Below, in pieces: positions 1 to 64,000 of a stretch of DNA of 64,000 bases. The stretch covers positions 19,744,837-19,808,836 of the forward strand of contig NC_087073.1 in NCBI RefSeq assembly GCF_026151205.1, given 5' to 3'. This DNA comes from Bolinopsis microptera. Taxonomy: Eukaryota; Ctenophora; Tentaculata; Lobata; Bolinopsidae. The notes below the pieces were generated by a model. It saw only the letters and a program-made list of their open reading frames with translations. It was not told where the DNA came from and ran no database searches. Position 1 is the stretch's first letter, and each line of letters opens with the position of its first letter. A program made the position numbers and the translations under genes.

Positions 1-407
1 TGCGTTTTGGAAGAAAATATGACCCACCCACCCAACGTCACGTACGATTCTGACCATATATGATTCCCCCCGCTGTTTGACAGTGTAATTTTCATTCTGA
101 CGGAGGAGGAGCGAATTAACAATAATTCAAACTCAAAAACATCAACATCTTTAAACAAATTTCAGTAATAATTCTGACAAAAATAATCTAAGATCCGAAA
201 TAAAGATAAACTAATATACAAATTTTCAATTTTCAATCATAAATCATCAGTACTAGTGACTATAAGTTCAGTTTGAGTCGTATACACATTTATATATATT
301 ATTTTACTGGTTACTCAACAAAGCCTAAGTATAGACAAAAATCATTTAAAGAACATACAAAATCCAAAGAAATTCAAAACCATCCAAAATATTATCTGGA
401 TCATTTT
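1..407. other. Non-coding flank, no gene seen
   Basis: AT-rich sequence downstream of the oxidoreductase gene, which is on the minus strand. It probably includes that gene's 3'UTR. The short open frame here has no family features and no codon pattern distinguishing it from background. Confidence 0.5.
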
Positions 408-1406
408 CTAATCCATTTTGAAGACTATCTTTCCTTTGGCCCTCCTACTTTTCAGCAGATCAAAACCCTTCTCAACTGCCTCAGCAGTAAAAGGTAACTC
501 CTCTGCTATAACTGGTTTTAAATACTCCTGAACTCCTTCTGAGTTTGTCCAGCCATCATCCACTAACTTAGCAAGTTGTTGTAAATCTTCAGGGTTCGTC
601 TCCAAATTCATCAAATGCTGGTTAGCCTTAAAACCTATGGTGAACTTCCGTAGCCACATGTCTGCACTACCATTGATTGCAACGTACTGCCCATGTTTTT
701 TATCTGCAGTGGCAGGTTTCAGTAATTCCATTGAAATGTTTTTGTAGTCCTCGCCACCCCCACTATTAGTGGCAGCATCATAAATCACATCAAACTGTAA
801 TTCAGGGTTAATAGCCCCTGATTCATTAAGACAGTAATCTTTAATAGTCTGCTTAGTGTAATCTATAACATCAGTTGCTCCCAGAGATTTTACAAATTCC
901 TCATTTTTACCACTGCAAACCCCAACAATATCTTTAGCTCCCATAGATTTAGCAACCTGGATCCCAGCAGTACCACACCCACCACTAGCCCCAATTACCA
1001 GAACACGATCATCCTTGCTGACCTTTCCAAAGTCCCTTAATGCTTGAAGTGTCGTCATATACGTAACATACATTCCAGAAGCTTCCACGAATGAAGCATT
1101 TTTAGGTTTCAGAGCAACTCCAGCTGGCTTAGAAACAGTGAACTCGGCTAAACTTCCATTCCAACTACCACCATAAACTTCATCTCCGACCTTTAACTCG
1201 TCCCCAACCTTATCACCCTTCTCTTCAACAACACCAGCAAAATCAATACCTGTAACGGGCCCTTTCATCGGCCATCCGATCTTGTAATCCACTGGGTTGA
1301 TAGCTGCTGCTTTTACACGAACAAGGATACTGTCCGCACTGCATTTGGGCTTTGCATAGTTCGATTGAAAGGATACATTTCCCCGACTGAAAACAGCAGC
1401 TTTCAT
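408..1406 (-). CDS. MDR-family NADPH-dependent oxidoreductase (quinone oxidoreductase / RTN4IP1-like), intronless
   Basis: Encodes 332 residues, a normal length for medium-chain dehydrogenase/reductases of the quinone oxidoreductase branch. The N-terminal GroES-like half runs MKAAVF...VRVKAAAINPVDYK and GIDFAGVVEEKGDKV...VGDEVYGG. The nucleotide-binding Rossmann motif is VLVIGASGGCGTAGIQVAK near residue 140. The C-terminus, ending SRRAKGKIVF, is typical of the family. The catalytic-zinc ligands of true alcohol dehydrogenases are absent, so reduction of a quinone or enone by NADPH is the likely chemistry; the substrate cannot be read from sequence. The whole gene is one exon. The ATG at 1406 is preceded on the minus strand by TTTTACTAG|G, a splice-acceptor-like sequence, which supports this start. 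It is the last of four co-oriented minus-strand genes. Confidence 0.9.
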   Translation of the reverse strand: MKAAVFSRGNVSFQSNYAKPKCSADSILVRVKAAAINPVDYKIGWPMKGPVTGIDFAGVVEEKGDKVGDELKVGDEVYGGSWNGSLAEFTVSKPAGVALKPKNASFVEASGMYVTYMTTLQALRDFGKVSKDDRVLVIGASGGCGTAGIQVAKSMGAKDIVGVCSGKNEEFVKSLGATDVIDYTKQTIKDYCLNESGAINPELQFDVIYDAATNSGGGEDYKNISMELLKPATADKKHGQYVAINGSADMWLRKFTIGFKANQHLMNLETNPEDLQQLAKLVDDGWTNSEGVQEYLKPVIAEELPFTAEAVEKGFDLLKSRRAKGKIVFKMD

Positions 1407-2369
1407 CCTAGTAAAATTTTAAATGGAGTTACTTTATTAGATAGCGATAGGTAGTACAAATGTGAGATGGATACAACACTGATACGATTAAATGAAGCTA
1501 AGATGTGGGCCTTATTACTTTATTATTTGAGTGGTGCACAGAATTGCTCAGAATTAAGTTTAAACTAAGGGATTAAAGAACATGAGCTCACTTGATGCAA
1601 TTAGCACTGTATAATCTTTATTCTGTGTTTCCCTGTTTATACTTGTGTTTGAATTCAGAACCACAGGAAATGAGTACACAAATACTGGTTGAAATGAGAG
1701 TTAAATAATACATTGTCATACTGTAGTACTACAATAATATCATAATCTTAAGATGAGTATTTCATCAAAAAGTAAAATTTATTAATTTGTGATACTAAAA
1801 TTCGAAAATGTCCTCAAATGGCCTTAAAATAATTATTGCTGTTAAAACCTTTTAAAATGATACAATGAAAAACCATATTAAAGTAATAAAATAAATATCA
1901 GAAACAAATTAAAATAAGAAAATGAGTAAAATATAATATATAAAAAATTGTAAGCATGTTCAATTAGTTTGTCTTTACCATGTTTACACTTTCACAGTAA
2001 ACAAAATACAGGCACACATCCCCACACACAGAAAGCTAATATATTATATATTTTGTCAGATCTTTTAAAAATGTCCTCTTTGGCACCAAGAGTCCCAGAC
2101 TCCTAGACTCCTGTGTTTTTGGATGTGGGCCAACATACACACGGTCTTTTTTTTCAAGTTCGAACCTTAATGTGAGAAATGATCCTGAGTATCCATTGTA
2201 AACATTTTGCGTCTTGAACCTTCATTCTGATAGTTAATCTTCTGGTATTTCTCGGGTCAGTCTCTCTATAAAATATCTAAAGAAGTTCCCAAGTCGCAAC
2301 TAAAAGACAAAAGAAGCTTTGCCTGTCTTAGTTTGAAACGAAGTTTATGTTTTACATCCAAAATGTGCT
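1407..2369. other. Intergenic, AT-rich
   Basis: Lies between the zinc-finger gene and the oxidoreductase gene, both on the minus strand. It presumably holds the zinc-finger gene's 3'UTR and whatever leader serves the oxidoreductase gene. I see no open frame with family features, RNA gene or inverted repeat. Confidence 0.5.
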
Positions 2370-4544
2370 TCAAGGTTGTATACTGTGTGTTCTTTGATGT
2401 CTGATCAGAGTACACTTCACATTCACAGCATACGAGCATAATGAACACTTGAATGACTTTCCCACTGAATCATGAGATTTTTGATGTTTGTCCAAACCGC
2501 CTTTAGTTGTAGCTGCAAATGGGCACTTTGAACACTTGTAAGGTTTACCAGTCGCAGTATGGATTCTTTGGTGAACTTTTAGCTGTGAATTTAGTGTGGC
2601 AGCAAATGAACATTCAGAACATTTGTATGGCCTCTCACCAGTGTGTGTTCTTTGGTGGGATGTAAGGGTTGATTTATGGGCAGCAGCAAAAGGGCACACT
2701 GAACACTTGTATGGTTTCTCTCCAGAGTGGGTCCTCTCATGACACCGGAGATGTGATTTTTTTGATGAAGCATATGGACACAGCAGACACTTGTATGGTT
2801 TCTCACCTGAGTGAATCCTCTGATGACACCGGAGATGTGATTTTTGTGATGAAGCAAATGGACACAGTGGACATTTGAACGGTTTCTCTCCAGAGTGGGT
2901 TCGTTCATGAACATTCAGACTATCCTTGTGGGCTGTTGCGAAAGGACACTGTGTACACTTGTAAGGTTTTTCCCCTGTATGAAGCCTCTCATGAATTTTA
3001 AGGTGCATTCTTTGACTTGCGGTATACGGACATGAAGGGCATTGGTAAGGTCTTTCTCCTGAGTGTGTTTTCATATGGCTATTCAGATTAGCTGTTGCTG
3101 ACGCAGCAAATGAGCATAGAGAACATTTGTATGGCCTTTCACCAGTATGAGTTCTTTGGTGAACTTTAAGCTGTGAACTTTGTGCAGCAGCAAATGAACA
3201 TTCAGAACATTTGTATGGCCTCTCCCCAGTGTGTATTCTTTGGTGGGATGTAAGGCTTGATTTTTGGGCAGTAGCAAAAGGGCACACTGAACACTTGTAT
3301 GGTTTCTCACCTGAGTGAGTCCTCTGATGATTCCGGAAATGTGCACTATGTGATGAAGCATATGGACACAGTGGACATTTGAATGGTTTCTCTCCAGAGT
3401 GGGTTCGTTCATGAACATCTAGACCATTCTTGTGGGCTGTTGCAAAAGAACACTGTGTACACTTGTAAGGCTTATCCCTTGTATGAATCCTCTCATGAAT
3501 TTTAAGGTGAATTCTTTGACTTGCGGTATACGGACATGAAGGGCATTGGTAAGGTCTTTCTCCTGAGTGTGTTTGCATATGCCTATTCAGATTATATTTT
3601 GTTGACGCAGCAAATGAGCATAATGAACATTTATAAGGCTTTGCCTCTATATGGATCCTCTGATGATCTCTAAGAGCCTTCTTTTGTGTAGTAGCAAATG
3701 TACATAAGGTGCATTTGTGTGGTTTTATCCCAGAGTGTATTATCACATGTTTGTTCAGATCACCTTTAGCTGCTGCAGCGTAAGAACACAAAGGACACTT
3801 ATATGGTCTTTCAACAGTGTGCGTCTTTTGATGTCTATTTAGAGTAGCATGTGAAGCTGCAGCAAATGGACATTGTGAACATTTATAAGGTTTCTCCCCT
3901 GTATGTGTTCGTTGGTGACTTTGAAGATGGCCTTTCTGTGATGCAGTATAAGGACACTGGACACATCTGAATGGTTTACTTTTGGCACTGCTTCTGGTCT
4001 GCATCTTCAAAATATCCCCCTCTGCTGTTGCACAAATGGAAGACAAATCATCACTTGGTGAGGTTGTTTTATCATGCAAGATAATTTCAGTGGACTGAGA
4101 AAACATCTCCCCATCATCTTTATCAGCTCTGCCTTCTGCTGAAGTTGGACTATTATTAGCATCCGAACTCTCTACTGCAGGGCAATCCTGTTCTGGCGAT
4201 ATCAAGTCATCATCTTGAGACGAAAACTCTTCATGATTAATATGAGAAGCATTTCTGTCGAAAGTCATCTGATCATGGTGTTGCTTCACATGTTCCATGA
4301 ATGTGGAATCTGAGTAAAAGTGCTCTGCACAGATAGGACAAATAAAACCAACTGACTCTCCTTCAGGTTCACATTTAATTTCTCTTTTCGTCAAATTATT
4401 TGATGTTTCATGTTCTTTGATGTGACCAACAAAATTATCTTCAGTGAAGAAATGTAAAGCACATATTGGACAGAGGAAATTGCCCAAAATAGCCGAGGGA
4501 TCTTCTTGTTCAGACTTTATTTCTTGTTTTATCCTGAACGACAT
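2370..4544 (-). CDS. C2H2 zinc-finger array protein, 21 fingers, intronless
   Basis: Encodes 724 residues in one exon. Two N-terminal fingers stand apart (FLCPICALHF...H, FICPICAEHF...H). An acidic Ser-rich spacer follows, then 19 near-continuous C2H2 fingers with TGEKPYKC/SGEKPYKC linkers, ending about 10 residues before the stop. Such arrays bind DNA in the nucleus; target and regulatory sign are unknown. The N-terminus has three perfect SUMO-consensus tetrapeptides (IKQE, IKSE, IKCE). Fingers 7-12 and 13-19 are a duplicated block: the order SLCSFAAS, CPSCPYTASQR, CTQC.FATAHK, CPLCP.ASS, CSVCPFA, CSECSFAA recurs, with one extra CxLCPYASS finger in the second copy. The ATG at 4544 follows CTAAAATTTCAG|G, an acceptor-like sequence. 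All fingers I checked keep both Cys and both His. Confidence 0.93.
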   Translation of the reverse strand: MSFRIKQEIKSEQEDPSAILGNFLCPICALHFFTEDNFVGHIKEHETSNNLTKREIKCEPEGESVGFICPICAEHFYSDSTFMEHVKQHHDQMTFDRNASHINHEEFSSQDDDLISPEQDCPAVESSDANNSPTSAEGRADKDDGEMFSQSTEIILHDKTTSPSDDLSSICATAEGDILKMQTRSSAKSKPFRCVQCPYTASQKGHLQSHQRTHTGEKPYKCSQCPFAAASHATLNRHQKTHTVERPYKCPLCSYAAAAKGDLNKHVIIHSGIKPHKCTLCTFATTQKKALRDHQRIHIEAKPYKCSLCSFAASTKYNLNRHMQTHSGERPYQCPSCPYTASQRIHLKIHERIHTRDKPYKCTQCSFATAHKNGLDVHERTHSGEKPFKCPLCPYASSHSAHFRNHQRTHSGEKPYKCSVCPFATAQKSSLTSHQRIHTGERPYKCSECSFAAAQSSQLKVHQRTHTGERPYKCSLCSFAASATANLNSHMKTHSGERPYQCPSCPYTASQRMHLKIHERLHTGEKPYKCTQCPFATAHKDSLNVHERTHSGEKPFKCPLCPFASSQKSHLRCHQRIHSGEKPYKCLLCPYASSKKSHLRCHERTHSGEKPYKCSVCPFAAAHKSTLTSHQRTHTGERPYKCSECSFAATLNSQLKVHQRIHTATGKPYKCSKCPFAATTKGGLDKHQKSHDSVGKSFKCSLCSYAVNVKCTLIRHQRTHSIQP

Positions 4545-4920
4545 CCTGAAATTTTAGTAAAGTTAAAAAAGAGCTTTTAAATATAACTTAACTAATGAAA
4601 TATAGCCTAGGTGTAGACTTTTACATCGGATCGTCACAGATATTTTAGTAAGTAAATTAAAAGATTAATTGTATCAAATACATTTTACAGGATTGTGGTT
4701 TATAAAAAGCAAGCGTTTGTTTTGTGAAAAGAATGAAAATATGAACGGAGGTCAAAATAATTTAGTAATTACACACAACAATATCATATTATATATATAT
4801 TATACATAATATTATATATGTTTCTGTACAATAAAAGATAAAACACATCATAATTGGTTATCTTCAGCATTAATATGCTTGTCACAAGAAAATTTTAGTC
4901 GCAAGCATTACTTGTGGTTT

Positions 4921-6333
4921 TCATTTAAAAACATTAAAGAAGGGGAAAGCACTATTTTCAGGGTCCAATAAATCAACCAAAAAACAAAGTGTCCCGGCCC
5001 ATCCCTCATAAAGAGAGAACGGGCAGTCAGGATTTCTAGCTTCAGCAGTAAACTCTTCTGTAAACATGAACTGGCCGAATTGGTGAGCCCGATATAAATG
5101 TTTGAGGTGCCCAGTAGCCCGATACAAAGCCAGGAATGCATAACCACTCCCTGCAACACCGTGACAAATGCCCGGTCCCTTCAGAAGTAAGCCGTGTTTC
5201 CAAAGATTGTCACCACCTGCTCTTAAAGCTGCATCCCCAAACTTCTTATCCTGGATAATTTGAGTCATAAGTTAATGCATATTAATACTAAACATGTAAT
5301 TTTCATTTGTTAATAAAATCAATTTCAAAAGAAACAAAATATGGAAGTTAGTGCAAGGATATTGAAGTAAATTTTAAACACAATATCGATAAATAAAATA
5401 TACCTTCAACTCAAGGCTAGCTTTGATGAGAAAGTATATAACCCCAGGGGATCCATGACACCAATGCCACAGATGATCACGATTCTCATTCAAACAAGCT
5501 GGGTAATTATTATTCTCTGTTTCACAACTCAACAAACAATAACAAGCTGCTGTAACGTCCTTCATAGCTTCACTGTCCAGGTACTTGGAGTAAGCCAGCA
5601 GCATCTGTAATATTGCTGAGAGACCGTGTGCAGCTCCCAGGTAAAGACTGTCGTAGTAACTGTACATTAGGGGACTTGGAGAGTTTAGCTTAGCTGCGTT
5701 AGCTCTTCCTGACTGTATAATGGAGGTAACGATAGACTGAATAACATTGCTGGGTATGATATCCTCTCCCAGTTCTTGTTGAAGGTAGAGAGCTCCACAG
5801 AGGTATCCAGCACGTCCCACTAACAGTTCATCTCCTCCACAAGCTAAGAAGTCTACTGGTTTACACATCTTGTGAAGAGAAACAAACTGTTTAACATACT
5901 CTTCCGATTTTGCAGTGTCGCCTGTCCGTTCATAGAACACAGCAGCAAAGGCGTATACCCCAAGATGTCCCAGTAAAAATGCTGCACCTGTACAGTTTTT
6001 AGTTTCCGATTTCTTACGGCAGTATTCCAGAGATGCCTCCAAGTATTTGCAGGCTGTGGTGCGACACAACTCTCTGGATTCATCAGTGAGATGGGAGGAC
6101 TGTGACGTGTAGAACAAGCCGTAAGCAATTCCAGATAATCCAACATACAGACCACCATCTTCAGCTCTTGGATCTGCTTTAACACGTGACACTATCAGCC
6201 CTACTATATTGTCAATCTCTTGAATAATGTCTGATTTGTAGTTCGATTGTATAGCTTCTTTTGTGAGCTTAGTGTCGAAGTCATGAAGATGGTTTGTAAA
6301 ATAACGCTTTCTCCGCCCTAGATGATGGGCCAT
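4921..6333 (-). CDS. LANCL: LanC-like protein (LANCL family), two exons
   Basis: Exon 1 is 6333-5404 (310 codons), donor AAG|GTATAT. Exon 2 is 5250-4921 (109 codons plus stop), acceptor TTATCCAG|GATAAG. The junction is in phase 0 and the product is 419 residues, near the ~400 of animal LANCL proteins. The zinc site of the family is intact: Cys292 in HWCHGSPG, and Cys339-His340 in GICHGVAG. GLSGIAYG and GAAHGLSAIL are typical hairpin-barrel repeats. Animal LANCL proteins are cytosolic or membrane-associated, and add glutathione to dehydroamino acids in proteins; applying that here is inference. The ATG at 6333 follows GAAATTTTAAG|G, acceptor-like as in the two downstream neighbours. A termination codon in the intron would truncate an unspliced product. 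Confidence 0.93.
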
Positions 6334-7197
6334 CCTTAAAATTTCAGATTAAGAAATTAGCTGCAATAAAACATGGACATGCATTCGTTATTCATTTAAG
6401 ATTGCATATCAAATACCATCATAGTTTGTATCTAATTTCAACTAAACTTCAAGATTTGTAGGAGGTTGATTTGAATCAATGATATTTCATTATTAGATAA
6501 TATATCATTTAAAGGTTATAATGTAGACAAAAAGGGTTTCAACAACGAATAATAAATTATGTATGTTAGTAAATAGGATATAATTTAAAATTGAAAGCAC
6601 ATCGTTTTCATATAAATACTTAAATATAAACCCTTTTAATATAGAAAAGTTTTAGAAGTTTTAATCCAAATACTAATTTTAAAAGATAATTTATAGATAC
6701 GTTGATAATTTAATCAATGTAATTTATTTATATAATTAATTTTCATGTAACATCTTTAAAAAATTAACAGATACAGTATCGCAGATTGCAGGCAAAATTG
6801 TTAATTACCAATTGAAAGTCATTGAAATTCATGATAAACCAGTATGATGTTAATTTAAAAATGTAGGGTAAATTCGATATGATAAGTTAATCAAATATAT
6901 AATTCTGATAAAAACAGTAACAGCCCAGAGATACAAAATAGAAAATTCGTTAAAAACATTTGAAAAAATATGATTGATTAAAAATGTGACTTTTCCGTGC
7001 AATCAGAAATGAAATTCAATTAAGGCAAACAACATTGAACAAATTTGAGAATACAACAAAAATCTAAAAACATTGCCTTGATAAACCAATAGCAATTAAT
7101 AAGGAAGAAACTTTGTTCCAAATATCCCTTACTTATATCTTTATATAATAGTATAACAATATGTTGAACGAGTCAACTGAGTTTAAAAATGGAAGTA
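6334..7197. other. Intergenic, strongly AT-rich
   Basis: Separates the ankyrin-MYND gene from the LanC-like gene. It likely contains the 3'UTR of the former. No open frame, repeat or RNA gene is recognisable. Confidence 0.5.
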
Positions 7198-9122
7198 TTA
7201 AAATGTTTCAGCGTATGTGGTAGACAGGTTGACCTGGAGGTCGCCACTCTTCTTTTCAGTTGCAGCAAAGTAAGCTTTAACTCCTCCGTAACCTTTCTGT
7301 ATCACTTTCTTGTGAACCGCTTTGTAATTAGCATCTGAAATATTCGTTAATATGACAAATACAACCATCCTGTTGAAAACACATCGAGAAAATGATGTAA
7401 TTTTATGAATTCAAGGTAATCATAGACATAGACATAATTTCAAACTAAACTACATATCATAACGAATTTCAATCTTATCTTACACTTTGTACTTTTATAG
7501 TATATTTTGTAATATAATGCCAATAACTCACCACTCTCAACTATGTAGCATTTGTAGGAGCGGTCTTTGTTGTATACAAGCATTGGCCCATCTTCGGCTC
7601 CTTCAGCACCAAGGGATACCTGAGGTTTTTGAAATTTATAAATTTAATCAACCAATTCACAAAGATTAATCAGTAATAATTATAATTGGCAAACATTCAT
7701 TTAATTTAAAAGTCAAACAAAGGTTCCTAGGTTTGGTTTTTTCTAATTTGGTACAGGTGAATGTTTGATATTGATGACTTAAAAATGTAGAGGCAAAAAT
7801 AGTGGAAAAAGTCTTAGTTATCTTACCTGAATCTTAACTTTCATAGATTTTTCAGCTTGCGGCTTTTGGTTGTTTCCACGACTGCTTTTATCAACCTTTT
7901 TTGTTTTCTCATTGTATGTAATAAATTCTTTTCCATACGGATTGGTCACGGGTTTAACATACACTATATCACCCTCAGCCTTTGTAGCAGCCTGATGCTC
8001 CTTGCATGTGGGCTTGTGTGTCTTCCAGTCATGTGTTTGACAAGCCCTGCTACAATACCTCACTGACAAACAGCCTGCACATTTGCTCAGCTTACCAGAT
8101 CCATTACAATAAGTACAAACAGCATCTTCTTTATCATCACCACCATCTTTAGAACTTTGAGCTCGTTCAGATTTTGCCATGGCTCTGTAACCTTTCGAGA
8201 AAAGAGATGCTATTCTAGGAATACGACCTCCCATGGCCTGACATGAGATTCCGTCATTGTCTTTTAATGCAGGATTAGCACCTTTAGTAACCAAGAACTC
8301 AACAAATTCATAATTGAAATTCATTATGGGTTCAAAGAGTGGAGTGCAACCAAATCTGTTAACAGCATTAACATTTGCTCCATTTTCAACAAGAAGATGG
8401 GCAATACTCAAAGTGGTAGAGTTCCCAATCTGTGTCAAGCAATGATGCAGAGCAGTGTATCCAGCAACGTCCTTAACATCCAGTTTACAACCAGCCTCAA
8501 TAAGCAGCTTAGCCACAGTAATGTGGCTTTTGGAGGGAGATATTCTAGCCCCACAGATAACATGCAGAATTCCACAGAATCTAATCATACTCTCTCGTCT
8601 CTCTAGCAGCTTAAATTTGTCATCTTCACTGACAATTCCATTGATGTATTTTCTTACTTTTTCTTCATTGCCATAAAAGCAAGCCTTGCACCAATCTGAC
8701 AGCCTTCTATTGGTTTCAGGATTGTAGTCAAAACCTGTGGACCATTGTGTTCTCAGCTTCATAGCTTCAAATCCTTTCAACGGAGATTGATCACCATTTC
8801 CAAAGGGATCACTATCATGATCAATTATTCCAGCTTGTGATTCCAGATATCTTGCAAGAAACTCTATTTCCCCTTCTCGCTCTGCATCTTTATGTTGTTT
8901 AAACGCAGCCTTGGAAGCCTTACCGAGCTTGACATCATTCCTACCAGTCATTTCTTTTAACCCCTGCTCAATTATTTCATGTCCATTTTCATCACCATCA
9001 AGCCCAAGTCTAACAAGATCAGCAACCACTTCTGTGATTTTAGTAGTTGTTTTTCGGTACTGCTTGAAGAACTTTGTACCATCATCTTCACCAAATTCTT
9101 GATCTTTGTGACCACTTGACAT
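7198..9122 (-). CDS. Ankyrin-repeat protein with MYND zinc finger, three exons
   Basis: Exon 1 is 9122-7827 (432 codons, donor CAG|GTAAGA). Exon 2 is 7619-7532 (acceptor CTCAG|GTATCC, donor AGTG|GTGAGT). Exon 3 is 7334-7198 (acceptor TTTCAG|ATGC). Phases match and give 506 residues. Residues 1-150 are charged and helical. A run of ankyrin repeats follows (AGYTALHHCLTQIG, LLVENGANVNAVNRFGCTPLF, VTKGANPALKDNDG). A MYND finger lies at about 336-376 with the C-X2-C, C-X2-C, YC-X3-C and H-X3-C ligand pattern. Roughly 130 further residues after it are Lys-rich, with no named domain. MYND fingers bind proline-rich partners and ankyrin repeats bind protein, so a cytosolic adaptor is the safest guess. 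It does not look like a direct ANKMY2 orthologue, in which domain order and spacing differ. An acceptor-like TTATTGTAG lies 18 nt before the ATG. Confidence 0.9.
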
Positions 9123-9350
9123 GTTTATTGTTGAAGTTACCTACAATAATTACATTACACTTTACTTTAATCATTAATTATTAATAAACATACTGTTTCA
9201 GAACTTACATCAAATAAACAACCAACTTGAAATTTTGGGAAAGCATTTCAATTATCAAACCACATGTGTCTGGAAATTTTGGAGTTCCTAACTCAAAACG
9301 TTCTCACTTTATGGTGACAAAAGAGAAAAAGAGGGAGTGCTGTGCCACAC

Positions 9351-9638
9351 CAGTGGCGTAACGAAGGGCCCTGCTGACCCCGCTGTGCAGGGGGGCGCCG
9401 TATTAGGGGGGCGCCAAATCGTCGTTTGAATGTGGGACAGTTTCGAAAACTTAACTAAAGTACTAGCAAAACTGCGCGTTTTGCTCTAGATACACACTTT
9501 TTTAGAGATTTTACCGGCGTATCCTCTAAAATCACCTAATTTGTTTAATTTTAGGGAGGGGCACCAAAAGGGGAGGGGGCGCCAACAGGGGGGCGCCTTT
9601 GCGGCAGGGGGGCGCCAACAGGCAACGTTACGCCACTG
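9351..9638 (+). mobile_element. hAT-type MITE, copy 1 (CAGTGGCGTAAC family)
   Basis: A 288-bp element with terminal inverted repeats CAGTGGCGTAACG / CGTTACGCCACTG and no coding capacity. It is flanked by a perfect 8-bp target duplication TGCCACAC (9343-9350 and 9639-9646). An 8-bp duplication with CAG..CTG termini is the hAT-superfamily pattern. The interior is G-rich (ggggggcgcc blocks) at both ends. Confidence 0.9.
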
Positions 9639-9770
9639 TGCCACACCCTTTGTAATCGATGAAATTTTACGAAAATTCTAGGAAATCTAAGTTTGACCCA
9701 TATCTATATTCTCTAAATTTTTTAAGCAATTTTAATTCCAATTACGTAAGTTATTTAATGGTTGCGTGTG

Positions 9771-9798
9771 GGTAGTTACTTTTGTGCCACCCTGTATG
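9771..9798. repeat. Solo mariner-like terminus
   Basis: The sequence TTACTTTTGTGCCACCCTGTA resembles the right terminus of the mariner-type MITE at 25553-25831. No partner terminus is visible nearby, so it is probably a remnant. Confidence 0.4.
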
Positions 9799-9980
9799 TT
9801 TACTTATGCAATGTATTTCTTGAAAGTGTTGTTTTCTTTATAGTATTATGTTTACAATAAACTACAATGTATAGTAATATGTTTACAGTACACTACAATG
9901 TATAATAGTAATATGTTTACAATATGGACTGAAGAGGTATCTTAACAAGATTCTTGATCTTTTGGCAATTAACCCTCAAT

Positions 9981-10306
9981 CAGTGGCGTAACAAAGGGCC
10001 CTGCTGACCCCACTGTGCGGGGGGGAGGGGCGCCGTCTTAGGGGGGCGCCAAATCGTCGTTTGAATGTGGGAAAATTTCGAAAACTTAACTTAAGTACTA
10101 GCAAAACTGCGCATTTTGCTCTAGATACACACTTTTTTAGAGATTTTACAGGCGTATCCTCTAAAATCACCTAATTTGTTCAAATTTAGGGAGGGGCACC
10201 AAGAGGGGAGGGGGCACCAATAGGGGGAGCTTCTTCTTTATTCTGAATATTTGTTTTATTCTTCGGCTGGGGGGGGGGGGCGCCAACACGCAACGTTACA
10301 CCACTG
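9981..10306 (+). mobile_element. hAT-type MITE, copy 2 (CAGTGGCGTAAC family)
   Basis: Same family as 9351-9638. Inverted repeats are CAGTGGCGTAACA and GTTACACCACTG, with a perfect 8-bp duplication CCCTCAAT (9973-9980 and 10307-10314). It carries extra sequence near the right end (cttcttctttattctg) and a long G run, which account for the larger size. It is inserted beside SINE-like sequence. Confidence 0.9.
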
Positions 10307-10359
10307 CCCTCAATCACGATTCTCTGATCAGTCAGAGGTCAGAGGGCACGGAAACATTA

Positions 10360-10577
10360 AACAATTGTGTAACTCCGCATAGATCCAACCAATAGTAATG
10401 TCGATGTATTGAAGTGAAATCCTAAAAAGATTCTTCATCTTTTGGCAGGGACTCCCCTCATTTCGCATAGATCCAATAGATCCTTAACTACTCCCTATAC
10501 TTGGTGACACTGCAATTCAAACCCTAGACCAGTGCAGATGGCAGAACCTTTAATCACTACGCCACTTAGCCTCTAAG
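10360..10577 (-). repeat. tRNA-derived SINE
   Basis: On the minus strand the head reads GGCTAAGTGGCGTAGTGATT, a good RNA polymerase III A box. About 35 nt on, GGTTTGAATTGC is a degenerate B box. The downstream part repeats the module CGCATAGATCCAA twice. A related tail (AAGATTCTTGATCTTTTGG) occurs at 9949-9965, so at least two copies or one broken copy are present. A functional cloverleaf is not formed. Confidence 0.65.
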
Positions 10578-10704
10578 ATAAATCAATATCATGATTCATA
10601 GACTTGAAAGTTACAAATTTATGGTATGGTACCACATAACATTCTAAATTAAAAAAGGGAGCTTAATGAGGAAATGGAAGAGGCTGAGAGAGACTTGGTC
10701 GGTG

Positions 10705-10705
<1 letters not shown>

Positions 10706-10735
<30 letters not shown>

Positions 10736-10848
10736 GGGACCCCCAACCCATGTAGCTGAGACACCTCACAGCAAGTAGACCAAAGTGGCTCTTGCTTGTG
10801 AAAGGTGCGTCAACTACCCGCCGAAGCGGTGGGTTGGGAGTCCCCCCT
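10706..10848. repeat. Poly-A run plus short inverted-repeat element
   Basis: About 29 adenines are followed by GGGGGGACCCCCAACCCA. Its near-perfect inverse TGGGTTGGGAGTCCCCCC lies about 80 bp further on, so the stretch can fold into a long hairpin. Flanking target duplications are not evident. It may be a small MITE or a retroposed RNA. Confidence 0.45.
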
Positions 10849-10860
10849 GGGATCATTTCG

Positions 10861-12898
10861 TCCGTAAAATTATATACAACATAAAATAGTACAGTAAAAT
10901 ATCAAAATTTACATAAACAAATCTAGGAGACCTCAAAGCTCGTCTTCTGGGGGATGAGGTTGAAGGAGATGTCATGCAGTTCAAGATGCTGGGCCGTTGA
11001 TCTTCCTCTGATTCCTCTTAGTGCAATGAGTCGGTGAATCAACCGGAATCAATGCAAGGAATCATGCAACCACACAGTAGATTAGGTAATGGTTTTGGCA
11101 ACTGGAGAAGATGGATAATAGGGAAAGATAGAGGGAGATGGTGCTTGGAGTAAAAAATAAGATGGAGTTGAAATTTGAGGTGGAAGAATGCTCTTTGGAA
11201 TTGCATAGCAAGTGAGGAGAGTGGATAGACCAGTGGCATAAAGTTACATCAAATCTTCTAATGGGAATTGTGACCCCCACTGTCGAATCACTATAGTAGA
11301 GTTTCTACGATACAGGGGGAACCGCGCACTCGAGTGCGCGGCGGGTCATACAACGTATGACAAATATTTAATACTTTACTATAAATATATTTCATTTTTT
11401 GTTAAACATTAAAACATAAAAGTATAAATTAACTTTACAGCTGGAAAGTTTGTTTATATTATTTAAATAAACACATTATTCACATTATTCACTGCACAGC
11501 ACGTCGTGGCCCTTACTTGTGCAGTGGTGCATTTTGCCCTTGGTCCGATTGTGCCCGGTTTAATCATAATTTCACTTACTGGGCCGCGCGCTTTAATTGA
11601 CGATGTCAATTCATCGCAGCTCGGCGCAGCACAGAAGCGCATTTTGCCGATCTAGCTGTGAGAAGCCTCATTGAGTGTGGATTGCATGTGGATCAAGCGC
11701 AGTGCCGCGCCTAAGCAACAAAAGAGTTATTTATTTAAAAAATTTATTTTTGTACCTCAAAAATGATGTAAAGTTTTTAATATGACGTAAAATTAAAACT
11801 ATTTCCGTACAGCCTAAGTATGCTCATTAAAAAAACAATGATCATGCTAGCTTTTTTATTTTTGTAAGTCGCGTCCGCGGCTGACATCTTGGGTTGTACT
11901 GGATGTAACAAGTTTATTATCGGATGTCTACTTATATTTATTATGATATCATTATTCATTTTAATGGCAATAAAATTTAAATTTTGTTTTACTTAAAAAA
12001 ATTTTGTTTTATTTAGTGCGCGGCGCGGCACAGTAACGCATCTATCAAAAATATTACCCTCTTTTTAATATAAAACCTAATCAAACTTTCCATGTGTAAT
12101 AAAGATTTATAAAACGCTTCTTTGCTGCAGTTGTCACATTGCACATACTGTAAGTATACATTATTGATTATGCAATGTAAACTTACTAATTGAAGCGAAA
12201 TCGAAACAGCTAAAGTATTGACATACGTTGCATGCCACTTTTCGCGCGCAGTACGTATTTTAAAATAAAACATGGTTTTATGTTTAATTTGAAGCAAATA
12301 AAATAGCATAGTTATTATGTAATCATAACCAATAAGGATATCAGAAAATTGTAATTTTGTTAATTTTATCGTTTATAATTTGACATTTCACCGAAATGTG
12401 CAATGTGTTGTAATTTTACAACGCAATTCTTAACTAGTAAAACAAAGTATTTTAGTAAAACAAAATATTTTATTTATTAGCAGTGCAATCTGCAATTCAT
12501 ATGATATAATTATAAGAATGTAATAGTATGTCACACTTATTTAACTGTTACGTTTGAGTAGTCGTGCCATGGCTAAATCAAACTAGGACCAGTGGTGTCG
12601 ATTAACATTTAATAGGTGAGTCTAAGTGACACAAATGGAAAATTTTAAGAAAAGACGGATCAAAACACAGATCCAAGGACAAGGAGACCCCACTGCAGGA
12701 CCATACTTTGCTCTAACCAGAGCCCTCTCGCTTGCAGTAGCGCGCGACCGCCGGAAACATGCGCGTCGCGTCACGCAGTACGCGTAGGCACATGGCTATG
12801 TGAAGACCATACTTGCTATTGGCTTGTGCATGGCCCAAAAGGTTCCAGTTGTCCAGGAAACTGTACGTAGCTGGTCAATTAGTTTTGAATTCAGACTA
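10861..12898. other. Gene-free repeat-rich stretch
   Basis: No gene recognised. It contains the perfect 18-bp palindrome CGCGCACTCGAGTGCGCG at 11323-11340. GC-rich patches (gggccgcgcgc near 11581, gtgcgcggcgcggcac near 12014) lie in an otherwise AT-rich background, which suggests old transposon ends. Open frames here are short and featureless. Confidence 0.4.
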
Positions 12899-13212
12899 CA
12901 CAGGAGGGGCTAAGTGCAAAGAAACTGCTGCTAACTGCTGCTCACTGCTATTCACTGCTGCTCACTGCTGCTCACTGCTGCTCACTGCTACTAACTGCTG
13001 CTCACTGCTGCTCACTGCTACTAACTGCTGCTCACTGCTGCTCACTGCTGCTATCGGCGCGCGCGCGACAGCAGCAGTGAGCAGCAGTGAGCAGCAGTGA
13101 GCAGCAGTTAGTAGCAGTGAGCAGCAGTGAGTAGCAGTGAGCAGCAGTTAGTAGCAGTGAGCAGCAGTGAGCAGCAGTTAGCAGCAGTGTCTTTGCACTT
13201 ACCCCTCCTGTG
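12899..13212. mobile_element. Palindromic MITE with 10-bp subterminal iterons
   Basis: A 314-bp almost fully palindromic element. Termini are CACAGGAGGGGCTAAGTGCA and its inverse, followed inward on each side by about ten copies of a 10-bp unit AGCAGCAGTG with AGCAGCAGTT and AGTAGCAGTG variants. The centre is a short GC-rich loop (GGCGCGCGCGCG). The flanks share a 4-bp ACTA (12895-12898, 13213-13216), a possible target duplication. A partial relative lies at 18968-19035. It has no coding capacity. Confidence 0.75.
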
Positions 13213-13574
13213 ACTAGGCTTGATGAGTTCTGGGGTTTCTAGAGGTAAGATTTGATGGTGCCAGGTTTTATTTGTTCAGGCGGACATGGAAATTATTCGA
13301 TGAATATATAGGTATATAAAAATCATATCAATATAAAAATAGATCCAAAAATAGATCCAGAGATTCACACGGCAGTCAGGGAACTTCCAGACAGGATGCT
13401 TTTGAAACAGGTATAATTAGCGCTTTTGTAATTAATTGTATGCAAGGGATGGGATGCTGATCAACTAAGCTGGTTCAATGCCCCAGCTATTTAGGGGGAG
13501 CCACTCAATTCACGCCCAGGTGTTGTCAATTGCTGGGTTTCGAGTAAAAGCTTTTTGATACGGCTCTTGATAAT

Positions 13575-14057
13575 TTAGATGGGGGAGGAAAGGTCAGAAA
13601 ATTTACTAGAGCCAGGGACCATGACATCGTTTTCATTAGGAGTGCATTTGTCGAATATTTTATCAACCAAACTGTTCCATATAGTCGTACCTTTGAAGAC
13701 AAAATTGTGTTTAGAAATGTCAAGTTTGTGTCGGGGGACCCGCATAGTTTGGCTACATGTTCTGGAACTTGTTTGGAATAAACTTGTCAGAGAGATGGGT
13801 TGATGCAGTTTCAAGATTTTAAACAATTCAGTGGATATATGTTGGGTGTACAAGTTGTGGATTGACATGATCTTCTCGGTATTGAATATTGGCTTAGTGT
13901 TTTCCAAAGCAAAGCTCCTTTTTGCGATGTGTTCACTGTATGGTCTTGCACGTGCACATGTTTCATAGTACTCTGCCCGGTCAAAGCTTGGTTTGCTTCC
14001 AAATAGAAGGCGTACGCATCTTTTTTGGATGGAGGACAGCTTAGATAGTCTATAAGG
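13575..14057 (-). pseudogene. 3' part of an older CR1/L2-like LINE reverse-transcriptase ORF
   Basis: Minus-strand frame contains the post-RT C-terminal region of a non-LTR ORF2: SIQKRCVRLLFG, YETCARARPYSEHI, LFKILKLHQPISLTSLF. It is interrupted at 14057/18301 by the younger LINE; its upstream part continues at 18301-18810. A second copy of the same family lies at 36828-37250. Confidence 0.85.
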
Positions 14058-14100
14058 TTTTAATACTTTCAACACTACTATATAACAAATAATTTGAGGG

Positions 14101-15085
14101 ATGGCAAGTAACAATGTACCCGAGAGGGTGTCGATACGAAAAAAACGTGGAGTCAAGACGAGTCCCCCTAAGGATTCATCTTCTGATAATGTCCCAGTGC
14201 CAGAGGAAAAATACTGCCAATGTGATCTTTACATGTCAGAAGAACTATCAGTTGAATGTGAAGCTTGCCAATTATTTTGGCACCTGAGACCTGAGTTGTG
14301 TTGGTTTATCTGGCCTTAAAAACGAGATGTTACTGAATCTAACAAACTGGAAGTGCCCATACTGTTTTGTGGCGCCTCATACCTCAGCTGACACTAAGGA
14401 AAACGGGGCTGTCAGGGCTATTATTAAAGAGGAACTCCAACATTTGACCCCAGCCCTGACTAACTCGATTAAGGAAGCTATTAAAGGAAGCGCAGAGAAA
14501 ACAGTTGACAAAGCTGTTCGTCTCTATTCTGAGGTAACAGCTCAAACCCAGAAGAAGGTTCTCGATGACATGAGTCGTGAACAAGCTTCTGAAACTGTTA
14601 TTTCGGAAGTGCAAATGAAGATGCACACTGATACATTTGAGCGAAACAAACGAAAACTCAATCTGTGTGTGCTCAAGGTTCCAGAGAGCAAAAAGACTAC
14701 CTCTAAGCAACGCCAGGAGGACGACTCCAAGTTCTGCAGGGAGACCCTAAAGATTAAGAAGGACGACATGATAAGTTGCCATCGCTCTGGCAAGCTTGAT
14801 GCTGACAAGCCAGATCATCGTCGCCCGCTCATCATCCAGACACGAGATGAAGAGTCAGTAAATTTCTACGCTGACCATGGTAAGGGCTGGAAAGAGTCAA
14901 CTTATTGGATCAACTTGGACCTCTGCAAGGCAGACAGAGATATTCGTTTTTTAGCCAGAAAGGAGAGGAAGAAGAGGCAGGAGGAAGCGAAGAAAAGAGA
15001 GACAGAGAAGACGAAGGAGGAAGCAAAGAAAAGAGAGCCAGAGAAGACAGAGGACAAAGCGGAGGCCGCAGTGCCCAGCCGTTAA
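14101..15085 (+). pseudogene. LINE ORF1 (PHD-type finger plus charged C-terminus), broken by a 7-bp tandem duplication
   Basis: The start is the ATG at 14101. Residues about 35-100 form a PHD-like finger (YCQCDLYM, CEACQLFWHL, then after the break NWKCPYCFV). A helical region follows, then a conserved core (RNKRKLNLCVLKVPESK, CHRSGKLDADKPDHRRPLII) and a Glu/Lys/Arg-rich tail. The frame breaks at 14282-14295, where ACCTGAG occurs twice in tandem. With one copy the frame runs through the finger into the second open segment beginning in frame with 14327. ORF1 proteins of this group bind the element RNA. The 3' end overlaps ORF2 by up to 180 nt. Confidence 0.85.
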
Positions 15086-18000
15086 ATATTTTTTATACCA
15101 ATGCTAACGGCCTATTTAATAAAATTGATGAACTAAAATGTATTTTATCAATGTATAAATCTATTGAGGTAATTTGTGTAACAGAAACTCATTTTAGTAG
15201 TGATATATTAGATGCCGAAATTTATATTGAAGGATTTAGTATGTTTAGAAAAGATAGAGATTTTAGAATTGACAATTCCACTGGCAGTATAAGTGGTGGA
15301 GGAGGCTCTATAATTTATGTTAAAAACTGTTGTAATGCTTCACTAGTGAACTCTTTTTTAAAGGCACCAGATTCTTTAGCTGTTAATATCAACACATCAG
15401 GTGGACTGATTAGTATTTGTTGTATTTACAGATCCACTCCATTGAATTTAGAACAGAATAATGCATTAATATCTTGTATCAAGAGCATCTGTAGTGAAAG
15501 GAATGATTTTGAAACACTCCTTTTAGGAGATTTTAATTTACCAAATGTTTTATGGGAAACTGGTAGCATAAATAGTAATATTGCTAGCAAGAACCAGTTT
15601 TTAGTTACTCAACAGAAATTCATGGATGTTTTCAATGACAGTGGTTTAACTTGGTATTTCACCAACGAGACAACTAGAAGACGGCTTGTGAAGGATACTC
15701 TCCAGGAGAGTCTTCTTGATCAGGTCCTGTATACAAATGATGCTCTTGTCAACGGTTGTAAGATCGTTTCTCCGCTTGGTAAGAGTGATCATGTTGGGAT
15801 ACTTGTCGAACTAGTTGTTTCGCCGGATACTAGCAAATGTTTAAAAGAGAAGATTATCAAACCTATATGGGGTAAGATTTCCTCTGAAGAGTTATTAAAT
15901 TTTAGTTTGAAAAATATCGACTGGGATTATAGTTCTACCAATGATGTTCAAGATATGTGGGCTGAATTACATGGTAAACTGGAGACTGTTGCTGCAGCTG
16001 TTCCGACTGCTTCGGTTTATCTCGACAACAGACCTGTCAAGTTGCCATGGAGTACATCTGCACTTAAACGAATGAGAAAGAATAAAGATAAAGCATGGGC
16101 TGAGTTTGATATTAATCCATCTGATGTTAATTTTAGTTATGCAAGTAGCAAACAACATACTTATGAAGTAGCAGAAATTAAAGCTAAAGTTAACTATGAA
16201 AAGAAAATTACATCTAATCTAAAGCAGAATTGTAAGTCTTTTTACTCTTATTTACGAAATAAACGTCAAATTAAATCAAGTGTGGTTTCTTTAGATAGAG
16301 GAGATGGTACACGCACAGATAGTTCAACTGAGTCAGCTGAGGTACTCGCAAGTGCCTTTAGCTCTGTTTTTGTGCGTGAACCACCTGGCCCTCTCCCTAA
16401 AACTGAGAATTTAAGACCTGACAATGAGAGTATTGATGATATTGATGATATGGAAGTCAGCAGTTCTGATATAAAAAAGCAACTTTTAAAGCTTAACATT
16501 TTTAAGAGTTCTGGTCCGGATGGTGTTCATCCGAAGTTGTTGAAATCGCTAGCTTATGACAACAATTTTGTTGAAGCATTAACTAAATTATTTCAAAAGT
16601 GTTCAGATACAGGATCTTTACCTGCAGTGTGGAAATCTGCATCTGTTGTAGCATTGTTTAAAAAGGGTATTAAATCGGACCCCTTAAATTATAGACCAGT
16701 TTCATTAACGTGTATTTTGTGCAAAGTGTATGAAAAGTTGGTGAGAGCACATGTATTGAATTTTCTAGAACATCGAATTTCGAAGCATCAGCATGGATTT
16801 GTTAAGGGTAAATCGTGTTTATCTAATCTTTTAGAGACATTTGATGACATTCTTGACATTTTAGATGAAGGTGCCCCGGTTGATCTTCTATACTTTGATT
16901 TTAGTAAGGCATTCGACACAGTCCCCCACTTTAGACTTCTGTCTAAATTGGAAGGCTTTGGTGTCAAAGGAAAGGTTTTAGATGTTATTAAAGATTTTCT
17001 GACAGACAGGACTATGAGGGTCTCTGTAGAAGGACAATGGTCCGAGGTTAAACATGTTTTATCTGGTGTTCCTCAGGGGTCAGTTCTAGGCCCTCTCCTA
17101 TTCATTCTGTATATTAATGATTTGCCTGACCTTGTAAAAAATAAGATAAAGTTATTTGCTGATGATCTTAAATTAATTGGTAATGCAGCTAACCACGGTA
17201 GTGTTGCTGAAGATATCGAAGAATTAGAAGTTTGGGAAAGTATTTGGCTTTTACAATTTAATCCTGCCAAGTGCAAAGTAGTGCACATTAATTTTAACAA
17301 CAATCCTAATTTAAATTATAAAGTTAATGGTATAGAACTTGAAGTATCTGCACAGGAAAAAGATTTGGGGGTTATTACCCATAGCTCCCTGCTTTGGAAC
17401 GAACAGATCAAAGCATGTATCGCTAAGGCAAATCGTATGATTTGTTGGATTGTAAGGAATTTAGTTATTAGAGAAAAGGTTGTTATGATTGCTATATATA
17501 AAGCTTTAATAAGACCTCATCTTGAGTATTGTGTCCAATTGTGGAATCCACCTGCGGCTCATGGAAGTTGGGGGACTGTTTTGGAGCTGGAGAGCGTCCA
17601 GAGGCGGTTTACCCGTCTGATTGATGAGGTGGGTACTCTTCCTTACAGCCGTAGACTGGAAATCCTCAATTTGACAACGCTGGCAGAGCGGCGAATACGT
17701 GGGGACCTTATTGAAGCTTTTAAGGTTATTAATGCTATGACTGATTATGGTTCAGACTTGTTCAGACCAAGCAGATCAGGTCTTAATCTGGTTTCATCCA
17801 ATAGATGTAGTAAAAGTGTGACAAAGGTCAAGAATATCCAGAAGTCTTTTCTCCCGGAGCGAGTTATTCCATATTGGAACAAACTCCCTCCGGACGTCAA
17901 GAACTCTGTGACAGTTTTAGGTTTTAAAATTAAATTAGAAGGATATAAGATAGATATGATTTCTAAAAGTATTACAAATGATTGCTTTTTTTGGAATGTT

Positions 18001-18141
18001 TCTAATGAAGTTTTAGTAAGAATTGAGGGAGCCAGTTATGTCAGTAATAAAGAGAAACATAACAATTATCTTTGGTTCCATCCTTATGTGGCAAAGAAGC
18101 GTTTTATAAATCTTTATTCCACTGGGAAGTTTTTAAAATAG
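14905..18141 (+). CDS. LINE ORF2: APE endonuclease plus reverse transcriptase
   Basis: The open frame has 1078 codons and no break. The endonuclease spans about residues 62-300, with NIFYTNANG, CVTETHFSSD, LLLGDFNLP, LDQVLYT and GKSDHVG, i.e. all expected catalytic positions. The reverse transcriptase spans about 480-770, with SSGPDGVHP, NYRPVSLTCILCKVYEK, QHGFVKGKSC, LLYFDFSKAFDTVPH, GVPQGSVLGPLLF and KLFADDLKLI. The C-terminal region is CR1/L2-like (LEYCVQLWNP). The first codon of the open frame is TTG; there is no ATG before the endonuclease core. Translation therefore probably comes by a -1 shift from ORF1 or by reinitiation. The protein reverse-transcribes the element at nicked target DNA. 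Confidence 0.93.
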   Translation: MDQLGPLQGRQRYSFFSQKGEEEEAGGSEEKRDREDEGGSKEKRAREDRGQSGGRSAQPLNIFYTNANGLFNKIDELKCILSMYKSIEVICVTETHFSSDILDAEIYIEGFSMFRKDRDFRIDNSTGSISGGGGSIIYVKNCCNASLVNSFLKAPDSLAVNINTSGGLISICCIYRSTPLNLEQNNALISCIKSICSERNDFETLLLGDFNLPNVLWETGSINSNIASKNQFLVTQQKFMDVFNDSGLTWYFTNETTRRRLVKDTLQESLLDQVLYTNDALVNGCKIVSPLGKSDHVGILVELVVSPDTSKCLKEKIIKPIWGKISSEELLNFSLKNIDWDYSSTNDVQDMWAELHGKLETVAAAVPTASVYLDNRPVKLPWSTSALKRMRKNKDKAWAEFDINPSDVNFSYASSKQHTYEVAEIKAKVNYEKKITSNLKQNCKSFYSYLRNKRQIKSSVVSLDRGDGTRTDSSTESAEVLASAFSSVFVREPPGPLPKTENLRPDNESIDDIDDMEVSSSDIKKQLLKLNIFKSSGPDGVHPKLLKSLAYDNNFVEALTKLFQKCSDTGSLPAVWKSASVVALFKKGIKSDPLNYRPVSLTCILCKVYEKLVRAHVLNFLEHRISKHQHGFVKGKSCLSNLLETFDDILDILDEGAPVDLLYFDFSKAFDTVPHFRLLSKLEGFGVKGKVLDVIKDFLTDRTMRVSVEGQWSEVKHVLSGVPQGSVLGPLLFILYINDLPDLVKNKIKLFADDLKLIGNAANHGSVAEDIEELEVWESIWLLQFNPAKCKVVHINFNNNPNLNYKVNGIELEVSAQEKDLGVITHSSLLWNEQIKACIAKANRMICWIVRNLVIREKVVMIAIYKALIRPHLEYCVQLWNPPAAHGSWGTVLELESVQRRFTRLIDEVGTLPYSRRLEILNLTTLAERRIRGDLIEAFKVINAMTDYGSDLFRPSRSGLNLVSSNRCSKSVTKVKNIQKSFLPERVIPYWNKLPPDVKNSVTVLGFKIKLEGYKIDMISKSITNDCFFWNVSNEVLVRIEGASYVSNKEKHNNYLWFHPYVAKKRFINLYSTGKFLK

Positions 18142-18300
18142 GATAATGTTTTTGATGAAATTGTTTTTAAATATTGTATTTGATAATTAATTAATGTTGG
18201 TGGGGAAATATTTATTATATATTTTTTCACACAGTGCGATGATAGTTTGTAGACATGTGTGATGATGTGATGTCATAAATTTTACTTTACTTTACTTTAC

Positions 18301-18810
18301 TAAGGTATGACACCACCCCAGCTACTGATACAGTAGCTCATATGAGACTTGAATAAGGAGTCATACAGTTTATGGTATTCTGTTTCTGGAATAAACTTCA
18401 TAATACGTTTAATTATAGCTATACTTGTAGTTAGTTTACATTTTATGTTATCTAGTTGGGGTTCCCAGGATAGTTCAGATCATGGTCTATGATTACACCA
18501 AGGAATCTCACTTTATCAACTCGTGTAAGCGTGGTGCCTGATAACGTGAGTGAGTTCTCAGAGCCATATTCACGAGCATGTGCACAGGACAAGTACCGGC
18601 CAGGTCTGAATAACATGTAGACCGATTTGCTTTGGTTAATGTGCAGCAAGTTAGATTCCATTATATATATAGTCATTTACAGATTCAAGTACTTTATTAG
18701 CATTCAAATAGGCTTCTTGTTCAGTTTTTCCAGCAACAAATATGTTTGTGTCATCTGCAAACTGGGCCGTGCCGCACATTGAATAATGCTTATCGCATCG
18801 CTTCACAAGA
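18301..18810 (-). pseudogene. Upstream RT part of the older antisense LINE
   Basis: Minus-strand translation shows TAQFADDTNIFVAGKTEQEA, then NQSKSVYMLFRPGRY and VRFLGVIIDHDL, then after a frame break HMSYCISSWGGVIP. These are the FADD catalytic box and the following thumb region of an ORF2. At 18301 it stops at the younger LINE. Joined to 14057 with one TAAGG removed, the frame continues. The 5' part of the older LINE is missing. Confidence 0.85.
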
Positions 18811-18967
18811 TCGTAGCACTATATCTATTTAATAAAGCTGCTAAAATCTACATGCTACTCACTGGAAAAGTTGTGTAGGTTTATATAATTATTAACCTAC
18901 CAAGACGCACGCCCGCGCCAAGTTGGATTTGGACTCATTGACCATCTTCAGCTTTGAAGCAAATATT

Positions 18968-19035
18968 AACTGCAGCAGTTAGCAGCAGTGAGCAGCAGTT
19001 AGCAGCAGTTTCTTTGCACTTTAGTCTCCCTGTGT
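18968..19035. repeat. Partial copy of the 10-bp-iteron palindromic element
   Basis: It carries four AGCAGCAGT-type iterons followed by TTTCTTTGCACTTTAGTCTC and CCTGTGTC, corresponding to one terminus of the element at 12899-13212. The opposite arm is absent. Confidence 0.65.
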
Positions 19036-19317
19036 CCTTTGATGTAGTGGTGCTTGTTTGGCTAAGCATTCTTCTTCTTTTGAAAGTTTTGAACAAGAAG
19101 TCTATGCTTAACTCGATCCTCCAATGAGCGGTCTGGACTAATAATGAAGACTGGACTAAACTTCGCTGATTGTCGCAGCTTTCGAGCTTGACTGATTATT
19201 TGATGGGCTGTACTGGAACTGGACAGAGTAACCTTGACTAGCCGAGTAGTCTTCTCCTTTAACTTAACAACTCTACTGAGCTCCATTGCTGGTTTCAGTC
19301 CAATCTCCTCAAATATG

Positions 19318-19842
19318 CCCACATCCAGAAACACGCCATCTTGCCAGGCAGCCTGGGAGGAAATTTTTTTTGGGAGGAAAAACGGGAGAAAAAGAGGAAA
19401 TTTTTGAGAAGTTACTCCTAAATTTCGAAATATTTTTTTGGAATAAAGACAAATTAATTGAGGAAATTTTTGAAGAAAATGTTTCGATTGTATAAAAATC
19501 AAAGAGGAACATCTTGTCAGTTTTGTAAAATATTCTGATTGGAGAATGCAGATTGCTGTTGTGAAGTTACCAAATTTACGTGAGTACTTGATTCTTTTCA
19601 ATCCCAGTTTATTGCTGTCCTACAAATTTCTTTAATGCCAAATGCCGTCTAAAACACCCTATTTCGCAAAAAATTTCCAGCTTGCTTGCTTCGCTCGCTG
19701 CGCAGCTGGATTGGACACGTCGACTCCAGACTCGCTTCGCTCGCCGACAGCCCCCTCCCCAAACTTGCGAGCGAAGCGAGCGGGCCACAGAATTTAGAAA
19801 AAAACGCATCTGGGAGGAAATATAAAACTTTCTGGATGTGGG
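19318..19842. mobile_element. Non-autonomous TIR element, 525 bp, TSD CAAATATG
   Basis: Terminal inverted repeats are CCCACATCCAGAAA and TTTCTGGATGTGGG, with a perfect 8-bp duplication CAAATATG (19310-19317, 19843-19850). The interior has internal inverted blocks (CGCTTCGCTCGC / GCGAGCGAAGCGAGCG). The 8-bp TSD points to hAT or a similar superfamily. It interrupts the ORF1-like gene. Confidence 0.88.
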
Positions 19843-20144
19843 CAAATATGTCTCCGACAGTTCTGTTCAAGTCTTTACTTGACTCTTCAGGTAAACCGAA
19901 AATCATGATGTTCTTGCTCCGGTCTTCTGCTTGCACCACAGACTTGACAACTTCCTTCAAACTCTTGGGGGTGACTGAACTTTCAGGTTGACAAAACATG
20001 ACGTTTTCATGAACTGCATCGCTGTATGATTTAAACTGAGTTTCTACTGTGTCTTTAACGACAGTCTGCACTGCCTGCAACTGTTTCTGCAACTGTTTTT
20101 CTTTGCAATCAATTATTGATTCCTGAGCGCTGATAACCAATTTC

Positions 20145-20611
20145 GGCAGTATCGAGATAGCCCGACCACTGGTCCGCGGACCACTGTCCGCGGACCACTG
20201 TCTGCGGACCACTGTCCGCGGACCACTGTCTACCAGATCATATTACTGTATAATAACAGTATCCCCTGAATCAATCGTAATCATTTATTTCATTGAGCAA
20301 TCAATATTATTCGTAACTAATTATATCCGAGAGACCACATTTGAATCGTAATCAATAGTTTGATCCAGTAATTTACTACGCTACAATTAATTATGCTAGT
20401 CGTAACTAATTGCATCCAAGATACCATACATACCATTCATATGATCTGGTAACCAATCAACTATTCACAAACACCTGTTGCTTGATTCAGGGGATACTGT
20501 TATTATACAGTAATATGATCTGGTAGACAGTGGTCCGCGGACAGTGGTCCGCAGACAGTGGTCCGCGGACAGTGGTCCGCGGACCAGTGGTCGGGCTATC
20601 TCGATACTGCC
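20145..20611. mobile_element. Non-autonomous TIR element with subterminal CCGCGGACCACTGT iterons, TSD CCAATTTC
   Basis: A 467-bp element starting GGCAGTATCGAGATAGCCCG and ending with its inverse, with a perfect 8-bp duplication CCAATTTC (20137-20144, 20612-20619). Each terminus continues into four to five tandem copies of a 14-bp unit around TCCGCGGA, itself palindromic, then GTCTACCAGATCATATTACT in inverse at the other side. No open frame. Superfamily is uncertain; the 8-bp TSD would fit hAT. Confidence 0.88.
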
Positions 20612-20939
20612 CCAATTTCTGATTCTCAATCAACTGATTCTTGATTGAGCTTAATCCGTTTTTCATTTTCTTTAAATTGTCATTTTGAAAGAAAACCAAA
20701 TGAAACGATTCTGACAGAAACGCATCAAACTTTTCTTTATCCTTTAATGACCTTTGAAGCAAAAAATGTTTGCACAGTACAGAAGTCATGTCAGCTGGTG
20801 CTTCACAACCGAACTGATTCATAATTTTTGCCATCCAATCCTCAGCTTTAAACATAATACCGTCAATCTCCGTGTCGTCCACAGCTGCCATGATGTTAGG
20901 CTAAACTACATGGTGAGAGGCACAAAATCTCGTCGTAAA

Positions 20940-20976
20940 ACAAGGCGAGATAAGAAAGCAGATAAGAGATAAGAGA
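20940..20976 (+). promoter_or_regulatory. Cluster of three GATA-type sites upstream of the ALDH gene
   Basis: AGATAAGA occurs three times within 28 bp (20948, 20960, 20968), about 210-240 bp before the ALDH start codon. WGATAR is the binding site of GATA factors. Use as a promoter element is inferred from position only. Confidence 0.4.
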
Positions 20977-21184
20977 GCTATTAGTGTATGGCTGAACTGA
21001 TATTAGTGTAGTGCTGTCAAATCAAAAACACCCATCTCAATCCGATTTGTAAGTTGTGTTATTGTTGTGAATTTGTTTGACATAATACCATTGATTTAGT
21101 TACATTCATTGGCCGAGCTTTTTGTTTTTTAGCATTCCTAATCTCGGTTTATTTCATTATTTGAAAATTTTAACAAATTAAAAA

Positions 21185-24100
21185 ATGTTTATAGCTATGA
21201 TAGCATCAAAATTGTCAAGAACTCTCCTCCGTTGTCACAGCACTGCTGCTGCTGCCATAGCTTACAACAGCAAGAATGTGCCGATTGAGCAAACAAAGGT
21301 AAGTAATTTGATTTTGTATTTTCGGGAATTGATGGAACCACCAAAATATGTAAAGACTCACAATCATAGTTAATCAATCGCAAGAACCACACTTTTGCCA
21401 ACTTGCTCTAAATGTGCAATTAGGTTTCCAAACTGTTTTATCTTAACTCATCAATTCAACCAATTAAGCATAATATGCTTAATATTATGATCATAATATT
21501 CAGTACATATTAGACAGGAAGAATGTGATCTTATGAATCTACGTCGAACTGATCAACTCTTGCAGCTGTTCATCAATAATGAGTTTGTGGAGGCAGCAAG
21601 TGGAAAAAGGCTAGAAGTTATCAATCCATCTACTGGAGACACTATCTGCGATGTTGCAGAAGCTGACAAAGTTAGTTTACCATCGAATTTTATAAATTCT
21701 TAGACACCAAATTCTTCAACTGGCATGATCAAGTAAATTATTAATTTCTTATCTTATATACCCTATCTTAACAACTGTTATCATTAAATTCGTTTTAAAA
21801 GTATTATTTGAGACTTAACATAAGTATAGATTGTACAACTTCCTTTAAACTTGTAATAACTTGGTATGAACAGGCTGATGTTGATATTGCCGTGGCAGCT
21901 GCCAGGTCAGCTTTTAACTATGGATCTGAATGGAGGACAATGAATGCAAGTAATCGTGGCAGGCTGATGTACAAATGGGCGGATGCTATTGAACGAGATA
22001 TACATTACATAGCTGTAAGTCATTGGGTTTATCAAAAATAAACAATTCATATTTTATTTAGTTAAGTTCAATTACATAGTTAAATTATTCAAATCTTAAA
22101 ATACCACACTGTATTTTGGTATTACAGGCTCTAGAAACTCTAGATAACGGCAAACCTTTCGACGATTCACTTCATGTTGACATTCCTCTTGTTATCAACA
22201 CTCTGAGGTACTATGCTGGATGGGCAGACAAGGTTCACGGGAAGACAATTCCTTCTGGTTAGTTGGTTTGTTAACTGCTTAATAGTATTATTATGATAAT
22301 GATGTGTGCCTTCCACGTGACTCTTTCAATAGATGTTCTGACTTCAGATCGTTAAAAAAGCAAATGAATTAAATAGAAAAACATTTTTAATGGGCCTAAC
22401 CTTTTAAGCTTAGGCCCATTACGTACAATTCTGTATTAAGATAACAGCACTTCCGAAATTACTGATAAATGCAGTGGCGTAACGTTGCCTGTTGGCGCCC
22501 CCCTGCCGAAAAGGCGCCCCCCTGTTGGCGCCCCCTCCCCTTTTGGTGCCCCTCCCTAAAATTGAACAAATTAGGCGATTTTAGAGGATACGCCGGTAAA
22601 ATCTCTAAAAAAGTGTGTATCTAGAGTAAAACGCGCATTTTTGCTAGTACTTTAGTTAAGTTTTCGAAATTGTCCCACATTCAAACGAAGATTTGGCGCC
22701 CCCCTAAGACGGCGCCCCCCTGCACAGCGGGGTCAGCAGGGCCCTTCATTACGCCACTGGATAAATGTGAGAATAGCCACTTTGATCATTGATCACGTAC
22801 AGTGTACAATGTTCAATGTACAATGTACAATGTACAATGTACAATGTATAATGTAAAATGTACAATATACATGTACAATGTACAATGTACATGTGCCCAT
22901 CAATAATGTTCCTATCTAGAAACTACATGCTCTCCAGAGAGACGGGTATTGTACATGCTTAAAAAAATTCAGCAGAAGGAATTGAAATTATTTATTTCAA
23001 TAGTTAAGTTTTATCCCAAAGTTGACACACTCCAATAACCACCACCACTTCCCCCAGATGGAGGCACCTTTGTGTACACTCGACACGAGCCTGTGGGTGT
23101 GGTTGGTGGTATTACCCCCTGGAACTTCCCTCTTGCTATGTTCGCTTGGAAGATAGCTCCTATCCTAGCTTGTGGGAACACGTGTGTTATGAAGGTGGCT
23201 GAACAGACCCCGCTCACTGCTCTCTACTGCGCTAAACTTGCTAAAGAGGTAAACGTCGGGGGTCGGACTTGGATATCACCTTTCCTGCTATCATTCACGT
23301 CTTTTGTATTTTATCAGACCACCGCACTTTTTAACTTGCATTGTGCAACAACCAAAGTAAAAGAGATTCGCCAGTCACCAGTGTGAAGCGTATTTTAAAG
23401 ACGGACCATGGTTATTATTTCATTAATTAATTATTTAGTATTAGCAGGTTCAATGTTCATAATGATAATCCAGGTTGGATTTCCCGATGGAGTGATCAAC
23501 ATTTTATCTGGCTACGGGCCAACTGCTGGTGGTGCTATTGCCAGTCACATGGATATCGAAAAGGTCGGCTTCACTGGCTCAACAGAGGTAAGTTTAACAC
23601 ACTCATACTTGAGAGAGAAACGTTTTGTTATAAATGTTTTAATTGTCTTTTATATTAAGGGGTTTATTAGCGTGAATAACGCCAATAATACTTTCATAGA
23701 TGTATTTAAAGTTTTTATCGGTTTAATACACTTCTATCACAATCAGGTAGGGAAGATAATCCAAATGGAATCTGCAAAGTCCAACCTGAAACGTGTCACC
23801 CTAGAACTCGGGGGAAAGTCTCCTAATATTGTCTTTGACGACTGTGATCGTACGTACAGTTTTTATCTATATAATAAACGTGTTTAACTTCAGTTTTAAT
23901 TTATCCAAACAGCCATAATATGGTTAATGGTTAAAACCGGCTAATAACATGCGGCAGGCTGAAAAATTAGTGAAGATTATGAGAATATTATATAAGTATA
24001 TAGTTATATAGTGGAGTTTAAAATAATAATTACTTAAAATATTTGTCACATTTCAGTGGATCAAGCAGTTGCAGCTTCACACATGGCTGTGTTCTTTAAT

Positions 24101-27100
24101 GTTGGCCAATGCTGCTGTGCTGGTACACGCCTCTACGTACAAGGTAAGATAGGCCACTTCTTCTTCTTCTTTACGTAAATAAAACATTCAATTAGAAACT
24201 TAATATTGATCACTATAACATAATAATGTATAATGTATAATGTATAATGTATAATGTATAATGTCCAGTCCATGTTTAGTGTTCACTGATCTGTTACGTG
24301 ACAGTTGACACTTTCAACCTCACATTACCAGAGACAATGTATGAGAAGTTTGTTGAAAAGATGGTTGAGAAGGCTCAGAACCGTATCCTGGGAGACCCTT
24401 ACGATCCCAAAACTAATCACGGTCCTCAGGTATTTCAATAGATTTCAATAGATAAAGTTAGTCCCTGCCTTTGCAGGCAGTTTAGGGAATGAGGTAATTT
24501 CTTGCTCCAAGTTAAGGAATTTTGGTACTTGTTTGCCTTATTTCAGAGAGTCTGGGCATATTTGTTATAGACGGAGACAGTATGCATTTTTTGTATAAGA
24601 AAGTAGTTGTTGTGGTTACCAGTATCTGCCCACATTGTTGCAAATTGAGTTTCTTCTCAAGTATGTACATTGACACTTGACAGGTTTGGTGTAAGTCTTT
24701 ACAAAATAAGCTACCAGTTTAGTATTTCAAAGGAGTAAATAATAATACACATAATATAATAATATAATAATATAATACATAATATATATAACGTGGTCCA
24801 TGGACAAAAATTAGTCAATTAAGATTTGTAATTTTCGTCTTTTAAAATCTTTTACTTAAAACATAAAATAATAATATTTGATATAAATAAATGTATTGGC
24901 CTTGTATGTGTGTTATGAAAGTAGAAACCCAACAGTGTCTATTTATTGTTGGCATCAAAGAAGATAGAAACATTTTTGCCATCGTAAATGTAAACACTAT
25001 TGCGGCTCACAGTGTAGGGCGGATTTTCGTTGTTTTTGTAAATGTGCATCGCTCCCCAGCCCAAGCAATGCACCTCTACTGCACAGTAACCGCCCATGTG
25101 ACTCTTGAACTGCGTGAACCATTTTACCGGAGCCGCATCGTTGTAGCAGTGCCAGGTGAACTCCTTGTCAGACACATTTAAGATGTAAGCATGGTCTGTT
25201 TTCGTGTTGGAAATGAAGGTCCGAGCTTTAACCAACACATCTATGGCTCTCCCAACGTTTTGAATCTGCTCTCCATACGCCTCAACAGTAGTTTTTGCTG
25301 CGTTTGCGAATGCCTCCGGATTGTCCAATACTGCTTTCGTTATTACCGCCGCACCAGCCATCTCTAAATTTACTGTCAGATATTATTATGTACATATAAT
25401 GGAAAGTAACCAATCCTTACCCAAGCTCTGCCTCCTGGGCAAAATGTAAACGCTGGAATATTATTTAATTCAAATCTCACTTATAAAGATGTTGATATGT
25501 TAGGCCGGTACAGTGAAATACTTTTATAAGCCTCAGTGCTTATATTTTAGTACAGGGTGGGCCAAAAGTTGGCCTTTATAGCTCAATCACTGATTGCCCG
25601 ATTGAGGTAATTCTTTTTGGTATGAATTATTTATATTATTACCACTCATTCGAGGAATATGTTAAATCAAAGAATATTCATGTTCATTTTTTTTTCGAAT
25701 GAAGGTTCATTATCGCATTTATTTTATAGTTCTGATAATCGCTTCGAGTCAAATTTTATTGAATTGTGTTTGGCCATTCGAATTACGTTCGTCACGTTAA
25801 ACGTATGTAACGTTACTTTTGGCCCACCCTGTATATTTTCACAAAAAACAGGAAATTGCACCAACATTTACAACAAAAATCTTCCTGGTTTTAATAACGT
25901 TATAAAAAACTATGAAAATAACAAATTGAACCCTTGAAAAGACTGGTTCGACCCACGTCCCACAAGCTTTGTGAAGACACTCCACAATAACAACAACAAT
26001 AATATCATCGTTTACAATTAACATGGTATAAGGAGCAAGGAAGTTAGCTATTTTAAATCTCAGTTAAACAATGAGACAACAGCAGGAAGTAATGGCATGA
26101 AGTAATGCACCGTGATATTGTGAGTTCTAGTTGCAGTTCTATTATTACTATTTCAAGATACTGTGGGACTGGTTGTTATATCTGATTACGTCACTGATCC
26201 AAGTGTAAGCTAACTATTAATTAATATGGCTTGTTCATGTTTATATAGTTATATCGTATTGCTAATTAATTGGTATTTATGCTAATTAATTGGTATTTAT
26301 GTGTGTTAAGATAAGGTTCTCGTCACGTTGAGTCCTTTCAAAGGAGACAATACTAAACCAATAGCTAAATTAATAGAAAAAATAACTAAATTGACGAAGC
26401 ATTTTCATTGTTACCTTTTAAAATCTTAAACTTATTTAAATTGTATTATTATATATTTTTTTAAATTATAAAAGTATAAAGCTGTCTATTTGTAGGGATC
26501 AAATAAAAGGTAAACATTTTTGCCATCGTAAAAGGAAAACACTTTTGTGGTTCACAGTGTAGGGTGCAGGTGGATTCTCGTTGTCGTTGTAAATGTGCAT
26601 TGCTTCCCAGCCCAAGGTATACACCTTGCACCTGTACTGCACAGTTACCGCCCATGCACGTCTGGAATTTCGTGCACTATTTTACCGGTTCCACATCATT
26701 GTAGCAGTGTCAGGTGAACTCCTTGTTTTTGAGAGTCTGGGCCTAGTTGTTGTCTAAGACAATACATATTGATCTATATAAGGAAGTTACGAATTTTATT
26801 GCAATTTGAGTTTATTTTCAGATAGATAATAAGATAATATACTAGAAACCCGCTCATCCAAATGCAGCTATATTCGCGGGAATTTGATATCATTTATATT
26901 ATAATTTCACTTCATCATCTAGCTCCGTTCTGTAAAAAGTATGAAGTTTTCGGAAGATGACGGTAAAGTTCCAATTGTTCCTTAGTTGATTAGGGCCTGT
27001 CATGATATCATGGATCGATTAGGTTCCACCAGGATCTGGTAGTCCTCATAATTCTGCGGCATCTATGTATCGTTATCTTGCACAACTCCGTAAGACCCTT

Positions 27101-30100
27101 GTGAGTTTGGCATGTGAAAATTTGCAGCCTTCCAGACATTGATTGGGTTAACGAGGTGTCGTATGTCAGCTAGTTGGGCCAAGATTTCAAAATTGATGGG
27201 CAGCCGTCACTCACCAAACCATGGTGTGAATGGTAGTGGCTCTCATTAGAGCTGCGAAAATAACACGAGTGCATATGCCTGGGGTTGCGTCCTGACTATG
27301 CTGCAGGGAAATCTGTACCGAAAGGACCGTGGCCGCACCGCAAAAGAAAAGGAGATCGGCCCCTCGATCCTAGCTTGCTAGGTTCGCCATTGTTGTGTTG
27401 TTGTTGTATGTCACCTCAAGATCGGGTGACAGGGGGCTGACCAGGCCAGAACCCAATTGATTGGGTCTGAGGTCACGTGATTATGAGCCTGAGGTTACGT
27501 GACTGTGACGTCACCAGAGCTTGTTCTCCGTTTCCCGCTCATTGGACCAGTAGTTGACCAGTAGTTATAGTAAGGGGAAAAGTGGTCGATTTAAGGGTTC
27601 CGTTGGATTTAAATGTTCACAAGGATTTAGCAACGGAATATGGTAGTTAGAACCCCTACGAACATAATTAGACTTGTCACCAATTTTGTATCTCGACAGA
27701 AACACCACTTTTTACCACTTTTTACCACCTTTGTACCACCTTTCTAGTTTGCCAAATATCTTTAGTTGTGAACGTCGTAGAAGGCTGGAAATTAACCTAG
27801 AATGTTTATCTTATCAAGGAGTAAAACTTTTGTTCAAAAAATTTTTACATCGGACAATCAGCTAATTGGATAATTACTAATTAGTTAATTACCAAAAAAA
27901 GTGAAAAATTTTTATTGGCTCAAAATAATTAAAATCGTTTGAAACACGGAGAAATGTAATTTTTAGAAAAACTTCAAAACTTTTTCTCTTACACAAATTT
28001 TTTTCGAGACTTGGAAAAATTTCGAAAATTTGAAAAAAAAATTTCCGCCAAAAGTGATCGAATTGCATGAAACGTGGATAAAAATGCTTTGCAGAAAAAC
28101 TTCGAACCTTTTTAGATTGGGGAATACTAAAATCATCAATATTTGAAGTTGGAGTTCAGTAAATCTCGGCATATTTTAGTAATTAGGAATAGCTTAGCGG
28201 AAAGGGCTGAACCTGAAAAACGTTAACCACACAATATTAGAGTTTCATAACTAATTACAATATAGCTTTATCAAATTCCACATAAAGAAACAGCACAAAA
28301 GGACCGTTTAAGATCGAACCGATTTTACCTGCTGTATACTATCATTTTATTGATTTCAATGATCAAAAGTCAAAACCTCTCTGTACCGTCAATCTTGCCA
28401 ATCTATACCAGGTATCTGAATGTACCGGACCTCTTCTTTGCCTCTATAATAATTAGACCCAGTTGTGCAAGAAATGCGATTTCTCACAGGGGCTTCTTTT
28501 AACTGTGCACCTTTTGTCACTCCCGCAAGAGGCCCGGTATTATAGGGGGGTATAGGAAGTGTAAATATACCTTCCATCATCCACTGTGGCTTTTTTGTGT
28601 TGTGAATGCACATTGCACATGCCGCTTCGTTTGCTATGCAAGATACCTCGAATAACCCGCATATGTCATTGCCAGGGTCGGGATAGAGCTGGAGATAGCA
28701 TTGAGAGGTTCGGTACATTCAGATACCCGGTATAGATTGGCAAGATTGACGGTACAGAGAAGTTTTGATCATTGAAATCAATAAAATGATAGTATACAGC
28801 AGGTAAAATTGGTTCGATCTTAAACGGTCCTTTTGTGCTGTTTCTTTATGTGGAATTTGATAAAGCTGTATTGTAATTAGTTATGAAACTCTAATATTGT
28901 GTGGTTAACGTTTTTCAGGTTCAGCCCTTTCCGCTAAGCTATTCCTAATTACTAAAATATGCCGAGATTTACTGAACTCCAACTTCAAATATTGATGATT
29001 TTAGTATTCCCCAATCTAAAAAGGTTCGAAGTTTTTCTGCAAAGCATTTTTATCCACGTTTCATGCAATTTTATCACTTTTGGCGGAAATTTTTTTTTCT
29101 TCAAATTTTCGAAATTTTTCCAAGTCTCGAAAAAAATTTGTAAGTGAAAAAGTTTTGAAGTTTTTCTAAAAACTACATTTCTCCGTGTTTCAAACGATTT
29201 TAATCATTTTGAGCCAATAAAAATTTTTCACTTTTTTTGGTAATTAACTAATTGGTAATTATCCAATTAGCTGATTGTCCGATGTAAAAATTTTTCTTTT
29301 AAAAGTTTTACTCCTTGATAAGATAAACATTCTAGGTTAATTTCCAGCCTTCTACGACGTTCACAACTAAAGATATTTGGCAAACCAGAAAGGTGGTACA
29401 AAGGTGGTAAAAAGTGGTAAAAAGTGGTGTTTCTGTCGAGATACAAAATTGGTGACAAGTCTAATTATGTTCGTAGGGGTTCTAACTACCATATTCCGTT
29501 GCTAAATCCTTGTGAACATGTAAATCCAACGGAATGCCACTTTTCCCCTTACTATTAATGCCTTTTAATCAAAAAACATTTATCACAACCAAAGTTATGA
29601 ATAGCTATTGCTATTAGCGTGAGTTAGTCACAACTTAGATCAATTATCATAAAGCATGAAAACGCACATCAATAATCTGTGCTTACTCAATCTTTTGATG
29701 TTGCTACGACGACGCAGTCAAACTTTGATGAAATAGCACCATTTTTCTATCGTCAATTTTTCCTCTCTTCCGACGTTAATTATATTTAAACTATAGCCTA
29801 AATCAAAGTTCTAAAATGACTATAACAACTACATTTCAACTTCATTTGAGAGCTGAAATTGTTCATATCGAAAGGCCAGTTTTTGGTGAATTTTTTGTGT
29901 TTTTATGCCGTTGCTGGGTAGATTCCCGTAAAGTTTAATTTAAAGTATATATATGTGCACCAGTCTGTAAACTTTGTTAATACACTCTCCACACTCATCG
30001 CAACAAAGTCTCCCCCAAAATATGTACCACAGACCTACTAACACTTCCGATAGGTTTATTGCTGCTTTGTCTAATGCTGGAAGGAAAAACATCCGTATAC

Positions 30101-33100
30101 AACAGCAGTACTTCTACCTTATGAAAAGCAAGCAACAATCAACAATACCAAAAGGTATCTTTGAACAGTGTCAATTTCAGTGTAGTGTCAGAGACCCTGT
30201 TTTAGAGAAGTTGACCGCCAGTATGATGATATTCACAGCTAGCAGAATCTTGGATATCTTAATCCTCTACTACCACAACTGGTCAAACAGACTAAGAGAG
30301 AACTACTACAAACTGGAAAATGAGTTTAAAACTGCTGTGCCAACAAACCATTTTGAGAGAGGTATGGCTACTGTCCAACACAAGATCCGCCAACAGAAAC
30401 TGGAATGTGAGAAAACACACGATTCTAAGTTAAATAGAGACAAGGTGAATGGAACAGAGGTATACATCAAAAACAGCTATACTTCATTACCAGAACAACC
30501 AGAAGTACCCAGGATATCTCTAACCAAAACGAGAACTCGTAGGCGCAAGGAGAAAAAAGCAAAAGTCACTAAACCTAGAAAAAGGAAATCTGTCCATAAA
30601 CACAGGAGGGATGGGATAAAATCAAGACCACTTAACAGAAACAATGTCAGCCAAGCTGCATTAGACAAAACTGTCATTAATCTCTCGTCCAAAACAGTTA
30701 CAAATGCTCATAAGTTTGTCTTCCACCTTGGAGAATCATTTGCAGTTACTCCTTCTAAAACGAACAGAGATAAACTAGTAGAAGATGTAAACTCCTGGGC
30801 AAACTCACTTAGAATGAGTTTCGTCCTCAGTAGAGTTGTAATCCCCACCCAAAATGTAGAAGAACATGAGAAAACCCTTGACCAGAAGGTAAAGCAAATG
30901 GAGAAAGTTCTAGGAATAAAAACCTCAAAGAAGAAGAATTTCTCTAACAGTGGTAATCATGCATTAGAACTGTTCATCAGCAATGTCAAGAAACAGATAT
31001 CTAATCACCCTAGAAAACCAAAGCCAGCTCCTAGGAATGTAGACAAGGAGACTACAAAAGCAATCCAAGAGCTCAAAAGCTGGGATGATGCTGTAATTCG
31101 ATTATTTGATAAAGGGACTGGGTTCTTTGTGTTAGACAAATCAGACTACATCAATAGAGTAGAAGCTGCTCTAAAAGATCAGAGCACTTTCAAACAAGTA
31201 TCGGATCAACAACAACAGATCCACACAACCATCATCACCATTAAAGAGTGGGTTCTGAAATACTCAGCAGATGCTGACTGCCCTGGCATGACCCCAAACT
31301 TTATGGAATGGGTAACACCTAGTGAAGAGGAAAATGAACCTGGAGTAAACTACATGAACCTGAAAGCTCACAAACCAGAGAAAAACTACCCTGGGAGACT
31401 TATCAGCACTGGATGTAACTCTTACATCAAGAACCTCTCAATATTCACAGCAGAAGAACTAAAGAAGGTAACCCTGCCCCACTGCCTCATGGATTCTAAT
31501 GATCTACTTATGAAGATGAAAGAACTCAATGAGTCAGGAAGATTGACTGGGAAGACCATCTACCACGTTACATTTGATATTGTAAACATGTTCCCCAGCA
31601 TTTCAAAGGAGATTGGACTACCAGCCTGTAGAACCTTACTAGACCAAAGAAGTACTAAACTTTTCTCCACAGACTGCGTTATGGAAGCTTTGGAGATAAC
31701 CCTGGATAACAACATCACTGTTTTCAATGGCAACATGTATGTACAGACAAGTGGAACTGCGATGGGTCCAAATAATGCTTGCCAGTATGCAGACTCAGCT
31801 CTCAGCCCCTTGGACAGTAAGATCGTGGAGAGCCAAGAAATCACAACCCCTGAGTTCTATGGCAGATACCGTGACGACATATACATCACCTGGACTGAGT
31901 CACTGGAGAAGCTAGACCAGTTTCTACTTTGGCTCAATCAATACCATCCAAACCTCAAGTTTACAATGTCGACACCTTCTACAGAGGGGACTGAATTTCT
32001 AGACCTGTTTATTTACTCGAAAAATTGCAAGCTAGAAACTAGGACGTACTGCAAACCTAGTGATGCCCATAGCTATTTACTCCCACAATCCTGCCACCCT
32101 ACACACATAGCAGAGAATATTCCATATGGAGTAGCACATCGAGTGTTCAAAAACTGTTCAGAGGAAGAAGAGTATTTGAAATGTAAAATTGAATTTAGTG
32201 AATATCTAGAAGATAGGAATTACAATAAAGATCTTATCCATAAATCCTTTGAGAAAGTTGAGTTACTTAAACGGGATGATCTGATTTCAAAAAACCTTAC
32301 AGTAGTAGTAGTAAACCCGCGATGGGGTGGCATGTGCCTCAATAAAAATATTACAATCATTTATTATTATATCAATGTATTATTAAATATTTCAAAAATA
32401 TCAATAACGTATGGTTGATCCTTCACACTTGGTAAAATATATAAAAATAAAGTTAATCTACACTAAAGAATAAATAATCTATATTATATAAATCAACAAT
32501 ATTAACTCCCCATCTTCATGTAGTCATTTATCAAAGCGGTAGAAATCCAAGTAATTTTAGTACGCGGTGCGCAAGGAATTTCGCCTAAGTGTGGCAGTGA
32601 AAATTGAAAAATAAGTTGCAGAATAAATTGCAGTGACTGACTGTCAAATGCATTATCGCAGTTCATTTATTTGACTGCACAGTGCACTAACGTTTAGGAT
32701 TCTTACAGCTGTTATATTTTGCTAATATTTTGTTTAAAAGTTGTAAAGGACAAAGCTCTTACAAGCTCTAATAGTAAGAAGAGTGAAAGATGTTTTCCTT
32801 TAGTTTGTGATTTTGACCCTAACTTACCTCCAATTGGTAAAATAGTTAACAAGAATAAATTTATCCTTGGCCTAGACCCCCTTTTAAAGTCTGTGATCCA
32901 GCCTAGTAAAGTATTTGTTTCATATCGTGGTAATAAAACTATCAAAGAAACTTTAGTTCTGAGTAAACTTTCAGAAGATCGTAAGTATCATGAAGATAGT
33001 AATGTTATAGCTTTAAACTCTAACACTGAAACTGTGGCTCTGCCTACTAGTATAGAAGAGGGGGGATGTTATCATTGTAACTCCAGATGTAAAGCCTGTA

Positions 33101-36100
33101 GAATGTATATTTGTGAATCAAAAACAGCTCAGAGCTACCACTCGGGGTACACTGTTAACATCATTGGACAACTAGACTGCAACACAGTAGGGGTGTGCTA
33201 TCTAGTAAGGGATAAAGTCTGCAGACGTGCTTCAGTAGGAAGCACAGTTAACAATTTTAAGACCAGATGGCAGAACCACAAATCACATATTAGGAAAGCG
33301 GTTAGGAGTTGTGAAATTTCTTGTCATTTTAACGATAACCAGTTCCATAATCTTACCAAAGAGCCCTTAAAAACGTTTGACAATGAGTTATCCGATCAGA
33401 TAGAGGTTATTATTTTTGAAAAGCTAGATTTTATAAAATGTTTAACCTTAGAAGATAGAAGTAGGGTTGCTAAAGAAAGAGAATCATTTTGGCAAAACCA
33501 GCTTATGACCCTCAGTGATTTTGGAGGACTTAATAAACGTAGTGCTCTTAATGAAATAAAAAATTGACCTTTATATGATATGTTTTAATATTAATCTTTC
33601 CACAGACACTTGCATTTTGATGTTTACTTTCACCTCTGCATCTTTTGTTTATATCTTATGTTTGAATGAGACTTACTCACAAATTTCCCATCTCAGTATT
33701 GATCTATTTTTGTCATGTTTTTAAATTACTTCATAGAACAGTTATTTTAATAAACTTGCTTTCAGAATGAGACATGTAAAGATTACACAATCGATAGCTT
33801 AATGTGAATTTCGTGTTTTACTGTTTCACTGAATGTCTCAAATATATATATATATATAAATTATATATTATTATATGTTGAAGGGTTTGATAAAAGTTTT
33901 TTAAAAATAAGCTAGGTATCTGTTTTATTTTTTAAACGAGAAAACAATAATATACATAAACTATATTATATCATATACGTTCACAAAAATGAGTTGCTTA
34001 ATTTTGTTCATTGGTCTCTATAAAATATTATACATACTTAAAACATTATATCATGATATATTTATTATTATTGTCTGTGTGTTATGAAAGTTCCAACCGA
34101 ATGCTGTCTATTTTAAAGTGTTCTTATCAAAGAAGATAGAAACATTTCTGCCATCGTAAATGTAAACACTATTGCGGTTCACCGTGTAGGGCGGATTCTC
34201 GTTGTTTTTGTAAATGTGCATCGCTCCCCAGCCCGCGCAATGCACCTCTACTGCACAGTGAGCTCCCATGTGACTCTGGAACATCGTGCACCATTTTACC
34301 GGAGCCGCATCGTTGTAGCAGTGCCAGGTGAACTCCTTGTCAGACACATTTAAGATGTAAGCGTGGTCTGTTTTCGTGCTGGAAATGAAGCTCCGAGCTT
34401 TAACCAACACATCTATGGCTCTTCCAACGTTTTTAATCTGCTCTCCATACGTTACAAACAATAGTTTTTGCTGCGTTTGCGAATGCCTCTGGATCCGCCA
34501 ACACTGCTTCCGTTATTACCGCCGCACCAGCCATCTCTTAATATCCTGCCAGATTTCATCGTGAATATGGAAAGTATCTAATTCAGGCACAAGATGGAAT
34601 TAAAAAAAGAAAACATTCGAATCTCAATTGTTTGTCAATGATTTTTAGAGACTTAAATCCTATACAATCAAAGAAAGTATTCGTTTAACCATTTGTAATA
34701 GGATTACAAGCATATTTCAAAAATCTGTAACGATTTGTCCTGTAAATAACACCCCAGTTTGAATAATGTTTAAAACAAAAACTGTGACAAAAATTAAATC
34801 AGTACCGTTTCATAACTTAGTTAGAGTGATGACAATTTAGAGGGCTGACAATTTAGAGGGCTGACAATTTAGAGGGCTGACAATTTAGAGGGCTGACAAT
34901 TTAGAGGGCTGACAATTTAGAGGGCTGACAATTTAGAGGGCTGACAAATGATAATTTAGAGAGCTGAAAATTTAGAGTGCTGACAATTTAGACGGCTGAA
35001 AATTTATGGGGGCCTCTTTCAAGTTAAAAAATTCAAACTGGGAAAATTGCACTGCTGATATATCTGATTACGCTACAGTAACTTAGATCACAAATTATAT
35101 TAATCTGCCAGCGTGACCAGAATCGTGGGAAAAGTCGTGCTCCAAGCTTACAGAACCCTAAACTCCGCACTGCTAAGAGCTTAAGCGACAAGCGTTACCT
35201 TATATGGGCACCACATGGTAATACTGCCTACTGGCTAGCTTGTCTCATGTTGGTAGGATTGCCAGACTACAGGCTTGTAGTGTGGGGGGGGGGGGGGGGG
35301 GTGGGGGTACGACACATTTATTTAGCGCTTTTCAGTATAGACTCAGAGTAAAAAAGTTAAGGATTTATAGGATTCGTGATCAGAAATAGCTATCGAAACA
35401 ATAAATTCTTATTCTTAAGAAAACAATATGAAATCTTGCGCTATCCAATAATTTTGCAGCAGCTGATTAGCTGATATTGATAATAAAGCTTAAGGTCCAT
35501 GAGCAGGAACAAAGCTAACAAAATATTCCGCAACCTCGTGAAGTTTATTCTTTATAGTACGGTTGCAAATGGGTGTTGCCATAATTTCAGTTCCAAAATT
35601 TAAAATTTAATAATAATGAATTTAAATCTACTGGTATTTAGTCTTTCTCCGTTATTTGGTATTTAAATTTAATGAAATCCTGAAATGATGCAAAGGATTG
35701 TGGAATTTTAGTAAATTTAAACTTTTCATACAAAGTTCAAATATTTTTTATCGTGCAGGATCCTGGTAAACCCATTATCATTGGTAGATATCATTCGCAG
35801 CAAACAGACGAATGCAGCTACTAAAGTTGTGCCATTCAAGCTGCCGCCATCATGCGATTCACGGCGACAATATCATCATGATTTTAGAAAGTTTCTTCGA
35901 CAAAATCTTTATCAGAGCCCCCTTAGATAAATTGATTTTGATATTATTTTTATTTACATTGTCATTGTATTAATTCTTTACATTGATTTCAAGGTAGGGC
36001 GAGCGAATGCCGCTGCTGCTAGGGCACCGGTAGAGGACCGGTATCCGATCATACCGCCCAATAAAAGTCTAAAAATACGCACCAGATCGTTGAACAAATT

Positions 36101-36223
36101 AAACAGATACTTGGCAAATGGCTCATGATCATGATAAATCTAATCATTTAAGATTAGACTGATTTTATACCCAAATTTGTGTTATTAATACCCCCAACGT
36201 CAAGTAAGGTACTGACTGTATGA

Positions 36224-36260
<37 letters not shown>

Positions 36261-39200
36261 AGTAGTATGAAACATGAACAACAGTAGTTTCAGGAAAAAC
36301 TTCCAAAATCGTATATCGAGAGGTAGGTAGTAGGTACTACTACTAGTTACGTAATTCAGAAAACCGAAAAAAATCTGTTAGGATCATAATGATCAGGGAA
36401 GCATGAACCGTGGAAAAATTGGTTTCCAGGAATCCACTTTCACAACAAGGAAAAAAGAAAATCGCGATCATTTAGGCCAAAAATCGCGGCGCTGCGACAA
36501 GCCAAACTAGGCAAAATCGCGGCGAAAGATAATGTATTTTCAAAGCTAAGTTAGATATCATATATTCGTTAAACTAGCCGGCATTAGTTTAGTTAGATTA
36601 GGGAGTGATAAGCAAAACAATAGTATATAACTAAGCTATTACATCCAGTTAGATGCGGATCGATAAAACGGAGTAGGACGGAGACTTGAAGTCGTCTATT
36701 CTTGATCAGTGTGCCTTAAGGAATCTCTAATACAAAGCCGAACCGTATGGAGAACGGCACTATACACAAGAGAACGGCACCTTGTCTTTATGTTTAGCTT
36801 GTACTAGCTATTTTATAAGTTGCTGGGTTGGAATCAAAATCCCAAAACACAGGCAGATTGCAGAATAAAATTGGTGCAATTGCAAAGCGATGTATAAGAC
36901 TGCTATTTGGTAACTTCCCCGATTTTGATCATAAAGAATACAACTTAAAATGTGCACGTTCGAGAACTTATAATAAACATATATTATGGCTAGCAAGAAC
37001 TACTGTCTAGAACACACTAAACCGCTGTTCACTGAGCAGAAGAATATGAATCCGGAGAATCTGCACATGTATCATACATTTATGGAACTATTCAAAATCC
37101 TTAAATTTGATGTCCCTCAGTCCATTATAGATCTTTTCAAGTTCTGCCCTAAAAATGAAAAACTTCGTTTGATCCCATTACTGACATTAGAATGTAGATA
37201 TCTCCCAACAGAACTTTCAGTACACCTCTACCAAAATTTGGAATGATCTCATCCCTAATAGCAATGTACCTATAGTATAAGTATAACTATTACTAAATAC
37301 TATCAGTAAGGCTCTTCAAACATGGTATTGTCAAAGCCTGTACTACTTTGAGAATGACTCCAATCCGTCGGCCGGGTGGTGTAGTGGTAACACGATCGCC
37401 TCCCAAGCAAAAGACCCGGGTTCAAATCCGGTCGGATGCAAGTCGGCCAGTTACCAAGCTGTGATTTGGTACAGCTTCGGCTGGTGATACACACTCTTAG
37501 GCTCGTAGGACTAACCCCCCTACAGCTAGTATAGTGCCTCGGCATAGAGTGGCTTAGGGTTACTGAAAAGGAGATAAGCACCTCAGGCCATCCCACCGTT
37601 CGGGAGAGACCTGCCCATGTATTGTATGTTGTATGTTTGTCACCAGAAAAGCAGAAAGTACCTTTACCTTACACAAAAACACGGTTTTCGGGTATTATTC
37701 TTGTAGCTGCTGGCCTCTAGTTGAGCGCATAATTTGGTAAAGCTGGTTACTCCTTCATGAATTAATCTAGTCTACAGATGTTTGAAACCCCCCCCCCCCC
37801 TCCGTTATCAGTTTTACAAATAGCTATTCTGTCAAAATTACACTAGCGTAATCATTTGGAAAATTTGGGTTCAGTTGTCGTTTTAAGATTTACGCTGATT
37901 GGGCACCCAATTAAGCTGATTCGGTGCCCTGTTAACTGTGTGGGAACTAGGTTCAATTGGGTTCAGTCGTCGGTCAGCCTTATAAAGAACGTGATATTTG
38001 GCCCTCGGACTTAAAGGAGAATGCGCAAATTTGGTCCTCAGATTAAAAGACAAATGCGCAATTTGTCGCGGAGAACTGAAAAATCGCGATTTGTCGCTAG
38101 GATCTGAGAAAAAAGCGATTTTTCGCGGCAAACGTCAAAAATCGCGATTTGTCGCGGAGAATGGGAAAAATCTCGATTCCGCACGTGCCGCGATTTCCTT
38201 TTGACCTTGTTTCACAAGCATTTCTGAGCCCACTTGTCTGCTGACGTAACATTGTTAACCAAAAACTTCCCAACTTCCCTAAAACTTAGACATAAAAACT
38301 TAGACCACTAGACATAAGTTTACCACTAGACGCTACACCCAAATCAATGTCAGGAAAACTGCAAACATTCAGAAGACGATACATAGAGGCCCTCTTATGA
38401 ACAAAGGCAAAGATGAGGAAATAAAATAATACGTACCTATGTGATGTAAAATGTGTAAGGCATAAGGTTAGTAAGCAGTTAATCTGAGATTTGGAACAAT
38501 GAGAACATGGGAGAACATTGACCAATTTTTAAGACAATTAATCTATATTATAACTTTATAACATACCTTTGCGAAAACAATATGGACAGAAACTCATGAG
38601 GGTAAAGGAAATATTTCTACAAACATAGTGATAGTGAAAAACTTATACAAAGGATGCCACAATGCTGGCAACATGCCGCCACCTCTAAGTCGCCCAAAAA
38701 AAGCCACTGAGCTGCAAAATTTAGCCACTACTCGATAGAATAAAAATTGTTAAGTGATTTAAACGGTTCTTTTGCGATAGTGTAATTGCGACAACTAGCG
38801 CTGGATGGCGACAACTAGCGCTATCCATTTAAACCTCATTCTGTCCGATAACCATAATGATATAATATACCATAGGAGTTCGGACTACTTGTTCCAGAAC
38901 TACGTGCTTAAGAACAACTTGTTCACTTGAAGAACCGTGGAAATTTCTGCGAATGTCGCGGCGCCGCGATTTTTGGCCTTAATAATCGCGATTTTCTTCT
39001 GTCCTTGTTCACTAGCAGTTAGCACGTGCCAGGTGCCTTCTCAAAATAAATGAGCAGTGATGAGAGTGGAATAAGCTTCAGTACATATATTTGAAGTCTA
39101 ACTTTGATGGTTAAGTGTCTTTGGTTTTTTGTCCAATTTAGATATTGTGCAGCTTTCAGGACAATCAGTTGTGTTGTGTTGAGATTGATAGCACAATATT

Positions 39201-42200
39201 TTGTTACAGAAATTCTACACTGGACTTCATAATTTGCTGTCCGTTATCGTTCAAGTATCATTTCTCTCTTTTTAATCTTTCGAAATAATTAAGTTTGTTG
39301 AAAAGGGCTTAACTTTTCAGTTCTTTTCTTTTCCTATGATAAATATTGGAACTCATAATATCCCAGACATAAAGCCCCAACAAGAATATTTTGAGCACTT
39401 AAAAAAATTGAATAAATAAAAATTGTATATCGGATCTCCCAGTTACTCTCACCTTCCCTGCCCCATAGCATATGGAAGAGAAGTGTACCTATTATCCTGC
39501 AGAGTGTAGACACTAGACGTGATGATAATACACAAGTCTCTGATTTAGTCAATTAAATTAGTAATTCGATGAGGTTGATAACGGTGTGAAGTATGTACTG
39601 TTTTGTGTTAAATGGGCCATGTATCTTCGCTGTTATCCCGGCGGCACACATGTAAGATGCTATTGTGCCAGAATAACGGGAAATTTTGCTCTTCGATTTG
39701 AAAGAGCCAATTAAATCTTATATTTCGGTGCCCCTGGCATTTGTAACATCGCACCATTCTCAACCTGTCCTTAACCCGATTAATTAGCTTGTAGGGAAGC
39801 CTTTGACTTTGTTCATACGAGAGTGTGAAACCAAACAAGGAGATGTTTAATTTGGATTACAGCTGTCAACCAATAACCATTAACCATACATGGTGACTGG
39901 TGAATATGGTGAGCTGTTGATTAAATGTTTTACAATTTTCGTACGATCACTTTTTAATACATTTCCACAAGAAAAGACACAAACTATCTACATTTTTGTA
40001 TGCAAAAATAGTGTTACAAATATATTAAGATATTATGATATCAGCACGTCTCGTAATTTTAAAATCAATAAATAATGCACCAAATATTAATGCACCAGAA
40101 ATTCCAGCCAGCAGAAAAAGAGTGAAAAAATCCCAAATAAATGTGTCATACAGTTCCTATAAAATATCCGTGTAAAATAGGAATAACAATCACTGGTTGA
40201 GTTTACAGTACATGAAGACAGCAAGTTCGTAGTTTCCTATCTCCTTCATGCCAGTCATCTTCTCCTTCCAGTAAGCCCAGCCTTCCTCACTGTCCAAGTG
40301 CTGAGCCATGCCGTGGTCTCCGTCCACCAGATCTTTGGAAACTCTTTCAACTACCTGTTGAAAGTAGAGTACGTTTCAAAATTTAGACGTTATTTGTGAC
40401 TAAATCAGTAAAAATGAATACCGAGATTCTAAGCAAATCCGGCTTTGTTAGTGATAGTATAGCCTTTATCACTTAAACATTATCCAGTAAAATACTTAAA
40501 TTAAACAGATACCTCGCTCTCTTTTCCAGTGAAGTCGAATTCCATCAGTTTCTCCTGGAAACTTGCTGAGGGGTTGTCCATCTTGCCGTAGGTGTAGTCA
40601 ATGTCATAGCCTGGAGGAGGTTGAGGAGCATCAAGTTTCCCGTAGCTGTAGTCAACGTCGTAACCGGCGGGAGGTTGAGGGGCATCAAGTTTGCCGTAGC
40701 TGTAGTCAACGTCGTATCCTTGTTTTCCCATCTCCTTCAGCTTCTCGTATTCTCCAGATGTAATCCCGGGGTATTTAATCTTCAGAGCGAGGATGTTGAG
40801 CTCCTGATTTATACCGTTGAGGTCGGTGTTAGTGGCACAGAGACACATCTCCGGAGTTGGAGGACGGAGGAGGAGGGCCTGGTAGTGGGAGTGAGCGCGG
40901 CTCCACATCTCGTTCATGTGCAGCACGTGGGCTATCTTCTCCAGGACACTGAAGTTTGTGATAGAGTAGTGGGCCTTGTCCATGTTTCTCAGGATCTGCA
41001 ATGGTAAATGGTTTGTTTAACTACGTGTTCATTGTTCTCATTTTATACCAACAAATTCTTCAACTCACAAAATTGGAAACTGTGGGATCTTTCTATTTTC
41101 ATAAATGTTTACTACCTTTATGAGGGGTACTCATATTTAAATAACGTACCAGATCAAGGTATTTGAGAGCATCAGTGGTGAAGCCGTCATCATATCCGGT
41201 GTGGGGTGCATGAGGGAGCACTCTCTCCTCACTCCCTAGGTCCTTGTTAACAGTTGGAATGTTGTTCTCCTCACCAACACTAGCGCTGAAGTACTTCTGA
41301 ATGTCCTCCACGGAGATGGAGTGAAGTCTGTGAGCAACGTTCCGGGCAAACAAATCGGTCAGTCCTCCAGCTTTCAGCTCGTCTCTACACACTGACTTTA
41401 GAAGATCAGTCCTCAGATCAACAGGCACTGAATTAATTAAAATATCACAATGTTTTACGTTAACCTGTGAAGCTAGCGACCAAAAAGTATTGAAAGCTAT
41501 ATACTCTAGTATTTTTAGTACAAGTAATGTTTAATATTTACAAGCTGTAGAACTTGATACATACCATGAATTGTATTACCAAATAACGGAGTAGTTCGCT
41601 GTTTATTAGTCTCATGATTGAAATACTGATAGTTGGATATTATCCGGGTTGGCGAGACAAGGACAAATGAAACAAGGAAGTTAGGAGTAAGGGCAAATTT
41701 TTGGCGTCAACGCCATCTTCTGGCTAAAATTGGTATAAATGTTAGTATATAATTGTAAATGCTTAGTATACTAGTTAAAATGCTAAATTGAAATTACACA
41801 CACTGAATACAGGTTACATCAAATGGTATTATATATTATTACATTGAAAATGGTGATGTACACACGTTTTACACTCTGTCCAAGTACATAATATCTACTG
41901 GACAGAGTGTAAAACGTGTGTACATCACCATTTTCAATGTAATATATAATACCATTTGATGTAACCTGTATTCAGTGTGTGTAATTTCAATTTAGCATTT
42001 TAACTAGTATAGAAGCATTTACAATTATATACTAACATTTATACCAATTTTAGCCTGAAGATGGCGTTGACGCCGAAAATTTGCCCTTACTCCTAACTTC
42101 CTTGTTTCATTTGTCCTTGTCTATTCAAACCGGATAATATCCAACTATCAGAATTGTATTACATAAGGTAAAACTTCGACAGTAGAAAGATAAATAAATG

Positions 42201-45200
42201 TTTACCTGCAAGGCAGTTAGATGCGAGGGCAGCGATCAGCAGTCCAATCATATCGTGAGCCTGGAGCAATTCCTACAATTTATCAAAGAGAAATGAGAGG
42301 TATGATCCAATCCTTCTATTTAACCCCGAATCTTTTCCCTGACATGAAGTAAAAGGAGGAAACACATTATTTTCCTTTTTATTTCCTATTATATAACCAG
42401 GGAACTCACGAGAAATTCCCGTAAAATTTCATTGGTTCCCCTGTTGGATGCATCTCAATGATTGGTTGAGTCTGAACAATATTGTTAGGACCACCTCACT
42501 GTTCCCTGATCGGTGCCTTGAGACTGAAAGGATTCTACCGAACCCTGAAAACTTTTCACGCTACTCAATTGTAGATTTGGGTTGAGCTACCGGTATATCT
42601 GGCCACGATGACCTAGATTGTAGCGGATTTACACAGCGCCATGAAGTCACGTGTTTCTCCAGAACGTGAGGCTCAGAATTATCGGAAGAATTTACCATTT
42701 CTACTGAAATCAGAGATTGAAAATGATTCCATTTTGTCATTCGCTAGATCTAAGTCTGGGTCGGAATATGATGAACTAAGCAGAAAAGAGCTAGTAATTA
42801 CAAAATAGTACATTTATCTCCCAATATTATAAATTCTGAAGAACTTATAAATAATAAGTAAAGCTGACGTAACCATCCTTTTCAGATCGACGGAGAACAG
42901 CTGAACAAGATCCTGGGACTGGTGGACTCAGGTGTGAAACAGGGCGCCAGTTTGCAGACCGGTGGGGCACAGTTCGGTGATAAGGGCTTCTTCATGCAGC
43001 CCACTGTATTTGCGGATGTGCAGGACCACATGGATATCTCTACTCAAGAGGTGAGAACCTTTTCAAGTTCACTAAATCATTTGAGATTTTGTAATTTTCA
43101 AGTTTACTAAATCATTTGAGATTTTGTCATTTTCAAGTTTACTAAATCATTTGAGATTTTGTCATTTTCAGTACACAAAATAGCTGTGTTAGATTTGGTA
43201 CTGTAAAGTGTTATTTTTCTTTTCTGCAATATGCGTACGGCATATTCTCCAATCATTCGACACATCATAACATTTAGGAAACTACACTGCAGGATATGTT
43301 TTTGGGTAGGGGTGTTATATTTCGCAATACGACCACGATAATTTAAATTGCAACAAACCTTAAAATTCTACTCCCGAATATCCGCACAGCAACAGAGCAT
43401 GTAAATCTCATTATTCTTGCACTGTTGCATCACGAAACTGCAGGAACTGCTAGCTGGAATAGGTCTCTCTAATGAAAATGTTTATTATTGTAAAGGACTT
43501 TGAGGGGGTCTGTAGTCCCCCCGCATAGTATGTTTGTGTTTCACTGATTTGTAAACTGAAGACGTAAATATCCATATATCAGGAAGCACAATCATAGCAA
43601 AAATGTAATATGTTGGTGTATGCGTGTACCGTTTTTCCTCAACTACCACAGGCCACTAATGTTCTGTAATACTGTAATACTAATATCTACACCAAATTCC
43701 AGAACAACTAATTCTGGATCATCTCAATCTATAAAATCTGGCTGTATGCGTAGGTAACGCACTGAGCTGGATGGAACCGTACCTTGAAAACAGGTATCAA
43801 TATGTCAGATTTTTTAATGAGGTTATAAAATCCGCGATTCACCAAAAGCGCGTATAATTCCAAGATTACTGAAAATAAAACTGATCTAGATCTGATCAAG
43901 ATCATAATCAGTCTAGTATTGTCTACTGTCTATTCTATTGATATTTTTGTTGTTCGTTTATCAACAGAGGCCCTTGATCATTGAATCATTTCATTCAGAC
44001 AATTTGATTTCAGTTTAAAGTATTTTAAAACGATATGATTTAACTGCTGAGGCGTATGATTCGTATTTTTTAGCAAGGCCTTGTTACTTTTTAATTTTAC
44101 TCAGTGATAATTCATGACATTAGTGCGAGGAAAAAAACATCTGAAGAATAACCATGGAAAATGATAGCACTGTATTATAAGGGTGTTGTGCTGCCAGCTA
44201 TTTCCAAGCCAATATCTGGCTTTCCACAGAAATTGTAACGATCCATTTGTTCTGCAGAAATGGCTTCCTGCCAGGAACAAAGTGCTCTCTTCCGCTCTCA
44301 AGAATGTTGGCACTCTGCCCAGGATAGGTAACCCGCTAATTGCTTCACTAAGCACTGAAATGTATGGGTTTAATTTAATGGACACGTTCAAAAAAAGGTG
44401 GCACTAGAGATTGATTTTTTTAAATGCGTTTTAAAAATAGTCATTGTTCTTTGTTGGTTGATATATCTATCTATACCTTTAGAAATTCGATTAAATTTCA
44501 TGATCCTGAAATCACGGAGTCTCTAGTGCTTATATTACAGGAGTTATCGTTATTTGTGTGCCAATGATTCAAATATCACACAATTAGAAATGCAAGATGA
44601 ATCAACACTAGATAATCTGAAAAGTACTATTCACAAAGACGCCAAAATTGATATGGTGATTATAATGCATGTAAGGAATGGAATGTCTTATCTGAAATTG
44701 TTATTGGTGCCAAAATGATTCAAAAATCACAACTTAAACGTTGGAAATGAGCCTATTTTGAGCAGTGATTATTGAATCATCTTACGTTTTTATTGGCTTT
44801 CTATCATTTTTTAGGGTACAAAATAGTATTAAATAGTATTAAAACCAGTTAATATGATTCAAAAATCACATTTTCGTTAAAGGTGCGCTATTAAGTCACA
44901 CTATAGTAAGCCTTAAATTAAGTGCACGATATGACAATTTATATCCATTCTATGATTCTTATTATGTGATTTTTGAATCCATGTCTAAGCTTATACCATA
45001 TTGAAGGCCTTTGAGCGATAATTTTTGATCTCGGTGCTTAAATGATTCAAAAATCACACAAATCTGGCTACCAAATATGTAATTTCCTTTAAAGTGTGAT
45101 AATTGAATCATACGTAATGTTCAAGTTGTAATGACATTTTGAAAGTAAAGGTAATGAATCGATAATCACATTTCAAAAATCCGATTAAGTATTATATGTT

Positions 45201-48200
45201 ACTGATATGATTCATTTGTCACATTATGGCGACAAAATTATCATGGCTTGAACTGTAAAAGTACTTGCCTAGTTTACTCAGTTTAAAATCAGTTTTTTGT
45301 GATTATTGATTCCACTATTACTCTAATAACGAACTTCTCCATGACCATAAACAAGTGTCACAACACATTACTGCAGATTTACTATGAATACCAACCTGAT
45401 ATAGAGCCAAAAAGTGATACATTCCCCTGATACAGCATAATTTCAATACATGCTCATTTATGTGATTTTTGACTCATTATGGCACTTTTAACCATCTAAA
45501 TTCTCTAAATATTAGTTAGCATGATATAATTGTGATTGATAGAGTTCATTGTTACAATCGTTTCGTTGATATTCATATCACATTCATCATTCTAAAACAC
45601 TTAGTCAGAATTAACCCTGTGTGTGATAATTGCATCGTAACTCCACATTTAACCGGTGATACTTTGCAATTTTAACACTCAACTATCTCAAAAAGGTTCA
45701 ATAATCACATTGAGAAGCAGGACACACTCACAGAATGTAAATTCATCATTAGAGGTGCAAGAAATGAATATTTTGTGATTTCTGGCTCATATCTGCACAA
45801 TTAACAGATATAAAGAGATGGATGACTTAATTATGTGATATTTGAATCTTTTTGGACCACATATTAAAATTTGGTTAACTTTCATAGCATACTCCTTGAG
45901 ATACAAGTATTTTAAAATGCTTCACACAATTTTGGCAGTGAAAAATCAATCTCTAGTGCCACCTTTTTATGAACGTGTCCTAATAATGAAAGTTTACATG
46001 ATATGTCTCGAATTTCCTCTTGTTGCTAATATACAAGGTCTACTGACAAACGTATCACGTATGTACGGCAGATATATGTGTGTAAAGTGTGATCTAACCC
46101 TTATAGTTCAAAGGGCAATTTTTCGAGACAAAAATGAATTGGACAACTTCAAACTATATTTATTTGGGCAACCTGTTTCACGGCCAATAAATTTACCTCC
46201 CAGTATTGATACACCCGTATCAGATTAGTCAGGGTAGCGCACAGCTAACATGAGGACAGGCCACTTAAGACAGAATAAAATTCCTGGGTTTTACAGACCT
46301 TCAGGGCGAAGCTAAATTACAGAATCAATTTAAGACCGCAGCGATCTTATTATTTGAGTGAACAAATTATAAACGTCAACATGTTAACGATTTTTGTTGG
46401 CTCAAATAATTGAGTGAAATCGAATTATTGGCCGTGGAACTATAAGGTAACGTATTGCGAAGGGGCTGATAATATCTGTGTGAAGTGTAATCTAATAGTA
46501 ATAAACTTCAATATGTCTATGGGAAGTGGTTCAACTAAATTTATTTTACGATAAGACGGTTTTAGAAATTTTTTCAATGATGAAAAATATTGAAACATTT
46601 CTATATAACTTATAAGGCAAAATAGGCAACTAACAATTAGTAACTAATTTACTTATTTTTTTCTTGCTACAATTTAGGCCCTGTTCCAACAAATATGATG
46701 TCAACTTCTTCATTGTGTGACACAATTTGTGCGGCTCACATTATGTTATCATATTACTGTATAGCCTCAATATATACTTTGAAATATCCAGTTACCTAGA
46801 GAACAGTTATTTAATTAATTAATTATCTGGACAATTAGACAGTTCTTTGTTTGAGATGGTTTAATTAAATCAAGTTTTTCTGGCGTGTTCTGATTTTATG
46901 TCCTTCAATTTGCTGTCAAATAACCTCGCTACACCCATTTTAATAATGGGCGGATATTAAAAGTAATTAAGACATTATTGTAATTCAAAACATTAATGTA
47001 TTCAGTGGCCATACCGGCAGTAATTGTAAAAAGCTCTTCTTAACAGTAATATAACACTAACAGGCCCAGGCGAATATTCTAAATGAATGATATTCATTAG
47101 ATTTCACATCTGCTGTTTCCATCTTTCATTGATCAGCACTGTTAATAACTTACGGCAGATGTTGGAATGTTCAAACTATTTCAAAATATGTTCAAGATCT
47201 TATTATGCGCATTGTCAAGATCTGTAAACCATCACTCCTTTCTATTATCATTCGTCGCGTCTAATTAAGATAATGACTGATGTTTCAGTAAAATTATGAA
47301 ACGTAATCTATTTATCCCTTTTTTTACATACCATGGAATCAAGATAGTGCACTTATTTTCTGATATCAGAGATAAAATTCGTTTCGTATTTTACGTAATA
47401 CAATATTAACATAAATTAACAGGCTAAAAATCAAAAGATATCAAATCGAATAAAACATTAAAACACAAACTCTCCAAATATCTGTAAGTCGTCTACTTCT
47501 CATTCCGCGATAAATATCATGTAAATAAAACATAAAATTCAAAAAAGGGCAAAATTATGCCAAACATTTCACCATTGTTATTTACTACAAGAATCAACAC
47601 TGTGACTAAGAACATCGTTACTAGATAGACTATAAGTACAAACTACGAATAACCAGACTTCCACGCTATCAGACCATTTAAAAAGTCACTATAAATAAAG
47701 AAGAGCGACTGCTATAACGAGGAGTGAACCTCTCCAAACACCAGTTCCCGCACTGACACCCTCTCTCTGCTCCACACCATAATCCAGCCCGGTGTATTGG
47801 GTGGCACAGTTGGTACCTGGGTTATAGTTCTCATCACTCTCCGTACAAGGGTTCAGAACCTGGTTCCTTATCGTCTCCAGATTATACTCGGGTCCCTGAC
47901 ACGAGCAGTCCGTGCAGGAGGCCCACACCAAGAGGAGGTTAGTGTTCGGAACTGCACTGTAGTTGAAGGACTGGTAACAGGTGGGAGACTGCTGAAGATT
48001 GTTCCCTGTACCCACCTCTACGGAGAAGTTCCGGGACATGAAGGGGTGAATCTGGCAACATGTTAGGTCGATCTTAATAGACTTCCAGTCCTCCTTCAAC
48101 TGATCGTCCGATTCTGATATACCGGATACCAAAATTGAAGGATTCAGTATGAAGAACCAAATGTTCGACAGTAGGTTCATTACTACAGATGCGGTGGAAA

Positions 48201-51200
48201 ACAGCACATTTGTAAGAATTCTCACAGAAGGATAACGCAAGTATAGGCTCACAGAGTCAGCAGCACTCTTAGGTGGCATAGTATTTTCAGGATATACGTC
48301 CTCGCAGCTGTAGTAGCATTCTGTGTGATTGAAGGAGTTGTAAATACCCTTTGCTAAAAGCTCCTCCATCAGTCTAGGGAAGAGTTTGGCTAAGTGTTGT
48401 CCTTGATGCTCTTCAGCGTCCGATGATACGATAAATGCGTTTTCGTCTACTAAAAACCGGCTTCCTCCCATCCCCCGAAAGGGCTCATACATTTGTTCCT
48501 CTAGTTTCAGAGCCGGTACCCTAAATGAAAGCATGAGAGGGTAAGAGTTACTTTGCTGGTGATAGATGATCTGGGAAAGTTCGAAGATGCACTCCGTGGA
48601 GGTAGCACTGACGTCTGTGACAGATAACATGTTGTTATTCCCACTGTTGGTAACGAGTGAGACTAGTCTGGTGTACCTCTCACGGGTGTACGGACTGTTT
48701 GTTCGTTTCGTTTTGTTGCCCTCGATTATCTTGAACCTGCTTCCAGCCGCCGTTGTGACGAACAGATTCGTCGGATCTTCCTTCAGGTAGGCACTGAGAT
48801 ATTCAGATACCATGTAGATATCATCAAATATCTCGTATGCAAAATCGTGGCATTCTGGAAACTGAAACTTCCGATTGATGAACTCCTCGACAGTTTCGTT
48901 ATCTACGATATCATCACCCGCTACTTTGCCGAAGAATTTACTGTAAGTACAGTAAGCAGTGTCACGTGACACGTCCTTTTGGGGACCCTGGTTCTCTGTA
49001 AACACTTTAACTCGCGTCTTCTGGACGTTAGTTCGCTTGGGGAAGGCTAAAGACTCTCTGTTACAGATGTGAAGAAGAGAATTCTTTTCGTCAATTGCAT
49101 TCAGCACATTAAAGAAGTAATTGTTGGCAAAACTTCGTGTTCGTTTTGAAACCGACGTATCTGATACCTCCAGGTAAAGTAATTTTGCTTGCTCAGTGAA
49201 ATTTTGGAAAACCATGCCCTGTTCAACCTTCTTCATTGTTGCTCCGTTGTTGAGATAAGAGTAGAGGTGAAGCTTCTGATCTATCTCTATGGATTCTTTT
49301 GTTCCGTACAGGACAGGATGATAGAGAACACTCCCCTTCAGATCCACTGTCACTGCATAACATCCCCTGGCAGTGGACAGTGGGTATAGTCCTAAACTTT
49401 TGGCCTCGATGTCCACAGCAGCCACTCCCAGAAATGCCCCTTTACCTTGAGGCAGACTGGAAGGTGTGGTCCAGTTAGCAGCTTTATCTGTTACCACAGG
49501 CACTACCAGCGTGGCTATGTACTCCTCAGTTGACGCGTCTTTGTACATTGCCGTAGTTTTCACATGTAGTTCGTCCTCATCCACAACAGAGGTAAACAGC
49601 TCACTGGTCAGCTGTAGGATAGTGGGGTTGATATCGGAGAGATCTTCAATCTGGGCATGGAAACCACCTAGAGTAGCTGCTGCAAGCTTCAGGTCACTTG
49701 CAAACAGCACGTCCTTACCAACTTGCAGAATAACGATCTTAACGCGGGGATCTATGTTGTATGTTTTGAAAATACTAACGATATCTCTCTGAGTGTAGTC
49801 TGTGAAAAGAACCAATGTAGAATGGCACGTGTCTAGGTTCTTAGAGTTATTTAAAACTTCTATGCCCATTCTTATCGCCATGGTTAGGTTCGCAGATCCT
49901 TGAGGTTTTATCTTCCTAATCTGTCCGATGAGGATATCTTTAACTCGCTTTCTAGCTCTCACCATCTGAGTTCCACAGCCAATGGGCTCAACAACTTGAT
50001 TAAAAGTAAGGACGGATATGTAGTCCTCGTCAGATACAATAGTTTTTATGATGCTAACTGCCATTTCCCTCATCAGTTTACCAGTTCTGACTGCCAGTGT
50101 CCCGCTCATATCCATCAGGAAAACCACCTTTTTAGATTCGGCCGCCCCCACCCCATACCACCCTCTAAAGCGACAGTCGTAAGTGATCCACTTGCCAACT
50201 CTGGGAGTGTAGTAGGAAGGGTAAGTTCTCATGACTCCGTGAGGTGTTCCTAAGTACTGGAGCGTTGTTGCTGATCCAGTTTGGTTTGGAGCCCAGTTCG
50301 CTATAAAGTTGGGATCCATCCTCGCTGTCCAGAGAATAGTCTCCCTTACCTTAGTCCAGTTGTAATACACATCAATAGGTATCACAAGACTTGAGTTGGT
50401 GACTGATACTGGTCGCTTAAAGTTTGTTAATTTTTGATAGCTCATATTTTGGCCCTTGTGAGTAACATCTTGGAAACGTTCGAGGAAGTCAAAGTCGTTA
50501 GTGTCCCCGGTGTAGTTATAGAAACTCTCAAGTGCACTCTTTCTGATGTTCCTCAAATTTTTCTCCGAATTTTTGAACTGTTTCGTTACATTTTTCTCTA
50601 TCTTCTCTAGTATCTGGAGTCCAGTGTAAGTTTCATAGCTCTGTGTGCTGTAAATCATCTCAATAGCTCCTTTATCAAATCCCTTTTTCATCAATTTTGC
50701 CAGCACCTCCCCGATCTTTGTGGCCATAATGTCAGTAGATTCAGGATTGGTAATGCTCTCCCCAGTGCACATGGCCAGCAAAGTGCACAGCACAGCCATT
50801 ATAAGATCTACCAACCGTACCATCTCCACACGGATCAATGGTTTATTCCGCTTAGTCTGCAGCTTACTTCATGGCGTCCACAACATCTTGCTTGGGCACT
50901 GGTATGAGATATCATGTTAAGACTTAGTTAAAGACTATTAGACATACTTTCATTTAAAATGCCGTGTTTAAATATTCGACCAGTGGCGTCACGTAATGTT
51001 CTGCTACCGTATCCTTTGCCAGATCCTTGACAAAAATTAGGTGGAACTTAAACTTGGGACATAATGAGTGTGTCTAGCCGGTTCTTGGCTGGTTGCCCGG
51101 CACATGTTAACGTGACGCCACTGTTGGAAGCATTTATTTATTTGTATTATAAGTTAAATATTATGGAAATCCGAAAAATTTCCAAGAGAGAAAGAATTCT

Positions 51201-54200
51201 TGGACGCAAAAAAAAACACAGAAGTCAGAATCCAATATTACAAAGTCCACGTTAAAATTATATAAACTGTATATAATATACTTTGAGTGAACAAACTACG
51301 AGACAAGTTTAGTGGGGGCAAGAGAGATGGGCATCTGCCATCTTTTTTGGAGAAATGGGAGTTATAATTTAAACACTGTAATTATTGTTGATAATATTAC
51401 TGTAGATTACTGTAAACTATACTACTATAAACTATATAAGTATCATAAACTACTATAAACTATACTACTCAAGAAATAGGGTGTAATATGTATGATTTAA
51501 AGGCGAATAATCGGATAACATGAGATTTGCTTGACACTTTATGCACATTTTCTAACAAATCGACAAAATCATGTACTGCACAATCAAGTATGTTAACATA
51601 ATTAGGATAATTTTAATTTAGGTCAAACTTAGATGCTTTAAACATATACAATTCTATAATCGGAATGATTTTCGTGAAGTAAACGAATGAAACAAATCTA
51701 TTTTATTGTTAAATACTTGGTTATACGATGGTTAAAGATTATAAATATAATAAATTTGCCACTAGAATATGGAAATTTACTAAATAAATTGAAATTGACT
51801 AAAATAGATAAAATGTAGATTAAACTCTAAACTATTGCTCAACATCGACTCAAATAAATTGGAACAACATGACCAGTTTAAATATAAATTCACTGCTGAG
51901 ATGAAACAAAATTGGAATGCATAAAAGCATAAACTATGTATGCAGTTTAGTGGAAAAGGATTAGGTAATGAGCTAAAAATCGGTAATCACAGTGGTGTCT
52001 AGAGTTCCAGACGGCACAAGATGGAAAAAGAGCTAAAAGACGGAACAATTACACCGCAAATTATCTCGTACGTGACTTAAACTGTTTCGAGTTGTTTAAC
52101 TCCGATCGTTCATCAAGTGCTAGCTTTTTTTCAATTATCAATCAATTAACAATAAATTATTAATCAAATAGAGAGCCCGTGGTCACAGGGAGGAAGCTAA
52201 TAGTATTCTTTGGTTGTCAGTTTTTATAGCATCAACAAATATCCATCACAACCGAAGATACAGCCAATTAAATATAGCTCGCACTGAACACCACGTAATA
52301 ACCAAAAAAACCGATTAAAATACCCCTCTCAAATCCTTGCACGTGCACGTACACATTTCAACAACGTTACCATGGTTACTTTGCAACTACCTATTTCTCA
52401 TCTATTTGCACGTGGGCGGTCGTACAAACAAAAATAATAGTATTCTTTGGTAGACAGTTTTTATCGCATCAAAAAATATTCATCCCAACCGAAGATACAG
52501 CCGATTAAAATATAGCTCACACTGAACACAACGTAATTCGACAAAATCGATCAAAATACCGGTCGCAAATCTTTGCACGTGCACGTGAGCTTTTGAACAC
52601 CGTTACCATAGTTACTATGTAACTTCCTATTTTTCATCTAATTTGCACGTGGGCGGTCGTACAGTGTACAGAATTCTCTGAATTATAGTAGAGAGACTAG
52701 AAAACCCGTGGTCACAGGGAGGTATCTTATAGTATTTTTTGTTAGTAAGTTTAAATCGGGTCAAAAATATCCTACACAACCGAAGATACAGCCGATTAAA
52801 ATGTTGCTCGCACTAAACACAACGTTATATCACCAAATCCGATAAAAATGCCGTTTTAACAATCATTGCACGTGCACGTGCGTGTAACAACTCTCGTTAC
52901 CATGGTCACTTCGCAAGCTTTTGCTTTTTACCTTATTTGCACGTGGGCGGTCGTACAAACGTACATACATACAGAAATAATTCTTTGAATTATAGTAGAG
53001 ATTATTATAAACAACCAATTACCAATCAGTTAGGAAACAATTAACAATTGCGGCTATTTGTTGTTGATGGGCGTGGTTCCTGTGTTTGCAGTTTTAGTTT
53101 CGTTAAAGACTCCTCCTCGTGGATATGTCACATTGCTATAGAGCACGTTTATCTACATTTCAAAGGCCTGCACGTTTCTTTACCTCATTCAATAATTCCT
53201 TATGGAGGCAGAAATGGAAGAAAGAGATACATGTTTAGCATCTTAACAACTGATCCTTCTTCTCAAAATGGGAAATAACTAATTATTACAGCCTTGTTGA
53301 TTGAAAAGCGCAATGAATATGTCTATTTATCGTAATAAACACGTTTTCTAACTTTTAGATTTTGAAAAATTTGTAGATTTACATCGCACGTTCTAGACAA
53401 AACAGAGAAAAGGTTTTATGTAAATTAAAAAAAACAAAATAAGCTAGATAATTGCACTCGAGGAGAGAAGACCCATGCATTCCAAAAATATTCCTGGTCG
53501 TGCGGTATTTTGCGCTGAAATGAGCTGTACGCTTAAATCGCAGCCTGCATCCAACCACAAAAAGAGACGGTCAATATCATCGAAACCAAAAACAAGTATT
53601 TTTGAACAAAGCTACCGTGATGTATATTGGCAGAGTAGAGGCTAAAGATTTATGTAACTATAAGATCCAAGATCAAACCCAGACGAGTGCAGATCACCGG
53701 CACCACTACAAGCAAATGGTACGATCTTCACCTGGAAGCTGGCATGAAAACATACGGCCCACGTACATCATAAATTTAAAGTGGGGTATGCTATAATCTG
53801 TTGATGTTTGTTCATATCTATCATAGTTTTAATAAATAGGAATGATGCTGCATATTGGTAGAAGTCATGGTTTAAAAATTACTTATAAATATCAAATATG
53901 TTATTCTGATCGCCCATGTCACATCTGAACTAATAAAAATAAACTAAGATGAGATCTGACAAAATGTCATGTTATCTAATTTGAGCTGAGTTCATCGAGC
54001 AGCTGCACAATATGTCTAGACTTGCAGCAGTGAAGATATGAGTCATGCTAAATTAGCTAATTGCTAATTTCCTGTCATAATGGAACATAATATCCAGGGA
54101 CAATACTACAGCTCTACAGCAAAGCCAGGCCTACTATTACTAAAGCCACATCTCCTCCCATGCCTTCTAAGAAGAGAAGGAGCGGTTTAAAGTTTTGTAT

Positions 54201-57200
54201 AAAACATAAGATCTGGTGTGAAATGAACAATGAACCATGATACTAAGATACCCGTGCTGTGTCCCACACTCCAGTTCTAACTCAATCGTTAGTCTCTCCG
54301 TGGCCATATAATCCTCAACTACAGTATTTCAATCTTCTTTCTAGGTTTCAAGTCTGTAGTATTGAGATCTTTGCACGGATTTGTCACCTAGTACATCGAT
54401 TACCATTACTTTTCGACTTTCTTGGAGCCTGCATGGCACAGATAGCGTTATACTAAGTTATACTTATATGCTTTATGCTATGTAAAGGTACAGTGTATTG
54501 GTAGTACATGTGTATGCAGAACATTTTACACGTGCCAGAAATTTAAAATAAAAACTATGTAACAAATCTTGCGTGGCATGTCATCATGTCCCCATTATAA
54601 TGGTGTCGATATTGGCATTTGGCAGGTTGCCATCAATATTGGTTTTTGGGGAAAGATGCCAAGTAAACGAATACCGAATCACCAAAAAACGAATCGACCG
54701 AATATGTTCGGCCAACCAAATAGCTAACCATTCGGATTTGACTACCGAATAATTAACTTCATACCCCATTATTTTCTGAACTATTCTGTCTATTATAAAA
54801 GATGGCAACTCTTTGTAACATTCTGATTATTCGGCATTCCATCGTAGCAGATAAGACTATGTATAGAATTGAAAAGAGCCACCTCGTGCATTAGTATTAC
54901 ATTAGTATTACATTCCGTAACTGTCATGCTCCAGTGCCCTTTCAACAACCTTGGCATTAGTGAAGATACTAACACATAGGGGTGGCATTCTAGCCACAGC
55001 CGTATTTCATGTCATGTTTAAGTTGCCGAAGAATCCAGGTTCAAGGAATCCAAGGTTGCAACTATGCATGCATATAATTCATCTGGTGGGTCAGCACATA
55101 TGTTTAAACCGCTGTAATATTACCGTTCTACGGTTCATGATTTTAGCTTTTAATATAAAGAAGGTGCTCTTAATTAAATGGGTAGGACTACCCAAATTAA
55201 TTCAACAGACCATGCACAATTGTATTGGAGTAGAGCCCTTCCATGGAAAATATGTAATTTTAACAGTTAGTACCAAGTACCTACCCAAAACTCACTAGGA
55301 CAATGTTCGAGCAAATCAAGATAACTTTAATCAAAAAGATGAAACAAATTAAACGTTTTTAATCATTAGTAGAAGAGACCAATCTCCCCTAAGTACCTTT
55401 TGTTTCACAATTGTAAATTGTAATTGTGCACTGTAAACGGTGTTGCACCATGTTTTCCGCTAGCTTGAGAACAAAGACACAAGACCAGAGAGGAGAAACG
55501 TAAAAAGAATGGCTTTGGTTTAGATTTAGGCACATAAATATTAGATAATTGGTAAAGTGGAAAATTTTCAAATTTGCGCCAAGTTGGATATGTATATAGT
55601 ACGTAGATAGCCGATGCTACTAAATTATCTAGAAGAATTGGGTCTATCCTTGAAGTGTTCTGAGGCAGTAGTGGTAAAGTTGAGGGGTGGGTGAGTGGGG
55701 TTATAGTGCCCAGTAATATCCATTTTTCTAATCACTTAATCAAGATAAAATGATTTGACCATTTAAAAGTTTTGTTACAGATGTGTAGTGAAGCGTTAGC
55801 TTCACCCTTATTTTACACAAACCAAAACGATTATTTTTTATCGACTAGCCATTAAATCCAAGTGAAATATAAAAACTCCCAACTATTAGGTCATGTGATA
55901 GCTGCCAAATTGTTGCGTGGAAGGTGTGTCTGGGAACGCTCAGCATCATCAGAACTTACCGTCTTGACGTTAAAAATAGAGAATTATCTAGAAAGAGGAA
56001 ATAAAAAGAAAGAGGAAAACTATTTCAACCTGTTTAAAAGACGGATCAATCGTTGCGCGACGAGATATTATGAAATTGCATGCCTTCTTGTCTCTATTTT
56101 TTATGTTTTACCATTGAACGCATTGATAAATACTTTGGCTTGAAAAACCGTAAGAGTCATTAAACTTTAATTGTTTCTGAGTTTCTGTACTGGTAAATGA
56201 ATAGGTATTATACCTCCGAACTCGTATCCAAATCTATTTCATTTTTCTACTGCTGTTAAACCTTGCGAAGACTAAATTTAAATCAGATAAATTGTTGTGA
56301 AGTAGCAAATAAAAAGCGAGAAAATGTGATACTAGGGATATATCAGACAAAGAGAAGCAGTGCCAATTAGAGGTGATATCTCGTAGTAATGTGAATAGAA
56401 ACTAAAATATATTTAGAGAAAAAAGATTTGTTTATAATTTAATATTATAATATTAGTACACATACGTTGGGTCTTATAACGTAGCCATGCTTCATATTTG
56501 AGACCTCTTAATTTGCAGATGGTATACTGTAAATACTCAGTACTCATTCGAGGATTTCGTCGACAAAATTTGAAAATTATATTTTTAGGGGCCACGCCCA
56601 ATCAACATTGAATTGATTATACCCGTAATAAAAATCAAGTTCTACTGATCCGTTTTAGTTTTACAGATAAACGTGCGATACTTAACTGTTGTTCAAATTT
56701 GTTCAGTAAATTCAAAAAATAAATCTTACTATATATAAAGCGAGACGATATATATATATTTATCTGTGCCATTTTACTGACACCACGGCATCAACTTTAA
56801 CGCAAATTTCTGCAAAAACCGTAAAAGATATACAACTGAAACTTTTTTGACTGGGTCAAATGCTTTAATGGCCTCCAAATCAGCATGAAAAAATAAAAAA
56901 TTGGCCAAGAAATAGGAGTTTTAGAGCCCAAAATTTGGTACCCCAAGTGGTGTCAAAAATGCGACTTAAATAGGTAATAATTGTTTTAGTCTCTTGAGTC
57001 TTGACACCATTTTAGGGTTAGACGGGTTCCTGCTAGTAAATATAATGCGCAGCTGTAAAATAAAACTATTTGTAAATAATACCATGATAATGTCGAATAT
57101 TTCATTTTAATGGTTTATTAATGACCAATTTTAAATTTGAAAGCAAACGATGTGAAAAAACTGCAGAATAATAGTGCCAGAATTTATGACGCTGTATTAT

Positions 57201-60200
57201 TAAACAATATTACGACATAAAATCGGTAAAAACATAAAAAAGTTAATCGCTGATAGTTTAATTAAAGCATTCTTTCAAAAGTTTCAAATAAGTTTAATTA
57301 CGAGCGGTTTTATAATACCGCTCAAATATGGGTTATTTATTTAAAACTTTTAGACATTTCTTATTTTGAATTTTCCGCCCGTTTCGAAGATATTGGGTCG
57401 AGCACTTTTTAAGTTTAGTTGGACAAGTTTATTATCAATACATTTATTTAAGCTCCATACCATTCAGCTCAACAGAAATACTGTGTTGTCGAACAACAAG
57501 AAATGAGGAAAATAATAGGGCTGGCCTCAACAACAAGATACTGACTAACAACCGTTCTCACTAGCAGTTAACAGGAAAAACATTAAAAATCATGCTTACC
57601 AGACCGGAGTGACCGGACCTGACCTGAATCTGATGACTTATTTATGGGCGGTAAATATTCAGCTGTTAACAATAAAAGAATAAAGAGTGATAAAAACATC
57701 CAAGTTCAAAACATCATGCATGATCGGTAGTCGATGGCTTGACATATTTATCGCAACAAAAAGACGAAAACGATAAAGGATAACTTCTAAACTCCCTTCA
57801 GCTCACAGTGCTTAACGTTAATGTCCTCTGAGAACCATCAGGCTCACGTTGAGGCTAACCTTCGGTAAAACTCAACTTTAGAAATCTATCCAAAGGTAAT
57901 TCTCAGGAGAGCAATGTGGCGGTAACTGGTTAATGTTATAATAAATAACACGTTTCCTTGACCGCGCTTAGTATTACATAGTATTTAAATTGTAAACGGT
58001 TTATGGCCCTCCGTTCCTCTCGGCTCTCAGTGTTACAAAGATTTTCTCAGTTGAACAAAAGATTTTCTCTCGCTAACAGTAACAAAAGATTCTGTCTCAG
58101 TAATGGTCCACTCAGTGACAAACGATCTCCTATCTCAGTTACAAATGATCTCCTCTCTCAGTTACAAATGATCTCCTCTCTCAGTTACAAATGATCTCCT
58201 CTCTCAGTTACGAATGATTCTCCTCTCTCTCTTTTTATAGTGTAACAATTCTAACACCATTCTCATGATATAATACAATGTACATGCCTATAATACAATG
58301 TACATGCCTAGAGTTCATAATGCTATAATGTATTATAAAGTATGTTTTAGGCTAAATGAGGTCAAATCCTCGTTAAACTATGGGCTGGCGCAGAATATTT
58401 GGGATTCTAATGTTTTAAATTTAAATGCAGATTCGCAGGTCTGGTTAAGTTTCTATCGGAACTAAATTCAGTAGAAACTTGGATCAGAGTTCAGACCAGA
58501 TCGAAAAAGACCGTACTGCAACTCGCATTTTCCCAACTGAAGTGGAAATGGAATTGATCTACGATTCAGACGCAAGAACAATATGTCATTTTACCAATAT
58601 CGGCGACAAAGAACAATCGGTGTTAAATGTGATACGGTTTTATTGTGTCGAGAATTATGTCATTGCTGGCACTCACGTGACATTACTGGCTAGGCTCTAG
58701 GTTTATAGAATTATGTCATTGCTGGCACTCACGTGACATTACTGGCTAGGCTCTAGGTTTATTGAAACGTAAGTAGAATGCACAAACAAATGCTCCCCAT
58801 TATATACTGTACTGGAAAGGTAAGCACGAGCTAATTAAACGAAAAGCCGACCGCGAAGGAGCCTTAAAGCTTTTAAGGTGTACACATTTTAAACAGGGAT
58901 ACCACAATCGATTGTATGAAAAGCAAGGAGCTGGAAAAGAATGGGAGTTGGAAAAGAATGGGAGAAATCTACAACCCGCAGAAGAACTTGCACAAGTATA
59001 CATATATAAAGATGACACTGTGGTCGCGGACCAATCCGTCGCTAAGATGCAGATTTTGGGCATGTTACATGTACAGGCTACTTTATGTAAATCAGTGCTC
59101 GATTGAAGATTAGCTTATTATTACCGTATAGTCACGTTATCTATTATTGGTAAACTGGGCAAATCTATTACTATGCATTGTGATCATAAATAAAGAGGAG
59201 AATTCAAACGAATACTTCATTACAGGTTTAGTTCTTTAAATTTAGCAAGGTTGCCCATACAGGATGCCGCTTTATCAATAGACAATGACTTGTCTGATCC
59301 ATTATGTTACGTTGAGTTGTGCTACTGTAAAATTATAACTTTCTATTGGTGGAGGACAGTGCAGCTCAATTAACATCTTATCCACAATCCCTGTTGGAAC
59401 AATTTGAGTTTTAAATGGAAACAAAAATCATGCTTTAACGTAGTATTTATTAATGAACCTGTTTTATTCAAAAGCCAGTTCCTTAAATCGTCGGGCTATG
59501 AATGTCCAAGAACAAAGCGCGAGACCTGCTGTCCATATTCATACGCAGTATAATACATTTACACAGAGAGATGGTTGCTAACCTGTGGGAGCTACCTCCA
59601 GGGTGAGATTAGGGTGATCTCACCTCAGCAGACAACCTCCAGGCCCCAGGGTGAGGGTAGATTAGGGTGATCTCACCTCAGCAGACAACCTCCAGGCCCC
59701 AGGGTGAGGGTAGATTAGGGTGATCTCACCTCAGGAGACAACCTCCAGGGTGAGGGTAGATTAGGGTGATCTCACCTCAGGAGACAACCTCCAGGGTGAG
59801 GGTAGTTTAGGGTGATCTCACCTCAGCATACAACCTCCAGGGTGAGGGTAGTTTAGGGTGATCTCACCTCAGCATACAACCTCCAGGGTGAGGGTAGATT
59901 AGGGTGATCTCACCTCAGCATACAACCTCCAGGGTGAGGGTAGATTAGGGTGATCTCACCTCAGCAGACAACCTCCAGGGTGAGGGTAGATTAGGGTGAT
60001 CTCACCTCAGCATACAACCTCCAGGGTGAGGGTAGATTAGGGTGATCTCACCTCAGCAGACAACCTCTAGGGTGAGGGTAGATTAGGGTGATCTCACCTC
60101 AGCAGACAACCTCCAGGGTGAGGGTAGATTAGGGTGATCTCACCTCAGGAGACAACCTCCAGGGTGAGATTAGGGTGATCTCACCTCAGCAGACAACCTC

Positions 60201-62456
60201 CAGGCCCCAGGGTGAGGGTAGTTTAGGGTGATCTCACCTCAGCAGACAACCTCCAGGGTGAGGGTAGATTAGGGTGATCTCACCTCAGCATACAACCTCC
60301 AGGGTGAGGGTAGTTTAGGGTGATCTCACCTCAGCATACAACCTCCAGGGTGAGGGTAGATTAGGGTGATCTCACCTCAGCATACAACCTCCAGGGTGAG
60401 GGTAGATTAGGGTGATCTCACCTCAGCAGACAACCTCCAGGGTGAGGGTAGATTAGGGTGATCTCACCTCAGCATACAACCTCCAGGGTGAGGGTAGATT
60501 AGGGTGATCTCACCTCAGCAGACAACCTCTAGGGTGAGGGTAGATTAGGGTGATCTCACCTCAGCAGACAACCTCCAGGGTGAGGGTAGATTAGGGTGAT
60601 CTCACCTCAGGAGACAACCTCCAGGGTGAGATTAGGGTGATCTCACCTCAGCAGACAACCTCCAGGCCCCAGGGTGAGGGTAGTTTAGGGTGATCTCACC
60701 TCAGCAGACAACCTCCAGGGTGAGGGTAGATTAGGGTGATCTCACCTCAGGAGACAACCTCCAGGGTGAGATTAGGGTGATCTCACCTCAGCAGACAACC
60801 TCCAGGCCCCAGGGTGAGGGTAGATTAGGTTGATCTCACCTCAGCAGACAACCTCCAGGGTGAGGGACGAGGGTAGATTAGGGTGATCAGGATGACAAGG
60901 ATCTTACAAGCACTGGAGCACTCAAGAGGCGTAGTGGCAAATACTGAAATACTAACGTACTTTGAAGACTCAGAAACAGGCAGGCAGATTAGACAATGTA
61001 GTGACAGTGAAGTCAGACAGGCAATTAATATGACCGTCTTTGAGGGCTACTGGACCTTTAGAAACGGACAGAATAGCAGGTACTTGTGAACATTGGGAGG
61101 GGACTGCAATTTTCTATCCAAATTAGGTATAAACTAAAACATAAAGATGGCACTCATGGTGGATATCCATTAGTCATCTTCTTGGTACCAGGTATTGTTT
61201 AGAGTAATAGCTAGGGCTGAGCAGGGCGCAAAAGAACCTTCAGTCACGATACATCGGGTGTTACCCACGTATACCCACACTATAACAGCACACCACTCAG
61301 GTCTTGAACATTCAGCATCCTTTATAAATAAACGTGGGATCCGTTTACCAGTACGCAATCTGTCAGATCGTTACATCTTGAGAAATTAATGAGACAGCTG
61401 CTGGTCACCTGTTAATGTATTCAACTACATAGTGTTCAATTTGTCTCTTGACTTGGGACACTACATATTTTCTTTGAATCGGTGTGTTTTGAGTTAGTAT
61501 CCCGGTATTTATAGGAAATGAATTACGAGCTGGTAAATTGGTGGCAAGCCCAAATGCTTTTTCTCAATATCACTCACTTGTTGCACACGAAATGCATCAT
61601 GGAACTTTTGACCGCATCCCATGATAGAGTTACACTCATTAATTGTATAACTTATTTGGAACATTTTTTCACTCAGACCAGGAAACTGATATTTGCGGCG
61701 CGCGCAAACGTCGAATGGGAAATTTGTTATTGCTCCATGGAATTAATTGGCACGCAGCCAATTTTCAATAGCAAATGCATTCTTGCGACACCGCGCGATG
61801 AACAATATTAATGCGGCATCAACCCACCAAATTCCATTGTACATTTAATAGTAATGGATTGTCCAACCAAACTTGCACCACCTTCCCGCTTTCAGACTGG
61901 TGCACAACGCAATGCTTCGTCTAAATGCTTAGCCTAAACATTAAAAGTTCTCATTCATTTCAGATATTCGGACCAGTTATGCAGATAAGTTCATTCAAGG
62001 ATGAAGAAGAGATAATTGAGCGAGCGAACAATACTAACTTTGGCCTGGCAGCTGCTGTATTTACCAAGAACCTTGATAGGATGTACCATATCAGTACAGC
62101 ACTTAAAGCCGGAACTGTTTGGGGCAACTGCTACAATGTGCTCGTTCCTCAGGTAAATGCATTTATACTTGTTTTATTTACAATTTGCGGTGGCTACTTT
62201 GTCTTTCTACATGAAACTTAGATTCAGCAGAAATTAATTAACGTACAGTATTATAATAGTAGGTTTGTTGGTACCATTGTATCACTCTGTTTACATTTCG
62301 TAGGAGTCGTAAAATAAAACTAATTTCATAATTTTTCAGTCACCGTTTGGTGGTTTCAAGGAATCTGGATTTGGACGTGACCTGGGAGAATATGCTCTGA
62401 ACCACTACACTGAAGTCAAGTGTGTTACTCTGGCGGTCCCGCAGAAGAATTCTTAA
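21185..62456 (+). CDS. ALDH2: Mitochondrial aldehyde dehydrogenase (ALDH2-like), 12 exons over 41 kb
   Basis: Exons: 21185-21298, 21566-21670, 21874-22014, 22128-22257, 23058-23248, 23474-23587, 23747-23849, 24057-24143, 24332-24429, 42886-43050, 61964-62152, 62340-62456. All have GT..AG borders and compatible phases. They total 1554 nt, or 517 residues. This equals the human ALDH2 precursor length and puts catalytic residues at the same numbers: general base Glu285 ([10 protein letters not shown]) and nucleophile Cys319, the middle Cys of [10 protein letters not shown]. The NAD-site motifs GITPWNFP and GFTGSTE are present. The N-terminus is basic and amphipathic ([19 protein letters not shown]), a mitochondrial presequence. 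The enzyme oxidises aldehydes to acids with NAD+ in the matrix. A pyrimidine-rich acceptor-like GTTTTTTAG lies 52 nt before the ATG. Introns 9 and 10 (18.5 and 18.9 kb) hold two other genes and many transposons. Confidence 0.95.
22472..22759 (-). mobile_element. hAT-type MITE, copy 3 (CAGTGGCGTAAC family), in ALDH intron 4
   Basis: Same family as copies 1 and 2, in reverse orientation. It has termini CAGTGGCGTAACG and ATTACGCCACTG and a perfect 8-bp duplication GATAAATG (22464-22471, 22760-22767). It is again 288 bp, so it is the closest match to copy 1. Confidence 0.92.
22797..22893. repeat. 7-bp microsatellite (CAATGTA)n
   Basis: About 12 imperfect units of CAATGTA with CATGTA and TAATGTA variants, in ALDH intron 4. 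A similar (TAATGTA)n block of about five units lies at 24226-24264 in intron 8. Confidence 0.85.
24939..25361 (-). CDS. Unrecognised small protein, 140 residues, in ALDH intron 9
   Basis: One intact frame starting [12 protein letters not shown]. Residues 1-55 look helical. The rest is rich in aromatic and short polar strands ([52 protein letters not shown]), suggesting a small beta-sandwich. There is no signal peptide, membrane segment or named motif that I recognise. A second copy (34108-34534) has a frameshifted N-terminus, and a third (26480-26740) is decayed. Conservation of protein sequence between copies 1 and 2, mostly by substitutions that keep or conservatively change residues, argues that this is a genuine gene family. 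Homology extends into the 3' flank (GTGTGTTATGAAAGT). TTTAG|AG precedes the ATG, so an upstream splice acceptor is possible. Confidence 0.6.
   Translation of the reverse strand: MAGAAVITKAVLDNPEAFANAAKTTVEAYGEQIQNVGRAIDVLVKARTFISNTKTDHAYILNVSDKEFTWHCYNDAAPVKWFTQFKSHMGGYCAVEVHCLGWGAMHIYKNNENPPYTVSRNSVYIYDGKNVSIFFDANNK
25553..25831. mobile_element. mariner-type MITE
   Basis: 279 bp with termini CAGGGTGGGCCAAAAGT and its inverse ACTTTTGGCCCACCCTG, flanked by TA on both sides. That is the Tc1/mariner target and terminus style. The interior has no transposase frame. Confidence 0.85.
26480..26740 (-). pseudogene. Decayed copy of the small-protein gene
   Basis: Minus-strand sequence matches the second half of the gene at 24939-25361 ([25 protein letters not shown], then frame breaks before a segment matching [16 protein letters not shown]). 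It has several frame disruptions and in-frame stops. It is the oldest of three copies in this intron. Confidence 0.75.
26992..27500 (+). repeat. Dispersed repeat, copy 1, carrying a SINE-like insertion
   Basis: About 270 bp of this sequence recurs in inverse orientation at 63487-63751 (shared blocks include ATATCATGGATCG, GCAGCCTTCCAGACATTGAT, ACCCAATTGATTGG, CACGTGATTATGAGCCTGAG). Copy 1 contains a 237-bp insertion that copy 2 lacks. Confidence 0.8.
27169..27405 (+). mobile_element. SINE-like retroposon with (TTG)n tail
   Basis: Insertion of 237 bp flanked by an 8-bp direct repeat GTATGTCA (27161-27168, 27406-27413), confirmed by the empty site in the copy at 63487-63751. It ends in CATTGTTGTGTTGTTGTT. 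Short-unit tails and direct repeats indicate a retroposed short element. A clear A/B box pair is not evident. Confidence 0.7.
27568..29554. mobile_element. 2-kb palindromic element with ~850-bp inverted arms (PIF/Harbinger-like TSD)
   Basis: Termini are TAGTAAGGGGAAAAGTGG and its inverse, and the flanks share TTA (27565-27567, 29555-29557), the 3-bp target typical of PIF/Harbinger. The arms pair almost without gaps up to about 28430 and 28700, leaving a ~270-bp unique loop. The same ~63-codon frame occurs once in each arm reading inward, but carries no known domain. The loop contains a 109-codon minus frame of unknown meaning. Confidence 0.8.
30022..32418 (+). CDS. Penelope-like reverse transcriptase ORF
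   Basis: The open frame extends from 29974, but its first codon there is TTG; the first ATG is at 30022 (MYHRPTNTS). A basic N-terminal half ([17 protein letters not shown]) precedes the RT. RT motifs are DIVNMFPSI (about residue 520), [27 protein letters not shown] with the catalytic YRDD, and FLDLFIY. PLE homology fades at about 32290 (LKRDDLISK); the last ~45 residues and the stop look like intervening sequence. The catalytic box is intact, although connection to the endonuclease is lost or needs processing. Confidence 0.88.
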   Translation: MYHRPTNTSDRFIAALSNAGRKNIRIQQQYFYLMKSKQQSTIPKGIFEQCQFQCSVRDPVLEKLTASMMIFTASRILDILILYYHNWSNRLRENYYKLENEFKTAVPTNHFERGMATVQHKIRQQKLECEKTHDSKLNRDKVNGTEVYIKNSYTSLPEQPEVPRISLTKTRTRRRKEKKAKVTKPRKRKSVHKHRRDGIKSRPLNRNNVSQAALDKTVINLSSKTVTNAHKFVFHLGESFAVTPSKTNRDKLVEDVNSWANSLRMSFVLSRVVIPTQNVEEHEKTLDQKVKQMEKVLGIKTSKKKNFSNSGNHALELFISNVKKQISNHPRKPKPAPRNVDKETTKAIQELKSWDDAVIRLFDKGTGFFVLDKSDYINRVEAALKDQSTFKQVSDQQQQIHTTIITIKEWVLKYSADADCPGMTPNFMEWVTPSEEENEPGVNYMNLKAHKPEKNYPGRLISTGCNSYIKNLSIFTAEELKKVTLPHCLMDSNDLLMKMKELNESGRLTGKTIYHVTFDIVNMFPSISKEIGLPACRTLLDQRSTKLFSTDCVMEALEITLDNNITVFNGNMYVQTSGTAMGPNNACQYADSALSPLDSKIVESQEITTPEFYGRYRDDIYITWTESLEKLDQFLLWLNQYHPNLKFTMSTPSTEGTEFLDLFIYSKNCKLETRTYCKPSDAHSYLLPQSCHPTHIAENIPYGVAHRVFKNCSEEEEYLKCKIEFSEYLEDRNYNKDLIHKSFEKVELLKRDDLISKNLTVVVVNPRWGGMCLNKNITIIYYYINVLLNISKISITYG
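32725..33567 (+). CDS. Penelope-like linker and GIY-YIG endonuclease segment
   Basis: It begins in mid-protein with [18 protein letters not shown]; the first codon of the frame is TTG, so it lacks its own start. A Cys-rich linker finger [16 protein letters not shown] is followed by the nuclease core [19 protein letters not shown], where CYLV and SVGST stand for the GIY and YIG strands. [16 protein letters not shown] and the Glu-bearing [11 protein letters not shown] with LSDFGGLN complete the family pattern. The nuclease nicks target DNA for retrotransposition. In the canonical GIY position the residues are GVCY, a modest deviation. Confidence 0.85.
   Translation: MFCLKVVKDKALTSSNSKKSERCFPLVCDFDPNLPPIGKIVNKNKFILGLDPLLKSVIQPSKVFVSYRGNKTIKETLVLSKLSEDRKYHEDSNVIALNSNTETVALPTSIEEGGCYHCNSRCKACRMYICESKTAQSYHSGYTVNIIGQLDCNTVGVCYLVRDKVCRRASVGSTVNNFKTRWQNHKSHIRKAVRSCEISCHFNDNQFHNLTKEPLKTFDNELSDQIEVIIFEKLDFIKCLTLEDRSRVAKERESFWQNQLMTLSDFGGLNKRSALNEIKN
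34108..34534 (-). pseudogene. Second copy of the small-protein gene with a 1-nt frameshift near the N-terminus
   Basis: The original start is ATG at 34534 ([20 protein letters not shown]). A single-nucleotide insertion after KTIV shifts the frame; from [20 protein letters not shown] to the stop it matches the copy at 24939-25361 closely (about 90% by eye). Downstream of the shift the frame is open, so the damage is either recent or a sequencing error. Confidence 0.75.
34838..35010. repeat. 16-bp tandem repeat (GCTGACAATTTAGAGG)n
   Basis: Seven perfect units, then four or so degenerate ones (GCTGAAAATTTAGAGT, GCTGACAATTTAGACG). No gene overlaps it. Confidence 0.92.
35010..36445. other. Gene-free stretch with homopolymer runs
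   Basis: Contains G18 at 35284-35301 and C34 at 36225-36258. These are polymerase- and assembly-sensitive. No gene, terminus or RNA is recognised between them. Confidence 0.5.
36828..37250 (+). pseudogene. 3' fragment of a CR1/L2-like LINE ORF2
   Basis: [24 protein letters not shown] and, after a frame break, [20 protein letters not shown] match the older LINE fragment at 13575-14057. It is 5'-truncated and frame-shifted, and inserted within the hAT-type element. Confidence 0.8.
37371..37645 (+). repeat. SINE with a tRNA-Gly(CCC)-like head
   Basis: GGTGGTGTAGTGGTAACACG is an A box with D-arm; the anticodon loop is CTCCCAA; CCGGGTTCAAATCCGG is the T-arm/B box. Acceptor-stem complementarity is lost, so it is not a working tRNA gene. 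About 200 bp of tRNA-unrelated body follows, ending in TTGTATGTTGTATGTTTG. Confidence 0.8.
38218..40189. other. Gene-free stretch
   Basis: No gene recognised. It contains a 20-bp tandem duplication (GCGACAACTAGCGCT) near 38787-38825 and the lone AAATCGCG-type terminus at 38950-39006. Remaining sequence is AT-rich and featureless. The last part probably includes the 3'UTR of the secreted-protein gene on the minus strand. Confidence 0.45.
40190..42251 (-). CDS. Predicted secreted protein with 18-residue Tyr/Asp repeats, four exons, nested in ALDH intron 9
   Basis: Exons are 42251-42206, 41427-41150, 40995-40513 and 40354-40190, all GT..AG with matching phases; the product is 323 residues. Exon 1 is a signal peptide ([15 protein letters not shown]). 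Residues about 20-200 look helical, with scattered Cys ([13 protein letters not shown]) and no domain I recognise. Residues about 201-254 hold three repeats of 18 residues: [17 protein letters not shown] twice, then [15 protein letters not shown]. The C-terminus ends VFMYCKLNQ. Coding sequence is GC-richer than its surroundings. An acceptor-like AATTGTAG lies 22 nt before the ATG. Extracellular location is inferred from the leader; the function is unknown. Confidence 0.83.
41626..42151. repeat. 526-bp near-perfect palindrome inside intron 1 of the secreted-protein gene
   Basis: Arms of about 250 bp (outer end CTGATAGTTGGATATTATCC and inverse) pair through to a short loop near 41890-41905. No coding frame and no clear target duplication. 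It would form a long double-stranded hairpin in the pre-mRNA. Confidence 0.88.
42252..42885. other. Intronic sequence upstream of the secreted-protein gene
   Basis: No gene or repeat recognised. It probably holds the promoter of the minus-strand gene and ends at the ALDH exon 10 acceptor. Confidence 0.4.
42886..43050 (+). CDS. ALDH2: ALDH2-like exon 10
   Basis: 55 codons, phase 0 at both ends, acceptor CCTTTTCAG|ATC, donor GAG|GTGAGA. Encodes [19 protein letters not shown] through DHMDISTQE. It sits alone between the two giant introns. Its sequence follows directly on exon 9 (NHGPQ), as in other ALDH1/2 proteins. Confidence 0.95.
43058..43172. repeat. Three tandem ~38-bp units just after the ALDH exon 10 donor
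   Basis: TTTACTAAATCATTTGAGAT and flanking TTTTGTCATTTTCAAG repeat three times, starting within 10 bp of the donor site. Confidence 0.85.
43173..44379. other. Intronic, no host gene seen
   Basis: AT-rich. A 74-codon plus frame at 44183-44407 ([20 protein letters not shown] through [11 protein letters not shown]) looks protein-like but is not recognised. It runs into the inverted-repeat boundary of the next element. Confidence 0.4.
44380..45980. mobile_element. Inverted-repeat-bounded element with a dispersed array of a 16-bp motif
   Basis: Outer boundaries are an inverted repeat of about 42 bp (GGACACGTTCA, GGTGGCACTAGAGATTGATT and inverse). The flanks share TAAT, a weak candidate duplication. 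Between 44565 and 45850 there are at least 16 clear and about four degraded copies of TGATTCAAAAATCACA or its reverse complement, spaced about 50-110 bp apart in unrelated AT-rich sequence. The motif is not found at comparable density elsewhere in the window. No protein is encoded in the array. Confidence 0.7.
45842..46228 (+). CDS. Unrecognised open frame overlapping the right inverted repeat
   Basis: 128 codons; the second half looks protein-like ([53 protein letters not shown]). The first codons lie inside the motif array, so the true 5' end is uncertain. It may be a fragment of a transposon-encoded or captured gene. Confidence 0.3.
   Translation: MNLFGPHIKIWLTFIAYSLRYKYFKMLHTILAVKNQSLVPPFYERVLIMKVYMICLEFPLVANIQGLLTNVSRMYGRYMCVKCDLTLIVQRAIFRDKNELDNFKLYLFGQPVSRPINLPPSIDTPVSD
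46229..47688. other. Intronic, AT-rich, no gene seen
   Basis: Contains no recognisable repeat terminus or coding frame. It probably includes the 3'UTR of the alpha2delta gene at its right end. Confidence 0.45.
47689..50823 (-). CDS. CACNA2D: Voltage-gated calcium channel alpha2delta subunit, intronless, nested in ALDH intron 10
   Basis: The open frame extends to 50838, but that codon is TTG; the first ATG is at 50823, giving 1044 residues. The signal peptide is [26 protein letters not shown] region follows ([20 protein letters not shown] through [10 protein letters not shown]). The VWA domain is near residue 235 ([20 protein letters not shown]), then Cache-like modules ([20 protein letters not shown]). 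Many N-glycosylation sites and Cys residues suit an extracellular protein. The C-terminus is a GPI-type tail ([21 protein letters not shown]). The MIDAS reads DMSGT, i.e. DxSxT instead of the full DxSxS. The family traffics CaV1/CaV2 channels to the surface. Vertebrate genes have dozens of introns; this one has none. Confidence 0.94.
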   Translation of the reverse strand: MVRLVDLIMAVLCTLLAMCTGESITNPESTDIMATKIGEVLAKLMKKGFDKGAIEMIYSTQSYETYTGLQILEKIEKNVTKQFKNSEKNLRNIRKSALESFYNYTGDTNDFDFLERFQDVTHKGQNMSYQKLTNFKRPVSVTNSSLVIPIDVYYNWTKVRETILWTARMDPNFIANWAPNQTGSATTLQYLGTPHGVMRTYPSYYTPRVGKWITYDCRFRGWYGVGAAESKKVVFLMDMSGTLAVRTGKLMREMAVSIIKTIVSDEDYISVLTFNQVVEPIGCGTQMVRARKRVKDILIGQIRKIKPQGSANLTMAIRMGIEVLNNSKNLDTCHSTLVLFTDYTQRDIVSIFKTYNIDPRVKIVILQVGKDVLFASDLKLAAATLGGFHAQIEDLSDINPTILQLTSELFTSVVDEDELHVKTTAMYKDASTEEYIATLVVPVVTDKAANWTTPSSLPQGKGAFLGVAAVDIEAKSLGLYPLSTARGCYAVTVDLKGSVLYHPVLYGTKESIEIDQKLHLYSYLNNGATMKKVEQGMVFQNFTEQAKLLYLEVSDTSVSKRTRSFANNYFFNVLNAIDEKNSLLHICNRESLAFPKRTNVQKTRVKVFTENQGPQKDVSRDTAYCTYSKFFGKVAGDDIVDNETVEEFINRKFQFPECHDFAYEIFDDIYMVSEYLSAYLKEDPTNLFVTTAAGSRFKIIEGNKTKRTNSPYTRERYTRLVSLVTNSGNNNMLSVTDVSATSTECIFELSQIIYHQQSNSYPLMLSFRVPALKLEEQMYEPFRGMGGSRFLVDENAFIVSSDAEEHQGQHLAKLFPRLMEELLAKGIYNSFNHTECYYSCEDVYPENTMPPKSAADSVSLYLRYPSVRILTNVLFSTASVVMNLLSNIWFFILNPSILVSGISESDDQLKEDWKSIKIDLTCCQIHPFMSRNFSVEVGTGNNLQQSPTCYQSFNYSAVPNTNLLLVWASCTDCSCQGPEYNLETIRNQVLNPCTESDENYNPGTNCATQYTGLDYGVEQREGVSAGTGVWRGSLLVIAVALLYL
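50981..51123. mobile_element. Short hAT-like MITE (CAGTGGCGTCACGT)
   Basis: 143 bp with termini CAGTGGCGTCACGT and ACGTGACGCCACTG. Related in the first 9 bp to the CAGTGGCGTAAC family but different beyond. No exact target duplication. It lies about 160 bp upstream of the alpha2delta start codon. Confidence 0.65.
51124..52172. other. Intronic, AT-rich, upstream of the alpha2delta gene
   Basis: No gene recognised. Short direct repeats (ACTATAAACTATA) occur near 51420-51470. Confidence 0.4.
52173..52997. repeat. Three tandem ~265-bp units with conserved CACGTG blocks
   Basis: Units begin near 52173, 52436 and 52700. Conserved blocks in order: CCCGTGGTCACAGGGAGG (units 1 and 3), ACCGAAGATACAGCC, TTGCACGTGCACGT, GTTACCATGGTTAC, TTTGCACGTGGGCGGTCGTA. 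Between blocks the units have diverged substantially. No coding frame. Confidence 0.85.
52998..57990. other. Long gene-free intronic stretch
   Basis: About 5 kb of AT-rich sequence. Open frames are short and without family features. I see no transposon termini with target duplications and no RNA gene. Diverged old repeats may be present but are not supportable by eye. Confidence 0.4.
58022..58228. repeat. 24-bp tandem repeat (ACAAATGATCTCCTCTCTCAG-type)
   Basis: Three to four near-identical units at the right, grading into more diverged units (CAAAAGATTTTCTCTCGCTA) at the left, which suggests growth by amplification from one end. Confidence 0.85.
58640..58761. repeat. 58-bp tandem duplication
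   Basis: The segment from GAATTATGTCATTGCTGGCA to GGCTAGGCTCTAGGTTTAT is present twice in direct tandem with almost no differences, so the duplication is recent. Confidence 0.9.
58812..59105 (+). CDS. Unrecognised protein-like open segment
   Basis: The frame is open for about 97 codons ([20 protein letters not shown] through [20 protein letters not shown], then [20 protein letters not shown]), with composition typical of coding sequence. There is no ATG at the upstream end. It may be an exon of an unseen gene or a transposon remnant. No family is recognised. Confidence 0.3.
59597..60890. repeat. 46-bp minisatellite with ~460-bp higher-order period
   Basis: About 28 units of CCAGGGTGAGGGTAGATTAG followed by GGTGATCTCACCTCAGCAGA and CAACCT. 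Variants (ATT/TTT, CAGA/CATA/GAGA, an extra GGCCC, a CTAGGGTGAG unit) recur in the same order about 460 bp apart: the CTAGGG unit at ~60066 and ~60526, the short GAGATTAGGG unit at ~60155 and ~60615. Each unit contains the dyad GGTGA-TC-TCACC. Confidence 0.95.
60891..61963. other. Intronic sequence before ALDH exon 11
   Basis: A 68-codon plus frame (60883-61089; [34 protein letters not shown]) follows the minisatellite and looks partly protein-like, but it is not recognised. The rest is featureless. Confidence 0.35.
61964..62456 (+). CDS. ALDH2: ALDH2-like exons 11 and 12
   Basis: Exon 11 (61964-62152) encodes [20 protein letters not shown] through NCYNVLVPQ. Exon 12 (62340-62456) encodes [20 protein letters not shown] through the stop. 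They complete the substrate-pocket and oligomerisation segments. An AATAAA-type polyadenylation signal lies about 85 nt after the stop. Confidence 0.95.
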
Positions 62457-62855
62457 TCTATATATCTTGATAGAAATGAACACATGCATGCTGACTTATA
62501 TTACTATTAAGTTACATTGGTTTTTTAAACCGATATATAATAAAGAAAACTTATAGTTTTCAGATAACCCAATTGAAGAGTGCATGATTAACCTCATAGT
62601 TAAGCGTGCTGAAAACTAATTTCAAAGCTTATATTATATCAATCAATTTTAATCTTCATCAAACAATCTTGCAGTATACAAGGTTTTTTAACGATCCATA
62701 AACTTCGTGTTTTATTTAGTTTTAATATGCCAACTTTCAATTACACTAATTTAGTACAGTGGTCTAGTGGGGAGTATAGGACCCAGTCGATGAACAGATT
62801 CTGTCGCGTGATTAGAATAGACTATAGACTACTAATAGATGTGGATACTGGCGGG
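62457..62855. other. ALDH 3'UTR and 3' flank
   Basis: An AATAAAG polyadenylation-type signal lies at about 62539, in the expected distance range after the stop. No further gene. Confidence 0.6.
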
Positions 62856-63018
62856 GAGGTGATAATTGTTTGTTTACATTAATAGTGAGCACATCTTTAG
62901 GAGGCTGAGGAGGTGATAATTGTTTGTTTACATTTTAGGGCGAGCACATGTTCAGGAGGCTGATGAGGTGATAATTGTTTGTTTACATTTTAGGGCGAGC
63001 AAGCTTGTCGTTGACAAG
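62856..63018. repeat. Three tandem ~55-bp units each with a forkhead-like core
   Basis: GAGGTGATAATTGTTTGTTTA starts at 62856, 62910 and 62965. Each unit contains TGTTTAC, the FOX-factor core. The third runs into AAGCTTGTCGTTGACAAGCTT, a short perfect hairpin. Confidence 0.85.
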
Positions 63019-63486
63019 CTTGAAAATTATTGTGTTCGATTAACCGTTCAAAAGTTGATAAGTGTGATTAAATTTGATAAAATTCCGATATTCTTCGGCG
63101 TTTAAAAAAATGTCGCATCTTATAGAAGTAAGAATTTCCGATGTGTCTTATCGAAAGTGAGTGAGAGAAACACTTTAATTTTAATTTACTGATCCTCCTA
63201 TTTGTAAAACTATCCTCGATACATATGCAGTTATAATGTGTGATAACCGTTTCAACAGGGGTCGAATTCACAAAAATAACGTAAACCATTGATTTAAAGC
63301 AACCGCCGCTCCTGTCTCTTGATTGCTGATGACGATCAGGAACACATGACGTATCATCACGACGATTATTGGTCACTCGAAATCGACCCGTTAAGAATGC
63401 AATGTAGGTGTGATGGTTGTTTCTGAGTATTTGTTACCTGTTACTAATTAATCAACAGGATCATAATGTTGATCGTATCGATAAAA

Positions 63487-63751
63487 CACGTCACCTCAGG
63501 CTCATAATCACGTGACCTCAAATCCAATCAATTGGGTTCTGGCCTGGTCAGCCCCCTGTTACCCGATCTTGAGGTGACGTGCGATACCTCGTTGACCCAA
63601 TCAATGTCTGGAAGGCTGCAAATTTTCACATGCCAAATTCACAAGATTCTTAAAGAGTTGTGCGAGATGACGATACATAGAGGCCGCATAATTATGAGGA
63701 TACCAGATCCCGTTGGAACCTAAGCGATCCATGATATCACAACAGGCCCTA
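63487..63751 (-). repeat. Dispersed repeat, copy 2 (empty site)
   Basis: Inverse-orientation partner of 26992-27500 without the 237-bp SINE-like insertion. Where copy 1 has GTATGTCA twice, this copy has a single GCACGTCA (as read on its minus strand). Confidence 0.8.
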
Positions 63752-64000
63752 GCGGCTAGCAGAGGCTGTAGATGAAAATGAATAGAATCTCATAGCGTTA
63801 ATGTTGCTGTACCTGGAGCTGCCAAGAGGTTGAAGATATGTAACCTTCACCTTACAGAATCCAAAACTCTCTTATGTCTCACTTATTTGACACCACTTGT
63901 CGGCTTCGCTCAATTGAAATTGAACGAGTAGTCCTTTTCGTTCCCTTTGGAGACACCACTAGAAAGACTCCTTTGCGAGTTCAAAGACTCTGGCTACGTG

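Follow-up and report, generated by a model that had tools for sequence, protein, structure and literature searches.

Within the window, the 64,000-nucleotide stretch of Bolinopsis microptera contig NC_087073.1 that was analysed, positions 44380–45980 hold a complete non-autonomous DNA transposon of exactly 1,601 bp. The inverted ends that the original prediction placed around this segment are confirmed as two 40-bp terminal inverted repeats (TIRs), with TAAT duplicated just outside them. The element has no usable ORF, the longest one lying wholly inside it being 54 codons. An Rfam search of the window gave one weak tRNA only, outside the element; exact matches in viral contigs numbered zero, and a bacterial promoter scan gave nothing useful.

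The motif array

The motif was scored as the 16-bp TGATTCNNNNATCACA on both strands with up to two mismatches, and 300 dinucleotide shuffles of the element served as the control. The predicted motif array is real, at a density far above chance: the element contains 18 merged sites where the shuffles have a mean of 0.51 and a maximum of 4, 11 sites with at most one mismatch (shuffle mean 0.04) and 5 with none (0 in shuffles). The remaining 62.4 kb of the window have five sites at up to two mismatches and none at up to one. The site at 45307 is a weak match that overlaps another and was dropped, leaving 17 units. Fifteen of the 16 sites originally listed match TGATTCNNNNATCACA with at most two mismatches and at most one base from the predicted start, and at the other, 45531, only a half-site, TGTGAT, is seen by eye; two units, 44501 and 45567, were absent from that list. 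The features are as follows (units from the motif search, subfamily B states from the comparison of subfamilies A and B below, all others read from the sequence):

44376..44379, left target-site duplication, TAAT
44380..44419, plus, left 40-bp TIR, GGACACGTTC...GGTGGCACTAGAGATTGATTTTT, contains GTGCC (minus strand) and AAAAATCA
44501..44516, plus, unit 1, TGATCCTGAAATCACG
44521..44529, plus, CTCTAGTGC, internal copy of a 9-bp TIR box, adjoins unit 1
44558..44562, plus, GTGCC box upstream of unit 2, also in the TIRs
44565..44580, plus, unit 2, TGATTCAAATATCACA; subfamily B TGAGTCAAAAGTCACA
44707..44711, plus, GTGCC box upstream of unit 3
44716..44731, plus, unit 3, TGATTCAAAAATCACA; subfamily B TGAGTCAAAAATCACA
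44764..44779, minus, unit 4, TGATTCAATAATCACT
44855..44870, plus, unit 5, TGATTCAAAAATCACA; subfamily B TGATTCAAAAGTCACA
44965..44980, minus, unit 6, GGATTCAAAAATCACA
45043..45058, plus, unit 7, TGATTCAAAAATCACA
45095..45110, minus, unit 8, TGATTCAATTATCACA; subfamily B TGATTCAATTGTCACA
45155..45170, plus, unit 9, TGAATCGATAATCACA
45208..45223, plus, unit 10, TGATTCATTTGTCACA
45298..45313, minus, unit 11, GGAATCAATAATCACA
45461..45476, minus, unit 12, TGAGTCAAAAATCACA
45481..45485, minus, GTGCC box upstream of unit 12
45567..45582, plus, unit 13, TGATATTCATATCACA
45622..45637, minus, unit 14, CGATGCAATTATCACA
45694..45709, plus, unit 15, AGGTTCAATAATCACA
45774..45789, minus, unit 16, TGAGCCAGAAATCACA
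45834..45849, minus, unit 17, AGATTCAAATATCACA; most B copies AGAGTCAAATGTCACA
45941..45980, minus, right 40-bp TIR
45981..45984, right target-site duplication, TAAT

Nine units are plus and eight minus overall, and the proposed arrangement of direct copies on the left and reverse copies on the right amounts to a weak trend (6 plus and 3 minus on the left, 3 plus and 5 minus on the right). Unit starts lie 48–163 bp apart, with no convincing helical phasing of this spacing. Folding of the interior as single-stranded DNA gave z = -3.0 (20 shuffles), a value expected from inverted units, and was not informative. The spacers are largely unrelated, as had been proposed, except that GTGCC boxes stand upstream of units and a few of the units agree at 68–85% over about 30 bp; residual likeness reaches some 14–18 bp upstream of certain units. 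GTGCC occurs five times in the element, twice in the TIRs and three times internally, and each of the three internal copies precedes a unit of its own strand by 2–4 bases. Within the element, CTCTAGTGC is confined to both TIRs and the spot beside unit 1.

Two flank-restricted genome scans show the motif to be nearly private to the element family. Across the genome, 20 motif copies have C or G in front of them, none lying within 10 kb of another (63 and 79 copies in the reversed controls), and copies followed by G or T and then by A, C or G number 27 (controls 25 and 12); by hand tally, 20 of these 27 lie in, or at most 2 kb from, the element copies that were fetched.

Dispersed copies and candidate partners

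The check for other segments with the same inverted ends, proposed with the original prediction, was run genome-wide and found 147 TIR ends (up to two mismatches) in the 264.65-Mb genome, against 0 for the reversed control. Dispersed copies occur on the large contigs and also on some of the small contigs, in the form of single TIR units that have target duplications. Of 37 paired copies analysed, 33 had differing flanks as read; L032 is the L025 insertion in reverse, so the distinct insertions number 32, and 28 of these have an exact 4-bp duplication. ATAT is the preferred target, and the duplications seen include ATGA, TTAG, ACGT and ACTT. Among five further distinct pairs (L073 was left out, its flank being already known) a 4-bp duplication is present in L057, L059, L065 and L071 and not in L058. 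Empty sites were found as well: at least 21 of the 72 reported matches to an interrupted host repeat cross the joined site in one alignment, at 89% identity or more. The element transposes as a unit bounded by its TIRs, with duplication of a 4-bp target, preferably ATAT. Its copies number in the dozens and are young; both subfamilies, and the older copies as well, have the array. A transposon, a replication or segregation locus and a regulatory array had been suggested, and the transposon is the best of the three in view of the TIRs, the 4-bp duplications, the dozens of dispersed copies, the empty sites and the lack of coding capacity. One copy, the 790-bp L065, has a 4-bp duplication and is missing 10 of the 17 units.

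TIR, motif and flank searches found no transposase-bearing partner among the matches listed and the copies read (100 of the 147 TIR places were listed, one 32-kb pair was read at its ends, and the unpaired ends were read in part). The inserts of the longer paired copies considered as candidates were a LINE by Pfam (L006), reverse-transcriptase ORFs by eye or by likeness to L049 (L005, L055 and L056), a MULE with its own inverted repeats (L054), a fold-back repeat by eye (L027) and simple-sequence-like DNA (L052), and in those of L053, L059, L029 and L071 every stop-free frame is 88 codons or shorter. In L037 a 222-bp right end is joined to an ORF with PHD and 2OG-Fe(II) domains, the relatives of which are LINE ORF1s with a reverse transcriptase ORF behind, and this candidate partner was therefore discarded. 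The old C11 copies L066–L068, another candidate, continue into coding-like exons that are likely host, since such copies come only from one C11 stretch and are alike in their outer flanks. A search with an exclusion pattern, aimed at different interiors next to the same tip, gave five matches; of the two identified, one is a LINE-interrupted copy and the other a known C11 end.

Changes within the motif in two subfamilies

Sister subfamilies A and B differ by 33 fixed differences, 9 of them in motif units, and 7 of these 9 are two repeated changes, T/G at position 3 in three units and A/G at position 10 in four. The probability of such parallelism is about 6e-5 (100,000 simulations); 28 private motif mutations include 5 parallel pairs where 7.5 are expected, that is, no parallelism. 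None of the nine fixed changes is at positions 1, 2, 5 or 11–14. Positions 3 and 10 differ jointly in units 44565 and 45834 and singly in 44716, 44855 and 45095. From these sequences, several units seem to have changed their motif in step in two sister lineages.

In the older copies L066–L068, units 44565 and 44716 show T at position 3, and units 44565 and 44855 show G at position 10 (for 44855, L067 gives no data). By these states, position 10 went from G to A in lineage A (partly shared with C), and position 3 went from T to G in lineage B. Two of the three position-3 changes are present in L006 and L054, as stepwise gain would leave; in a FastTree tree these two copies, classed as B, group with the older copies, and the branching and direction of change are therefore tentative.

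The original prediction also held that the motif is kept while everything between its copies drifts. Over the whole 16-mer there is no such deficit of change: fixed A/B changes fall at 9 of 272 motif sites and 24 of 1249 sites outside motif and TIRs; when the motif mask was shifted over 33 copies, the 272 motif sites were expected to contain 10.0 shared variants and contained 10; Fisher tests of shared and private variants in the motif and the rest gave P values of 0.39 and 0.44; and high-information positions, position 10 included, gave 4/10 against 12/28 (P = 0.59). What may stand of the claim is that the near-invariant positions look protected, where the protected set (positions 1, 2, 5 and 11–14) was chosen post hoc after the set that included position 10 had shown nothing. 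At these positions there are 0/119 changes against 31/1249 for B, 1/46 against 67/527 for L066–L068 and 1/49 against 63/565 for L065; the P values of these three comparisons, weak and post hoc, are in ascending order 0.018, 0.026 and 0.058. The same comparison was not significant for L061 (6/95 against 67/1044) or L043 (4/117 against 63/1206), and gave P = 0.12 for subfamily C (1/119 against 39/1248).

Known arrays and candidate binding proteins

Tc1/mariner elements duplicate TA and piggyBac duplicates TTAA, whereas this element makes 4-bp duplications such as ATGA, TTAG, ACGT and ACTT, with no TTAA among those tallied. Galileo and Foldback elements are likewise internally repetitive and bounded by inverted repeats, but theirs are long, internally repetitive TIRs, whereas here short TIRs enclose scattered units in a largely unique interior. 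Ac/Ds is a hAT transposon with subterminal repeats, some CACTA elements make a 2-bp duplication, and we know of no array of the present kind in Sola elements. Our literature search found no element with the same organisation; subscription literature was mostly outside its reach, so novelty is not proven. The subterminal repeat arrays of CACTA and hAT elements are closest in kind, and the present array fills the whole interior.

That no described element has this organisation was too strong a statement, since CACTA (PMC8978399) and Hermes (PMC10368747) arrays are known. CACTA subterminal regions (Jozin, Chenopodium) have 19–23 copies of a 12-bp motif, direct and inverted (PMC8978399), and the likeness consists in about 20 copies of one short motif in both orientations inside short TIRs; subterminal units of 10–20 bp placed both ways are found here too (17 units, 9 plus and 8 minus). 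When related CACTA elements are compared, it is the entire motif that differs (PMC8978399). They differ from the present element in their CACTA/CACTG termini (GGACAC here), in their 3-bp duplications (PMC10741241; 4 bp here) and in having two subterminal blocks around genes rather than a gene-less array spaced at 48–163 bp, and no CACTA transposase is linked to the element. The hAT transposon Hermes resembles it in the many short repeats inside its ends (17 and 14 subterminal AAGT repeats), of which the outermost are bound by transposase BED domains in the assembled complex; mutation of the putative internal repeats of the left end kept about 70% of activity, and its authors consider auxiliary binding at internal repeats unlikely (PMC10368747). 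Its repeats are, however, far shorter than the 16-bp two-part site, and its target site is 8 bp rather than 4 (PMC10368747). Termini and duplication length thus exclude membership of both CACTA and hAT. Sola elements share the 4-bp duplication and have TIRs highly variable in sequence and length, but membership hinges on a DDD transposase (PMC10741241), and no partner element that might carry one was found among the matches and copies covered above. The GG..CC termini differ from the CC..GG of piggyBac (PMC10045372) and the TG..CA of Ginger (PMC10741241).

We consider it on balance probable that this non-autonomous TIR transposon, of the cut-and-paste type and made up of its pair of 40-bp TIRs and an array of about 17 separate 16-bp sites throughout the interior, is served by a protein acting in trans. 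A transposase, or a dimer, may bind the sites. The transposase, or a DNA-binding partner protein, would come from a source in trans and bind both the TIRs and the sites of the array, with which the TIRs share the GTGCC and AAAAATCA pieces. By analogy with CACTA subterminal repeats and the outermost Hermes repeats, binding to the array might load and fold both ends together before cutting, and the matched changes at positions 3 and 10 would record a shifted preference of the protein in the two subfamilies. Counting against this reading are the divergence of the whole motif, no lower than that of the spacers, the dispensable internal repeats of Hermes, the failure to find a partner in the searches described above, and the short copy L065. 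More tentatively, and with less than even confidence, the element may be essentially one long putative protein-binding array whose motif shifted in step in sister subfamilies, a fossil record of a changed binding preference of a transposition protein or of an evaded host repressor.

The main rival, which we regard as unlikely, is that a host protein (e.g., a C2H2 zinc-finger architectural or silencing factor) binds the array for silencing, tethering or insulation, the parallel changes being escape or tuning. A dispersed array of variable spacing suits many DNA-binding proteins, Hermes transposition did without internal repeats (PMC10368747), and an association of transposable elements with chromatin loops is described for ctenophores and placozoans, the placozoan loop motif lying within a Mutator TIR (PMC12221973). 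However, the ctenophore loop-anchor motif is GC-rich (PMC12221973) and the present motif AT-rich, its near absence outside the element family in the two flank-restricted scans is unexpected for a general host factor, and GTGCC and CTCTAGTGC tie the array to the TIRs.

The matched changes could also have come about without selection by a binding protein, through template switching or very short gene conversion among the units, an explanation that is compatible with the other readings and seems to us quite improbable. Unit 44716 of B indeed becomes identical to unit 45461 (TGAGTCAAAAATCACA), but positions 3 and 10 changed together in two units and singly in three, and the tracts would have to be shorter than about 16 bp between unlike flanks. 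We think it very improbable that the array is a functionless relic of an old tandem repeat with drifted spacers, copied merely as TIR-flanked cargo: unit divergence equals spacer divergence between the subfamilies, the likeness upstream of some units persists for 14–18 bp, and L065 still has its 4-bp duplication without 10 of the 17 units, but a relic is not expected to keep 17 units close to a single consensus when the spacers between them are largely unrelated, and the unit changes are non-random (7 of 9 in two classes, none at the near-invariant positions, the private ones not parallel). A replication, segregation or centromere locus, suggested by the likeness to parS and CENP-B box arrays, which are arrays of short binding sites, deserves almost no credence with copies scattered as single TIR units with target duplications.

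Subterminal arrays are known in CACTA and hAT elements, and a change in an array that tracks the protein reading it is seldom visible. Here a single genome contains two young subfamilies together with older copies, from which a tentative order of the steps can be given: on one side four units went from G to A at position 10, and on the other side three units went from T to G at position 3. This opens the co-evolution of an array of binding sites to testing, with a single protein and 17 sites to consider.

Ends, copies and insertions of the element

The element (window 44380-45980) is 1,601 bp long and ends in 40-bp inverted repeats that read GGACACGTTC(7 bp, A-rich)GGTGGCACTAGAGATTGATTTTT, outside which TAAT is duplicated. 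There are 132 matches to it in the window's own assembly (264,652,675 bases, 232 contigs), and among the best 40 of 112 candidates scored at least 20 copies, in addition to the window's own, are near full-length at 96–99% identity. The inner 23 bases of the terminal inverted repeat (TIR) occur 147 times genome-wide at ≤2 mismatches versus 0 in the reversed control, and 100 of these 147 places were available for pairing and reading. Right-end and left-end patterns found 71 and 47 places, respectively, and these 118 ends plus 20 from the 23-base scan gave 51 pairs and 36 unpaired ends. The inverted-repeat-bounded segment of the original prediction is thus real, and other segments share its ends; 22 of the 51 pairs are 1,597–1,618 bp long and 14 are 1,951–1,970 bp long. 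The 1.95-kb type has ~349 extra bases at one place (L030:758-1107; L-numbers denote individual fetched loci), which end near CAACAACAACATCA and are perhaps a SINE-like insertion.

Thirty-seven paired copies have 33 differing flanks as read, and since L032 is the L025 insertion in reverse they represent 32 distinct insertions. An exact 4-bp target duplication flanks 28 of the 32 (the exceptions are L010, L015, L034 and L053), with ATAT in 13, and four of five further distinct pairs have a 4-bp duplication. The 1.95-kb copies whose flanks were read and the 1.6-kb L025 lie at the identical position within a host repeat unit; when the joined L030 flanks were used as query, at least 21 of the 72 matches listed span the joint in a single alignment at ≥89% identity and are empty sites, and flanks of filled copies were also returned at 100%. 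The shared place and the empty sites indicate a single insertion (ACTT duplicated) that was later multiplied with the host repeat, and at these copies the element was carried to new places by another repeat. The host repeat has a ~326-bp period (around L025, L030-L033, L036 and L073) and holds one insertion of the element, whose left flanks are 100% identical over 136 bases at 20 places among the matches listed.

ORFs that lie entirely inside the window copy reach at most 54 codons, and one frame of 128 codons runs across its right end; the element is a non-autonomous transposon. Private differences number 215 over 32 copies of 1.6 kb, or ~0.42% per site per copy; this low divergence, together with duplications that are for the most part intact, speaks for recent activity. 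No transposase-bearing partner was found among the longer copies read (L005, L006, L027, L029, L052-L056, L059 and L071), which carry nested or non-coding inserts, in a search that covered these copies, one 32-kb pair at its two ends, part of the unpaired ends and the 100 available TIR places. A duplication of 4 bp is compatible with Sola and with some other groups; by the family definitions, its length rules out hAT and Tc1/mariner, and the termini rule out CACTA and Ginger. Nested in an element copy at L054:1158-3270 is a MULE (PF10551, E 1.1e-8) that has inverted repeats of its own.

L037:653-1861 (contig C2:14825945-14827120) is a single-copy open frame of 403 codons that has PHD and 2OG-Fe(II) domains and lies next to a right end of the element truncated to 222 bp; its next relative is 50% identical. 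Multicopy LINEs at L049:2702-8268 and L051:1-3674 have an ORF1 with a PHD finger (weak) and an AlkB-like 2OG-Fe(II) oxygenase (PF13532, E 2.6e-21 and 3.1e-13); a weak GDSL-type esterase match is present in L051 only, and ORF1 of L049 is followed by an endonuclease-reverse transcriptase ORF. A protein search returned 153 matches, a figure in which two domains in the same ORF are counted separately; among the papers listed in a literature search on this combination, none mentions AlkB. The L037 frame may be a stranded or co-opted LINE ORF1.

The motif array and its possible recogniser

Merged sites matching the motif consensus, TGATTCNNNNATCACA, number 5, 11 and 18 in the element at 0, 1 and 2 mismatches, where 300 dinucleotide shuffles average 0.00, 0.04 and 0.51; in the rest of the window (62.4 kb) the counts are 0, 0 and 5. 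That remainder contains the following features:

2370-4544, minus strand: ORF of 724 aa with ~17 C2H2 zinc fingers
29974-32418, plus strand: ORF of 814 codons, no Pfam match
32719-33567, plus strand: ORF of 282 codons, no Pfam match
59646-60866: minisatellite, 26 copies of a 46-bp unit

The predicted array of ~16-20 motif copies thus stands far above background density. We counted 17 units (named by window start), since an 18th site, 45307, overlaps one of them; nine are plus and eight minus, their spacing is 48–163 bp, and spacing analysis within the element gave nothing convincing for helical phasing. The most informative positions, counted from 0, are 1, 5, 12 and 14. Genome-wide, the motif with C or G directly before it, which the window element does not contain, occurs 20 times (reversed controls 63 and 79), no two copies being <10 kb apart; the motif followed by [GT][ACG] occurs 27 times (controls 25 and 12), and 20 of these occurrences are inside, or ≤2 kb from, fetched element copies. 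Within these two flank-restricted scans, which cover part of the motif copies, the array is all but confined to this element family.

Of the five GTGCC copies in the element, two are in the TIRs and three precede a unit by 2–4 bases on that unit's strand; the TIR box CTCTAGTGC has a single internal copy, adjoining unit 44501. These shared sequences suggest that a single recogniser may bind both array and TIR; by analogy, a trans-acting protein would load onto both and bring the ends together. Against the analogy, the left end of Hermes, a hAT transposon with short subterminal repeats, kept ~70% of activity when the internal putative sites were mutated, although scrambling the whole stretch abolished mobility (PMC10368747). 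The main rival is that a host factor binds the array: ctenophore and placozoan chromatin loops are linked to transposable elements (PMC12221973), but the ctenophore motif there is GC-rich. The observation of array and TIRs is confirmed, and its original interpretation is partly supported: the transposon part stands on TIRs, 4-bp duplications and empty sites, and the transposase-site part is drawn by analogy.

Subfamilies and change within the motif

Full-length copies split into subfamilies A (16 copies, the window copy plus 15 more; 17 copies in a later comparison), B (16, later 18) and C, the copies carried by the host repeat. The motif was predicted to be conserved while its spacers drifted. 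Over all 16 positions this is not seen: 9/272 motif sites changed between A and B versus 24/1,249 outside, none of these 33 fixed differences being in the TIRs, and mask shifting showed no deficit of change in units. At positions 1, 2, 5 and 11-14 it holds in part, with changes in 0/119 (B; 31/1,249 outside), 1/119 (C; 39/1,248), 1/46 (L066-L068; 67/527), 1/49 (L065; 63/565), 4/117 (L043; 63/1,206) and 6/95 (L061; 67/1,044), values that we give little weight since this set was fixed only after a first set, including position 10, had failed the protection test. With such mixed counts the test of preservation above spacers is neither cleanly passed nor failed.

On the motif strand, position 10 differs (A/G) between A and B in units 44565, 44855, 45095 and 45834, and position 3 (T/G) in 44565, 44716 and 45834. 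At least nine same-place same-change pairs, as seen, arose in a fraction of 6e-5 of 100,000 simulations in which nine changes were dropped at random on the units (mean 0.72), a test that aligns copies to the window copy, assumes independent sites and followed our noticing the parallelism. As a control, 28 private, post-insertion unit mutations gave five such pairs versus 7.5 expected.

In the older copies L066-L068, units 44565 and 44716 carry T at position 3, and position 10 is G in unit 44565 and, in L066 and L068, also in 44855 (L067 has no data there); L065 matches these states except at position 10 of 44565. These states suggest that A went from G to A at position 10 stepwise, two steps being common to C, and that at position 3 B went from T to G. 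Two of the three changes at that position are present in L006 and L054; in a FastTree tree these copies group with the older ones, apart from the rest of B, so the directions are tentative.

L066-L068 and L074 lie in a tandemly duplicated stretch (contig C11:1654850-1691100) with element left ends 84–88% identical; it also has exons that look coding and an ORF of 412 codons that resembles a membrane protein and has no Pfam match. Stop-free frames of 87–316 codons at L074:3134-5914 (minus; four scanned, no Pfam match) resemble pieces of one large protein, possibly that of another mobile element.

The parallel changes are better evidence of function than motif preservation, and the in-step change of the motif between A and B is the part worth following.
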